64,000 nt of DNA from Diprion similis (taxonomy: Eukaryota > Arthropoda > Insecta > Hymenoptera > Diprionidae). Shown here in pieces: positions 1 through 64,000 of this stretch (position 1 is its first letter; each line of letters starts with the position of its first letter). The notes beneath the pieces are model-generated. The model saw only the letters and a list, made by a program, of their open reading frames with translations, was not told where the DNA came from and did no database searches. The DNA is taken from contig NC_060106.1 of NCBI RefSeq assembly GCF_021155765.1, forward strand, positions 379,501 through 443,500, read 5' to 3'. The position numbers and the translations under genes were made by a program.

Positions 1-1770
1 GTCATTACTATTACGATAATTATTATTATCATTATTAATATTATTATTATTAAATTCAGGTTTCATGTTTACTGTGTCGCTTATTATACAATTGGTAACT
101 TTAACTACCTTTGATGGTAAATGTAACCATCTAGATCGGAAATCGTACGATCGCTCAATTCTTGGAATTATCATTTTACGATTGTATTGACGATGATAAT
201 TGAATTATTATATTCATCATCTTGACTTTTAAAAAAGTAACTACTATCTGAGATAGTCAAATTTACAATACAAGTATTGTTAGCGCTAATATGAAATTCT
301 CTTCGTGTAGATATATTGTATAGAGTGCGACTTTATCCCACGAACCTCGTTACAACTTCATTACAATTAGAAAAAGTGCCTCTGTTTTATTCAATACTAG
401 TACCTGACGTGAAAACAAACGACTATTGAGATTCTCGTTACACCAATAGGTACCCAAGGCCGTTGACTGAAGAATATAAAGACGGTTACCCCTGGGTAAA
501 TTTTTGTGACCAGTTTTCGGCGGGTAAGTGGGCTCAGGTGGGCCTGGAAGCGTAGGAGGTTTCTGCTGAATCGACTCTACCCAACAAGCGCATACCGACA
601 TTCGTAGCAACCAAAACAGTGTCGATATGGAAGCTCGAGGTCGAGTCGGTACGAAGCGAATGTGTGAAACTAGTTATCGACTGTAAATGTTAGCACAATA
701 TCTTTAGCAACACAGTCGTTATTTTATTCCAATAATACGGATTCGGTTCTCGTTTGACATAACTTTCCTGCACTCGCCTACACTCATTTCTCTGTATATT
801 GGCAAATGGTTGCAAAATTAAATGCAACGAATTAATTTGAGACATACACAAATTGTGATAAGTATCGAAATAATTATATTTTCCACAATCATAACATGAA
901 AAGAACAGTTTTGTTATGAATTGTGCAAAATTATTGTCGTAGTGATGAGTATTTTCTAAGATTGCACAACTCAAATGTAGTCAATATATGACAATGCTTC
1001 ATCTGCTTGAACCATCTACGGCACGCAGTTTTACTATTTAATGGCAGAAAAAAAATCAAATCAAAATTAAATTATCATCAAAAACTAATTTTATTGATGG
1101 CACTGCGTAATTAAAATATCATGAATTATTATTGTATATCGAAATAAATTTTAATGTTAAATTGAAATTATGGTACATCATAATAAAAAATAGCTGTATC
1201 ATAATTATGTCAGCGCATAAATTTTATTTGAAATTATGTTTATGCTTTAAAATAAATATAATGAGCTCGTAAACAATTATACTTGTGGTAATGACTATTG
1301 GAAAATTGCAAGTTTTATTATAACAAAATAATAATTAAATTTATTTTCATTATGATCAGGCCAAACAGGTAATCTGAATTAATTTTATGTACATAATTGA
1401 GAATTAAAATTATGTACATAATGAAATCGCAATAAATAAATTTAACAGCTGTAACAATACTATTCGTCCAATTACTATTATGCAACAACATAATTTTTAT
1501 TCGATAAATTGTTTTATATACTTTCATGATGAATTATCAAAATTAAAATTACGAAATGACATAATAAAGACTCATGGTTGCTAATAAAATTTATGACGGT
1601 ACAGCATAATGATTCTATTACATTTAATTATGTCTTTTTGCACATTTATACTATCAGCGTTGTCATAAACGAATTCCATAAGTTACTATTACGATAAATC
1701 GTAACGAAAATTCCATGTTAATTTTATGTGTGAGTAAAAATAAAATCAATCAATTTATTAATATGTAGCG
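1..1770. other. AT-rich intergenic DNA, no gene seen
   Basis: The stretch is strongly AT-rich, with many short AATTATG and TTATTA runs around 1060-1640. All open frames are short, unsupported by composition and show no recognisable domain. No terminal inverted repeat or splice-delimited gene could be found. Confidence 0.6.
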
Positions 1771-2397
1771 TAGGGTGGGTCGAAAAAACCGACTATTTTT
1801 TTTCATTGAAATCAACAATCAACAAACTCAAATTTGTATAAATTTCCCTGAAACTCATAGACTGAATTAAAATTTTCTGAATAATCAATAAAAAACTGTG
1901 AAAATTTGCAACCATTGGAGTTTGACGATGAATATCTTTGAAACACTTAATTTAATCGACAAATCATAAGAGACCATTTTTGTAGAACAGTCAATTTCCT
2001 ACACAACTATGGACTGCGCATTTCATGAAAAAAATTTTTTAACGAGTCATAAAATTCATAAGCAAAACAGAAATTTGTCTTGAAATAATCAAACTTAAAC
2101 CTTTGATATCTTTCAAATGGTGAGGTTGACGGAAAAATTATACCAGACGTTTTTTGTAGAACGTTCCATTTCCTATAGAAAAATATAAGGAGAGATATTT
2201 TTTTAACGAACATTTAATAGAGAGATATAAATTTTCGTTTCTAATACTGAGGAACAAATGGAAAACTATAAAGCGGAGGACCTTCCTATCAAAATTAAGA
2301 GCTCATATTTGGTGAGTATTTTTTAGAGGTGTATAGCAACCGATTTTTCAGAGAATAAAGTGGAAAAAGAAATTGTCGGCTTTTTCGACCCACCCTA
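1771..2397. mobile_element. 627-bp MITE-like element with ~22-bp terminal inverted repeats
   Basis: The left end reads TAGGGTGGGTCGAAAAAACC and the right end is its reverse complement with one difference in the run of A (GGCTTTTTCGACCCACCCTA). The interior is AT-rich and non-coding. TA at both ends would fit a TA target duplication as in Tc1/mariner-type elements, but the family is inferred from the ends only. Confidence 0.7.
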
Positions 2398-4004
2398 AAT
2401 TGTAGTGGCATATTTATAAATATTTGTGATTACGATAATGGCTAGTTAAAAGAATTATTATTATTTTTATGCATCATTATAATGTCATCAATTATTATTA
2501 TGACATGTCACAAGATAATACAAACTATTATGTTGGAAGATAATAACTAGTAATTAGATTTATGTTGCGACATCATAATATTCGATCTTATTATGTTAGT
2601 ACATAAAAAAAATTACCAGAACAATATTAACTTAAAATTAAAAATGATAAAATAATTTGAATTTTTTATGCAAAATATTCTGCGATTGACATTAAAACAG
2701 CGTGCCAAAACCATCTGAATCAGACAACACGTTACGTAATTCAACCAACGACGAACATATATTATAGACATGTATATTTGTCCGTCAGTCGGGGTATGCA
2801 TATGTAACTTATGCAGTATAATAACGTTTTGTTCGTGTATTATGTACTACAGGACTGTACGTTTAGGGTAGTTTCTCTACAATTCGTTTTTTTACAATCG
2901 TTCTGAGAAAAATACATATCCATTCATTCCAATATTTTACATGAGCTGTCAAAATCTGACGGAGCTTGGCCCTGCCGATCTCAAAATATTAATTAATAAG
3001 GTTTCAACTTTCAACACGTGATTATCCATTTTGATGCTCCATACTCGAGATCTCGATTTCGGTGAATCCCTCAAGATCGTCGATTAGAATCTTCATGAAA
3101 ACGAGTATGCTGTAGGGGAAATCGCGTGTACATAAGTCGGTTCTTTAGCCGTAGAACACACATTCTGCATAATTGTTACTGCCTCTATGCACGTCATGTT
3201 GCATGTCAATTAGGGTGGTACTACGTCGTATGAAAATCGAATTCCAAATCTGTTTCAAATCGTTCAAAAATCTGTGCTACAAATGTTGACCCTCTACAGC
3301 AATGGGAACCCATGCACTACCAAGCTTGCATTTTCCCCGTTCACGGTTGTTTTTCGGGTGAAATAATTTTCAACAATTCCTGTTGGCGGCAAAGAATTAT
3401 AACCAAACGTGTTTTACCAAATAAAAGTTTAATCTTTCCAAATATACAGGGTGAATTTTCTCCGGCTCCGGATAAGGAAGGGGCTTAGCACTGCCGATAT
3501 GTTACACCTCTTGTTCTATCACACTGTTATAAAAAATTAACCTCTACATTGAGCCGTCAAACAACACCTCCCTGAACAAGGCTAAGTAATTACGGCTTAA
3601 CATAAGAGCTGGTTTTTTATAACAATGTGATGGAGCAAAGGGCGGAACATCTGAAAAAGTAGTCAATTCGGTGATCATCCAAAAATTCTTTAAGTGAGAT
3701 GAAAATGGGTTTTCATGGATACGGTTAAACGAAAGTTTGGAGATTATCCTGTACACAAAAAAAAAAAAAAAAAAATGAGCAGTCAACGCTAGTCCACCAT
3801 GGAATTGACTTTTGTCGCCTGACGATAAATTTCTCATTTTAAATTGTCTGAATGAGAGACACTAAACGGTTATTATTGTAATTGCCGAATATCTCATCTT
3901 ATATGTTATTAAAGTACTAGTATTGTCAATTGTTAGCTACTCGTATGTTGACGAGCATTTCCAGGAGACGCCACGAGGAGGCCAACTGACATTGTCCCCC
4001 ACAG
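2398..4004. other. Intergenic DNA without recognisable gene
   Basis: Low-complexity AT-rich sequence to about 2620, then mixed sequence with a poly-A run at about 3757-3775. Short open frames here look like chance. The last 120 bases may be the outer end of the P-like element that follows, but no terminal repeat could be matched. Confidence 0.5.
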
Positions 4005-4405
4005 GTCGATCAGCTCGATCTTCTCCGTGAGGAAAAGCGAAACCGCGACTTGGTCGATCAGCTCGATCTTCTCCGTGAGGAAAAGCGAAACCGCGACTTG
4101 GTCGATCAGCTCGATCTTCTCCGTGAAGAAAAGCGAAACCGCGACTTGCGAATGTCGATCAGCTCGATCTTCTCCGTGAGGAAAAGCGAAACCGCGACTT
4201 GCGAATGTCGATCAGCTCGATCTTCTCCGTGAGGAAAAGCGAAACTGAGACTTGCGAATGTCGATCAGCTCGATCTTTTCCGTGAGGAAAAGCGAAACCG
4301 CAACTTGGTCGATCAGCTCGATCTTCTCCGTGAGGAAAAGCGAAACCGCGACTTGGTCGATCAGCTCGATCTTCTCGTGAGGAACAGCGAAACCGCGATT
4401 TACGA
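4005..4405. repeat. Eight-unit 48/53-bp minisatellite
   Basis: Units start at 4005, 4053, 4101, 4154, 4207, 4260, 4308 and 4356. Each begins GTCGATCAGCTCGATCTTCT and continues with a GAGGAAAAGCGAAACCGCGAC segment; the 53-bp version carries an extra CGAAT at its end. The array lies 28 bp beyond the stop codon of the minus-strand transposase gene, where P-like elements may carry subterminal binding repeats. The open frames running through it in both directions are by-products of the repeat. Confidence 0.9.
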
Positions 4406-4432
4406 ATATGTTTTCTACGCGCTGCATATATT

Positions 4433-6799
4433 TCACAACTTTTGACTCGGTTTTTCTGCGCTCGCAGTTTTATTGCCAACTTGATCTCTGTATTTTTCCC
4501 CTAGCCATTTTACGTCTTTATTGATTTTAATGCGGATTAAGTTATGAACAAGCTGCCTTCGATGAAGACCGCATGTTTCGTCTACAAACCACCCACTGCA
4601 CCTACTCTGGTTTACTGCGGCTTGCATATAAGGGAAGAGCTTGTCTTCGATGTCATACTCTCCTCTGATTTTCGGATAACCTGCATCGAAAACCGCGTTC
4701 ATCAAGTTAAACACAAACGAGAATTCCGCGGTTGCTACGCGTAAGTTGCCGAAGTCCTTGACCTCTTTCGTTTCGTACGCCCGAAAATACGTAAGTATTT
4801 GTCTTGCTTGACCAAGTACAGGCTTAGATTCAAGCAGTGCTTCCTCACAATGTTTACACCCAGTTTTTTCTACAGATTTTTTCGCGATGTAACCTGCAAC
4901 GTATTCGACCGCACAGGACATCAATGATTCGTCGGTGGTGTGTGACGCGCTTGCTTCGACGACGATTCTTTCTACATCGACGAGTGGATCCTCGTCGATT
5001 TGTTCATTCAAATCGCTCCAGTAGGGAAACGCGCTAGAAATACCTGCTGCTGAGTTATTTTCAAGGTTATTCCCTATCGACTCAGTCTGCACAGGCACTT
5101 GGACATTATTAGTTAGGAGTGCCTCGTCCTCGTCGTCTAGGCAGTTCGCAGATTTGACCGGTTTCATCAAATTCAGTACGATGAGCTTTTGGTAATTTAG
5201 GCGGAATTGTTTTGCGGTAGGATTTTGGTTATAAGTGCCACCGTGACACCGAATCATAGAAAACATATTTTCTATGGGATCTTGGTTTAATCGCGATGTC
5301 ATTAAAAATTTCACTCCTTCGCGTTGCAAGGTTTTTTGGTTTGGTTTAGGATAAATATGTCGTTCAGACAATTTACATGCTGCCCTCGTTAGTTTGTCTT
5401 TCTCCAGTTCCCACAAAAATCGCAAGTCTCTCCAAGAAGCTGTACTATCGATATCAAATCGTATATCATATTTTAATAATTGATTTCGGAAATTTTCAAA
5501 GATATGCGGAATGTCAAATATAGCATAAATTTTCTGACCATTTCGCACGAAATAAGGTTCGTCCATTGAAGCTATTTTACCGATCGCACTCTGATTATTG
5601 GTGGCTTGATCGCAAACCATCGCTCGCACTTCTAACCCAGCTTCGTGTACAGCATCAAGAACCGAATCAATTATTTCAGAAAGTGTCTTGTTAGCAATGG
5701 TGCCGGCTGTCAAGTAATATCCAATCGGTTGTTTCCAATTGTGAATCAAACCTCTCACCATGAAAACTAGAGCACTAGTTACTACCGCCGGGGAAGACCC
5801 AAAATTACCAAGATCTTCGAAACCTTCAATCTTTTGGCGCTTTTCGTTATAATCAATCCCTCTCTTTAATTTGACCTCGTCGAAGAGAAGAACACATTGT
5901 CGTTCGTTCGCGTCCATGCATGCCACCTTATTTTGTAAGCACTGGAATAACTTGGGGCATAGACCGGGCCAAAGTTCGATTTTTCCGAACCAATTCTTTA
6001 AAGACGAATCCGAAGGTGAAACAAATCCGTAATTATCGCGCAGTTTCCTGAACAGACTTGGTGATGAATAATGCATCGCCATAGTGAGTTGTCTTTCGCT
6101 GTCGGAAAATTTGGTGAAATCTTTGTGAAAAAGTTGCATCATTACAAATGTGCACAAAAAGCTCTGAACTCTTCGCACGATGGCTTTACGGAGAGACTCG
6201 TCAGATAAAATGCCGGTTTGTATTTTCTCTTTGCAACGAGCAAACGCTACTTTAGTTGTACGCAAGATCTGTTTAAGATGGGAATTTTTTTTTTCCAGCC
6301 TATGGATAGCTGGAGTAGATTTGAGCCGAGAATTTTGCTTTCGCAGACGAGAATTTTCCGTTTTCAAATTGGTGACAGCTTCTTTGAGAAACGAATTTTC
6401 TGTTTCCAGAGTTACAATTATACGGCATTTATTTTTAAGTTCGGTTCGCAAATGCAGGATTTGTTCCGATTGTGAGGCTTGTCTTTTGGCATCGATCGAT
6501 TTTACTGGGCTGTCTCCAGTTACAGGTTCGTATGGAAAAGGAACAGCATCGCGTTGCAATCGACCACGGTGGCGAATTGCAATCGCGGGAAAATGTCGAC
6601 TACAAATCCTCAAGCAATCTAGTTCCTGCTCTGAAGATTCGGCAAAATGATCGAGGCCGCTATTAACTAACCATTGTAGCACGCGAGCGGGATCATTCGC
6701 TGGTAGTCGATAGAAATGTATATTCGGTATTGTATCTCTACTGCGCGCACCGCTTCGCTGATACGCACACGAGCTGCTGTGGCCAGGCATTGCGAACAT
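4433..6799 (-). CDS. THAP-domain P-element-like transposase, intronless, internally deleted
   Basis: A 788-residue uninterrupted frame. Residues 1-92 form a THAP DNA-binding domain: Cys11, the conserved Trp43, the C-x2-H ligand pair in CSRHF and the closing AVPF motif are visible. The second zinc cysteine appears to be Ser16. Residues 105-195 are a leucine- and lysine-rich coiled coil. An RNase H-like catalytic core follows, with probable acidic residues Asp307 (LLFDEVKLKRG), Asp397 (VCDQATNN) and Glu510 (DPIENMFSMIRCHGG). Only about 113 residues separate the last two, against about 260 in the second P-like gene of this window, so the GTP-binding insertion region is largely missing. The family cuts and pastes DNA using GTP as cofactor. 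Without that insertion, activity is doubtful although the frame is open. A domesticated THAP9-like gene is the alternative. Confidence 0.85.
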   Translation of the reverse strand: MFAMPGHSSSCAYQRSGARSRDTIPNIHFYRLPANDPARVLQWLVNSGLDHFAESSEQELDCLRICSRHFPAIAIRHRGRLQRDAVPFPYEPVTGDSPVKSIDAKRQASQSEQILHLRTELKNKCRIIVTLETENSFLKEAVTNLKTENSRLRKQNSRLKSTPAIHRLEKKNSHLKQILRTTKVAFARCKEKIQTGILSDESLRKAIVRRVQSFLCTFVMMQLFHKDFTKFSDSERQLTMAMHYSSPSLFRKLRDNYGFVSPSDSSLKNWFGKIELWPGLCPKLFQCLQNKVACMDANERQCVLLFDEVKLKRGIDYNEKRQKIEGFEDLGNFGSSPAVVTSALVFMVRGLIHNWKQPIGYYLTAGTIANKTLSEIIDSVLDAVHEAGLEVRAMVCDQATNNQSAIGKIASMDEPYFVRNGQKIYAIFDIPHIFENFRNQLLKYDIRFDIDSTASWRDLRFLWELEKDKLTRAACKLSERHIYPKPNQKTLQREGVKFLMTSRLNQDPIENMFSMIRCHGGTYNQNPTAKQFRLNYQKLIVLNLMKPVKSANCLDDEDEALLTNNVQVPVQTESIGNNLENNSAAGISSAFPYWSDLNEQIDEDPLVDVERIVVEASASHTTDESLMSCAVEYVAGYIAKKSVEKTGCKHCEEALLESKPVLGQARQILTYFRAYETKEVKDFGNLRVATAEFSFVFNLMNAVFDAGYPKIRGEYDIEDKLFPYMQAAVNQSRCSGWFVDETCGLHRRQLVHNLIRIKINKDVKWLGEKYRDQVGNKTASAEKPSQKL

Positions 6800-7641
6800 T
6801 GTCGCGATACAATTGTTGTTTTACTCACCGTTATTGAAGTATACAGCAACAGTATTGTGATCTTTTTATTTTTTAAAGAAATTCGTTGAAGAACACAATT
6901 AACCATCAACTCAGAAAATGCAATTCAGAATGACCTGATTACTGCAAGATAGACGACACGCTGTTAGACATGCAAGCACGTTGCCAACCACGTGAAGACT
7001 GCTGGGCTTCGTCAGGACGCGATAAAGCGCGGTAAAACGAGGACGCGTTGAGTCTCCGCAGGGCGCGAATTAAGCGGCGAGGGAGTGGACTTGCAGCGAC
7101 AGACCACGTGACGCTTCTTTGACTCTACTCCCCGTCTTATTGGATGCTCTTCGTGCGGGCCCATGGCGCTTTATCAACCCGTCATGCCGTAACTATGGAC
7201 CCTCGGACATTTCGCTGAGACTACCTTATGTAAAATATTCCCCATATAAACTCAGCTACAGTTTGTCTATTCGGTTTATCGTATTCTACGTCTGAAAAAA
7301 TCCGCTATCGGCCACCTCTTAGATTTTTTCAGCCTTCTAATAATCACTTGGATTTTAATACCTTAGATGACTGGCCCATGCGTCCGACCGGCTGACACGT
7401 GCTTGCGGTTATCATCCCTTCAGCACAGCGCGCAGTCCCGCGCAGACGTCAGTTAATTTCCAGACGCCAGCGGGTGAGGACTAAGTGGACGAGTAAAGTT
7501 AGTTGATTGTAAATTCATGTGTGATAAATTTTGGTCTAGCATTTTCGGAAATCTTTTGAAGCTCTTTAATTGATGCGTTATTATTTATTAGTAACTCTTA
7601 ACTTGTGTCAATAGATTGTACGTAACAGTTTTTGGCTACAG
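6800..7641. other. Upstream flank of the P-like gene, no gene seen
   Basis: Mixed-composition DNA upstream of the minus-strand transposase start. It probably includes the promoter side of that element, but no TATA box or terminal repeat matching the left side could be identified. Short GC-richer stretches at 7010-7180 and 7380-7480 carry no recognisable coding signal. Confidence 0.4.
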
Positions 7642-7869
7642 ATGGATAAAACGCAGAAAAACGCGATGGAGGAAGAGAGGAGAAAATTAACGGAGGAGTG
7701 GAAGAGAATGGAGGTCCAGCAGGCGGAGATGGAAATTAATAAGCAGAAAATCGCGGACGAATGGGCGAAATTAGAAGCAAAACAGAGCGAGCTTAATGAA
7801 CAGGCCAGGATGTTGCTGGAATGGCGAAAGGAAATCGAGGCAAAGGCGACGGAAGAAGCCATTTCTTAA
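7642..7869 (+). CDS. Small coiled-coil ORF, function unknown
   Basis: A 75-residue frame starts with an ATG directly after an acceptor-like TTTTTGGCTACAG and is almost entirely a Glu/Lys/Gln-rich heptad pattern (for example KLEAKQSELNEQARMLLEW). An arginine-rich stretch (LKKRRDRRP, then a Gly/Arg tail) is readable in another frame just downstream, to about 7970. This may therefore be the remnant of a longer protein broken by a small indel. I do not recognise the family; a retroelement Gag-like fragment or a single exon are both possible. Confidence 0.35.
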   Translation: MDKTQKNAMEEERRKLTEEWKRMEVQQAEMEINKQKIADEWAKLEAKQSELNEQARMLLEWRKEIEAKATEEAIS

Positions 7870-8369
7870 AGAAGAGACGAGACAGAAGGCCCGTGGCAGG
7901 TCTTGCTGCTGGAGCAGCCATCGCCAGCAGGCAGTGGAAAAAGCCGGGCCGAAAACGTCGCGGATACGGCGGAAACTGATCGGCAGCGCAAAAAGCGGGA
8001 GCGCAATGAAAAGTATGCACTGTGTTTAATTTATATATAAATCATTTCGTAGGCGTGGTCGTGCCAATAATCAGCGAGAAGAAATGGAATAAAATATGTA
8101 GTCTCTGAAAGAGAAATGAAAATATCTTTCGAGGGACAATTTTTTTCTGGAGTTTTTTTAAAAAATGCATCGTTGCATGAACGTGACGAAATTCAAACTA
8201 GTAACTTCAGTTATGTACTTGCTAATTTATTTCAAAATTCACTTTATAAAATTTAATTGACCATCGGCAAAAAATACATTATTTTTTTTATTTACATTTA
8301 AATACATATTATTCAAATTCAAAGCCAAAATCATGCAACCTAAAGTAGAAACAAACCAGTCAATCATAT

Positions 8370-8573
8370 TTGCTACGTAATCAACGTTTCGTATTATTGT
8401 TATGCATGGGCTATTATTTACGTATTGTATATTATAGATACCGCTGGTGTAATAGACGCCCAAAGAAATACGGCGGTGGCCGTGGCGGTGGTCGTGGCGG
8501 CGGTCGCGGCGGCGGTCCGGCAGCGGGGGGCAGAGGGGGGCGAGGAGGCAATGTTTATTGTTTTTACAATTAA
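8370..8573 (+). CDS. Glycine/arginine-repeat ORF (RGG-like), doubtful
   Basis: From about 8461 the frame encodes repeated Gly-Gly-Gly-Arg units ending NVYCFYN and a stop, embedded in AT-rich DNA. The GC-rich GGCGGTCGTGGC repeat itself is clear. A real protein is not: the 5' half of the frame has no coding character. It could be a terminal exon of an RGG-box protein or simply a trinucleotide-type repeat. Confidence 0.2.
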   Translation: MLRNQRFVLLLCMGYYLRIVYYRYRWCNRRPKKYGGGRGGGRGGGRGGGPAAGGRGGRGGNVYCFYN

Positions 8574-8727
8574 CTTATACTAGCCAGATATTTTATTAAA
8601 TAAATTTAGTTCTTTAAATTTGTGATTCTTAAATTACTTTTTCACCCATAGGTTACAGTTAGTCTGTTCGCTATCGATGTAATTTACAGAGTGCATCAGT
8701 TCGACGGGGTTTTAGCAAAAAGGATTT

Positions 8728-9343
8728 CAATTCTTCGTTGGCAGACATGACTATATGGTGTAAGGCTCTTCCAATTGCCTCGGATGAGAGACAAAGAGGC
8801 ACGACAGTCTTGCCAGCACTGAGAAAATTTTGTGGCAAATAACTACACAAAAATATACTGAATAACTACTGACAGTATTACAGCGGTAGGATTTGCCGAA
8901 AATATAATGAATATTAAAATATTGTAAATGAAAAAATACTGCATGGATTTTAACAAACTGCACATACTAAAAAAAATAGCCGAGTACAATTCAATGTAGC
9001 GCACGACGTTTCATTATTTTGGCAATATAAAGTACAGCTGGTTTGGCCATGCAGAATAGGAAAATGATCCAAAGTGATATACTGTTTCAAACGATATTGA
9101 GCATACTGCGTACCAAATATTATTTAAAAATTAGAAAGCGAAATTGGAAAGAAGTCAGAAGGAGCTGATAAAATATATAGTCTGAAAATAACTGTGGGAA
9201 ATGAAAGAGAAATATTGTTTTTATTTAATATGATATTTATTTATTTTAATAAAATTTTTACGATTAAGAAAGCGTTACAATTCTTCGTTGGCTGACATAT
9301 ACATATATTGTGTACAGCTCTTCCAATTGTCGCGGATTGGTGG
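8728..9343. repeat. Pair of ~55-bp direct repeats 550 bp apart
   Basis: Both copies begin CAATTCTTCGTTGGC.GACAT and end GCTCTTCCAATTG, one near 8729-8784 and one near 9279-9335. They are about 80% alike by eye. The DNA between is AT-rich and without genes. They may be the ends of an old retroelement or a partial segmental duplication. Confidence 0.5.
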
Positions 9344-9916
9344 CAGTTAGGCACGGGGAAGGCACGGGGTAAGCGACGCAGCCAGACATAATACACACGC
9401 ATACATTGTATGGCCAGGCACCTTGTATTGCGCTAGCGTTGGGCGGGTGATGGCGGGAGGGAAAATCGTTGTCTGCGCGACTCATGCGAGACGCGAGACA
9501 AAAATTCGCATAAATACGATTATGCCTTACGCCTCTCCTCCGCTGGTCATGGTTAGGAGAGGGGAGCACCGGATTGTTGTCCGCTCTTGATTTAGAGGCT
9601 TAAAAAAAGCTGATTGTCAGCGATTTTTTTTATCGGGAGAGAAACAACGAAACTTCGTAAAATTTCGATTATATTTTAACACACATTTGAAAAGTACGAA
9701 AATATTTTTTGATCATCAAATTGTCGCAAAATAGTGGAGTTATTAGCCGTTGACTGATATATTCTTCAGTCAACGTATTAGCTGACTATTGAACCCTCGC
9801 CGCTGGATTCTCGAATTAGCGGAAAAGATAGAGCGCATAATTCTTGCTTTAAATGTACGAATTAAAACTATTTTTAATTGACACATAGTTTTATTATCGA
9901 TAATAGAGATATGTGT

Positions 9917-11940
9917 TGTGACGTGGCGGGTCTACCAGCCCGTCACCGACCCGCACCTCCACTCCCAGGCGGCCGTGTCAAGCGCTCTTAAAGAGCAAGG
10001 GAGAGTCCTGCCGTGCCGCAAATGAACAACCAGAGTTAGCTTTAAGATTTATGTATTGTTGCTAATGCTTTTTGTTACTCCCCCAACCCATTCTCTGAGG
10101 TGACCGCCACTGCCGCCACCACTGCCGCCGCCAATGCCGACGCCATCCAACGACCACCCTGCGCTGCCGTCGCGGGAAACGCGGAGGGACCACAGGACGA
10201 CCGGCGCGGAGTTCGAAGCCCCGGACCCAGTAGTCGCGCTGTTGCTTGCTCGGACCTCGATGCCGTCAAGGACATGCTGCCGCTACCGCCCAGGGGTCGA
10301 GTTGCCTCCACCTGAGCCTCCGACAAGACCGGCCTTGCCACCCGGCACCCACAAATAACCGGACTCAGTCTCCCCCTGGGCTCGCCAATGCCGACCGGAC
10401 ATTTCCGCCTTCGCCAGACCACCCTCGCAACACGCAGCACAGCGCGGCGAACAGACCGGCTGCCTAGGCTCCCGCCGGTCTCTCGCCAATCTACCTATCA
10501 TCCCCTCCCGTAGCGCCACCGCGGGATCGCGATCGCCGAGGGCCGGCGGCCACCTCACTCTCCCTTGCGCTGCACTGTGAATAGCTCTGTAGCTCATCGT
10601 AGTGGACCCTCGCGTTGAAAATTATCTTGAGATATTTGAAGTCGAGTTCAGTTTGGTTTGCCTGTTTTCTGTGTTTCTGCCGAGGAGGAACCGTTGCCGC
10701 TCTCATTTTTTTTGAAGAACCGGACGTTGTTTGCCGTAAAAGGTAGGCTGTCGCTATCCCGAATCTCGCTGGCTATAGATTCTCAACGGCCTCAGGCCAT
10801 TTTTCCTTTTTGCAACAGGTTGCCGGCCGGCTTCGGTCGGCCATTTTGTGTGAAAGCCCGCGAGCCTCGTGGTAGCTAAGCTTCTCTAATTGATTAAATT
10901 ATTGTTCTTGGTTGCTATTCTTATTTTATAACTAATATTACATGCTCTGGTTGTTCATTCGGTAATTTTTTGCCGCTTTATTGTAACGCATAATTTGTAA
11001 TAGATCGTGTACCGTGCCGCTTCCCGGCCGCGTACCGAGTACGTGAGTGTGAGAGAGAGAGAGAATCTGTGAGTGAGTGTGTGCGCCCGTGCCGTCGTTG
11101 CCGAGCGTAACTACCACCGTCAAGCGGCGACAGGCGACCGTGCCGATAATATAGAAAAAGTGAAGGAGGATTACCTCGTGTTTGTGAAACCGTTAGATTA
11201 TTAGCAAGCTTGTTTCTAGAATTGTTCTGCCTTGGTTTGAGATTTGAAATTGTTAACGAACTTGCTTCACCACGAATCCGTAGTCGCACGAGCTATTGAA
11301 TTGCTACTGATTTTATGCCGCTTATTATTCGCTTATCTTGGTCGCTTGCCGCTCGTCGCTTCTAGCTTATACTGCTTGATTTTGCCGTGTTCTATTGATC
11401 TGTTTAATTTTGTTGCTGTGTTATATTGTATGCTATTGTGTGTTATTTTTAGTTATTTTTGAATTGTATCGAAGCGTACCGCCACCGATAAGACCGCTTG
11501 CCGTGTAAATAACTATTTTGTTGCCTTCTGCCTTGCCGTAACGGCATTACTTGTTAATAAACGCTGGTAATTACATCTATAATCATTCGATTATCACATA
11601 TACTATTTCACCTCCGCGCCCACGTTCCCCTCACCGCTAGCTAGTCGGCTGTTTTTGTGTGTGCTTGCCCCTGCTATAGTTTCGTTTGAGATTTGGTGGT
11701 GTGAGTTAGGTTCGCCGTTCGAGTCGGCGAACGAATGCTATTGGACGGTAAATTTTGATTCTGGTAAGAGTGTATTCTCTTACGGCTCTCTCGAGCCTGG
11801 CGCCCAACACCTGTTCTGCAGTGCCGTCAATCTTTATTCTTTTTCCATCTTTCCATTGCCGTGTTGGTCAACGCCATTTTTGTAAACGAGCCTCTGTGCC
11901 GACCCCGCTTTCCCCCGGGTGAAGTAAAAAGCCCGTTACA
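9917..11940. mobile_element. 2.0-kb solo-LTR-like element with 4-bp duplication GTGT
   Basis: The element starts TGTGACGTGGCGGGTCTACC and ends GCCCGTTACA, with GTGT immediately outside both ends (9913-9916 and 11941-11944). The TG...CA boundaries and a 4-bp duplication fit a solo LTR of a Gypsy-type retrotransposon. The same first 57 bases recur at 63942. The interior is GC-rich in the first third, holds a GAGTGTGAGAGAGA microsatellite near 11045-11085, and has only overlapping open frames on both strands, as expected from composition rather than genes. Confidence 0.75.
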
Positions 11941-12478
11941 GTGTCAATTAAAAACGTACGTTCCAAATGTGTGTTAAAATACACTGGAAATTTTACGAAG
12001 CTTCGTTGTTTCTCTGCCGCAGAAAAAAAAAATCGCCGAAAATCACCTCTTTCTAGGCCTCTACATCAGGATATGTACTGCGTTAAATACCATCTCATGT
12101 ACGGAGCATCCCATCTCATCTGGATCAAAATCAGCGGGTCCGTGATGTATTAGGGTTGCTCTGATTTTTTTTACATACGAACACTTTTCGCATAATTATA
12201 CTGCTTGTCTACCCAATGAAGGTACTCCACTTGCGACTTTCAACTATTATTGCTAAAATAGCGTTTCGATTCTGTGTATACGTAAATTAAAGATCGAGTG
12301 GCAAGGAAATGTTATTGGAACAATTATGAACATTAGTGTTATAGAATAAATTAGGCGCGCGTCGAATAGAATTCCACTTCGAAATGAATAATTTTCTCAT
12401 ATTCATTTTATACACGCATGCATTATTATTGATAATCCGGTTTGTCTCTTGGAAAATTATAAAATTTATAGTATGCAC

Positions 12479-13519
12479 GAGGGTGATGTGAAAATATCGA
12501 TATTTTTTTTCATCAGAGCTCCATCGAAAATCGTTAGTACATAAAAAATAATAAAAATAACTATACCAACATTTGAGATAAAAAAAAAAAAAAAAAAATA
12601 ATCCATAGTACTCAAGCGACTTTTCGGTTTTTGAAGCGAAGCTTTTTAACGCCTAACTCATGAATAGTGAGACGTCAGAAACGGAAGTTGCACCGCATAT
12701 CGTTGTTGCTAGTGAGCGAAACAGAATACTAGAGAAGGGAACTGCGTTAGGCAACTCGTACTTGCTGTTTTTGTTTATTGTTGCGGTGTATGCTTATTTA
12801 AAATAAATAATACAACATAATTAATATTGTATGAAAAATATGAATAATAAATAAAATTGTGCAATGAATATATCAGAAAGCGACAATCCAGTGGATTTCA
12901 TATACAAAGCGTAAGAAGCTTCGCTTCTGTCAGGTGTCCCACGACACCTCACTTTTTTTCTGCTTTTTGTTAAAAATCGCGATGTGAATTTTTTTTCTTT
13001 TGATTCTATAGCAGAGAGTGGTCGTATTCAATACCATCATGATTTTTTTTTTTATTTCAGAACTCTGAAATTTTTTGAAGTTGCCTCAAGTAATTTATTT
13101 GCCGTTTTTGTTTTGCATTTTCAGCTCAAAATCATAAGATTAACAATAGTTCAGCCACAAATAACAATTTTTTCATCCCTCTAAATCAAGGAAACAATCA
13201 TTTTTTGCATGAAATATAATAAATTAATAACAAATAAAAAAATAAATAATTTAGTTGAGGCAGCTTCAAAAAAATTTCAGAGTACCGAAGAACAAAAAAA
13301 ATCTAACTTGTATTGAATACAAACACTTTTTGCCATGCGTGAAAAAAAATTCACGTCGCGATTTTCAAGAAATCGCAGAAAAAACAGAACGTCGCCTGAG
13401 CACTAGCTAATTTTTTTTTCAATCATAAATTTGCCTAAAATTACTATTTTGAGAGTTACTAACGATTTTTGATGGAGCTCCGAGAAAAAAAGTTGTAGAT
13501 TTTTTTTTGCATCACCCTA
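12479..13519. mobile_element. Foldback (long inverted repeat) element
   Basis: Outer arms at 12481-12560 (starting GGGTGATG, containing GAGCTCCATC and CGTTAGTA) are the inverse of 13440-13518 (TACTAACG, GATGGAGCTC, CATCACCC). A second nested pair, about 12950-13090 and 13245-13400, carries TTCAGA, TTGAGGCA and GTCGCGATTTT segments in inverse order. AGTATGCA occurs just outside both ends and could be an 8-bp target duplication. No coding region was seen; about 12600-12940 looks like unrelated DNA inserted into the left arm. Confidence 0.65.
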
Positions 13520-14280
13520 GTATGCATCCGCATTAATCATACATGGATCATATACAATAATATAATTTATAGATCGTATGTACAGTAATGTTCATCGATG
13601 CATGCACTGTGGCTAACTTTATTTTTTCAATTTTTGTTTCTTTTCTACTCGTATTTTATGTGTCCATGGCCGGTGAGACAGTCGACAGAAGAAGTGGGAG
13701 AAACCACGACGACAGCCTCTCGGCGCTGTCATCCATATAACCTCTAAGATCGCGAGGGCACGAATAACTTCTTTCACAAAGAATCGCTGGGGTTTATCTC
13801 ACCACTTCACGCTTTGCGTTCTCGGTAATGTTAAATATGGCACCAAATTAAACCTAATACGCGGGCCTGTACGTGACTTTCTCGAGGAGGGGTGAAACTC
13901 GTCGGTTGAAGCAATATGATATTTTGCGTTATAATCATCGAAACGATACTCTCAAGCACTGTGGCTGTTGAGTAAAATGAAGCAATTCTTTGGTTATGTT
14001 TTAATTTTGAAAAAGGTTCGCCAAGGCGGTACGTCGGGACGTAACAACAGTGAAACTTATCAAGTTAACATCAAATGCGGCAGATGACATTAACAGCCTC
14101 AGGAATAACAAAAGGATCACGCGGCATCCACGCTATGCGACTGTATATAGGAAAAAGAAGCTAGTAAAAGGTTTGTATTCGATGCACTGTATAATATCTA
14201 AGTACTCATTGTAAAAATTGGGATGCCATTCGCTGCCTGCTGAAATATTGCTATTTTTTTAAAATAAATGTTAAAAAGAA
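13520..14280. other. Intergenic DNA, nothing recognisable
   Basis: Mixed sequence between the foldback element and the BEL 3' LTR. No open frame with domain character, no terminal repeats and no tandem repeats were found. Confidence 0.5.
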
Positions 14281-14586
14281 TGTTTTTTGCTAGATTAGAT
14301 TAGGTGAGGATGGGAGTAAAATACGAATCACAGTTTTTCTTAACAAGAAACCAAAATTAACAATTTATTCAATAGGATAGAAATTGCTTGACGAGGTTCG
14401 AAGTTTACATCCTCGCTCAAGCTCTACAAGAGTGTAACTGAGGTAAACAGGCATTTGCTGCCTTGAGAGTGTACGTAGTGAATGTGTTTGTGTGGTTGCG
14501 TGTGTGGGTTTGTTTTGATAATTTTAGGAAACAGTTCACGTGTGATTTCGAGCTCTCTCTTATGAATTCGGTGAGAATGCTGAACA
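14281..14586 (-). repeat. BEL 3' LTR (306 bp)
   Basis: Reads TGTTTTTTGCTAGATTAG on the plus strand and ends GAGAATGCTGAACA, so both strands are bounded by TG...CA. Further copies lie at 26355-26661, 28254-28559 (inverted) and 31610-31916. They differ by only a few bases, for example AAACAGGC here against AAACAAGGC in the others. Confidence 0.93.
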
Positions 14587-14658
14587 TTCCGCCCGCCTCG
14601 TCGGAGGACGAAATTGAGTGTCGAGTGCTCAGCGTACTATGAAATGGTTTTTTTTTGT

Positions 14659-15873
14659 TTATTGGGCTTCGTCACTTTTGAGTAAAGGGCAAAGCTTCAC
14701 AACTGGGCGAGTTAATGATGATGTTGCTGTCTTAACAGTAGCAACGCGGATTTTTTTATCTTCTCCCGAATGAACGTTAGTGACACGAGCTAAAGGCCAC
14801 TTAGTCGGTGGTAATTGTTCGTTTTTTATAAGAACGAGGTCACCGATTTGCAGAGAAGGCTGAGGTTGTTGCCACTTGTGCCGGGACTGCAGAGTATGCA
14901 GATACTCAGATGACCATCGATTCCAGAAGTGACGTTGCATTTGCTGAATGAGCTGAAATCTTGATAGGCGTGAGTGAGGTAAGTTGACGAGAGACGGTTC
15001 CGGGACGGCAGTGAGGGGTTCACCTATTAAAAAATGAGCTGGCGTGAGCGCTGACAGATCGTCAGGATCGTCTGTGAGAGCTTGGAGTGGACGAGAGTTG
15101 AGACAAGCTTCCACTTGTGTCAGTAGTGTAGTCATTTCCTCGAAAGTCAAGGTGTTCTCGCCTAGCACTCGTCGAAGATGATGTTTTGTCGATTTCACCG
15201 CTGCTTCCCAGAGTCCGCCGAAGTGCGGAGCCGCTGGGGGGTTAAACTTCCACAACGTTCCATCGTTGGCGAGAATATTCGCGATTTTCTCGGATTCAGC
15301 AGAAGTAGTAGCAAGGAGAGCTCGTAGTTCAGCGTCTGCTCCTACAAAATTTGTTCCGCAATCACTTGTAAGTGTAGCGCACTTTCCTCTGCGCGAAACA
15401 AATCGCCGGAATGCCGCCAAGAAGCTATCAGTGGTGTAGTCGGATACGGCTTCAAGGTGTACCGCTCTTGTCGAAAAGCAAACGAACACGGCAATGTAAG
15501 CCTTGTACGATTTGTGTCCCCTTCCTTTCGCAGTTTGAAGGTAGATTGGACCAGCGTAATCTACTCCAGAGTGGAGGAAGGGTCGAGCTCGGGTGACTCG
15601 AGCCTTCGGAAGATTTCCCATGATTTGAGTCGCTGTCGTAGCTCGGTGTCGCACGCAAATAAGACATCTGTGTATGACCGCTTTCACTGCAGTGCGACCA
15701 CCAATCACCCAGTATCGTTGTCGGAGGGTGGCGAGAGTGAGCTGCACTCCGCCGTGAAGAGTTTCCTTATGATAATGTTCGATGAGTAACTTAGTCAATG
15801 GAGATCGGCTTGGTAGAATGTAAGGGTGTTTCTCATCAGGATCGAGAAGTGAGTTTTTTAGCCGTCCGCCCAC
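14659..15873 (-). CDS. pol: BEL pol, integrase and C-terminal part (behind the frameshift)
   Basis: A 404-residue frame continuing pol after the frame break near 15985. It begins with the integrase zinc-binding region: histidines in HYHKETLHGG and the C-x2-C pair in HRCLICVRH. The catalytic core follows, with Asp in DYAGPIYLQ, Asp in TSDCGTNFVGAD and Glu in GGLWEAAVKSTKHH. The C-terminus carries the segment typical of Pao/BEL integrases, with FWNRWSSEYLHTLQSRHKW and GDLVLIKNE. The first in-frame ATG lies inside pol and is not a natural start; this is the 3' half of one gag-pol gene. Confidence 0.88.
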   Translation of the reverse strand: MGGRLKNSLLDPDEKHPYILPSRSPLTKLLIEHYHKETLHGGVQLTLATLRQRYWVIGGRTAVKAVIHRCLICVRHRATTATQIMGNLPKARVTRARPFLHSGVDYAGPIYLQTAKGRGHKSYKAYIAVFVCFSTRAVHLEAVSDYTTDSFLAAFRRFVSRRGKCATLTSDCGTNFVGADAELRALLATTSAESEKIANILANDGTLWKFNPPAAPHFGGLWEAAVKSTKHHLRRVLGENTLTFEEMTTLLTQVEACLNSRPLQALTDDPDDLSALTPAHFLIGEPLTAVPEPSLVNLPHSRLSRFQLIQQMQRHFWNRWSSEYLHTLQSRHKWQQPQPSLQIGDLVLIKNEQLPPTKWPLARVTNVHSGEDKKIRVATVKTATSSLTRPVVKLCPLLKSDEAQ

Positions 15874-15905
15874 GCGGAGATGACCTTTGTCGTCGAGAAG
15901 GGGGC

Positions 15906-18900
15906 TCAGTTGGAGAAGTTGCCCTTTCGAAGGCGTTTGTCCGGATTCGAGAAGACGAATTTCAGTTTTAAAATTGCGGTTTTGTCAACTCGAATGAGAC
16001 GCAGGAGGGCGGCAGCGATTTCAGATGGCGTGAGTGCTGGAGTTGGATTGCGTTTACCATTTTTTGTGAGATTGACACGACAACACCAAGCAGTGATTCT
16101 TGATAACCTTGTCAAGTTCGAGTACTTGGTGAGGAGATGGTATGGCTCGTCAATTTGTTCGGCGACGGCGTGAGACGTTAAACGAGTTTCTGGAAGATCA
16201 TTCGGAGGTTTACGAGGACTGGACGGCCAGTTGTTAGCATCTTCGTGCAACCATTCAGGGCCTCTCCACCAGAGAGAGTGGTCTTGAAGGTCCGATGCGA
16301 GAACTCCTCGAGATGCGCAATCTGCCGGATTGCTTGCTGATTCAACGTGGTGCCAAATAGCATTCGGGAGAGCAAGTTGAATGTCAGCTACACGATTAGC
16401 TACGTAGGTTGTCCACTTGGTCGGGTGTGCACGTATCCACGCAAGTGTTATCGTCGAGTCTGACCAAAGGTGAACCGGACAATCGAGTTTGAGCATAGCA
16501 AGGATAGTTTTAGCTAGTCGCGTGACGAGGTTAGCAGCACAAAGTTCTAATCGCGGCAGGGAAACTTGTTTGACCGGAGCGACTTTCGTTTTGGACGATA
16601 CGAGAGTAACCGAAGATTGTCCATCACGAATAATGCGCAAATACATTACAGCAGCATAAGCAAGCTGTGACGCGTCCCCGAAACCATGAAGCTCGACAGT
16701 CTGTTGCGATGAGTTTAATCCGAGCCATCGAGGAATGCGGAAATTCGAGATTGCTGGTAGATCTGAATGAATTTCGATCCAACGGTTGACTTGTTCGTCA
16801 GGTAAAGCGTCATCCCATTCGAGTTTAAGCAGCCACAGGGATTGCATGAATATTTTTGCGAGTATAACAACTGGTGCTAGCCATCCGAGCGGGTCGAAGA
16901 GTTGAGCAATACGCGACAACACATTTCTTTTTGTTAGAGGATGCTGAAGCTTGGTAGTGTTTAACTGGAAAAGAAAAGAGTCACTGCTCGATTGCCATGA
17001 TAGCCCCAGCATGTGGAAGGTTTCCGGTTGCCAGACGATCGACGTTGTCGTGGCTCTGACTTCAGGCGTTAGATGTTCAAGAAGTTCTGGAGTGTTTGAG
17101 GTCCATTTCCGTAAAGTGAAACCGCCCGCCTTGAGCAACTCGATTAATTCGTTTTGCTTGATCAAGGCACTGGTGATGTCGTCAGCACCAGATAAAACGT
17201 CATCGACGTAGACGTCGCTTGAAAGTGCTGAGGCTCCAATTGGGAAGCGATCCCTTTCATCATGAGCGAGTTGACGGAGCACTCTTATTGCGAGGAAGGG
17301 AGCACACGTGAGGCCGTACGTTACCGTGCGACGACGGTAAGTATTAATTTCCAATGAGGAGTCCTTTCTCCAGCAAATTCGTTGAAGATCACGATCCTCT
17401 TCATGCACCAATACTTGTCTATACATTTTTTCCATATCGGCGGAAAACACGACTGCGTGCGCTCTCCATCGAAGTAAGATGCTGACGAGTTCAGGCAAAA
17501 TCTTTGGGCCCACGTGAAGATGATCATTTAGAGAATGTCCGGCGTTAGTTTTCTGCGATCCGTTGAAAACGACTCGAAGCTTTGTAGTAGTACTTGACTC
17601 TCGCATTACACCGTGATGCGGTAGATAGTAGGACGTTTTTGGTATTGAGCTCGTTGACGAAATGACTTCCATGTGGTTTAGAGTTTCATACTCTGTCATG
17701 AAGGCAGAGTAGGCTTCGAAGAATTTGGTGTCCTGTGAGAAGCGATGTTCCATTCGGTGTAGCATTTTCGTTGCCGGAATGTAGGAGTCACCTAGAGAGT
17801 CAAGAGGTTTCTTTAGAGGTAGACGTACTGTGTATCTACCATCTTGCTCACGAGAGTGTGTGTTGATGAAATGATTTTCGCATTCGGCTTCGTCTGGACG
17901 AAGACTCGGATGCGGAGGTGCCATCTCTTCTTGTTCCCAGAATCGCTGGAGAGATAAAGAAAGAGAATTGTCGAGCGAGATTTGCATGCTGTTCAGTGGT
18001 AGGCAATTAGGCGAGTTTGCTGCAATTTGGCCAGAGATTATCCAGCCTAATTGCGTGTTTTGAGCCACCGGAGTATTAGCGTTTCCCTTTCGCACTCCAT
18101 CGAGAATTAGTTGTGCGTAAACGTCAGCACCAAGTAATAGCTCAATGGGACGTGTTGAAGAATAGTCTGGGTCAGCTAAAGGGAGGCCATCAAGGTGCTT
18201 CCATCGTGATGTCAGTATGAGACTCGGTGGTTGATAGGCTGTCAATTTCGGGAGAACGAGGGCGCTCACTTGACACTTAAAGTCCGAATTTACGCGAGAC
18301 GTTAGCCAGAGAGAAACAGATCCTCGTGATGTCGTAGCAGCGTTGGCTCCTATGCCAGTAATAATTACCGACGTGGATGATCGCGCGACATTCATTCGTT
18401 GAGCGAGAGATTCGGAGATAAATGTTGCTTCAGACCCTTGGTCGATGAGCGCGCGCACTAAAAATTTGTTATCGCTTGAAGTCGAGACGTCGACGAGAGC
18501 AGTGGCAAGAAGAATGCGAGTTGATGCAGCTCTTGGTGCTTCAGCGTTGTGAGTTGCGAGTTGAGTTGACGTCGAGGTAGTTGGTCTCTCAGGTGGTTGC
18601 TTAGCACCAATTGAGTTGACCGTTGTAGCCGGTGATGAGTAAGAGTCATGAAGAGTGGTATGATGCTTGCCCTTGCAGGCTTGACACGTTTTACGAGAAC
18701 GACAGTCGCGAGCGTAGTGGTGCCCAAGGCAGTTTAGGCACAATTTGTTTTCTAGCACGAAGGACTTTCGGTCTTCAGCCGTTTTAGCACGAAAGGCTTC
18801 GCAGAAGAGAACGAAATGTCCTTCTTGGCATAAAGCGCATTTCTGATTGGTTGGAGAGGTGCTTGATACGTGAGATTTGACTCCCTGATGAGGCGACGAG

Positions 18901-19859
18901 CTGGATGGTTTTTTCGAGTTACGAACAATGCTTGAGGGTGCGGTTTTCGTAGATGCTGAGCTTTCGCGAGGTTTTGTCGCTCCTTCGAGGGCCTCGATGG
19001 AGCAAATGCGATTCTCGAGAAAGGATTGCAGTTCCTTGAAAGTAGATGGTTCCTTTTTTGCTCCGACAGAGGCTTCCCACTCGCGCCGAGATTGCTTATC
19101 TAACTTTTGCACTGTCATATACACGATAAAATCGTCGCAATTGTCAACGGGGCGTCCTAATGCCCTCAATGCACCGAGTGCATTGGAGGTTCCGTTGTAG
19201 AGGACCTTCAGATCCGAGGAGGACTCCGAGGTCATAGCTGGGAGTGAGAAAAGGCTAGCAATTTGAGCATTGGTTAATAAGCGAGTTTTGTCATATCTAG
19301 AGGAAAGAAGCTGCCACGCGACTTCAAAATTGTCAGCAGTGGAAGGCACTGAAGCAATTAGGGAAGAGGCTTCCTTTGTTAGATTAGTTTTTAGATAGTG
19401 CATTCGCTCTATTGGCGACAACGGTGCGTCAATCACCATAGACTTGAAGAGATCGCGAAAGTTTAGCCATTCGGTAAAGTCTCCCGAGAATTTTGGGATA
19501 TTGATTTTTGGCAGTGATTGTCGTACTATTGGAATGGGGTCATTTCTTGCAACTTCGGGAGGTCTGTCAACAAATACACGAAGATAGTCCAATAACTTTC
19601 CTTTTTGCGTGAGATAAATTTCTTCCGTTGTTGAGAAAAAATCTTCTGTAAAGTACCTCATTTTCATGTCGTCGCTTGATGCTTCATTTTCAATTTTATC
19701 GTGATCATTTTGGAATTGTCTCCATTTTTCTTCGAGTGCCTGAAGTCGGGCTTCAAGTACTCCTTGAGTTATATTTGCTTGACCGAGCCTTTTGGTATTG
19801 TCGTGAGTACGAGAAATTTGCCCAGAGAGTCTGGCTTGCTTCTCCATGCGTGACTGCAT
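15906..19859 (-). CDS. gag-pol: BEL/Pao gag-pol polyprotein, frame-broken at its end
   Basis: 1317 residues starting at the first ATG of the leader. In order: a coiled-coil gag N-terminus; a Pao-type gag region around PKINIPKFSGDFTEWLNFRD; zinc knuckles (CALCQEGHFVLFC and CLNCLGHHYARDC); an aspartic protease with ALIDQGSEATFIS; reverse transcriptase with FSADMEKMYRQV and the YVDD active site; RNase H with HGFGDASQLAYAA, SLPRLELCAA and LWSDSTITLAW. The frame then shifts at about 15985, where one A is missing relative to the inverted copy at 26.86 kb, and it ends in 30 out-of-frame residues. This copy therefore cannot make a normal integrase fusion. Confidence 0.92.
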   Translation of the reverse strand: MQSRMEKQARLSGQISRTHDNTKRLGQANITQGVLEARLQALEEKWRQFQNDHDKIENEASSDDMKMRYFTEDFFSTTEEIYLTQKGKLLDYLRVFVDRPPEVARNDPIPIVRQSLPKINIPKFSGDFTEWLNFRDLFKSMVIDAPLSPIERMHYLKTNLTKEASSLIASVPSTADNFEVAWQLLSSRYDKTRLLTNAQIASLFSLPAMTSESSSDLKVLYNGTSNALGALRALGRPVDNCDDFIVYMTVQKLDKQSRREWEASVGAKKEPSTFKELQSFLENRICSIEALEGATKPRESSASTKTAPSSIVRNSKKPSSSSPHQGVKSHVSSTSPTNQKCALCQEGHFVLFCEAFRAKTAEDRKSFVLENKLCLNCLGHHYARDCRSRKTCQACKGKHHTTLHDSYSSPATTVNSIGAKQPPERPTTSTSTQLATHNAEAPRAASTRILLATALVDVSTSSDNKFLVRALIDQGSEATFISESLAQRMNVARSSTSVIITGIGANAATTSRGSVSLWLTSRVNSDFKCQVSALVLPKLTAYQPPSLILTSRWKHLDGLPLADPDYSSTRPIELLLGADVYAQLILDGVRKGNANTPVAQNTQLGWIISGQIAANSPNCLPLNSMQISLDNSLSLSLQRFWEQEEMAPPHPSLRPDEAECENHFINTHSREQDGRYTVRLPLKKPLDSLGDSYIPATKMLHRMEHRFSQDTKFFEAYSAFMTEYETLNHMEVISSTSSIPKTSYYLPHHGVMRESSTTTKLRVVFNGSQKTNAGHSLNDHLHVGPKILPELVSILLRWRAHAVVFSADMEKMYRQVLVHEEDRDLQRICWRKDSSLEINTYRRRTVTYGLTCAPFLAIRVLRQLAHDERDRFPIGASALSSDVYVDDVLSGADDITSALIKQNELIELLKAGGFTLRKWTSNTPELLEHLTPEVRATTTSIVWQPETFHMLGLSWQSSSDSFLFQLNTTKLQHPLTKRNVLSRIAQLFDPLGWLAPVVILAKIFMQSLWLLKLEWDDALPDEQVNRWIEIHSDLPAISNFRIPRWLGLNSSQQTVELHGFGDASQLAYAAVMYLRIIRDGQSSVTLVSSKTKVAPVKQVSLPRLELCAANLVTRLAKTILAMLKLDCPVHLWSDSTITLAWIRAHPTKWTTYVANRVADIQLALPNAIWHHVESASNPADCASRGVLASDLQDHSLWWRGPEWLHEDANNWPSSPRKPPNDLPETRLTSHAVAEQIDEPYHLLTKYSNLTRLSRITAWCCRVNLTKNGKRNPTPALTPSEIAAALLRLIRVDKTAILKLKFVFSNPDKRLRKGNFSN

Positions 19860-20721
19860 AATTTGAGAGAAGGAAACAAACTGCGACCGGAATTCTAATC
19901 GTGATAACAGTCTGAGATCGCGAAACGTGAAAAAAACCGAGACAGCTGCGACGTCAGCTGAGCGCGCGAGTAAGAGAAGGAGACGGGTAATAGTAGTAGT
20001 GGGAGCGATGCAGGGGGGGAAACATGCTTACGGCCGGTCGGTCCCACGTTTTAGTTCGGTACAAAGTGGGATCTAAGGTTGGTGGCGCTGGTGCTGCACC
20101 GACGCCATGACGACTGACCGACGCCAAGCCATGCGCCATATTTCTTTTCCATTCTTTTCGTATCAAGCGTTGATCGTGGGTGTTTTGTGCGAAAAGAATA
20201 TTTCCGAGCCTCAAAAGATTTTCCAAAGTTGATTTTCTTCTTCTTTGACTAAGATATTCGTATTCTTAGTATATTTAGTCTTATCCGTGAATTGTATTTT
20301 GTTTTTTATAAGAAAAGTAAGTGTTTAAGTTAATTCTAGAAATTTTATTCATCAGTTTGTAGGTTATTTACTTAATTCACTTCATTCTACGTTAACAATT
20401 TAGGAAATAGATTGCATCAAATATTTTTGTATTAGATTATATTAAGCATTTTTGTTGATAGTCTTAATATTACACTGATAAGTTAGTCAACGTTACTCTA
20501 GTTTTACGATTTAGAATTAGTATTATACTGATAGGTTAGTTTATGTCATTCCAACTTCTCAGTTAAGGTATTTGATATAATATTCGGCATTTCAAATTAG
20601 GCTTCTAGTAATAAATTGAATATTGTGTAGTATTTAGCCAAGTATAATTTTTGTTAAGTTGTGTAAGGTTGATTTAATAATAGGAGTTTCATATATATAT
20701 ATATATATATTATATATAAAT

Positions 20722-23700
20722 ATGAGTAAAGGCCAAGCTTGTGTTGTGCGTGGGTGCACGAGTACAAAGCGGAGCCTCAGACATCGTTTTCCTAAAGATC
20801 CAGTGAAATCGTACGTCTGGTCATGTGCTGTCCAAAATCTTGGATTACAGCAGATGAGTGCCGAACAACGTACCAAATTTTTTGTCTGTCACCAGCACTT
20901 TCCTGCGGAAGCCTATAAAGTTACTTCCGTTAGGTTTGAATTATTCATATATTTTTAAATACACAATTTTATCCATGCATAGTGTTTCTCTAATAGTTTG
21001 AATTGATATTTCATAGATGCCAATTGGCAGATACTGCAATACCTTGCCAGAACATACCCATAGAATCAACCCCGATCATAGAAGTCAGCGAGAAACAGTC
21101 ATCGGATGGACATCTACAACATGTAGCACCAGGTAAGGTACCTCTGGAAATAATCGATAATGCCAAGCATTCTTCCACAGGTCCTTCGATTCAAGATGAG
21201 GATTTCCATGGAATATCAGATTCTTCCGAAAAACCCAAAGAGACTTCACTAAATACAACCAAACAGCCTCTCCATCATCTACGAGATGACCAAACTTCCG
21301 AGAGTATGGAAAGCTGTCTTTCTGCTGGCTCTTCTACGAGAAACGAAATCACACAACCGACAATTCCGAAAGCAAGTATTCTTGGCTCTACCACACGGCA
21401 AGCGTTTCTGGATCCGAAGGCTAAAGCACTATACAAGAAAGCAGTTCTGTTCAAAAAAAAATATGACCGACTAAGACGGGAATTCAAGAAACATCGCAGG
21501 GACATGGATCAAACAACAACAGCCCAGTTAGCAGAGAAGTTTACAGCATCGCTCAGCCGGGTTCAAAAACAATTTTGGGATATGCTGCTCCGAAATTCCA
21601 ACAATGCACCAAGCGTAAGTTTTATACATTTGCTTGCATAATATAATTCAGCTGAATATATTGTACCCTTCTTACTCAATATTAATTATCGTCCATTCTA
21701 AACTATACGAAAAATTTCTTCCCAAAATAATGAAACTACTTAGTGTCTGCATATTTATAAATATGTATTTGTTTTCAGGCAAGACGGTTCACGGTAGAAC
21801 AACGTTTATTTTGTTTATCCTTGTATAAACAATCACCAAGCTGCTACCGCTTTCTCTCGAGCTTCTTTCCTCTACCAAGCCGTACGACGCTGATGAAACT
21901 TCTTTGCCAAGTTCCGGTAAAGACCGGGATCATGGATGAAGTCATCCAGCATCTACGAGACAAAGCCGAGGGACTGAAAGACGATCGAGAGAAAGCGTGT
22001 ATTCTGATATGGGATGAGATTTCATTAGAGCCCCATATTAAATATGATGCCGCTGCAGACAAGATTGTGGGATTGGAGGATTGGGGAACAAAGAGAACCC
22101 AAAAAATTGCAGACCATTGTCTCGTGTTTATGTTGAAAGGAATTCAGTCAGGATGGAAAGTTCCAATTTCATATAATTTTTGCGAATCCCAAACTTTGGG
22201 TCCTCAACTGATGTGCTGCATCAAAGAAGTGGTTCGGGCAGTGCAGACGACAGGAATGCAGATTATTGCATCAGTCTGCGATCAAGGCACCTCAAACGTT
22301 TCAGCCATTGAGAATCTGCTGCTTGAAACTAACAGGAAGCGTTTTCATCATGGCGAACACCCAGGTTCGAAATAACATATTTATCACATTTTTTTTTCTG
22401 TATAAAATACCATTTGTTTCAAAATAATTATACCTACATTGAATTCTCAATTGATGCATTGTTCACAGGAAATGCGATCGAGATTGGAACCACAAAATTC
22501 TTTCCCCTTTACGATGTTCCTCATTTATTGAAAGGAATGAGGAACAATCTCCTTACCAAAGACTTAGAAGTGGACATACATAGCAACCAGATCAGATCAA
22601 AATTTGCAAGCTGGGATATTATACAGCTTGCATACAAGATCGATGTCAATGGCCCGAGCAGGCAACTGAAGAAATTGTCTGACGAACACATCGTAATTGA
22701 AAAGATAAAGAAAATGAAAGTCAAATATGCTGCTCAAGTTTTTAGCGAGACACTGGCCAACTATATAGAGTTCACATCATCAATTTCAGGTAAGTGATCA
22801 TCTGTAAGAATTGATTTGTAAAGTAACTCGTGATATTTAATTAAATTCGTTCAAAAATCTACAGGGCACGTCAATACTAGGATCGGACCACTCAAAATGC
22901 CCAAAGCCGAGGGACTTGAGACTGCTCGGGTGTTGAAGTTTTTTAATAATTTGTTTGACTCCCTTAACGGACATAAGAAAAATTTAGGTTCTGGGCTGAA
23001 GGGACTGGTTACTGCAACGAGTGAGCACCATGCATTCTGGATGGAGGCCTGCCAACGGCTTAGAGGCATGCGCTTCGTAAAGAAAAACTCCAAGCAATCA
23101 AATTCCAAGACCGATGTTCCGACAATGCGTAATTGGGTGAAAACAATTACTTCTGTGCAGAGTATCTGGAAGGTCGTAAGGGCAATGGGATTTGATTGCT
23201 TGGAGACGCGTCACCTTAACCAGGATTGTTTGGAAAACTTTTTCGGGCAAATGCGCAGTCATGGCAGGCGAAATATTAACCCAACTTGCAATCAATTCCA
23301 AGGATCATTCAAAGCAGCGTTAATTAACAATTTGACATCAAAGCACTCCGTTGGTGCAAATTGTGAAAACTTGTACGACGGTGACACTCTTACGCCTCTC
23401 CGACGATTCGTGGAGCTCGCTAACAAAATGAGGCATCCTGTGGATATTCCACAAGAGTCTTCAAGGAACACAGATGCCGAATTGAGAATTGCAGAGCTCT
23501 CAGGTAATTACAAAATAAATATTACTGTACTTCTGTCCCAAAAAGTACAGATTCTAAAGTATGAATCTTAATATTTTTCAATAGATTCCGGGGAGATAAC
23601 TCTTCGTCAACCGACCACGTAGAAGAAGTGTCTGGAATGATTGCAGCTACTGTCAAAAAATTATCGAATTCAGACGAGGTTAAAGGATGTGAACAATGCA

Positions 23701-23952
23701 GCGAGGAAATCCAGACAATAAAAACAGACGATGTGGACTTCCGCAGAATATATAACATTTTCGTAAAAAGAATCTGCCACATATGCCAGGAAACACAGGT
23801 TTGAACACTTTTAATAACAGGGTTATCCGATCAAGCAATTTCGCACTTCAAGTGCACCAGACACTCTGCTGAACGGATGAAGGCTGTCATCGCATTCTGT
23901 GGACGTTACTTCCTGGAGCTGTGGGCTAATCATCTTAATGCTATTCTTACAG
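20722..23952 (+). pseudogene. THAP/P-element transposase gene with introns and one nonsense codon
   Basis: Exons inferred from splice sites and frame: 20722-20933, 21017-21614, 21779-22364, 22469-22789, 22865-23503 and 23596-23952, with phases that join correctly. Exon 1 starts at the ATG after a TATATATAAAT tract and encodes a THAP finger with the ligands CVVRGC and CHQHF; TAIP in exon 2 closes it. Lysine-rich coiled coil sits in exon 2. The catalytic acids are likely in LIWDEISLEPH, VCDQGTSN and DCLENFFGQMRSHG. The GTP-binding insertion region, about 150 residues longer than in the gene at 4.4-6.8 kb, is present. One in-frame TGA at 23802-23804 interrupts the C-terminal region, which continues in frame (FKCTRHSAERM, FCGRYFLELWANHLN). 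The exon 6 acceptor (GGGGAG) is weak. The copy is probably recently inactivated. Confidence 0.82.
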
Positions 23953-24149
23953 GTAAACGCACTATCTTAGTGCAGAATGATTATTCTATAGAGCGACAGG
24001 CCTATATAAAGGCTCAAAAGCGCTTACATAAAAAAAACAGGTGCTTTTAAATCATTTTAAATGCACAAGCTTGGCATATAAGTGCCGAATAAACAATAAC
24101 GCTTAAGCGTATACACTAAAATATATGGGTGAAATCCGTTGCACCTTAA

Positions 24150-24750
24150 GGTGCCGCTGATGTGACTTGAAAATATCAAATCGTGACGTCATAAATACGT
24201 GCAGCGCCTCTGAACGTTGAACGGTGAACTAAGGCCGCTGATTTCATTGGCTTGTTCTGTTAGATCCAACCAATGATGTCAGTTACAGATCGGAACATAC
24301 TTCTTGTGGACCGTAAACGGGCTGCTGTCACATGAAAAACGCGTATACGAATCGAGCCATGTTTACAAAGAAATAACTGATAGTACATGATAGTATAAAT
24401 TTTCCCGGATAACGTGAGTGCTTTTGTACGTGTGAATCTCCCTGGCGAGGGTGAAAGAAATTGTGGAACAGTGCAATCAATGAATATTCAACATGCGGTA
24501 GCTCCGATCGGCCATGTTTGCTGTCGCGTGATTTTATTCACTTCATCATTCTTTATTATAAACATTATCAGCGATTTGCCTGAGCAGTGACTGAGATTCA
24601 CACGTACACTATTATTCAAGCTACGATTTAAAATATTTCCGAGTAAGATTCATACTCTCGTTATCGCAGGATTCGTATAGGCGTTTTCACCCAATTTCGC
24701 CGCTTCTGACGTCACGAAATATATATATGACATGCCAGGTCAGCGGGGCC
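24150..24750 (+). mobile_element. TTAA-flanked MITE, copy 1 (601 bp)
   Basis: TTAA lies directly outside both ends (24146-24149 and 24751-24754). The ends are GGTGCCGCTGA and TCAGCGGGGCC, an imperfect 11-bp inverted repeat. Palindromic TGACGTCA-type sites lie near both ends (about 24184 and 24708). No coding frame. A reverse-oriented copy, about 90% alike by eye, is at 50473-51063. TTAA duplications are typical of piggyBac-type transposition, but the termini do not match the usual CCC start. Confidence 0.8.
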
Positions 24751-24754
24751 TTAA

Positions 24755-25956
24755 AGCTGAAATGATATTTGAGCATTTATGCACAAATCAACGGATTGGA
24801 TCCACTACACCTAAATGCTGAACATAACAAAGACGTCGTCGTGGGAATTGCTTCAGAAATTTCATGTTCGTATACTCCACGTAATAAATTAGTTCCTCAA
24901 TTCTAACTACAGCCTTACTCAATACTTTTGTTACGAGTTTCAGAAAGTAACCATGGGGTAGGTACGTGTACCTCAACTGATTCATTTTGACGAATTACGC
25001 TGATGACGAGCCAGGAAAATAGGGAAGCAGATTTCGCAGTCTGGATTTTGGAGAGTAAAATCATATTATTCCGTACGTATTAAAAATATATATATATATA
25101 TATCATGATAAACTTTTCAAAGCGAAATAATAATAAATTCGCAATGGCAAATATGAAGAATAAATACATACATGGATGTAACTTTTCAACAACAACTATG
25201 AGTTAACACTTATATTTACTAAACAATTTCGTTACTTAAATGTTTCAGTGACACACTGATATGGGACTGTTTACGGCGTTGAAGCACCACAGTCTTTATG
25301 TATATATTGAATAATATTATAACAACCCATTAATTACAAAATTTTATAAAAAATATGTATTGCGCTCATTGAGAAAGATAATTATTTGAAATAGAATGTA
25401 GTTTAAATGTAATAAGATAAGGTTTTAGAATAGATTTATATATAATATCGTATATTATTATTTATAATTTTGTCAGCTGGAAATTAATTAAACTTATTTG
25501 TATAGGTCGATTCCCGATGTGTATAATGTTTCATTAATTGATTATTAAAATGTAATTCTTCAGTGAAAATATCGAAATTCTAACAATTGATAAATTTAGT
25601 TCACATATATTTCATAATTCCAATAAATTATCTAGCACAAAGGAATTATGTATTACATTATTCTAGAATAAGCCAACACAATCAAATTTAAAATAAATTC
25701 GTTGATGTGGTAACCAATTCAATTTCCGACTTATTCTTTTCCCGTCACTATGGCGTTGACTGAATCTTCAGTCAACGATTGCCGATTCGAGATCTAGGTT
25801 AGGTAGAGTAGACCAGCTTGGAGCAAGTTTTTAAATAAAGCGGGTCGTGTATGTGAACGGCGCCATTTTGAAATTTAGTTCAGACAGAGTGGGTCATAGC
25901 GCAGATGGCGCGCTAAACAGGGGACCGAAATTTAACATGGTAGGTTTCCGCCCCTG
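24755..25956. other. AT-rich 3' part of the P-like element, no gene
   Basis: Non-coding DNA downstream of the transposase gene with a short (TA)n run near 25083-25103. A perfect small hairpin GTTGACTGA/TCAGTCAAC lies at about 25753-25774. No open frame of note. Confidence 0.6.
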
Positions 25957-26333
25957 GAGCGATGGCACACCGCGTGGCGAGGGTCTATAGTCTCTTGCCA
26001 CACAAGGCCACAGCGACACGAGCACGAAGAGCGCTTCACTTGTATTAGTTTCGTAGCGACGCGCACACACGTAACCGATACACTTCGTTGGAACAACGAT
26101 ACAGGACCCCAATACCAGCGATACTGGGGGGAGCACGCACTACACGCGGACACTGATAGATACGATAGCGATGAGACACGAGACGCGAACACACTCGCAC
26201 AACTATATCACCACGCACCAACACTACCGCGACCCGTATGTGTGAGAGCGACCGAGAGTGTCGATGAGGTTGACGAGATTTTCGTTTCGAAATAATCGAC
26301 ACTTTTCCGAGTTTCTGTTCGTGTATTCACTCC

Positions 26334-26352
26334 AATCCGGCTCGAAGGACCA
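26334..26352 (-). promoter_or_regulatory. Primer-binding site for tRNA-Tyr (BEL element)
   Basis: On the minus strand this reads TGGTCCTTCGAGCCGGATT, two bases after the LTR end. It is the complement of the 3' end of an animal tRNA-Tyr including CCA. It primes minus-strand DNA synthesis. Confidence 0.85.
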
Positions 26353-26354
26353 AA

Positions 26355-26661
26355 TGTTTTTTGCTAGATTAGATTAGGTGAGGATGGGAGTAAAATACGA
26401 ATCACAGTTTTTCTTAACAAGAAACCAAAATTAACAATTTATTCAATAGGATAGAAATTGCTTGACGAGGTTCGAAGTTTACATCCTCGCTCAAGCTCTA
26501 CAAGAGTGTAACTGAGGTAAACAAGGCATTTGCTGCCTTGAGAGTGTACGTAGTGAATGTGTTTGTGTGGTTGTGTGTGTGGGTTTGTTTTGATAATTTT
26601 AGGAAACAGTTCACGTGTGATTTCGAGCTCTCTTTTATGAATTCGGTGAGAATGCTGAACA
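26355..26661 (-). repeat. BEL LTR (307 bp) shared by two joined elements
   Basis: Its left side carries the PBS and leader of the full-length BEL copy, so it acts as that copy's 5' LTR. Its right side carries TTCCGCCCGCC (26662-26672), the purine-tract complement that normally lies inside a 3' LTR. One LTR thus serves as 5' LTR of one unit and 3' LTR of the next. Confidence 0.88.
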
Positions 26662-28181
26662 TTCCGCCCGCCGTCGCCGAACAAATTGACGAGCCATACC
26701 ATCTCCTCACCAAGTACTCGAACTTGACAAGGTTATCAAGAATCACTGCTTGGTGTTGTCGTGTCAATCTCACAAAAAATGGTAAACGCAATCCAACTCC
26801 AGCACTCACGCCATCTGAAATCGCTGCCGCCCTCCTGCGTCTCATTCGAGTTGAACAAAACCGCAATTTTAAAACTGAAATTCGTCTTCTCGAATCCGGA
26901 CAAACGCCTTCGAAAGGGCAACTTCTCCAACTGAGCCCCCTTCTCGACGACAAAGGTCATCTCCGCGTGGGCGGACGGCTAAAAAACTCACTTCTCGATC
27001 CTGATGAGAAACACCCTTACATTCTACCAAGCCGATCTCCATTGACTAAGTTACTCATCGAACATTATCATAAGGAAACTCTTCACGGCGGAGTGCAGCT
27101 CACTCTCGCCACCCTCCGACAACGATACTGGGTGATTGGTGGTCGCACTGCAGTGAAAGCGGTCATACACAGATGTCTTATTTGCGTGCGACACCGAGCT
27201 ACGACAGCGACTCAAATCATGGGAAATCTTCCGAAGGCTCGAGTCACCCGAGCTCGACCCTTCCTCCACTCTGGAGTAGATTACGCTGGTCCAATCTACC
27301 TTCAAACTGCGAAAGGAAGGGGACACAAATCGTACAAGGCTTACATTGCCGTGTTCGTTTGCTTTTCGACAAGAGCGGTACACCTTGAAGCCGTATCCGA
27401 CTACACCACTGATAGCTTCTTGGCGGCATTCCGGCGATTTGTTTCGCGCAGAGGAAAGTGCGCTACACTTACAAGTGATTGCGGAACAAATTTTGTAGGA
27501 GCAGACGCTGAACTACGAGCTCTCCTTGCTACTACTTCTGCTGAATCCGAGAAAATCGCGAATATTCTCGCCAACGATGGAACGTTGTGGAAGTTTAACC
27601 CCCCAGCGGCTCCGCACTTCGGCGGACTCTGGGAAGCAGCGGTGAAATCGACAAAACATCATCTTCGACGAGTGCTAGGCGAGAACACCTTGACTTTCGA
27701 GGAAATGACTACACTACTGACACAAGTGGAAGCTTGTCTCAACTCTCGTCCACTCCAAGCTCTCACAGACGATCCTGACGATCTGTCAGCGCTCACGCCA
27801 GCTCATTTTTTAATAGGTGAACCCCTCACTGCCGTCCCGGAACCGTCTCTCGTCAACTTACCTCACTCACGCCTATCAAGATTTCAGCTCATTCAGCAAA
27901 TGCAACGTCACTTCTGGAATCGATGGTCATCTGAGTATCTGCATACTCTGCAGTCCCGGCACAAGTGGCAACAACCTCAGCCTTCTCTGCAAATCGGTGA
28001 CCTCGTTCTTATAAAAAACGAACAATTACCACCGACTAAGTGGCCTTTAGCTCGTGTCACTAACGTTCATTCGGGAGAAGATAAAAAAATCCGCGTTGCT
28101 ACTGTTAAGACAGCAACATCATCATTAACTCGCCCAGTTGTGAAGCTTTGCCCTTTACTCAAAAGTGACGAAGCCCAATAA
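26637..28181 (+). CDS. Inverted BEL integrase fragment fused in frame to LTR sequence
   Basis: The open frame starts in the LTR (ATG at 26637, MNSVRMLN), crosses the junction at about 26668 and continues as BEL pol from AEQIDEPYHLLTKYSN to its natural end. It contains the complete integrase (HYHKETLHGG, HRCLICVRH, DYAGPIYLQ, TSDCGTNFVGAD, GGLWEAAVKSTKHH) and the C-terminal region. It matches 14659-16168 in inverse orientation, apparently near-identically. It keeps the A that is missing near 15985 in the full-length copy, so integrase is in frame here while protease and reverse transcriptase are absent. Whether any start codon in this antisense LTR is used is unknown. Confidence 0.75.
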   Translation: MNSVRMLNIPPAVAEQIDEPYHLLTKYSNLTRLSRITAWCCRVNLTKNGKRNPTPALTPSEIAAALLRLIRVEQNRNFKTEIRLLESGQTPSKGQLLQLSPLLDDKGHLRVGGRLKNSLLDPDEKHPYILPSRSPLTKLLIEHYHKETLHGGVQLTLATLRQRYWVIGGRTAVKAVIHRCLICVRHRATTATQIMGNLPKARVTRARPFLHSGVDYAGPIYLQTAKGRGHKSYKAYIAVFVCFSTRAVHLEAVSDYTTDSFLAAFRRFVSRRGKCATLTSDCGTNFVGADAELRALLATTSAESEKIANILANDGTLWKFNPPAAPHFGGLWEAAVKSTKHHLRRVLGENTLTFEEMTTLLTQVEACLNSRPLQALTDDPDDLSALTPAHFLIGEPLTAVPEPSLVNLPHSRLSRFQLIQQMQRHFWNRWSSEYLHTLQSRHKWQQPQPSLQIGDLVLIKNEQLPPTKWPLARVTNVHSGEDKKIRVATVKTATSSLTRPVVKLCPLLKSDEAQ

Positions 28182-28253
28182 ACAAAAAAAAACCATTTCA
28201 TAGTACGCTGAGCACTCGACACTCAATTTCGTCCTCCGACGAGGCGGGCGGAA

Positions 28254-28559
28254 TGTTCAGCATTCTCACCGAATTCATAAGAGAGAGCTCGAAATCACAC
28301 GTGAACTGTTTCCTAAAATTATCAAAACAAACCCACACACGCAACCACACAAACACATTCACTACGTACACTCTCAAGGCAGCAAATGCCTGTTTACCTC
28401 AGTTACACTCTTGTAGAGCTTGAGCGAGGATGTAAACTTCGAACCTCGTCAAGCAATTTCTATCCTATTGAATAAATTGTTAATTTTGGTTTCTTGTTAA
28501 GAAAAACTGTGATTCGTATTTTACTCCCATCCTCACCTAATCTAATCTAGCAAAAAACA
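28254..28559 (+). repeat. BEL LTR in inverted orientation (306 bp)
   Basis: Starts TGTTCAGCATTCTC after the polypurine tract GGCGGGCGGAA and ends GCAAAAAACA. Only TTTG, the first four bases of the expected post-LTR sequence, follows before unrelated viral sequence begins. Confidence 0.9.
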
Positions 28560-28717
28560 TTTGCTAAATTATTTATCCAAGAGAAATGGATGAAATTATG
28601 TCATGATCCGTCTAGAAGAAAGTTAGAATAGAGGTTTCCTGTATCATAGATGTGATTATTTCACCTCAGAATTTTATTGACACTATTATAGATGTGATTA
28701 TTTCACTTCAAAACATT

Positions 28718-29068
28718 ATGCGTCTTATCTTACTATTACTTCTTACTTCAACAATGGATATCGAATCTTCCAAGTTGGCAGCTAGGTTCGTAAGAGCGTC
28801 ACTAACCATTCAAATTGAGTTGGCACAAAACGTATCTGATGCTTTGCGAACAGATACCTATCTATTTGATGGGAACAATCTCTTCCTTGATGCTGAAACG
28901 AAGATTGTTAATAACATCAGATATCTCAAAAAAGGAAATAAAATAGCTGTCTCATCTCGAGCCGCGCAACTAACATTTAATACCGGAAACACCTATATGC
29001 AGTACGTGACTGATACCACCAACATATCTCCTTCTGATAATTCTGTAATTCTTAAGCGAAAAAGTTAA
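28718..29068 (+). CDS. Viral ORF of unknown function (117 residues)
   Basis: The first ATG of the frame is at 28718 (MRLILLLLLTSTMDIESS); an in-frame ATG at 28754 would remove the hydrophobic start. A short leucine run could act as a signal or membrane segment. The rest is polar with no recognisable domain. It lies 82 bases before the next viral ORF in the same orientation, as expected for subgenomic-RNA genes. Upstream, a GATGTGATTATTTCAC motif is repeated at about 28649 and 28691. I do not recognise the protein; its viral origin is inferred from position between the LTR junction and the clear viral genes. Confidence 0.5.
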   Translation: MRLILLLLLTSTMDIESSKLAARFVRASLTIQIELAQNVSDALRTDTYLFDGNNLFLDAETKIVNNIRYLKKGNKIAVSSRAAQLTFNTGNTYMQYVTDTTNISPSDNSVILKRKS

Positions 29069-29150
29069 ATTCTGTGTGTAGGACTAATGGATCCTACGTT
29101 AATATATTCTTTTGTTTGTATTTTGTTGTATGTTGTTGAAGTAATTCAGT

Positions 29151-29963
29151 ATGAATCCTATGATTTTGGGTGTTAATATTCCAGATGACTTTCCTTCTTC
29201 CCGTAAGTCGTTGAGATTCTTATCCGGTAAAAGATTCTGGGACTTATTTTGTATTTACGATCTTTACGCATACTCGCCTAAAATGGCACACGCGTTGTTC
29301 GGCGATGTTGTACCTTCTAAATTCAGGATTGAAGACATCACTTCAATACCTGTGTGTATCGATAATGTGGTATTTTCCCTTGAAGAGCGTGTAGTTAACA
29401 AGCTCGCGTTCTCGAACTATCGGTACACTTGTGACGTTGACGATACTGAATATGATCATCTCAACACCTTGAGCAGCGTTGTTGATGACGCTGTTGTGCA
29501 TTTTGATATTTGGCAAACCATAATGCAATACTGCAATTGCAGTACTAAATTACGTATGTTTACATCTGTCCCGGAAGCTCTCGATTATTCTGATCCTAAC
29601 TTCCATTTGCATATATTTTCTTCTGCCCGGCTATCTGATCATGTTCTTGCACCTTTGAACTCTCTCACTAAAGTAACTAAATCTATAAGAGCACCGGCTA
29701 AGACGCGATGCATTTGCCAGACTATTTTCTTTAATAATTTCGGATATTTTTATGCTAGAAGACACAGGTTGGCTTACATTTTCAATAGAGTCAGTGTTTC
29801 ATTGAAGGTAGATGATGAACCGGTTATTGATATAGCCACATTAGTGGATTACCATAACGATATATCGGCCGGTGATGAAATGATAACAAGTGAAATGTTG
29901 GATCTTCTGCATGACATGGATGAAGAGGAGGTGGCTGATTCACACTGGTCAGATGAAGATTGA
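29151..29963 (+). CDS. Viral ORF of unknown function (270 residues)
   Basis: Open frame from ATG 29151 to a stop at 29961-29963. The protein is globular in character, with aromatic and cysteine residues in the middle and a strongly acidic tail (DMDEEEVADSHWSDED). No catalytic motif was recognised. It lies 42 bases before the coat-protein ORF in the same direction, a compact arrangement typical of plant-virus-like RNA genomes. A movement- or accessory-protein role is possible for its position, but nothing in the sequence shows it. Confidence 0.55.
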   Translation: MNPMILGVNIPDDFPSSRKSLRFLSGKRFWDLFCIYDLYAYSPKMAHALFGDVVPSKFRIEDITSIPVCIDNVVFSLEERVVNKLAFSNYRYTCDVDDTEYDHLNTLSSVVDDAVVHFDIWQTIMQYCNCSTKLRMFTSVPEALDYSDPNFHLHIFSSARLSDHVLAPLNSLTKVTKSIRAPAKTRCICQTIFFNNFGYFYARRHRLAYIFNRVSVSLKVDDEPVIDIATLVDYHNDISAGDEMITSEMLDLLHDMDEEEVADSHWSDED

Positions 29964-30005
29964 TACATAGTCGGTTTGGGCCAGATATGCTCGTACTAGT
30001 TTATT

Positions 30006-30512
30006 ATGGATATACTTCAGAGATTTGCGAACTTAACATCAAACATGAGCAGGTATACAAACTGGAACGATACCCATAAACTTTTACGTAGACAACCTTT
30101 CGTACCTCTTGATGATTTTATCACCTTTATCAGGGAGACTATGTCATCTTCTTTCTACATTAAAACCAATAGAGATCGTATCCGTACGGCCTACCAGAGA
30201 ATGAGTCAAGGAGTTGCTCCTTTTCGTGAAGATCTTCGTTTCCCGGACGATTTTTACGTCCACATCAGCGACACAGGCGTCGAGACCTGGTTAACGCAAC
30301 TTGTTCATTCAGCTGATGTACCTGATAGGCAGATAGAAAGAAGAAACGACGGTTCCTTTGATTCCTCCCTTTCCGACGCCAAAAAGTCTCATGATTCCGC
30401 ACTGGATTCCCTAAATCGTTTAATTACCAATCTTGATATAAATTCCCTGTCCGCAAAGGGTATACATAATAGAGATACCTTTGAGAGAACATTCAAATTA
30501 ATTTGGCAGTAA
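30006..30512 (+). CDS. Tobamovirus-type (Virgaviridae) coat protein, endogenised
   Basis: 168 residues from ATG 30006. The central LRFPDDFYVHI, the helix AKKSHDSALDSLNRLITNLD and the C-terminal NRDTFERTFKLIW follow the order and spacing of the helical-rod coat protein family of tobamovirus-like viruses; the length is also normal for that family (about 160-180). The usual role is RNA encapsidation as a helical subunit. It is the last ORF before a structured 3' UTR, the usual place for this gene. The frame is complete with no stops. The assignment rests on pattern recognition, not on a search. Confidence 0.72.
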   Translation: MDILQRFANLTSNMSRYTNWNDTHKLLRRQPFVPLDDFITFIRETMSSSFYIKTNRDRIRTAYQRMSQGVAPFREDLRFPDDFYVHISDTGVETWLTQLVHSADVPDRQIERRNDGSFDSSLSDAKKSHDSALDSLNRLITNLDINSLSAKGIHNRDTFERTFKLIWQ

Positions 30513-30653
30513 TGCAATAATCGCCCTCTAGCGTATGAATGATTGAGTGTATGTAAATCTAATACGTAAGTATTAGACCGAGAAATCCCTGCCGCGGGGT
30601 GTACAATCTCGGGAATGATGTAGCCTATTGTAGAGGCTACATAAGCGGCACCA
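30513..30653 (+). ncRNA. Viral 3' UTR with tRNA-like hairpins, ending CCA
   Basis: Between the coat-protein stop and the helicase fragment lie three perfect hairpins: AATAC-GTAA-GTATT (30561-30574), CCGAGA...TCTCGG (30578-30583 with 30607-30612) and GTAGCC...GGCTAC (30620-30625 with 30635-30640). The segment then reads GCGGCACCA (30645-30653). The layout resembles the tRNA-like 3' end of virga-type genomes. Helicase coding begins at the next base, so this looks like the true genomic 3' terminus. Confidence 0.6.
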
Positions 30654-30659
30654 GCCCTT

Positions 30660-31622
30660 ATGGTGCATGCTGGTACTATTGGATATATAGCTGCTATTAC
30701 TAAATGTAAAAAAATGATCCTATTGGGAGACGACAACCAAATTCCATTTATAGACAGGGATCAAATATGCGATATGAGATATAGTAAGGTCGAAAATTTT
30801 TGTGGTGTTTCACGTGAACTTTCGAAATCTTATAGGTGTCCTCAAGATGTGTGCTATGCTTTAAAGGGTAAATATGATAATATTTATTCCGCGTCCGACG
30901 TGTGCAAATCCATGAGGATTTTGGCTTATTCCGGTACCAAAATCCCTAAAATTGAGGGAGCGCTATATCAAGTATATTTTCAATCAGATAAAGAAATGTT
31001 AATTAGAGAAGGTTTTGATAAAATAGGTAAGGTGCTAACGACCCATGAGTCTCAAGGTTTAACTTTTGATCACGTCATAGTAATACGCACTAGTGCAAAA
31101 GCATTGAAATTGTATGATAGTCAGGAACACGCCACTGTTGCCATAAGCAGACATAGAAAGACCTTTATCTATATGACCGATACATCTGACGCGATTACCG
31201 CTCCCGTCCGAAAAGCAGAACTAAGTGCTGATATGATATCAAAGTGGAATAATGAGAGGAAGCAAACGGACGTGCCAGCGCTTTTGACTGCTGGTTATAC
31301 TCCGGCAGAATTGATTTTGAAGAGAGTTGACAATGGTGATACGTGTGAGGAAGCTATAAAGAACCTACCACATGTCACCCATTCACCGCTTGTACCTGTA
31401 ACTATACTTCCTGACACTTATACACCGTTTGTGCGCGCGTCTCTCAGGACACGGCAAGATTCTGATCTGATGTATTTACAGGCCTGGTATGATGACAAAA
31501 TGCCGGGACATATTGAGACAATTCTGGAGTATGACCAAGACATAATAGAGTACAGTAATTTGACTTTAGCTATAGATCGTATAGATATAATCCGGCTCGA
31601 AGGACCAAATGTTTTTTGCTAG
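30660..31622 (+). CDS. Fragment of viral replicase: superfamily 1 helicase
   Basis: The coding sequence of viral origin runs from about 30654 to 31588; the last ten codons before the stop come from the PBS and LTR. Helicase motifs visible are III (ILLGDDNQIP), IV (KSYRCP), V (TTHESQGLTFDHV) and VI (VAISRHRKTFIY). Motif I and the acidic motif II lie upstream of the break and are missing. The approximately 130 residues after motif VI would link to the polymerase, which is absent. ATG 30660 is an internal methionine, not a natural start. In the virus this region unwinds RNA during replication; here it is a truncated cDNA. Confidence 0.8.
   Translation: MVHAGTIGYIAAITKCKKMILLGDDNQIPFIDRDQICDMRYSKVENFCGVSRELSKSYRCPQDVCYALKGKYDNIYSASDVCKSMRILAYSGTKIPKIEGALYQVYFQSDKEMLIREGFDKIGKVLTTHESQGLTFDHVIVIRTSAKALKLYDSQEHATVAISRHRKTFIYMTDTSDAITAPVRKAELSADMISKWNNERKQTDVPALLTAGYTPAELILKRVDNGDTCEEAIKNLPHVTHSPLVPVTILPDTYTPFVRASLRTRQDSDLMYLQAWYDDKMPGHIETILEYDQDIIEYSNLTLAIDRIDIIRLEGPNVFC
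31589..31607 (-). promoter_or_regulatory. tRNA-Tyr primer-binding site at the virus/LTR junction
   Basis: Same sequence as at 26334-26352 (minus strand TGGTCCTTCGAGCCGGATT). The match to the BEL element stops exactly at the end of the PBS; the next bases are viral instead of the BEL leader. Confidence 0.85.
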
Positions 31623-31916
31623 ATTAGATTAGGTGAGGATGGGAGTAAAATACGAATCACAGTTTTTCTTAACAAGAAACCAAAATTAACAATTTATTCA
31701 ATAGGATAGAAATTGCTTGACGAGGTTCGAAGTTTACATCCTCGCTCAAGCTCTACAAGAGTGTAACTGAGGTAAACAAGGCATTTGCTGCCTTGAGAGT
31801 GTACGTAGTGAATGTGTTTGTGTGGTTGTGTGTGTGGGTTTGTTTTGATAATTTTAGGAAACAGTTCACGTGTGATTTCGAGCTCTCTCTTATGAATTCG
31901 GTGAGAATGCTGAACA
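31610..31916 (-). repeat. BEL LTR at the right end of the chimeric element (307 bp)
   Basis: Starts TGTTTTTTGCTAGATTAG and ends GAGAATGCTGAACA on the plus strand, then continues into unrelated DNA (GTTTCTTCAATAC). It carries the PBS on its left and nothing element-derived on its right, so it is the outer 5' LTR of the chimera. Confidence 0.92.
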
Positions 31917-32930
31917 GTTTCTTCAATACACAGAGAACCTATTCACTCGTGTGATAACTTGCTGATTATCCATGAAAAGAATTTACATCCATGACACAAT
32001 TGAATTTGAGTTCAAATATCAGGAGCATAATAACATTTTTTGTTGTGCTTTGTTGTGAGGTAGATAAAAAAAAATCGATTTGTTATTTGAATACAGTTAT
32101 ACTGGTAGATGTATGTGATACTTTATGTATAGTAGACTGGTTTTTGGGAGAATATTCGCAGTCAGGGTCAGTAACTAGTCACTTTTCTTACTATTAGCCC
32201 CCTTTGTTATTAGAGTCACTTTACTATGACGTTTTCGGTTCAAAAGACCATGATCACGATTTTCGGTGCCATCGCTAAATTTTTATTCCCATCAAATCAC
32301 GTTTCCGGATGCACAGGGCCGTAAGTGCCCTGTCTGTCTGTCTAACAAGCTCCCTTGATGATTATCAACGAAGCGACTTGAGGTGCAAATTCACAAACTT
32401 GCAGGAGGATTTCAGAACCCAATAATCGACATGAAAAATTGCCATGATCCGTTTGATTAAAACTTCTGGTTCGACCGGAAATAAGTTGATTTTCAATGTT
32501 TTCCCAATAAATCTGTACCTTCTCTTTGTTACTGCTTGAAAAAAATAGTCACGTTTTTTCGAGTTGATTGACAACTTGCGAGAATTTTTTATAAGCTTTA
32601 AAGTTTTTAGATTTTTCTCGCCACTTTTCCTGGAATACTATTCGACTTCGTTGCCAAGTCTTGTCAGTTCCAAATTTTTAATTGAACCGTCTTAGAGGTC
32701 ATCGCAGAAGTTTGTCGGACAGACTGATAAGCTATTCCCGTTTCATGGCGATGACAGGAATCGCGAAATAACCTATTTCTTTCCGCTTGGTTTTGACATA
32801 ATGGTCTTAGGAATGTCTAGGAAGCATGAGAAAATCTGAATAATCGAAATTGAAAGAATTTTTTCAAAAAACTATGGCATTAGACAAACGATGTCTTAGA
32901 CGACGAAATGTCAAACAAAATGCTGCTTAA
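31917..32930. other. Intergenic DNA, nothing recognisable
   Basis: Only short open frames; a CTGTCTGTCTGTCT run near 32329-32342. No terminal repeats matched. Confidence 0.5.
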
Positions 32931-33638
32931 GGGGGGCGATACATGTACCGCCTGAATTTTGACCGTTTTTCAGAGGCTTATTTAAAAGCGAAGGAATAAA
33001 TGAATCGTTTTAAAATTCAGTATGTTTATTCATTATATATTAAAATGCAAGAATCAGATTTTCTTGTTTTGTTTTTTCAAAATGGCTGCCGTAGTAACTA
33101 ATCTCCTGAGACCCTCGCGGCAAAAGGCATCAATCTGCGGGATTTTTAGTTTCTCCTACAGTAATCTTGAATCAAAAATTTTGATTTGAACGTGTTCATA
33201 AAACATATATCTTCTAGTTGAACCAATAAAAAAAACAAAAAGGTCGAAAAATCGTAAAATGGCACGCCTCAGAAAAAAAAGTTAGATATTTGACCCTCTT
33301 TTCAATGGTTGTTGGGTAAAAACCGGTCATTTTTGAAATTTTCTTGGCATTTTTGAGGTTCAACTGGAAGCTTATACTATAGAGAAGACGTGTGCCGAAT
33401 TTCATCAGAATCGGTTGAGAATTATTCGAGTTATCTTACCCGCCAATTTAAAACAAGTAGTTTTGAGAAAAACGCGTATAGCGCTCAAGCGCCGAGTTGA
33501 GGTGGACACTCACATGATTTTTGAATCGATAAATAATGCGAATTTCATTCTGAAAATTTACAGGTATATTTTTGAGATGTTATTTTAATTATTTATGAGA
33601 AAAAAAAACAATTTTTTTTATTACATGCATTGCCCCCC
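32931..33638. mobile_element. MITE-like element, ~0.7 kb, GGGGGGC(A/G)AT termini
   Basis: The left end GGGGGGCGATACATGTA is the inverse of the right end TTACATGCATTGCCCCCC with two or three mismatches. The interior is AT-rich and non-coding. No convincing target duplication was seen (TAA on the left, TCA on the right). Confidence 0.5.
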
Positions 33639-33848
33639 TCAATGCAGTACAAGCTGTACTGATTTGCAATTAACATCTTTAAATGATTCTGATCAGTCAC
33701 TCTTTAGTCACTTTATTTAATTAATGTAATCACTTCTTTCACTTCTTTTATGGCCTGTGATCTGTAAATTGACGACACTTTTGTTTCATCTCATTATACC
33801 CAGAAACGATAATATTAAAACTAGGACTACGAATAATATTGTCGACTT

Positions 33849-36800
33849 ATGCCATTAGCATGGAAACAGCTGCATTCGGGTGAAATTAACCCGCAAGAAT
33901 TCTTGGACAGAACAGCGATGTTGAAAGGCAACATCTCACAAAATTTGGACAGGATTCCTGACGATATACCGGAGGATGAAATGGAAATGGATGTCAATAT
34001 AGACGAGATTCCATTAGGTAAACCGAATGATAAGCATATGGTAGGGGAAGGGTGGGTCATCCTTTAGAATAAAATTTTTATGGAGCAGGATAAAGTATAT
34101 ATCTTCAAAAATGGATAGAACGTCCCAGTTTCCGATTAATTTCACACCTTTTGCATTAAAATAGATCATGATACTTTTTTGAAAAAACAAGATTTCGTTT
34201 TTTGATTCTGTATGTTTGAAATAAAGCAAATCATTTGTTATTTAGGATTTCTTTCGATTATGAATGTGTCGTGTCTTGCCCTAATGTTTTATTTTCTCGA
34301 TGCCTGTTGTTAAAAATTGTTTGATATTGAGGTAGCATCTTGTCGGTCTAACAGACACTAGACATACTTTAAATGACTTAAAACTTGCGTCACAAATTAC
34401 GAAAAAGGCCGTTTACCAATGTATGTGGTAAATTCGATTGCAAATATGAGTATTCGCACAGAGCTCGCTCATCTTTGAAGCACTGCTCTTTAGTAATATC
34501 AAATGCATTGGGAAAAAGGATACCACGGCCCTGTTAGATGAAATATAGATCAGCGGACAAAGGAACCACTTGTATTTAGATATAGAAAACGTACTGCGAT
34601 TAGATCTATGATTTCGCTCATGCCAATCCTGAGTTTACATGATTTACCTATGTCACACAATGCTTTAATTAAAGATCGCGATCCGGACTACGAACCTGAC
34701 GTACTTCAAGGTTTGCGCGTCGACGATGCACCATACGAAAATGTTGCTGCGCAGGTTCGACCATATGATCTTGGTAAGTTATAGTCTATCAATGTTATAG
34801 GTTTGGTGATATTTTTTGGGCTTCTAAGTGATCTGCTGTCAACTTCTCTTCAAATACAGAACATCTGACTATAATGTGGACAATTTATGGGTTCACAAAA
34901 ATTAAAACATTCAGATAATTTGTCTTAGAATTGGACTTGGAGGATTCAGATGATTCAGAAGTGAATCCAAATGATCTGGACTCGTCTTTTTCCATCCGGT
35001 CGGAAGCAGAATACGGTAATCAATACTCAATATGCCTATGATTTTTCATTTGTTGACTGAGGCAAATAATCGAAGCCAATGCTTTAGGAATTAAGTAAAG
35101 ACTTCAGGGAGGTGTCTACTTTGTTGGGCCAAAAAATGTTAGATTGTTCATCAATTTTTCATACAAAAAATATTGAATATGGACTTTTGATATTTGGTAT
35201 GTTCATTAGGCTGTCTTTATTGAACATAATATTCTTAAAAGTTTGAACAAACATGCTACCGGGAGGGGTAGTAACCACGTATATTGGTGTGCCGACGGTG
35301 ATATTCTTAACTTGCGGAAGTGCCCCTCTACACCCTAGATGAGTAATCTTTATGAAATTTGGCAGACATGTGTACAACAAACGTCTTCATCAGTTGAACT
35401 GGAATCAAGAAGATATATTGAGAAATAAAAAAACAGTGACCAATCGAAGGGCAAGTTGAGCTTTTTGCCAAGAATGGTTGCAGTTTTCTATTCATATAAT
35501 AAAAACGTTTGGATAGTTTTCGGTAATTCTGGTTCAAATGAAGGCGTTTGGTGAGGACGAAGATTTGATACGGTTGTGAGGGGGGATTTTGATATTGCGA
35601 TGCTGTCGAGTTCGAGTGTCAAAGTTCCATTACACGATTTGTCATAAATTTCTTGCATTTTTGTTTAAGATGTACAACTGGAGCAACTCGGCAACGACAA
35701 CGTCGTTGAAGTGGCTAATGACGGTAAAGATGAAGATGTAATTCGATTATGAAAGGGGATTTGATATTGCGATATTGTTGAACCGGGTGTCGTGATTTCA
35801 TTTTATGACTTTTTTCATGAATTTCTTATGCTTCTGTCCAAGGCGAGCAACCTGAGCAACCTCTCAACGAGGACATTGGCATTCTCGTCGATTCAGATGT
35901 TTCAGACGACGACGTTATCTTTGTACTCGATAACGGTAAAAATTATGATACAAATTATGTGATAGGGAGTTGGATATTACTTTTGCAGTTTCCCAAATAA
36001 GTAATCACAATGTTACGCTTTTTTGCTACCGGTAAAGGTTCCGAGTGTTACGTGAATTTTAATTCGTTCTTACTGATTGACTATACTATAATTCCAGGAA
36101 TGGAGCCTATAAATGTTGACGAGGAGGTCAATCTGAACTCAGCTGCCAATAACGGTAAGAAAGCTGATTTGCACGTCAGACTGAGGAATATGATCATTTT
36201 TGTTACTAAAAAAAATATTGAAATAGTTAGCAAACCAATTTCTAAGATTGTAATATTTATTTTGTCCTGTAGATGTTCCTGCAGCTGTTAACCAAGGGCC
36301 GGCTGACGCAAGAGGTAATGTAATAATTCACATGAGATATTAGGAATAACCAAGTAAATAAGATGATTAATTGATCTGACTTTAACAGCGGCTGCTAGCA
36401 GAAAAAAAAAATTGCGAAAAAAGCGAAGCCGCAGAAGGAAAGCCCAGGAAGGCCAACATGTACGGCCGTATGGGCACAAGCGGCGAAGAACGACGACGAC
36501 CAAAGGTAATATTACAAATTTGTTGTGGATAGAAAATAGACTTACCACACTATAACTAGCTGTAATACTTATTATAATGTGACAATAAATGCTACCGTAT
36601 ATGAAAACTGTATGCTAAAATTTCAGTGAGTCTAATACGAGTCAAATACTGATTTGAATCATTATAGGTACGCCTACAAGAGTAAGTAACTCGTTGCGTA
36701 ATATAGTGTGTGAGTCTATTTGCTATATTTTGTAATGTTATTACTAGTGTATGTCATAAGAGTAAATCGAAGTTTATTACGAATATTCGGGGTGGTCACC

Positions 36801-39800
36801 GACATGCAAGCTGTAAATTGAAAACCGAACAGTTTAAACAAGGAGAGAGATCGAAGGAAAAGTGGTCGCGCAAACGCTGAATAACTCAGAATATCAAAAA
36901 ACCCGATTAGCAGAAAGAGCGAAGTACGATCCGCAAAGCGAAACATTGTAGCTTTAGGTACTGTTAGCTAGAATTTAGTAAAAATATCGACTTTGAGAGA
37001 GAAAATTGAATAGCAATCAGACGATTTATTAAATCATTTTGATGGCAAGGATTCTACGACATACTCTTGAATACTAGTCCAGGACAGGCAGAAGGATCGA
37101 AGTACGACCCGCGATGCGTAGACTTGAAGCTTTGAACATTGATAGCACAAATTTTATCGAGATAGTTGGTTTTGACACGCAAAAAAATCGGAGGACATTT
37201 CGCGTTGCGTTACAAACCAGAGGTTTGATTGAGGAATTTTTATTGTGAGAATATGACGTCAACCTCTTGACCACTAGCTCAGGACCGGCGAAGAGAGCAG
37301 AGTTAGATCCGCGATGCGTAGATTTGTAGTTTTAGATATTATTACCAAGAACTTCAAATATGTATTGAGTTTTGACAGGTATCGTCTATTGTATCATACT
37401 TCTCATCTTTTGAAATATGTATTTTTCTATAACTACACCTAATGACGTCAAATGGATGAATGTTAATGAAAGTGGACACTTGCTGTCAGTTGACTCAGCT
37501 ATAACTTTGCTGCATGCTTGCATTCGTGCAGCCGAGAGTACGCATCTGCTTTTGTGGATTAGCATGCTTTTGCCCACGTTTCCGACAGCGTGGAAGCGGG
37601 CAGCAGTGTTTTAGCTAGCTCAACAAAATAGCCCGAGTTCGCGCTTTTGATTCGTCAACCGGGTTTCGATATTGTCTAAGCTTGCATTCGTGAACCCGAA
37701 AGTACGCATCTGCTCCTGTAGATTTGCATGCTTTCGCCCACAGTTTCTCAATGTTTGGAAGTGCCTGGCAGTATTGGACCTACGGTTGACAATCGGAGGT
37801 GAAATTCGCATTCACGTTCAATCTGACGTTTCTCAACAATTTCATCCAAAATGAGAGCTTGCGAGAATGTGATAGAAATACCAAGTTTTGACATATAGAA
37901 AACCAATAGACTGATCGCGTTGACTCGTCAACTGGAAGATGTATCGCATTAGTTTAGTAGCTGATATTCAACGTCGAACTTATTTTCGTCAGCGAAGCAG
38001 CACAAGAGAGACCGAAGTGGGATCAGCGATGCGTAGACTTAGCAGCCTTGAGTATGAATGGCGAGAAATTTGAGAAAATATCGAGATTTGAGAGAAAGAA
38101 ACATTTTTGGACAAATTGCGTTGCGTCGGCACAGAAGGATGTGATAATTTATGGGTAAGCACCGTACGTGACTCTCAACCACCAGCTCAGAACAGCGAGA
38201 AAGACTTGAGCACGATCCCCGATTCGTAGACTTGTAGGTTTAATTGTAAGTGTCGATGTTAAGTATTTCGCGAAAAGACTGCGTGTAGACAGGCAAAATG
38301 ATCGAGAACAAATCGCGTTGAGTTGCCAAGAAGAGGATTTTTCAATTTACAAGTAAGCATCGTACGGAAGCAAGACTTGAGCACGATCCGCGATTCGTGG
38401 ACTTGTAGGTTTAATTGTAAGTGTCGATGTTAAGTATTTCGCGAGAAGACTGCGTGTAGACAGGCAAAATGATCGAGAATAAATCGCGTTGAGTCGCCAA
38501 GAAGAGGATTTTTCAATTTACAAGTAAGCATCGTACGGAAGCAAGACTTGAGGACGATCCGCGATTAGTGGACTTGTAGGTTTAATTGTAAGTATAGTCA
38601 TGAAGAATTTCGTGAGAATACTGCGTCTAGACAGGCAGAATGAGCGGAAAACAAATTGCGTCAAGTCGCCAAGAAGAGGATTTTTTAATTCACAAATAAG
38701 CATCGTACGTAAAACTCTCAGACACCAGCTCAGAACAGGGAGAAAGACTCCAGCACGATCCGCGATTTGGAGATTTTTAGCGCTTACATTAGTATTGATG
38801 GCAGGAGTATTATTGAAACACTGACTTTCAGCAGGCTTAGAAAGAGACGAAGTTTTTGCGTTGCTTCGCCTTGAGAGTAGGATTCATCGAATCGATTCAG
38901 CAGCGAGTATCCTACGTCAACCATATTACGACCAGCGGTGGACGGGCAGAAAGACGAAAATACGATTCGCGTCTTGTAAACTTGCAGCTCTAAGTATTGA
39001 TAGCAGGAATTACATTGAAATACCGACGCCTGACAGGCTAAGAGAAAGATTGAATAATTGCGTTTCGTAGCCAAGAATGGGATTTATAAATTAATTCAGT
39101 ACTGAGTATTCTACGTTAAAATTTTCGTGGCTAGCCACAGACGGGCAGGATGACTAGAGTCTGATCGGCGTTGCTCAAATTTGTAGCATTCTGTATTAAT
39201 AGCAGGAATTTCATAAAAATACCGAGATCTGGCATGTTGAAATAGAAATGGAGACACCGCGTTGCGTCGCCAAGAAGAGGAGCAAATTTTGTTTTCAAGG
39301 AATCAATTTAATGGCTTGTATTCTGCGTTAAATATTCACTACTAGCCTTGGACGGGCAGTAAGACCGGGCTAGGATCAGCGTTGCGTAAATTTGTGACCT
39401 TCTATAACTAGCAATAATATTTACTGAGGCTTGAGTTTCAGTGTAGAGTGACCTTAACAAGTGGGAATTTTCAATAATGGTTTGTGACCACCCTGATTGA
39501 AGTCATTCATGTTGGCTATAAAATTATTTCTCATCATGTTACTTGATTGGTTTTGTGGTCTTTGAAAGTAATTATCTGATTATACTCGTCATCCACCATG
39601 CGTCGAATCATTCAAAACATTTATCTTAACTTGTCACGGTACCTTATGTCATCGAATAGGTGAATGCGAATGACAGTTAAGACTTGCCATCAGTTGACTC
39701 AGCTATAACTTTGCTGCATGCTTGCATTTATGCAGTCGAAAGTACGCATCTACTTTTGTGGATTAGCATGCTTTTGCCCACGTTTCTGACAGCGTGGAAG

Positions 39801-40635
39801 CGGGCAGCAGTGTTTCAGCTAGCTCAACAAATGGACAGAATTTGCGCTTTTGATTCTCCGACCGGGTTTCAACATTGTCTGTACTTGCATTCATGCAGCC
39901 GAAAGTACGCATTCACTTATGTCAATTTGCATGATTTTGCCCACATTTTTCCAAAGGTGTAAAAGTACCTGTCAGTGCTGAAGCTGCGGTTGGCAATCAC
40001 GGGTAGAATTTGCATCCACGTTCGATATGACGTTTCTTGGCAATTCCATCAAAATGATGACTTCACTGGTTTATTTCAGTGATTTCATACTTTATTATGC
40101 TTCACTTTGTTACACATGGACTAACGATCTTTCTCTTTTTTCTGTATAGTTGATTATTTAATTATGGCTGCGCATGTTGATAAAATCGACTCCAAGTTGA
40201 TCAATATTTATTACTGTTTACTTCTTTGCATAAATTTGTAAAATGATTTTAATTGTATATTTTAATTTCTAAAATATTTAAGATAAGCTGATCAAGACGG
40301 ATGCAAACTATTGTAATGACTTATTATCATTGTATCAGGTGTGGTAGGAGGCGGCAATGCTCATGTTTCTTGCTTACCATGTTTCCAATACAAAAGATCA
40401 AGTTACACAGCATCACTTCATATTTAACCTACATAATTATGACACACGCTAATGGGTTTTTATTTTCTAGGCAAATGCGTGATTTGTCGGGAACGTGTAC
40501 CGACGCAGTGCTTCTTCCCGTGTGGGCACAATTGCAGCTGCGAGCAATGTTGCGGTTGTGTATCGGGCAACCACAAACACATGTCCGGTGTGTCGGCGTG
40601 AATATACAAATGTAATAGCAATATTCCGACCATAA
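33849..40635 (+). CDS. Multi-exon acidic protein with C-terminal IAP/MDM2-type RING finger (frame-broken)
   Basis: Exons inferred from splice sites: 33849-34017, 34675-34773, 34929-35015, 35670-35723, 35843-35935, 36098-36154, 36273-36314, 36389-36505 and 40471-40635. Every junction is phase 1 and every internal exon is a multiple of three, so all join in frame. The product starts MPLAWKQLHSGEINPQEF, is rich in Asp/Glu through exons 1-6, has a very basic exon 8 (RKKKLRKKRSRRRK), likely nuclear or nucleic-acid binding, and ends in a RING: CVICRERVPTQCFFPCGH then C-x-C-x2-C. After a one-base shift at 40550-40551 the last ligands TCPVCRREY and a terminal IAIFRP follow. A RING ending the protein this way resembles E3 ubiquitin ligases of the IAP/MDM2 kind. 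Extra exons in the long introns are possible. The shift means pseudogene, assembly error or a divergent RING. A polyadenylation signal AATAAA is at 40700-40705. Confidence 0.65.
36720..39470. repeat. Degenerate ~180-200-bp satellite inside the RING-gene intron
   Basis: About a dozen units share the core GATCCGCGATGCGTAGACTT followed by (T)GTAG(C/G)TTT, then a GAATTT...ATCGAG segment and CGCGTTGCGTCGCCAAGAAGAGG. Clear units begin near 36900, 37080, 37275, 38000, 38190, 38360, 38540, 38725, 38930, 39130 and 39350. The pair at 38360 and 38540 is nearly identical; others are quite diverged. Confidence 0.75.
37440..37860. repeat. ~400-bp block, copy 1 of a direct duplication
   Basis: Contains CAGTTGACTCAGCTATAACT, GCATGCTTTTGCCCACGTTT and CAGCGTGGAAGCGGGCAGCA in this order; the same order recurs at 39655-40060. 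The block interrupts the satellite array. Two internal half-copies (GCATTCGTGCAGCCGAGAGT and GCATTCGTGAACCCGAAAGT) suggest it is itself built from a duplicated ~200-bp unit. Confidence 0.7.
39655..40060. repeat. ~400-bp block, copy 2 of a direct duplication
   Basis: Direct copy of 37440-37860, 2.2 kb downstream and about 85-90% alike by eye. Together the two blocks bracket most of the satellite units. Confidence 0.7.
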
Positions 40636-40705
40636 GTGGCAATCCGCCGCAAAATTAAAACGTATTATAGAAGTTTGTAAAAAAAAATTATATTATCAAA
40701 ATAAA

Positions 40706-41867
40706 TTTAGTGTTTCACGTGTGTTTTATTTGTTGATATGTATATAATATGTATGCATATATGTATAATAACTAACCAAGGTATAAGTTCAATGATGGCT
40801 CGCATTAATATGTAGTGACCTGTTAGTACGCAATGAAATGCAGGGCTCATAGTGTGTCACTTTTCTCACTTGAACTCACTTTTTTTCTCAAACTCTCTTC
40901 CTTTTCACATTTCCAGGCGAGAGTCACCTTCTTCAACTCACGATTGTCTAAATAAATTTGTTGGGATTGCTCTTGCGGATAAAATTTTATTATTTTTTGC
41001 TTCCCTTGAAATTGCATTTATTATGTGTATAAAGTTGCGCTCTGTACGTTAATTCATTTTATTGGAATTTCATATAGGCAAAAATGATTCAAACGCGTGT
41101 CTCGTGAAATGGGGTCGTATAATTTCACATTTGAATTAAATGTAATAATTTTGAATCGTAAATATAAACACGTCTTCTGCCGGTTACAATATTGTGTCAT
41201 TAATGAACGTAATTTTGTCTAATAATGCTTCAAAATACATCAGTTATTAGTCTCTTTTATTTATAGTCACTTTTATCGCTTATTTGTTATGAAGTAGCCT
41301 CTACGAGTCCTGGAAATTAGACAAATGATTGGGATTTTGTCATAAGTGGAACTATTTTTTGCTGTGTCAAACAATCATGATGTGTGTATGAGGCACACTA
41401 TTGATGCAATACACATCTTGTATAGTCATAGTATATTTGAAAAATAGTATATTGTGCACCAAGGGACCAAAGACCGTTTTCGTTCCCAGGGGCAGCAGAA
41501 TACACCGAGGGAACGAAAAGGTTGCTCCCGTGGCGCATACGATATTTTATTTCACACATGCATGGAAACCGATTGCATTGGTGTATATGATCAATACTTC
41601 GTTAGTGTAGAAAATGTTCAAAAATCTTACGTGTGATACTCAATGATGTTTTGTCCGGTATAGGTTAGGCTAGATTAGGTGACTTTAAAACTTTCGCAGG
41701 ACAGATCCGGGGGGCGAAGCCCTTCTAGACAATTTCAATAATTGTACAAAAGACCAGAATTCATTCTTCAGGACCAAAAAAATATGTATATTTTTTTTTC
41801 TTGTAACTCAATCTTAATACCAATGGTATTAGAAATACCTATAGCTTGATTGTAACATTATACTTAT
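40706..41867. other. Intergenic DNA left of the ISL2EU element
   Basis: No convincing gene. TTTCACACATGCATGG at 41550-41565 is the exact inverse of CCATGCATGTGTGAAA at 46125-46140 on the other side of the ISL2EU element. Confidence 0.5.
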
Positions 41868-42004
41868 TGGGATCCAACATAGAGAGACATGACATCTGGT
41901 GGCCGAGAGTGGAAACAGAAAAAGGAGGAATAATAGTAGTCAGTTACACGTGTTTTTCTGTGGATTTTGCATCGATTGCAAAACAATTTGTATGTGCTGC
42001 AATA

Positions 42005-43718
42005 ATGCACCCCGCGAAATATTCGTCACGTACACCACCAGAAAAAAAGAATTTTTACTGTGTTGTACAAGGGTGTGAAAGTTCATAAAAAAAAACACAG
42101 AGTTGAGCTTTCACGCCTTTCCAAAAATTGGTCAGCGCTCCGTTTACGTTAAAAATTATTTTGATAATGTTGAAACGATTGACCGTTTTAAAGCATGGGC
42201 AAAGGCTTTAAAAATTAAGACAGTGACGGGTGAAATGAGAGTGTGTGCATTGCACTTTACCAAGGAGGATTATTTATTTTCTGGTGAGTAAAAGAAATCG
42301 TAGTATAACATAACCTACAAATGACGAAACTCCAAGTGACTGACTTTTTCATGACAAAATTAATTCTTACAGATGTTGCAGCAAAAAAGCATTTTTTAAA
42401 GAAGAACGCTATCCCTTCTGTTAATTTGCCATCTAGCAGCGGTCTCATGCAATCTGCGAAAAAAAAAGAAATTGATCGTCAACGATGTGAGAGACGTTTC
42501 AGACGAAATAACGTCAAGAGGCTCGATACAATTGCATCTGAAAAAGAGACCATTCAACTCAAGAAGTGCGATCCCAGTTTCCAAGAAGAGATAGGAGAAA
42601 AATTGGAGGTGATAACGAGTGATTTGCATGACCCTGGAGATGTCTCAGCGCAGCGGTTACCGGCACAATCCTTTGATCATTCGTTACATCAGTCGCTTGG
42701 AGACTCAATTGACAGTGGTGTTTTAACTAATGATGTCCTTACGCATTGTAACAAGTCAATCACTCCTGAGTTGACTAAAGATATTGGAGTTCAAGTCAAA
42801 ACGAGCGATATCTTGCCTAATTTTTTGGATTTGTTTCCCACTGACAGTGCTTTGAGCACTGCCACAGGAATAGAATCATATGCGATATTAGACTGTATTG
42901 TCAATCTTGTCGGCATAACGTTACAAAAACATCCAGATCAATATAATTCAAGAATGAGTTTAAGAAACAAAGTGGTCATGACGTATGTAAAGTTAAAACA
43001 AAATATAACATACAGCTTTTTGGCCGGCTTGTTTCAATATTACACAGCACAGCACTGTCAAAGAGTCTTCCTAGAAATGATCCAATTGTTGAGTGAGAGC
43101 TTAAAAGTAGCAATAGAGTGGCCTTCAAAAAAAGAAATATCGCGAAATTTGCCACAATGTTTTGAGGGATTTGAAAATACCCGAGCAGTTATCGATTGTA
43201 CTGAAATTTTCATTCAAAGACCGTCAAAGCTCTGCTGTCAAGTAATTTGTTATTCTCATTACAAAAAGTCTGAGACATTCAAAGTTATGACTGCAGTTAC
43301 ACCCGCAGGAAATATTTCGTACATTTCAAACCCTTATGGAGGCAGAGTCTCTGACACCGATATTTTTGAGCAATGTGATTTAAAAGACTTGTTGGAGCCA
43401 GGGGATGACATTATGGTTGATCGTGGTTTTTTAATTGATAAAATGTGTGCCGAACGTGGTTGGAAGCTCATAAGACCACCGTTTTTGAAGAAAAAAAAAC
43501 AATTTTCTAAATCTGAATCTTTACTGACATGCAATATTGCGAAAGCTAGAGTTCATGTTGAAAGATCGAATCAGAGAATAAAAACTTCTAGTATTTTAGG
43601 AGATACAATGCCTGTAAGTCTTCTCCCATTCGCTGGAGAAATATTTACAATCATATGTGCCACAATAAATCTCGGTTCTCCCATCTTGGCAAAGGATAAA
43701 TTCATGAAAGACCAATGA
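42005..43718 (+). CDS. ISL2EU transposase: THAP finger plus HARBI1-like DDE domain
   Basis: Two exons, about 42005-42283 and 42373-43718, joined by a phase-1 GT-AG intron. Exon 1 encodes a THAP finger: CVVQGC, FHAFPK, the conserved W in FKAWAKAL and CALHF; AIPSV in exon 2 closes it. The frame shifts between CVVQGC and FHAFPK, around 42078-42095 next to a run of nine A. Exon 2 carries a spacer and then the catalytic domain with Asp in VIDCTEIFIQRPSK, the RVSDTDIFEQC motif, Asp in MVDRGFLIDKMCAE and Glu in VHVERSNQRIK. It acts in the nucleus on the element's ends. The catalytic half is intact; the THAP start is broken unless the A-run is misread. Confidence 0.82.
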
Positions 43719-43984
43719 AAACATTCATTCAATTAATTGCTAATATATTGATATTGTAAACGAAACAAATAATTGTAAATGAAATAAATATTTTGTAAAT
43801 AGGGAAAAAATCATGTGTGAACAATAAAAGTATTTTAAAACGTCGATATTTAGTTACTTTCTTTGGCTTACAAATAATTTGGCTTACAAATAATTTGGCA
43901 GTCGTATCACATACAATTGAATTGTATCACAGAAAGCTAACTTTCAGTCATTGCATTATAATTTCACTAATCGTGTAATAAAAG

Positions 43985-45845
43985 TTAACGACCACTGGAG
44001 TTGTTGTTCGTATCAATATTCTCGTTATTGATATCGATATCAGCTGACTTTACACAAATGTTGTGCACCGCAATATCAAAATATACTTTTTTTAGCGTTG
44101 TCAACATTTTTAACGTAAATATATTATCAAAATTGACAGTCAAAGTAATAAAACTCTTATCGTAATCTGCATACATAATGAACAGACATTTTTCAATATT
44201 CAGCACAGCCATTCCCAATTGAACTTGACCATAATAACAATGCTTTTTCTTCAAGCTCATTTCACCTTTGTCATTTTGTGACAGACACTTGCCGAATTGC
44301 GATTTTATAGCCTCGTCGATAGGCACCGATTTGCCTGCAAATGGGCATTTAATTTCGACCAATGTATTTGGCTTTCCCCTTTCAAAAATTACACCATCAG
44401 GAGAGTATGCTAACCAAACATTTTGTTGTGAAACAACGAGCCCAATTTCCACAACTTCTTGATTCGTCACTGTTTCAAATTGACAACGTGCTTTGGCTTC
44501 TGTGACTTTACCATACTCAGTGTATTCGGTTTTGAAATTTCTCGGTTCAAAGAGTGTAGAGCACTTTTTATCCCAGTTAGGTTGTTTGTTGCTGGAGTAG
44601 GTAAACAAACTGTAGCAAGTGGTGCCGGTGATGCGATATTTTCGTTCATCGAGCCATTTGCCGTACGACAATTTCGTCTCTCTACAGATTTGACGACAAT
44701 CTGTTTCTAACAACAGCAACGTTTGTTGACAGCAATCCTTCAACAGCTGTACAGTTGTTTTTTTAATTATTTCCATGAATTCACTCGACTGATTGTCAAA
44801 GATTAACTCGATGCTTTTGAGCTCAGTTTCTGTTAAAACTTTGACATCGTTCGACACCGGAAAAATGGGCTTATGGCGGCCTTCCCTGAAAAAATATCTG
44901 TTCGTTTATATTTATTGGACCGCTTGTACACTCAGTAGAAATTAGTCAAAATTCACAAAGTACTTGTGGTCTTACTTATGTTGCACATAAGCCGAGTTGG
45001 GGAGATTTTCCATAATCATTTTTTTGCGGGCTTCATCCAAGCTCTCATTACTCCGGATTTTCTTTTCTGGAGGCTGAAGGCACTGATGTTTATTTAAAGG
45101 GACTGGCTCGTACGATTTCAGTGCAGCATCTTGCAAGTTTCTCCATTTGCACGGTTTGTCAGTGCAAGAGATGGTGCCAATTTTATTTACGTCATTTCTG
45201 AAATCAAATTAGTAAAATTTTTATAGAATTGCTTCTCCAAATTCACTATTTTTTATTTTTCAGTTTTTTTAATTCACATTAAATACATTCAAAAAGACTT
45301 GTAAACAATTTAAATAAGTTATTTCTCGTTTTTTCTAATTTCACAACATTTTTCAGATTTCAAAAAAAAAAAGGATATTAATTCGCAAGGCAATGTATTT
45401 GTAATTTACACTGAGAAGCAGTTTTTTGTGTTTTTTTGGGGGATAAAACGTATACTTGAGTAGGACACAAATTTCAAGCTGTTGGCGTAAAAACTTTGAA
45501 AGCTGTCACATTTTTAGGTTAGCTTATATCTTACCGGTAGCAATAGAGGAGAGTTGCAATGATGTGCTTGCACTTTTCACTTTGCCCTGCTTTACACGAA
45601 CACTTGACCGTTATTATTTTTCCGTTTTTTTGTAGCTTGCCATTTATTTCGTGCGGTGGACCACGTATACAAGATGTTTGTAAACACAAAGCTGTGAAAC
45701 TTATCTCGTCACTCGATGCATCTTCATAGCTTAAACCACATTTTAATATATGATTCGCAGCTAACACCCGTTCTCCTTCTACAAAATTACGTTGAGCAGG
45801 ATTTGTACCTGCCCAATCGCAAATATTTTCCAAATTTATCAACAT
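43985..45845 (-). CDS. ISL2EU accessory protein: SWIM zinc finger plus YqaJ-like nuclease
   Basis: Three exons on the minus strand, 45845-45535, 45197-44976 and 44885-43985, with canonical splice sites and an open joined frame. Exon 1 ends in a SWIM finger (KCSCKAGQSEKCKHIIATLL, C-x-C-x(n)-C-x-H). Exon 3 carries the YqaJ/lambda-exonuclease-type core: YRITGTTCYSLF, Asp in YSPDGVI, the Glu-x-Lys pair in VEIKCPF and Gln in YYGQVQLGM. This is a metal-dependent 5'-3' exonuclease fold. In this superfamily it accompanies the THAP transposase, but its role in transposition is not established. The two genes converge with 266 bp between their stops. Confidence 0.82.
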
Positions 45846-46158
45846 TTTGACAGGAATCTAATGCTACACAACAGATTTAGATGCATCACCGGAACTTTTC
45901 TGCGCCATATTGAATAGGCCCCGCCCACATGTTGGATCCCAATAGACGAAACTGCCGGAGAGCCAGCCGAGACTCAGTAGGAAAAAAGAAGGGGAAACTG
46001 GCAGCAAAGCCGAAAGAGAACTGGGAGCAATAAAAGCATTCCTTGGAGCAAAGCATAAAGAACGGCTCTTCGGTTGGTAAAACAGTACTTTGCTACCTCG
46101 AAAATGGTAGCGGAATCGGCGGTCCCATGCATGTGTGAAAAAAAAATTATTTCCATAC

Positions 46159-46503
46159 TAGGATGTCATTCAAGTATTACGTAACGCCTTTAGTGGGGCG
46201 GAAGGGGGGGAGGGAGGGGGGGGCGTGAAATATTGCGTAACAGATTTTTTTTTTGCCTCCTTAACTCGAAAAGTCGTCTGAGTTTGAAAAATTGTATTCC
46301 CATCGCCAAATAGTCTAATCATTGTCCGCGGAGTAATAAGCTTTGTTTTTGTTGGAAATTTCCAGCGCCTGGTCATAATGCTAGGAATTAGTCGCGTCAC
46401 GTAATACTTTTCAGTGGGGAGTGGGAGGGCTCCGTAAACGGTACTATGTGTTATGGGGGGAGGTGGGTGAAAATGGCGTTACGTAATGTTTCAATGATGC
46501 CTA
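46159..46503. mobile_element. ~345-bp MITE-like element with ATTACGTAACGCC termini
   Basis: The left end TAGGATGTCATTCAAGTATT and following ACGTAACGCC is the inverse of the right end GGCGTTACGTAATGTTTCAA followed by TGATGCCTA, with about five mismatches in 28. The interior has a G-rich tract (46198-46224) and a second, partly matching GTCACGTAATACTTTTCA segment at 46395. No coding capacity. Confidence 0.6.
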
Positions 46504-48530
46504 GTTGATTTTAGTTAATTCCGCAGTGATAGATTTTACATGAAGGCCGTACAAAGAATGATGACTTTCGTACGAGTGATGTATTTGCATAATTTTTTCT
46601 ACAAATGATATTGTGTAGAAGTCATCATTTATTTTCTACCAGGATTTAGCAAAATTTAACCCAAAAACCGAGGCTATTTATGCCGAATTTTTTCAATCTT
46701 CTCTCGTCGACGCATGCCCACTTATATATTATACGTACACGCAAAGCTTATTCATAGAAATAAGATTTGTTTGCCTTATAATCAAATGTAGCATTCAGAA
46801 TGTTAATCTTTTTTTGTTTACTTGATTCGTAAAAGTAGCAGTGAAAAAAGCACTCGCTACCCTCAAGTAAAACAACATTATCTAAGTATCATAACTAAAA
46901 ATATAGTTATAAAATATGAATTTTTTCAAATATGGTATTGAAGGCGCCAAGATGAATGCAACGTTGTAAATGGTGCGATAATGTTGCTCGGAATGTTATA
47001 ACAACAAAGTACTGGCAATTCGTTTGCGTGCTTTATATTTGTTGAATTAAAGGAACGGGTTGGTAAATAAATGAGGGTTGTATATCTTTAATTAATAAGT
47101 ATATTGACTAATGTTATAAACTATATACATCGAGCTTGAAGCACGTTTCTTGATACATGACCATTTCGGCATGACTCTGCTGATCGACTGGTATGTTGGC
47201 GCTCTCGGCGCTCACGCATGCATACACACACATACATGCTTCGTGCATGCTCGTCTATACTCGCGTTATATCAGCACATTATGTACGCGCATTCTAAATA
47301 ATTGTTCAAGACGGGCAAAGTTACTTATTTTCCAATAATATTTTCTGCATTTCACCTGAGATCCCTTTACATCCTTTATCCGAAGTTTTAGATACATACT
47401 CGCAAGCTTGCTGTGGCTGTCAAATCCGTTATCGTACATTTTTGTCCAATGGAGTGTGAGTCGCTTAAAACGACATCTGATAGCTGGATATGATCTATTA
47501 TGAGTAGGTTCTGTTCTGAACGGTAACTATATCTATCTATATGTAATAGAAACGGCCTACTCGAAGTAGATTCATATAGCGGATGAAATCTATATAAATT
47601 CTGACTGTTAGTAGTACAGTTTTATGAAATATTTGGAAATGAAGAATTCTGATCAGGTACGCCATAGATAAATCTAATACGCAACGTAATACATACAAAA
47701 GGAGTAATACGAAGAATTATAATTAGAAAACGAACAAATTTTAATTCCTAATGAGACTCCCTTCAATCTACAATATCGACACGTTTCACTCACGAAGATA
47801 AATTTTGATCGTTACTGTCTTATATAATAAATGTTTCAGCCCTATTCACACATTTAATGTTTTCATTCTGTATTGTCAATACATGTACGACCCTTTAAAC
47901 TATGAAGCAAGGTTTGGTGGTTTGCAACATTTAAGCACACTTTTTTTATAGTAATTATATGAATAAATTGATAACGTATTTTCAAACACTCGAAATTATT
48001 TTGTGCATTACTCTCCATTCGTTCATTTTATTTTGCTGGCAAAGCTTGATAAAGAAAAAAAAATATTATGTTGGCTTATGGGAAAATTAATCACATCAAA
48101 TTATGGGTATGACGTTTCGAATTGAAAGTTGCGATGTAATTCAGGCTCATTGCTACTATTGCCAAAACTTTACTTGATTACACAGAATTCATACGCATAG
48201 GGAAAACGAGGAAAACTCTGGTGATTTTTTACAGCGGAAAGAAGTCAGAGAATTTTTGAAAAATTGGATATCACAGAGGGTCAAAGAAAAGAAAGGCGTC
48301 TTTGTACAAAGTTCTATCGATATTAAAAATTTGTAAATTCCACCTCAAATTTCATTCTATACATACTACGTATGTAACTTCATGCCAAACCTGGTTAGGG
48401 TTTTTTTTTATGGAGGAAAATCGCAGGCTATTTTTCGTGAATTGATAGACAAAAGTATATTTTCTAGGTAATATTAAAAGTATTCGTAATAAAAAATGTC
48501 ATTAATTAGAGGCATATTTCTTAAAAGGTT
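46504..48530. other. Intergenic DNA, no gene seen
   Basis: AT-rich with a CATACACACACATACATGC run near 47220. A GGTTAGGTTAGG motif at 48529-48540 is too short to be telomeric. Confidence 0.5.
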
Positions 48531-48540
48531 AGGTTAGGTT

Positions 48541-48800
48541 TCGCACTTTCGGAACTTGGACTTTTCGGAATTATATTGTTCGGCATTTTGTCGTTTCGGA
48601 GTTTTGCACTTTCGGCATGTTGCCCTTTCGGCATATTGCCCTTTCGGCATTTTGACCTTTCGGAACTTTGAGCGTTGGGTTTTCGACCATTCGGAACTTT
48701 GATGTTCGTTAAACTTTGATTTCTTTACTTCAAGTTTCGCCACAAACAAATTCGAGATTTTGCGCTTTCGGAATTTTTCAAATTCGGAACTTCGACACCG
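48541..48800. repeat. ~16-19-bp minisatellite (CTTTCGGCATTTTG)
   Basis: More than ten imperfect units of the form (C)CTTTCGG(A/C)A(C/T)(T/A)TTG. On the minus strand it stays open for 90 codons and would encode a Lys/Arg/Cys-rich repeat (for example KFRKVKMPKGQYAE). This follows from the repeat, and no other sign of a gene is present. Confidence 0.75.
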
Positions 48801-49130
48801 CCCCAAAATGATAATATAAATTCAGTACGAATAATAGCACAGAAAATAAAATATTGAGAGAAAAATTACAGAAACATGAGATATATATTAATGAGAATCT
48901 ATTTGTTGCTTCTCTTCTTTATTCTGTGAAAATGCAACACAACCTTCATAACTAAATCAAGAACAAGTGTGTATGTATGTATTTACGTATAGAGACACGT
49001 ATAGTGAGTTCTCCCTCAACTGATGCGATAATTGCTTAAAGTAGATAAAGTACGAAAAATGGCAAGTACAAACAAGCGAAGAGAAAGAACGAGCATGAAA
49101 GGAAAAAATATAATGTGACGAGTTAAAAAT

Positions 49131-50472
49131 TTAAATGATGCGATGTTTGGGTGCGATGTAATAATCGAGAGCACCAAAACTTTGGTGATATTCGTAAGGA
49201 GTTTGGTGCGGCAAGAACTTTGAATGAATGACACAAGAATGGTTTTCAATTGCAGCGTTGAGAGCAAACGCATGGTAATGCTCATTAAAACCTGTTATCT
49301 CCCATGGCATACACACAGCAAATGCAACATTTTTGTAAATAACTATTTTTTTTATTTTTTGAAGATTGGCAATTTAGAATCCTTATCAACACCAGAGACA
49401 ATAAAAAAACATTTTTGTATAAAAAATGCAAATCAACTTTATCGACTATTAACACGTGGACAGAAAGTGGTATTTTAATAGAACAGTTGTGTAACGAATA
49501 TTTACTAACTACATTTTTGTACTGTATGTATTTCCCGGGTCCAGGACGTATTTTTAATTCTAATTCTCTGGAACACACTTTCCAGTGAAAATGCATGTAA
49601 CGTTGATGCTGATTCGCGAGAGTTTTGGCAATATTTTTGAAGTTACAATATTTCCTGGCCAAGTCTTTAAAGTAATTATGTTTTCCTTCGAATCGCATTG
49701 ACCACAAAAATATCAGAGAACCCATTCGTTCAATGACTGTAGCATAGTGAAGCATGAAATAATGCTTGGGAGTTGAATTTGTTTCAAATTCTTTCAGAAA
49801 CAAAGTGTGATGTTGTTCGATTAATAGTCTAAGCTCTGATATCATGATGGCATTCATGATGGGAGAAAATATAATATCCATACACTTCAAAAGCAGTGTT
49901 AAAACACGCCATTTTTGTTTCAATAGATTGTAATGAGCGTAAGATGGTTGTACTAAATCTCCAATTATTAGTGGAAGGTATCTCACAAGACACCACGTGT
50001 GTGCAGCTCGTTTTCCGATTAGTACACCGGGTTTATCTAACGCAATTGGAGTAGGCTTATTTCTCATGTCAATGTTACCATAATTGAATGCTCGTATCCT
50101 TTCGTTTAGCTGCTGTAACGTTATTAATTTCAATATATTCACAATGAAGTTCAGAAATAATTTTATCTCACACTGTGCTACACCTTCCAAAATGTCATGC
50201 ATTATATCAACCGACAAGCTGTCAATTATATTGAAATGCAGTAAGTCATTTAGAATAGACCTCATTTTTATGCCCAGTAAATGTAACGTTTTTTCCCTTA
50301 AGTCTTGACAAATTTGCTCATACCCAGCAAGGGTTTTTGATAAGTTTAATCGTTCTTTGCACATATTTCGTGTTTTCTCTTTGCTTGCTGTACACATACG
50401 ACAGAAGTGAGTGACAGAAAATAATTCTACTAAACCAAGAAGAGACTGACCCTCTAAATTGTTAAAACTTAA
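49131..50472 (-). pseudogene. Truncated transposase-like gene, 5' end cut off by a MITE
   Basis: An open frame from about 50470 to 49285, continued by a probable second exon 49316-49131 (FNEHYHAFALNAAIENHSCV) in another frame. Conserved-looking features are a C-x2-C pair (HFCRMCTASKEKTRNMC), MHDILEGVAQCEIKLFLNF, TWCLVRYLPLIIGDLV, PKHYFMLHYATVIERMGSLI and WSMRFEGKHNYFKDLARKYC. The MHDxLEGV and LHY...G.L...W..RFE blocks recall proteins of CACTA/EnSpm-type and related transposon families, but I cannot fix the family. Coding stops at LSFNNLEGQ, exactly at the TTAA edge of the MITE, so the N-terminal part is missing. Confidence 0.6.
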
Positions 50473-51063
50473 GGCGCCGTTGACCTGGCATGTCACATCT
50501 ATATTTCGTGACGTCAGAAGCGGGGAAATTGGGTGAAAAAGCCTATACGAATCCTGCGATAACGAGAGTATGAATCTTACTCGGAAATATTTTAAATCGT
50601 AGCTTGAATAATAGTGTACGTGTGAATCTCAGTCACTGCTCAGGCAAATCGCTGATAACGTTTATAATAAAGAATGATGAAGTGAATAAAATCACGCGAC
50701 AACAAACATGGCCGATCGGAGCTACCGCATGTTGAATATTCACTGATTGCACTGTTCCACAATTTCTTTCACCCTCACCAGGGAGATTCACACGTACAAA
50801 AGCACACACGTTATCCGGGAAAACTTATACTATCAGTTATTTTTTTGTAAACAAGGCTCGATTCGTATAGGCGTTTTTCATGTGACAGCAGCCCGTTTAT
50901 GGTCCACAAGAAGTATGTTCCGATCTGTAACTGACATCATTGGTTGGATCTAACAGAACAAGCCAATGAAATCAGCGGCCTTAGTTCACCGTTTAATGTT
51001 CAGAGGTGCCACACGTATTTATGACGTCACGATTTGATATTTTCAAGTCAGTTCAGCGGCGCC
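50473..51063 (-). mobile_element. TTAA-flanked MITE, copy 2 (591 bp)
   Basis: TTAA at 50469-50472 and 51064-51067. The ends are GGCGCCGTTGACCTG and its inverse CAGTTCAGCGGCGCC, cleaner than in copy 1. The sequence is the reverse complement of 24150-24750 with scattered differences, including the TGACGTCA-type sites. Confidence 0.82.
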
Positions 51064-51457
51064 TTAACGCGATAATAGCACCTCGTATGAAACTTGTAAC
51101 GGTGTTACCGGTCCTGGTCAGTCGGATTACCCTTCGGTGGTGGTTGCGCCCCCATCCAGCCGGATGCTCGGAGTCGACCAGGGTCAGTTTAGGAGGGAGT
51201 AGGGTAATTGGAATAATCGGACACGTTATTAGAATAAGAACTGTAGTTTATTGGATCGCGTCACTTTGGATCACTATAGAAAGACAGAAATATAAACAGC
51301 GTATGCTGCAATCGACTTGGTTTTTAATATATAATTATAACTAACATCTTTATACCTATGTACAACAGGTCAAAGAAATATCCTTACGTGCTAGACAGAG
51401 TATGACGGTTAATAAATCGGCGGAGCCGGTACAATAGTTATATCTTTATACATATAT

Positions 51458-52472
51458 TGTAACGTGTACGCTCTTCTCTAAAGCTTTGCTTATGAGAATA
51501 GCTCGTTATGTGGGTGTCTTTGTCTTCAGACTAAGACTTTAGTGTTTTAATAAATAAAGGAGCCTTCTACGATAAATCAAATACGGCATAAGAAAATAAA
51601 AGCTTGACTCGATACGTCTAAATTCCTTGTGATCCAGACTCTGAATTAACGGAGCTGGCTTGGTTTTAACAAAGGTTTTTCCTTTGTACAGAATTTCGGA
51701 GACACTGTTCTAGCACGGTGCTCCCTTCTAATTGATTTTAAACAAATACAATATAACCTACAGACCAGTGCTAGAGGAGCCGTGGCTGTCTGTCAGATAG
51801 TTGGTTTATCGCTTCGGGTTAATCGTATTGCTACGGGAATGCCCACCTCGCAATTTACCTTATCTTTTACAAATTTATTTTATTGAATAAATGGCAAGGT
51901 AGGATACGTTATATATCTTTTATGTTTAATGATAACGACAAAAGGTTTATGTTTTACAAACAACAGAAAATACAATGTTTAAATTGTCAGCCTTAATGCT
52001 ATTTTGCGTATTATTATCGCTTTATATTTTTAAAAGGTTTGAGCTACATCAGCGCTTTGCCAGATGCACTCCTTGACTTTACTTCTTTCCACCCTTTTGA
52101 GTGACAATAGCGCTTTACTAGATGCCCTCCTTGATTTTACTTCTTTCTACCACCGGAAACGGCTCCTTAAGGGACGCGTTCCGCTTTTTCTAGACGGTCA
52201 GTCTCTAATGCTTTGAGTCAGCTGGCCAAGCTCGTCACTTGTTAGTGAGGCGGCTGTAGGCTCAGAACTGCTAACTATTGCCTCATGTCGGCCGCTATTT
52301 ATACTAAATTTGGATCAGGTGTCGACGCTGTGTTGTTTACTCCTGCGTGACGGCTCATCCGTGTTGCCTCTTGTTGATGTACGTGTCCGGATCCTCTAGC
52401 TTCACACAGGTGAGGCTCTTGACGTCATACTCATGTATGTCTAGCTGACTGGCAGGTCAGCTGACCGTTACA
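51458..52472. mobile_element. 1.0-kb solo-LTR-like element, ATAT duplication
   Basis: TGTAACGTGTACGCTC...GCTGACCGTTACA with ATAT on both sides (51454-51457 and 52473-52476). It holds a ~55-bp tandem duplication at about 52054-52165 (GCGCTTT(G/A)C(C/T)AGATGC.CTCCTTGA). It differs in sequence from the three copies that follow but shares their terminal TGTAACG/CGTTACA. Confidence 0.7.
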
Positions 52473-52502
52473 ATATATATCTATAAAGAAATATAAATAT
52501 AT

Positions 52503-53668
52503 TGTAACGTTCGCCCTGTTGGCGCTGCTTCTTGCAGTGCCGACAGTGCGCCGGTGAGTGATCTTTGTCCTCGATTCTGATATGCCGTTCTACTTTACAT
52601 TAATTTCTTAAAAGGACATCCACTATGACAGTCTGTACAAGGGTATTGAGTTAGTTCGATGTGTATACGAACTCAGCTCGGGTTTTATCCGTTGCTATGT
52701 TTGAGCGCGGATTTCACTCGTTGCTCTTAAACTAGGGGTTAGTGTGTTATTCCTGATCTAGGCGCGGGTTTTATCCGTTGCTCGTCCCTCTCTATGTGGT
52801 TCTGTTGATACCTGAGCTAGGCGCGGGTTTTATCCGTTGCCCTTCCCTTGCTAATTGCTTTGTTATTCCCTGAGTTTGGTGCGGGTTTTATCCGTTGCCT
52901 GAGAGCGCGGGTTTTATCCGTGGCCCTTCCCTGGCTAAGTTGATTTGTTGGTAATTATGCCGTCGAAGGAAATCAAGTGCCAGGGTTTCTAACTTGTAAA
53001 ACTGAATACAATATAGTTTAATCAAAATATATACAACTTAATTTCTAAAAATATGGAATGTAATCTAATAGTTTACAGGAGAATGCCAACTTGAAGCCTT
53101 AGTGCTATTCTCCACCACGATGTGGATTTATCTATTTTATAAGTGGACCTTAACAGGCTATATCTTTATTTAACACAAGATGTAAAGAAAATGAAACTAA
53201 CATATAAAATAAAAGAAAAAGACTATGAAGTTGATTTGAATATAATAATAATTTTAGAAACAAAAGAATATAATTTCATACCAAACTTTAGTTCGAATCT
53301 GGTCGCTGTAAATTGATTCATTTTCGCAGTGGAATTTATACTCAAGAACGCCTATAATAACAGCCGGGCTTTGACACCACAGGTCTGAGTTTGCTTTATC
53401 ATAAATAGCTTGAGTCAGGCAGGTCGGTTACCTCAAGTCTGCTGCTCGGTCCGCGTATTGCCAGTCAGTTATTTGGTTCCGCGCGCTGTTATTGTTTCGG
53501 GCCCTGGTCATCGCGTCGTCCCCCTGTTGCTCTACGGTCAGTACTGTCGTTAGCGTCTGTCTCGTTCCCGTCGGTCTCTCTTGTCCGTGGTGGTCAGACA
53601 GCGGCTCCCGCTGGAGGTTCTCATCCGGTGACTAGGATGTAAGGTGGCCAGTCACCGGTCACGTTACA
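52503..53668 (+). mobile_element. Solo-LTR-like element, family A copy 1 (1166 bp)
   Basis: TGTAACGTTCGCCCTGTTGG at the start and CACCGGTCACGTTACA at the end, ATAT on both sides. The interior holds a series of variants of GCGCGGGTTTTATCCGTTGC spaced about 30-75 bp (52670-52930). No internal retroelement genes, as expected after LTR-LTR recombination. Confidence 0.75.
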
Positions 53669-53743
53669 ATATATAACAAGGCAAAAAGGTATACTGCAAA
53701 TTAATGTATACTAATATTTAATGAACGGCGGACAGCCGGCACT

Positions 53744-53747
<4 letters not shown>

Positions 53748-53786
<39 letters not shown>
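53748..53786. repeat. (TA)n microsatellite
   Basis: About 19 uninterrupted TA units directly left of the next LTR-like element. Similar, shorter tracts lie at 54813-54837 and 63918-63941, each at an element boundary. Confidence 0.9.
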
Positions 53787-53789
<3 letters not shown>

Positions 53790-54813
53790 AACGTGACCGG
53801 TGACTGGTCGCGTCACAACGTTGATCACCGGGTGAGAACCCCTGATTAGGAGCCCCGGACTGACCATCCACAACAACAGAGACCGAGTACGAGACAACAA
53901 AGACCGTCGACAGTACTGACCGGACGCCGACAGATGGACGACGCGACGACCGGGTCTCGCAGCAACGGCTACCCGGGCCACCAAATATGTGACCGGTAAA
54001 CCACGGATCGGGAGCAGCCCTGAGGCAATCAACCCGGCTGACTCGCTGCATTTTTTGAAAGTCAATCGACATCAGACCAGTCTTCGAGCCGGCTGATAGC
54101 GTAGAAATCTTGCACAAGACATTAGATAAACATTTAAATAAATCCACAGCAAATTCATCGAATTATTGATTCCAAATATTCGTTAAATTCAGCTTTATTT
54201 TCTCAATTCGATTTAGTTTCTTTTATTTTCTTTTTTTTAAATTTCTTTTATTTTTATAGTAGATCGATTCATCTAGTTATAGAAATTCACACCTGGTGAA
54301 GAATAGTGTAAGGCGACGAGTGGGCAGACAGCTGTATATGGAATAAATTTATAGTTATAAAGTTGTGTATGTTATCCAAGCTTTCCATAAAATTAAAGTT
54401 ATTAAAGAAAGCTTCTTGAAGTCATTCGACGGCATATTAACAAACAAGTAAATAGGGAACGAGCAACGGATAAAACCCGCGCCTAGGCCAGGAGTAACAA
54501 ACCAATAGAGAGGGACGAGCAACGGATAAAACCCGCGCTCGACGGCAACGGATAAAACCCGCGCCTGAACTAGGAATAACACATTAACCATAGAACAGGA
54601 GCAACGAATAAAATCCGCGCTCAACAATAGCGACGGTTAAACCTGAGCTGAGAGTAGACAACTTGACGTACTAACTCATAACCTTGCACCGACTGAGGAT
54701 TGGATGTCCTTTTTCTTAAAACATTAATGTAAAGAGGTTTGACTGACAACAGGACAAAGACAACTCACCGGCGCACTGTCGGCACTTGCAGTGCCTACAG
54801 GGCGAACGTTACA
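53787..54813 (-). mobile_element. Solo-LTR-like element, family A copy 2 (1027 bp, inverted)
   Basis: Inverse orientation of copy 1: starts TGTAACGTGACCGGTGACTG and ends GGGCGAACGTTACA, flanked by ATAT. It contains the inverted GCAACGGATAAAACCCGCGC repeats at 54471-54635. Confidence 0.75.
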
Positions 54814-55882
54814 ATATATATATATATATATATATATTGTAACGTTCGCCCTGTTGGCGCTGCAAGCTGCAGAGGCGACAGTGCGCCGGTGAGTTGACCC
54901 GAGTTTGTCCCTTTTTCTTCGTCAAATCTCTTGACATTGATATTTTAGGTAAAAGGACATGCAACAGTTAGTGAGTGCAACGGTTTTGAGTTAGCAAAAC
55001 CAGTGGCCTATCCTCAGCTCGGGTTTTATCCGTCGCAATTGTTGAGCGCGGATTTTACTCGTTGCTCCTAATTTATGGTTAGTGTGTTACACCTGATCTA
55101 GGCGCGGGTTTTATCCGTTGCTCTTCCCTTTTCTATGAGCCTAAGTTTGGCGTGGATTTTATCCGTTGCTCGTCCCTTTTCTACGAACCTAAGTTAGACG
55201 CGGGTTTTATCCGTTGCTCGTCCCTCTTCTATTTGTTTAGTTAGTATGCCATCGAATGAAGTCAAGATATTTTCTCTAATAACTTTAATTTATAATTAAA
55301 TGTGAATTGGAAAATATGTACAACTTAACACTTATAATCAACCAAATTATTTTATAAATACAGCTGAATGCCTACTTATAGCCTTACACTATTCTTCACT
55401 ACTTTGTGAATTACTATAACTAAGTGGATTTATATTGTCTATTTAAATAACCCAAAATAAGGATATCAAATTCAAACGAAACAAAAGAAACGAAAATGCA
55501 ACTGAAAAATATATATAACAGAAGAAAAGAATATTTCAATTTGATATGTGGATATGATCGCTGTGGATTGATCTAAGGCTCTCTCTACTAAACTGTACTC
55601 GGATGTCTACGTTATGAGCCGGCTCTGACACCTAGGGTGCGATTCTGTATTTGAAGTGAGATTGCTCACTTCTCGCATTTTCATCTCACGTGAGTTGGTT
55701 CGACTGATTCCGTAACGGTGTAGTGAAAATACGAAATAACTAGACGTGAGATGAGATGGAATGTTGTTTTTTCTCAGACTGTACTGTACTTTCCTACGCG
55801 TTGGCTCGACATTCGACTCAAAAAAAATAAAAAAAGATTTGATCGCAATTTTGTGCTTTGTTTATTGAACTTTTCAGTCAAC

Positions 55883-57923
55883 ATGAATGTAACTGAAAAA
55901 CAAAAGCAAATGATTGTCAATTTCATGCGCGCCCACCCCGACTTTGGGCGAGGTAGATTGCGGTATAACCGCGATAATAAGAAAAGATTGGTAAGTAATT
56001 TTTTGGTTATGTTCAATTGAATTAATTAACTCAAAGTCGATCATTTATATGTATAACTAATGAAAAATAACAAAAACAGGAGGAGTTGTGGGAAGAATTA
56101 ACACTTCATATTAATTCCGCTGGTAATGGTCCTAAAAAACAAGCAAAAGACTGGGCTAAAGTTAGTTAATTTCCATTACTTCATTTCTCAATTTGACATG
56201 AAAAGATGGTATAAATTGTATATTGTTTTTTATCACAGACATGGCGTGATTGGAAAAGCAATCTATTAAAAAAAGTGGCCGTCTATAAAAGTCATGCAGG
56301 GCAAACAGGCGGTGGTCCACCGATGACTTTAAATTTGAGTTCCGTTGAAGAAGATTTGTTAGACTTCGTAACGCCAGAAGCCAGTGGGCTGTCCGGCATT
56401 CCAGAAGGAGGGGCTCTTGACGATACGCGTCCATCAACTTCGTATTTTAAATCCAGGTCTTCCATCATAATTTCTGAAGAAAATACATGTAGCGAGCAAA
56501 CATCGGGGATTGCAAGATTCGACATTCATCGTCCAGGGGTAAGAATATCACCTGACAGTCCTTATTATTTCAATATTAAAATAATATATGATTACGCTTG
56601 TTGTTTCCAATTCTCTGAAACAAAATTCCTAAATTTATAAATTTAATAATTTTTTTTGTCCACATCTTCAACATTTTTTCCAATGTACATTAACATTTTT
56701 CATTTATTTACATTATAGAGTTCTTCTTTCAATGCTTATGAAGATGATACATATGATGCAGAATATCATGCGATAAATGTAAGCCATGTTATATAATTTT
56801 GTTTCCCTTATGATTTTTTATATTTTTCGCTTAGTATAGTATTAATTGTTTTATATTGTTCTAGATCTCTCCCAATGTACATCGCTCTACGGGAAACGTA
56901 AGCGATGCTATATCATTTTTTTTCATTGACAGTTTTTCATATTTTTTGCTTAGTAGTATTAATTGTTTTATACTGTTCTAGATCTCTTCCAATGTACTTC
57001 GCTCTACGGAAAACGTAAGCCATGCTATATAATTTGTTTTCCTTTATGATGTTTTATATGTTTTGCTTGGTAGTATTAATTGTTTTATATTGTTTTAGAT
57101 CTCTCCCAATGTACATCACTCTACGGGAAACGTAAGCGATGCTATATCATTTTTTTTCATTGACAGTTTTTCATATTTTTTGCTTAGTAGTATTAATTGT
57201 TTTATACTGTTCTAGATCTCTTCCAATGTACATCGCTCTACGGGAAACGTAAGCCATGCTATATAATTTGGTTTCCTTTATAATGTTTTATATTTTTTGC
57301 TTGGTAGTATTAATTGTTTTATACTTTCTAGATCTTTCCCAATGTACATCGCTCTACGGGAAACGTAAGCCATGCTATATAATTCTATTTCCTGCATGAT
57401 TTTTCCGATTTTTGGCTTAGTAGTATTGATTGTTTTATACTGTTCTAGATCTCTTCCGATGTGCTGCGCACTACGGAAAACATGCAGGAACAAGATTTGG
57501 TTGGAACTCAAACCCAAACAACGCCAACGCAAAATAAGCGGAAACTGTTGGATGACTCAGGTAATAAGCATTTATGTCGCATATTGAATGATCATTACAA
57601 GCAGAAATCATGCAATTTATGTCACTTTTCAATATTATTTGAAGTTACGTAAAATATTGTTGCACTTTTTTTCAGATACTGGCTCGAAAAAGACGAAGAA
57701 GCCACGGGTTGCGCATCTTTTCGAACAGCACACATCCGAGTACTCCAATATTCAACAGCGAAGAGTACAGCTAAAGGAAGAAAAACTGGCTCTTGCGAAG
57801 GAACAATTCGAATTTACGAAAAGAGCTCACGAAGAGCGAACTGAAATAATTCGGTTACTTATCCAAAAGGTAGTTGAATTGACTGAATCGGTTCAAAATT
57901 TGGGTCCGCAATATTTGGAGTAA
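55883..57923 (+). CDS. Harbinger Myb/SANT-like DNA-binding protein with a microexon array
   Basis: Exons from splice sites and frame: 55883-55990, 56080-56160, 56239-56538, 56719-56778, five 33-bp exons (56865-56897, 56982-57014, 57099-57131, 57216-57248, 57332-57364), 57449-57560 and 57676-57923. The first three exons form a zeste/MSANT-type Myb domain: FMRAHPDFGRGR, LWEELTLHINSAG and WAKTWRDWKSNLLKKV carry the regularly spaced tryptophans. Each microexon encodes a version of ISPNVHRSTGN. The C-terminus is a charged coiled coil (QLKEEKLALAKEQFEFTKRA). In this superfamily the Myb-like partner binds the transposase and carries it to DNA and into the nucleus. The frame is open throughout, with five optional repeats. 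Confidence 0.8.
56865..57481 (+). repeat. Six-unit 117-bp tandem repeat, each with a 33-bp microexon
   Basis: Unit exons begin at 56865, 56982, 57099, 57216, 57332 and 57449, spacing 117, 117, 117, 116 and 117. Each unit contains a branch/pyrimidine stretch (TTTTATACTGTTCTAG), the exon AT-CTCT-CCCAATGTAC... and the donor GTAAGC. The sixth unit has lost its donor and runs into the following exon. Units alternate between GATGCTATATCATTTTTTTT and CATGCTATATAATTTG after the donor, showing higher-order duplication of pairs. Confidence 0.9.
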
Positions 57924-58618
57924 AACACAGAGCGCATCGTACACAAAAAGTGTTTTATTCATATAAAACTATTCTTATTACAGTTTTTATAATGATATGA
58001 ACGAATACTATTGGAATAAATTAAAAAATATAGTTTTTCATCGTATCTCGGCTTTGTGCGCATTTATTTTTATCATCCAATAAAAATATACAGATTAATA
58101 TTAAAATTATGTACAAATTAAGTTTTCTGATATTTCGGTGATCTTAAAGTCAACTACATTACTGTATCATATAATTATTAATGTTTTACATTGATAAGAA
58201 ACTTATTTTTGTATTGTACAAAAATGTTTCGCCAAAAGGCTGTGATGTTTTGTACTCGTGTGTCGAATAAGGATTAAGGTAATTCTATCGCGACATTCAA
58301 ATCGAAACATTGTTCTCAGTTTTTCTCAGATACAAAATGCTTGCGGGCTTCAATTAATGAAGAAAAGTTGTTGCAAAATCGACTAAAGAACAGCATACTG
58401 CGAATTCAAGGTCATTCAAGATAATATGTACTTGCTGTGTAATTACAAAATCGTTCTCTTCAGATTTTTTTTGAAAAACTAAATGAAGCTTCTTTGATGT
58501 TGCACAAAAATGTATGCAAAGTGTAACTTGTAAAATGCGCTCTTATGAGAAAGTACCGAAAATTGTGATTTTCAGTAATGAATACGCTTCCGCTCGGTGA
58601 AAGCTTCCAAAATTTACG

Positions 58619-60426
58619 TTAATTAGTAAAAAATAACTGAATCACGCGATTTCGGGTTTGTACTCCCTGTTCTTCCTGGACGTCATTGTGTGGTATCGGT
58701 GGCGCAAGGTCCATTTCATCCAGATGAACTTCCTCATACGGAATCCCCCGTCTCATAGCCATATTGTGTAAAACGCAACAGGCGTTTACAATGAGCGCTG
58801 TAAATACGTTTCAATATGTTAGACCGGGAAATTCATTACAAAAATACCATATACTAATATCATATACGAAATTATTTGTACATAATATAATATTATATCA
58901 TAATATATTAATGCAATTCTATGTTGAAAATGATAGGTTATTAAAATAAGTCCGCATGGAAGACTGTTAAATAATATAGGGGTATTACCAGCAAATTGTG
59001 GACAATAGTGTAAAGCCCGTTCCTTCCGTAGACAACGCCAGCGACCCTTTACAATGCCAAAACATCTTTCTACAGCGACACGAGTCCGAGCATGGTGATC
59101 CGTATATCTTGCGCCTGGAGTTCCTTCCTCTTGATTTAACTTTGGCGTTAGCAGAAACGGTTGGAGCGGATATGCAGAATCACCTGAAAAAAAAAATTGT
59201 AATCGATAACTAAAGCTATTAAACTTTGTTCACTCACAACATGCAGAATTCAGAGTACGATTATCTCTGCGTAGCAACATAATTACTTGCCTAGAAGCCA
59301 GAAATCTCTTTCTCCTCCTGCGTATCTTTGTTCTAAATGAGTGAATATTCTTGAGGATCGTAAAACTCGAGAATCGTGCGTCCGCCCACCATGAGAACTA
59401 TTTACAGCCAATATTTCACATGTGGAATCACAAACCTATAATCCCATCCAAAGCATAATACCATGTTATTGTTTGTCAATTAATTATCGTATTAATTTTT
59501 AGATAAATGTTGCAACATTATAGAATCCTTATATACTTACAACTAATACATTTAGCGAGTGATACGATTTCCGGTTGATAAACAAATGTTCCCTTTCTAC
59601 TTCAGGTGGAAATATGGCAATGTGCGTCCCATCAATTGCCCCAATCACGCCAGGAAAACCACCAGCCCTGAAAAATCTGAAGAAAAATGAATTAATATTG
59701 ATAACATGTTTCATTATTTGTAGTCTACTATACAGCACCTACTTTTTTACTTGATCTGCATTCTATATATGTACATATGTAAGATAATTTTTTGACCCTT
59801 CTTTGATGTGTTGAATTCTGTCAGCAGTTGTTGGAAATCGAATCCAATTGTCCATCACGTTATTTAATGCATTTACTGTAGCGTGTAGACTACGGCTGAG
59901 TGATGTTTGGGACATACACGTTAAAAAATCTTGCCCAACTCGTCTTTGGTAAGATCCCGATGCAAAGAAGTTTAACGATGCTAGTATCTACATGAAATAA
60001 TGTATCGCATTAAGGAGGTCTAACAAATATATACAAATTAAACTCTGTTGCTTAAATTAAGAATTAAAAATACATTTTACGATAAATATATCACAAGTGC
60101 GTTTACCTATTTTACCTGTAATTCATGAGGGATCGCACTTCTTCTGGACAGTTCAGGCATAAATGGCACTAATTCTTCTATGAGGGCACGGCTTGTATCT
60201 TTGGTCAGTCTACAATAGAAAATGCATACCACACGCAGATTTTAGAATCTTCATCACTATTGAGATTATTTAATCGAAAAACTTACCTGTACAGTCAACG
60301 AAATTCAATCTCAGGAATTGAGAAAGGATCACATGTGTCTCTTAGTGTTCTTCGTGAAACTCTCATAATGTGATCGGGAGCATCCTCTTCATCGTTCAGT
60401 AAAATAAAAGCAGCAAATAATGCCAT
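58619..60426 (-). pseudogene. HARBI1-like Harbinger transposase gene with one nonsense codon
   Basis: Seven exons on the minus strand: 60426-60287, 60209-60116, 59987-59797, 59676-59541, 59435-59291, 59183-58989 and 58797-58619. The catalytic residues are in AIDGTHIAIFPP (Asp), LGDSAYPLQPFL (Asp) and VAVERCFGIVKGRWR (Glu). RAGGFPGVIG, NSSHGGRTHDSRVLRSS and NACCVLHNMAMRRG are further family blocks. Exon 1 contains an in-frame TGA at 60295-60297, between IEFR and LYRLTKD. Intron 5 uses a GC-AG pair (donor GCAAGT at 59290). Apart from the stop, the reading frame is intact, so loss of function is recent or the copy is rescued in trans. Confidence 0.82.
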
Positions 60427-61222
60427 TTTTCAGCACTTCCGTGCACTTTAGTTGCTCTTAACACTACAAAACTTCGTTCTTCTTAACCTCAAAACCTCTA
60501 AGCTTTCCCTTAACCTCTGCAACTTAACCTCTTAGCTGCGGGGGTGGTCAATATATCGACCACCAGTTACATCGGGAACTCTACCTGAGATACACGGTGA
60601 TTTTATGTATAAATTTCGCATTATATAAGAGGTTGATTTGTACTGAAATTTTCCCATACCTTAAAGGTTGAATTTACTCCAAAACGCATTACACATTACA
60701 TGCGTCGGTTTGAGCCAACGCCAACGTATTTCTCTCTCTTTTTCTCTCTCTCTCTCTCTCTCTCTATTTCTGTTCTTTCTCTCTCGGACCCACGTATACG
60801 TCAAGAAATTTCATGTCGAACAAACTCCCGTGAGATGGCTCACTTTTTCACTATGGTGAAAGTTACGGAATCGAGAGAACTGCTCACTTTGAGTGTTTTC
60901 ACCAGATTTCAGTTACAGAATCGCACCCGTAGTCTGATATTATAGATTTCAGAAATGCAATGAGTCAGCCGGGTCGGTTGCCTCAAGTCTGCTGCTTGGT
61001 CCGTGGTTTGCCGGTCAGATATTTAGTGGCCCGTGTCACCGTTGCTTCGAGCCCCGGTCGTCGCGTCATCCATCTGTCGGCGTATGGTCGGTACTGTCGG
61101 CGGTCTTTGTCGTAGCGCGATCGGTCTCTGTCGTTCAAAGGTGGTCTGTGGCTCCCACCCAGGGGTTCTTATCCGGTGACTATTATTTTGATGTGACCAG
61201 TCACCGGTCACGTTACAATATA

Positions 61223-63918
61223 CCGGGACCATCTCTAGAAACTAAACAGGAACTGCGCATGCGCGAATTTGAATCCGCCGTCCGTGTAGTCTGGCCACCC
61301 CGAGACCCTGCTGTCAAACTCTGTTTCTGTCGGCGATGTAGTTCACATGCATTTTTGGGGTTAGAATCTCAAGTTATTGAGATAGTCACTCGGAAAGGCT
61401 TGGGAAGCATTTGTTATTGAAAATTGATTGTTCAAAGAACGGTCGGAATTTAATGCTGATGCTCTTTGAAAATTCGTCCTATTCGATTGAAACAAGAAAT
61501 CTGTTCAAATGTTGGGTGCTTGGAAGAAACGAAGCAGGTAGGTGGGGACAATTTATTCAATCATTTTCATTACTTCATACATTAAGAATAACAATGAAAT
61601 TTTTTTCTTTCAACAGAAAATACAGTCAAAATAATAGCATCTCTGCTGTTCGCTGATGTCTTCTCTTCCCGTTCAATTCATGACACATGCAGAGATCATC
61701 GGCCACTTTTGTTGGTTGGAAAAGGAAGTTGTAGATCTTACGGTTTCTTTCAATTTCAAATCTAATCTAAAAAAATCTAATCCGAAGAGTAAAACTCAGA
61801 AAAATTCTCTGACACAAGTTAAAAATCAACATTTTCAAAATGTGCCTCAGTGTCACAATTAACTTTAAGGATAATCATGTTTTAGAGTAATGTTCAGAAT
61901 ATTCATATGAAAACATTGACTTATCGGGTTCAACATTGTACCCCTTGTTCCTTTGAAACAAATGAATATCTAATTTTCACTGAAGTTCATAAAAATATTT
62001 ACTTAAACCTAAATCCAATACAATATCTTGTTCATAGTGCTCCGAACATCATCCAGTAACATGAATATCCGGAAGGAATCCCTCTGTCGCAGAAACCGTT
62101 ATAAGGTTCTTTGTTTTTAACTTGTGTCACTAGATAACTTTTGCATTGCAGATTCCATTTCCAATTTTAGGATGAGATTTTTTGTTTCGAACAGTGTTAA
62201 CATGGGATGCAGAATTAATTGTAATAAATGGAGATTCACAAACTCTCAGTTTCAATGAAGGACCATTGTAAGAGTATAAAATTGAATCTGGTTTCAAGCT
62301 TTCAATAAGTTACCGGATGACTCCCTGATAAAGATTCATCATAAAAAAGTTAGCCAGCAAGTAAGTCCTATTGTAGACAAAGTGATCATTTGTAACGTGT
62401 ACTAGTAAGTGAATGCATTCCTTAGACCTTGCTGGGGTTGAACGAGGCTCAAGCACGTATGATAGCTGCAACTAGCTAGTCAGATGATACTGTCGATTAA
62501 TATTGACTTTAAAGACATTTTCAACTGAAGTTATCCAACATTTTTAGATTGAGATTGGTTCAGTTTACACATCAAAATTCATCCTTGGAATCTGATTTAA
62601 CACTTGAAACACTATTCATCTGAATTGAATACCAAGAGAGTGAAAAATAAAATATCAAAACTGCCGAAAATAAAATTTGAAAAATAATGCGGGCCAATAA
62701 TACTGCTTGGATTACAATGGTACACGGAATGATTGCTCTGTAAAATTAGTTAGCAGCAATTGTTGAATAACAAACTTATTACTATTGGCTCGATAGATCT
62801 AAAATGATGGAATATTCAAACACCATGATCTGTAGTGTGTCGTGCTCTTCAATTTTGCCACGACTGATGTTCAGAAGGTGGCGATGACCAGAAGAAATTC
62901 CTTCGGATACCTGTTGTCTAATGGAACAACGGAACAACCAAGTTCGATGGTTGGAACGGTGGCACCAATCGAGAAACTAGGGTCCTAGCCACCAAAACGT
63001 TTTGACCATCAGGTAAGGTATGATTTTCATCCTATTATCCAAATTTGAAACTTTAAATCTGTCAGAACAAACGAATTTTATCATTAAATACATGTGAAAA
63101 TATTGTAATATGCAAATATCATAGTATCAGAAATTTACTCACACGCTTCGACGCCTGACAACTTTAGTCTCGCTTCGATGATGGTTGTTTCCCACCTGAA
63201 AATATTAAAAGATATTATCATCAGACAAGAGCTTCTAATTGTTCTGGATACCACTAACTATCAATAAATTGCGACAGAAAAACGAATTGCTACTTTTTGT
63301 ACTCCTAAGCTTTGTGTTTCAAGATACACTATTTCTTTTATTCCTTGTTACTGATTTTATTTTAATATTTTATGTTCATCGGCACTGATTACTGGCTTCC
63401 GGAGCACTGCACTGTAACAAATCTACTCTGGAGCAACCTTCTACTGGGTTTCAACAATCCATTTATTTTTAATTTCATGTAAATAAAGAATCTGTTTAAA
63501 ATAAACAATATTTTTACTTACCTGCCTCAGTTTGCCTAGACTCCCACTCGTTAATGACGTTCCACATTTAATTTCAGATTTCTTCTTTCAATAAATAACT
63601 GATCCAATTTCTGTAGCTTTTGATATTAGTTTCTCCATTGACGCCTTTATTGTGTCGATTAAATATCTTCTAATATTAACTACGGTATTGCTGAATGACA
63701 CTTTTCGTAGAAAATTCACGATAAGTAGGAATAAATATCAACATAACCTCAATACGCTACTTTACGCGCGAGATATTCAGAGCCTTGTCACATTTCGTGT
63801 ACGTTGGTCGCCTTGGTTAGCTGACGAAAATTACTCCGCGAGGCAATTTCGCTGACCAATGAAATTGAATCATTTGGCGCACGCGCAGTTCCTGTTTAGT
63901 TTCTAGAGATGGTCCCGG
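61223..63918. mobile_element. 2.7-kb non-autonomous DNA element with ~42-bp inverted termini
   Basis: CCGGGACCATCTCTAGAAAC and the next 22 bases at the left end are the inverse of the right end with one mismatch, and TA flanks both sides inside a TATATA context. No frame above 90 codons has domain character. The TA duplication would fit Tc1/mariner-like transposition. It sits directly against the end of the solo-LTR-like element. Confidence 0.75.
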
Positions 63919-63941
63919 TATATATATATATATATATATAT

Positions 63942-64000
63942 TGTGACGTGGTGGGTCTACCAGCCCGTCACCGACCCGCACCTCCACTCCCAGGCGGTCG
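63942..64000. mobile_element. Start of a second copy of the 2-kb LTR-like family
   Basis: TGTGACGTGGTGGGTCTACC and the following bases match 9917-9973 with a single difference in the first 50. It is cut off by the window end and, like others, is inserted in a (TA)n tract. Confidence 0.8.

Follow-up and report, generated by a model that had tools for sequence, protein, structure and literature searches.

The closest known case to the locus described here is eBxnv-1, a single-copy nodavirus-like EVE carried by a BEL/Pao LTR element in the nematode Bursaphelenchus xylophilus, for which the authors proposed copy-choice by the reverse transcriptase of the element (PMC5177903). The same paper mentions LCMV-IAP recombinants (Geuking 2009) and a potyvirus in grapevine (Tanne and Sela 2005) as examples of RNA virus cDNA joined to a retrotransposon. 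Virga-like SF1 helicases fused to insect retrotransposon proteins, including Ty1/Copia in Aedes aegypti and Leptopilina boulardi, are described in PMC5563155 and PMC6338049. Virga/nege-like endogenous elements are likewise documented in insects, by Kondo et al. (as cited in PMC6338049) and in an ant EVE survey (PMC6540820).

The locus lies in a 64,000-nucleotide stretch of Diprion similis DNA (the window), which does not contain any N. It is a chimeric block extending on the minus strand from 31916 to 26355, exactly the limits given by the first-pass annotation, and composed of an LTR, a PBS, antisense virga-like cDNA, an inverted LTR-integrase piece, a PPT end and a second LTR. The block is a BEL/Pao LTR pair enclosing pieces of a tobacco-mosaic-like insect virus. 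We consider it probable (about 0.7) that it is a germline chimera, formed by the reverse transcriptase of a low-copy, young BEL/Pao retrotransposon on encountering virga-like viral RNA. It shares with eBxnv-1 single copy number and plus-strand RNA virus cDNA between BEL/Pao LTRs with PBS and PPT. However, eBxnv-1 carries a viral ORF alongside pol in a degenerate element, whereas the virus is antisense and scrambled in the block, which in addition has an inverted 3' end equal to that of its neighbour, an LTR in common with this neighbour and a junction at the strong-stop end. The helicase fusions are, like the block, insect retrotransposons with virus-like helicase sequence but, in the portions available, mainly LINEs or Copia, while the block is BEL/Pao and includes a coat protein and a 3' UTR in its antisense virus. 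The insect virga/nege-like elements, as summarized in those sources, belong to the same broad virus group as the cargo. Among the titles and abstract beginnings listed by literature searches, none concerned a BEL/Pao element that carries virga-like cDNA and has such a strong-stop junction.

The two outer LTRs are, as had been claimed, in direct orientation, both on the minus strand. LTR31 (31610..31916; 307 bp, TGTT...AACA) is the outer 5' LTR and LTR26 (26355..26661) is both the 3' LTR of the chimera and the 5' LTR of an adjoining BEL/Pao copy, element B. They agree at 306 of 307 sites. LTR28 (28254..28559, plus strand) is inverted, faces the viral ORFs and is identical to LTR14 (14281-14586, minus strand), the 3' LTR of B. 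These pairs represent two types, T2 (LTR31 and LTR26) and T1 (LTR28 and LTR14), which are distinguished by two sites, both in U3 if R begins at an Inr-like motif. The U3 of LTR26 is of the type of the block, unlike that of the 3' LTR of B. The PPT beside LTR26 (26662..26672, minus strand) is interrupted by a C and recognised by position only; its 11 nt recur in front of both other 3' LTR ends that the window contains. All cis signals of a non-autonomous LTR element (LTR, PBS, PPT, LTR) are present in the block.

The PBS reported next to the right LTR was found at 31590..31607 (minus strand), with 18 of 18 nt complementary to tRNA-Tyr A59-A76. The first 15 nt of its complement, including A73, are encoded by six tRNA-Tyr (GTA) genes, identified in this genome with a loose sequence pattern and assigned to tRNA-Tyr by ARAGORN when introns were allowed (typing was poor without introns); the CCA end of tRNAs is added post-transcriptionally. 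Element B has a PBS of its own adjoining LTR26 (26335..26352, minus strand). Homology between the outer LTR region and 26334-26661 covers 328 nt (307+2+18, plus one shared nt) with one mismatch within, and the virus abuts the end of the PBS. The junction thereby falls between A59 and A58 of tRNA-Tyr, where plus-strand strong-stop DNA is expected to end. By our own arithmetic, the chance of such a junction is about 2/6000, assuming breakpoints evenly spread over a 6-kb element. Together with the other break points, this position argues for template switching by the reverse transcriptase of the element, and the formation of a retrotransposon-virus chimera by this route, already proposed in the first-pass annotation, is upheld as the most likely. 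The virus also stands in place of the leader behind the PBS, the usual site of packaging signals.

Homology to virga-like proteins inside a 22.8-Mb host contig supports classing the cargo (28560-31589) as a virga/nege-like endogenous non-retroviral RNA virus element, and its viral nature was confirmed by Pfam matches to TMV_coat (E 9e-26), Viral_helicase1 (E 9e-22) and WIV_dom (E 5e-14). All features are on the plus strand and all four viral frames are open. The viral part starts (28560..28753) with a short open stretch, presumably the RdRp C-terminus, and two 36-nt direct repeats (28642 and 28684), which may represent copies of a subgenomic promoter; the remainder of the RdRp is missing. These are followed by a WIV-domain ORF (28754..29068, 104 aa, PF22532), an ORF of 270 aa (29151..29963) that matches no Pfam family and has no known domain or relative found, and a TMV-like coat protein ORF (30006..30512, 168 aa, PF00721). 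Relatives of the coat protein and of the 270-aa ORF were sought in a protein database, where none scored among 24 and 506 candidates, respectively, and none of four pattern matches to the coat protein in viral contigs was confirmed. The 3' UTR (30513..30653) is predicted to be strongly base-paired and ends at the junction with CCA, probably the viral 3' terminus; an Rfam search of 28500-31950 gave one match, far under its cut-off, and no family for the 3' UTR. The last piece, a virga-like SF1 helicase (30654..31589), runs from just past the motif II "DE" to beyond the helicase. Its best match, P0001, is 43% identical over the whole piece and reads DEALM where the piece begins with ALM. The viral order is thus not the genomic one, since the 3'-terminal stretch precedes the helicase piece. 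At both junctions of this piece, with the viral 3' end and with the PBS, the shared sequence amounts to about 1 nt at the most, and the searches of the protein database and viral contigs yielded no close viral relative that would fix the true sequence there.

The inverted pol announced by the first-pass annotation is present as an integrase-PPT-LTR piece on the plus strand (26673-28559), but its origin had been missed. The segment from integrase (H2C2, rve, DUF5641) to PPT (26673..28253) is, together with LTR28, a copy of the 3' end of element B: over 1891 bp there are no substitutions and a single 1-bp length difference, while 13-16 substitutions separate it from three other copies. It meets the PPT end of LTR26 with a 4-nt overlap (26669-26672). 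At its other end, LTR28 stops at the U5 terminus; the next four nucleotides, TTTG, match those at a normal LTR/PBS border. Integrase-made insertion of LTR28 into viral cDNA, or autointegration, was rejected: TTTGC, the 5 bp after LTR28, was not seen again when six further LTR borders were compared. Besides this derivation from B, the shared left LTR and its PBS, the scrambled virus, the A59/A58 junction and the lack of a target duplication were absent from the first-pass annotation.

Element B (26661-14281, minus strand) continues past its PBS with a leader/gag region, pol and the 3' LTR (14281..26334). It is split by a P-element-like insertion (20011..25955, plus strand) flanked by a 9-bp direct repeat (20002-20010 / 25956-25964). 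Its pol comprises Peptidase_A17, DUF1759, RVT_1 and integrase, in a frame broken once by a 1-bp length change. PF05380 (Pao peptidase, E 1e-51), PF03564, PF17921 and PF18701 exceed the Pfam cut-offs; RVT_1, at 29.4 bits against a cut-off of 29.6, and rve, at 29.4 against 32.6, fall just short. B and its LTRs show the pol set, TG...CA LTRs, tRNA PBS and PPT expected of BEL/Pao. However, no 4-6-bp target duplication surrounds the block, B or the composite of both (AAGAA left of B, GTTTC right of LTR31), so that the locus is classified as BEL/Pao by pol and LTRs, without a clean insertion. About five near-identical LTR-bounded copies occur in 269 Mb (the block, B, L001, L002 and L003). The LTR pairs of the last three show 3, 0 and 2 differences of 307, respectively; L001 and L003 have a 5-bp target duplication and L002, with identical LTRs, has none. 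These small differences mark the family as young. An empty site was sought with the flanks 31917-32325 and 14067-14280, which matched only themselves among the 40 of 81 and 40 of 188 candidates scored. Farther out there are repeats, with identities of 66-85% on the right and, on the left, reaching 97% and more.

Since its left LTR doubles as the 5' LTR of B, the block does not stand by itself. It has no flanking duplication, its leader is replaced, and a search of 269 Mb found the viral DNA at a single site, as it did the viral helicase family; the separate mobile unit suggested earlier is not supported, and no further copies of the chimera turned up. Target duplications around each part, which would have pointed to independent insertions, were looked for and are not present.

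The break points suggest the following course. Plus-strand strong-stop DNA (the LTR and the 18 nt PBS copied from tRNA-Tyr) would have failed its normal transfer, and its 3' end would have been lengthened on viral plus-strand RNA inside the helicase region. The enzyme may then have jumped to a second viral RNA, starting at its 3' CCA and copying down to the RdRp gene end, and from there, via the TTTG match, to an element RNA at its U5/PBS border. The normal minus-strand route would have resumed through U5-R, U3 and PPT and continued into integrase, with a return at the 4-nt match to a PPT-LTR end, and the product would have been joined to B or made together with it. The order of these switches, the particle as their setting and the route to the LTR shared by block and B are our reconstruction. 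This model has to accommodate the missing 4-6-bp duplication and the scant sequence in common at the helicase-piece junctions, and two LTR types in one product require two packaged RNAs or later recombination. We propose only tentatively that the 11.7-kb composite (B and block, without the P-element insert) is a single molecule, produced by strong-stop priming on viral RNA, end-to-end viral RNA jumps and a return to normal strand transfer.

Two versions of capture by reverse transcription appear equally plausible, each at somewhat below even odds. In the first, an LTR-PBS-virus-(inverted 3' end)-PPT-LTR product inserted, or recombined as cDNA, beside B, and LTR-LTR recombination then created the shared LTR with loss of the inner duplications. 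This fits the lack of duplication at both outer ends and the U3 type of LTR26, but it requires two insertions of an about five-copy family to have landed next to each other and in like orientation, if B did not draw in the cDNA by homology. Plain entry of an LTR circle should moreover keep the duplication of B itself, and B has none; entry of such a circle into B by homology was rejected, as the left flank of B, AAGAA, does not recur to the right of LTR31. In the second, a single aberrant reverse transcription, in a particle that contained two element RNAs (T1 and T2) and viral RNA, yielded block and B as one 11.7-kb product, which integrated once. The adjacency, the shared LTR, the near-identity of the inverted piece with the 3' end of B and the low divergence of both pairs (1/307; one 1-bp length difference in 1891) are then accounted for, at the price of many switches and of an insertion without target duplication, although L002 also combines intact ends with none.

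A rearrangement at the DNA level seems unlikely. An older virus insertion would have had B beside it or within it, and a local inverted duplication (replication template switching) would have copied the two ends of B around the virus. The derivation of the inverted piece from the neighbour itself agrees with this, and the 4-nt microhomologies are compatible too, but a break at A58 of the tRNA is not predicted, nor is the scrambled viral order. No second copy of the viral DNA was found either, though one weak coat-like match elsewhere in the genome (27.1 bits, cut-off 26.5) leaves room for an older related insertion. An assembly artefact or chimeric molecule, conceivable with four near-identical LTRs at the locus, is very improbable given a 22.8-Mb contig starting in a TTAGG-type repeat, a window free of N and copies told apart by distinct diagnostic differences.

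LTR31 faces the virus in antisense and LTR28 in sense. These opposed orientations make convergent transcripts possible, with viral double-stranded RNA or piRNA precursors as products, and the two LTRs could thus be a putative source of antiviral dsRNA, small RNA or piRNA.

The routes by which non-retroviral RNA viruses enter genomes are usually deduced from old, decayed insertions. The block is a young copy (1/307 LTR sites, four viral frames open), adjoined by its donor or a near twin, and with a junction at a defined reverse transcription intermediate it makes the capture mechanism testable. Foreign RNA may gain entry at the 3' end of strong-stop DNA and not by copy choice inside the element. 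If the composite stems from a single reverse transcription, it would preserve non-retroviral cDNA capture as a germline fossil with nearly all switch points readable; and if the reverse transcriptase of the element copied the virus, the break points would constitute a readable record of the entry of an RNA virus into a genome.

Starting at its right end and following the minus strand, the block (31916-26355) opens with LTR31 (31916-31610), followed by 2 nt and a PBS (31607-31590). Next come a viral part antisense to the block's LTRs (31589-28560), an inverted segment composed of LTR28 and an integrase piece (28559-26673), an 11-nt PPT end (26672-26662) and LTR26 (26661-26355). LTR26 is also the 5' LTR of B, an adjoining BEL/Pao element (26661-14281, minus strand) with a second PBS beyond LTR26 (26352-26335, minus strand) and LTR14 (14586-14281, minus strand) as its terminal LTR. 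B carries Pao peptidase, DUF1759, reverse transcriptase and integrase domains (Pfam; RVT_1 and rve scores lie slightly under the cut-offs); a 1-bp length change interrupts its pol frame. A P-element-like insertion (20011-25955) splits its gag region. The insertion is bounded by a 9-bp direct repeat and has broken frames, a GTP-binding domain and TNP-like RNase H N and C domains. Nested inside B, it must be the younger of the two; L001 and L003, two LTR-bounded copies of the same family elsewhere, are uninterrupted at this position. The window also contains an open frame of 795 aa (4436-6820, minus strand) in which THAP and P-element-type transposase domains are recognised, and a DDE_Tnp_4 transposase (42309-43715, plus strand) beside an oppositely oriented YqaJ-type recombinase ORF (43988-44905, minus strand).

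The assembly examined comprises 269 Mb in 60 contigs, and the window spans G000:C2:379501-443500 within it. Contig C2 opens with a TTAGG-type repeat, as in many insects (CCTAA 799 times within the first 4 kb), and the window contains no N. LTR sequence was located at 11 places, 4 within the window and 7 outside, with 98-100% identity for ten and 74% for one. L001 is co-linear with B. A third copy, L002, is missing about 0.35 kb in the vicinity of gag; in L003 about 1 kb is missing and about 0.6 kb of sequence is additional. LTR28 and LTR14 are identical, and LTR31 and LTR26 show a single difference over 307 sites. The two pairs are told apart by two alignment positions, 88 and 138, at which all six LTRs of L001-L003 are of the LTR31/LTR26 type. 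Over 1891 bp the inverted piece shows no substitution and one 1-bp length difference relative to the 3' end of B, versus 16 substitutions and 1 gap position for L001, 13 and 2 for L002, and 15 and 1 for L003 (aligned as two segments, one on either side of its additional sequence). The piece thus derives from B or its immediate parent.

The viral part contains four stop-free frames: a WIV-domain ORF (104 codons), an ORF of 270 codons, a TMV-like coat protein ORF (168 codons) and a helicase piece (312 codons). Among 5000 mononucleotide shuffles each, 8 stayed open for the WIV ORF and 0 for the other three. The coat protein matched 11 distinct PDB sequences (best 8eaw, 'Capsid protein', E 1e-13); it also matched the coats of TMV and cucumber green mottle mosaic virus (E 3e-6 to 4e-6). 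P0001, a public-contig protein, shares 43% identity with the helicase piece and has DEALM where the piece opens with ALM; the piece thus starts directly past the motif II acid pair. Virga genomes run helicase, RdRp, then coat. The order here is coat, 3' UTR, helicase, and the viral part therefore consists of two joined RNA pieces. The stretch preceding the helicase piece terminates in CCA with a strong predicted fold and is read as a putative viral 3' terminus. Two 36-nt direct repeats, 86% alike, lie ahead of the WIV ORF (28642-28719) and are possibly subgenomic promoters.

A looser tRNA pattern recovered six tRNA-Tyr (GTA) genes from the same genome, all intron-bearing, and a stricter one none. 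Their 3' 15 nt plus CCA equal the 18-nt PBS, indicating that it spans A59-A76. The LTR31 and LTR26 ends are homologous over 328 nt from the outer LTR end (307 LTR + 2 + 18 PBS + 1 shared nt), with one mismatch. In retroviral and Ty biology m1A58 of the tRNA primer blocks reverse transcriptase. The passages covered of the Ty3 review PMC5371799 contain no statement of this block. Plus-strand strong-stop DNA would for this reason be expected to end at the PBS/virus border, and the homology stops at the same point. Reverse transcription with template switching among element and viral RNAs would explain this border and the end-to-end joining of the viral pieces. It would likewise explain why LTR28 stops exactly at its U5 end, with 4 nt matching the LTR/PBS border, and why 4 nt overlap at the PPT junction.

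The first-pass annotation named duplications round each part as the sign of independent insertions; at 4, 5 and 6 bp there are none at LTR28, the block, B or the composite (14281-31916). The usual mark of one clean insertion is also absent. L001 and L003 have 5-bp duplications (GTAGT and AGTAG); L002 (G000:C10:693114-699189) has none despite identical LTRs and intact ends. Two scenarios for the sharing of LTR26 by block and B carry similar weight: a single aberrant reaction on two packaged RNAs, accounting for the adjacency and near-identity of block and B, and two steps with LTR recombination, accounting for the lack of target duplications. A DNA-level rearrangement would account for the copied neighbour but leaves the tRNA border without explanation.

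The nearest parallel, described in PMC5177903, is a nodavirus EVE within a BEL/Pao element of a nematode, likewise with LTRs, PPT and PBS; its authors also proposed copy choice and named one earlier natural example. PMC5563155 and PMC6338049 describe viral helicases within insect retrotransposons. The block differs from the nematode case in its virus group, its antisense and scrambled cargo, the donor or donor's twin next door and its legible strong-stop junction.

Among the matches listed, the viral DNA and the viral helicase family each occur at one place in the assembly. The coat family occurs in the block and, among those matches, at one further weak place, L014 (G000:C1:3855818-3855973; scoring 27.1 bits where the cut-off is 26.5, over 52 model positions; 105-aa open frame), which may be an older, separate viral remnant or chance. 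No second LTR-virus chimera is present among the matches listed for the 269 Mb, so that the further copies sought in the first-pass annotation did not appear. The unit which that annotation called potentially mobile does retain all LTR-element cis signals, but has no second copy among those matches and has lost its leader.

LTR28 and LTR31 lie on either side of the viral part, each facing into it. Both carry an Inr-like TCAGTT (28399 in LTR28, at LTR position 146; 31770 in LTR31), and LTR28 has AATAAA at position 218. LTR31 would yield an antisense and LTR28 a sense viral transcript, and we propose that convergent transcription of the virus may give rise to small RNA output.
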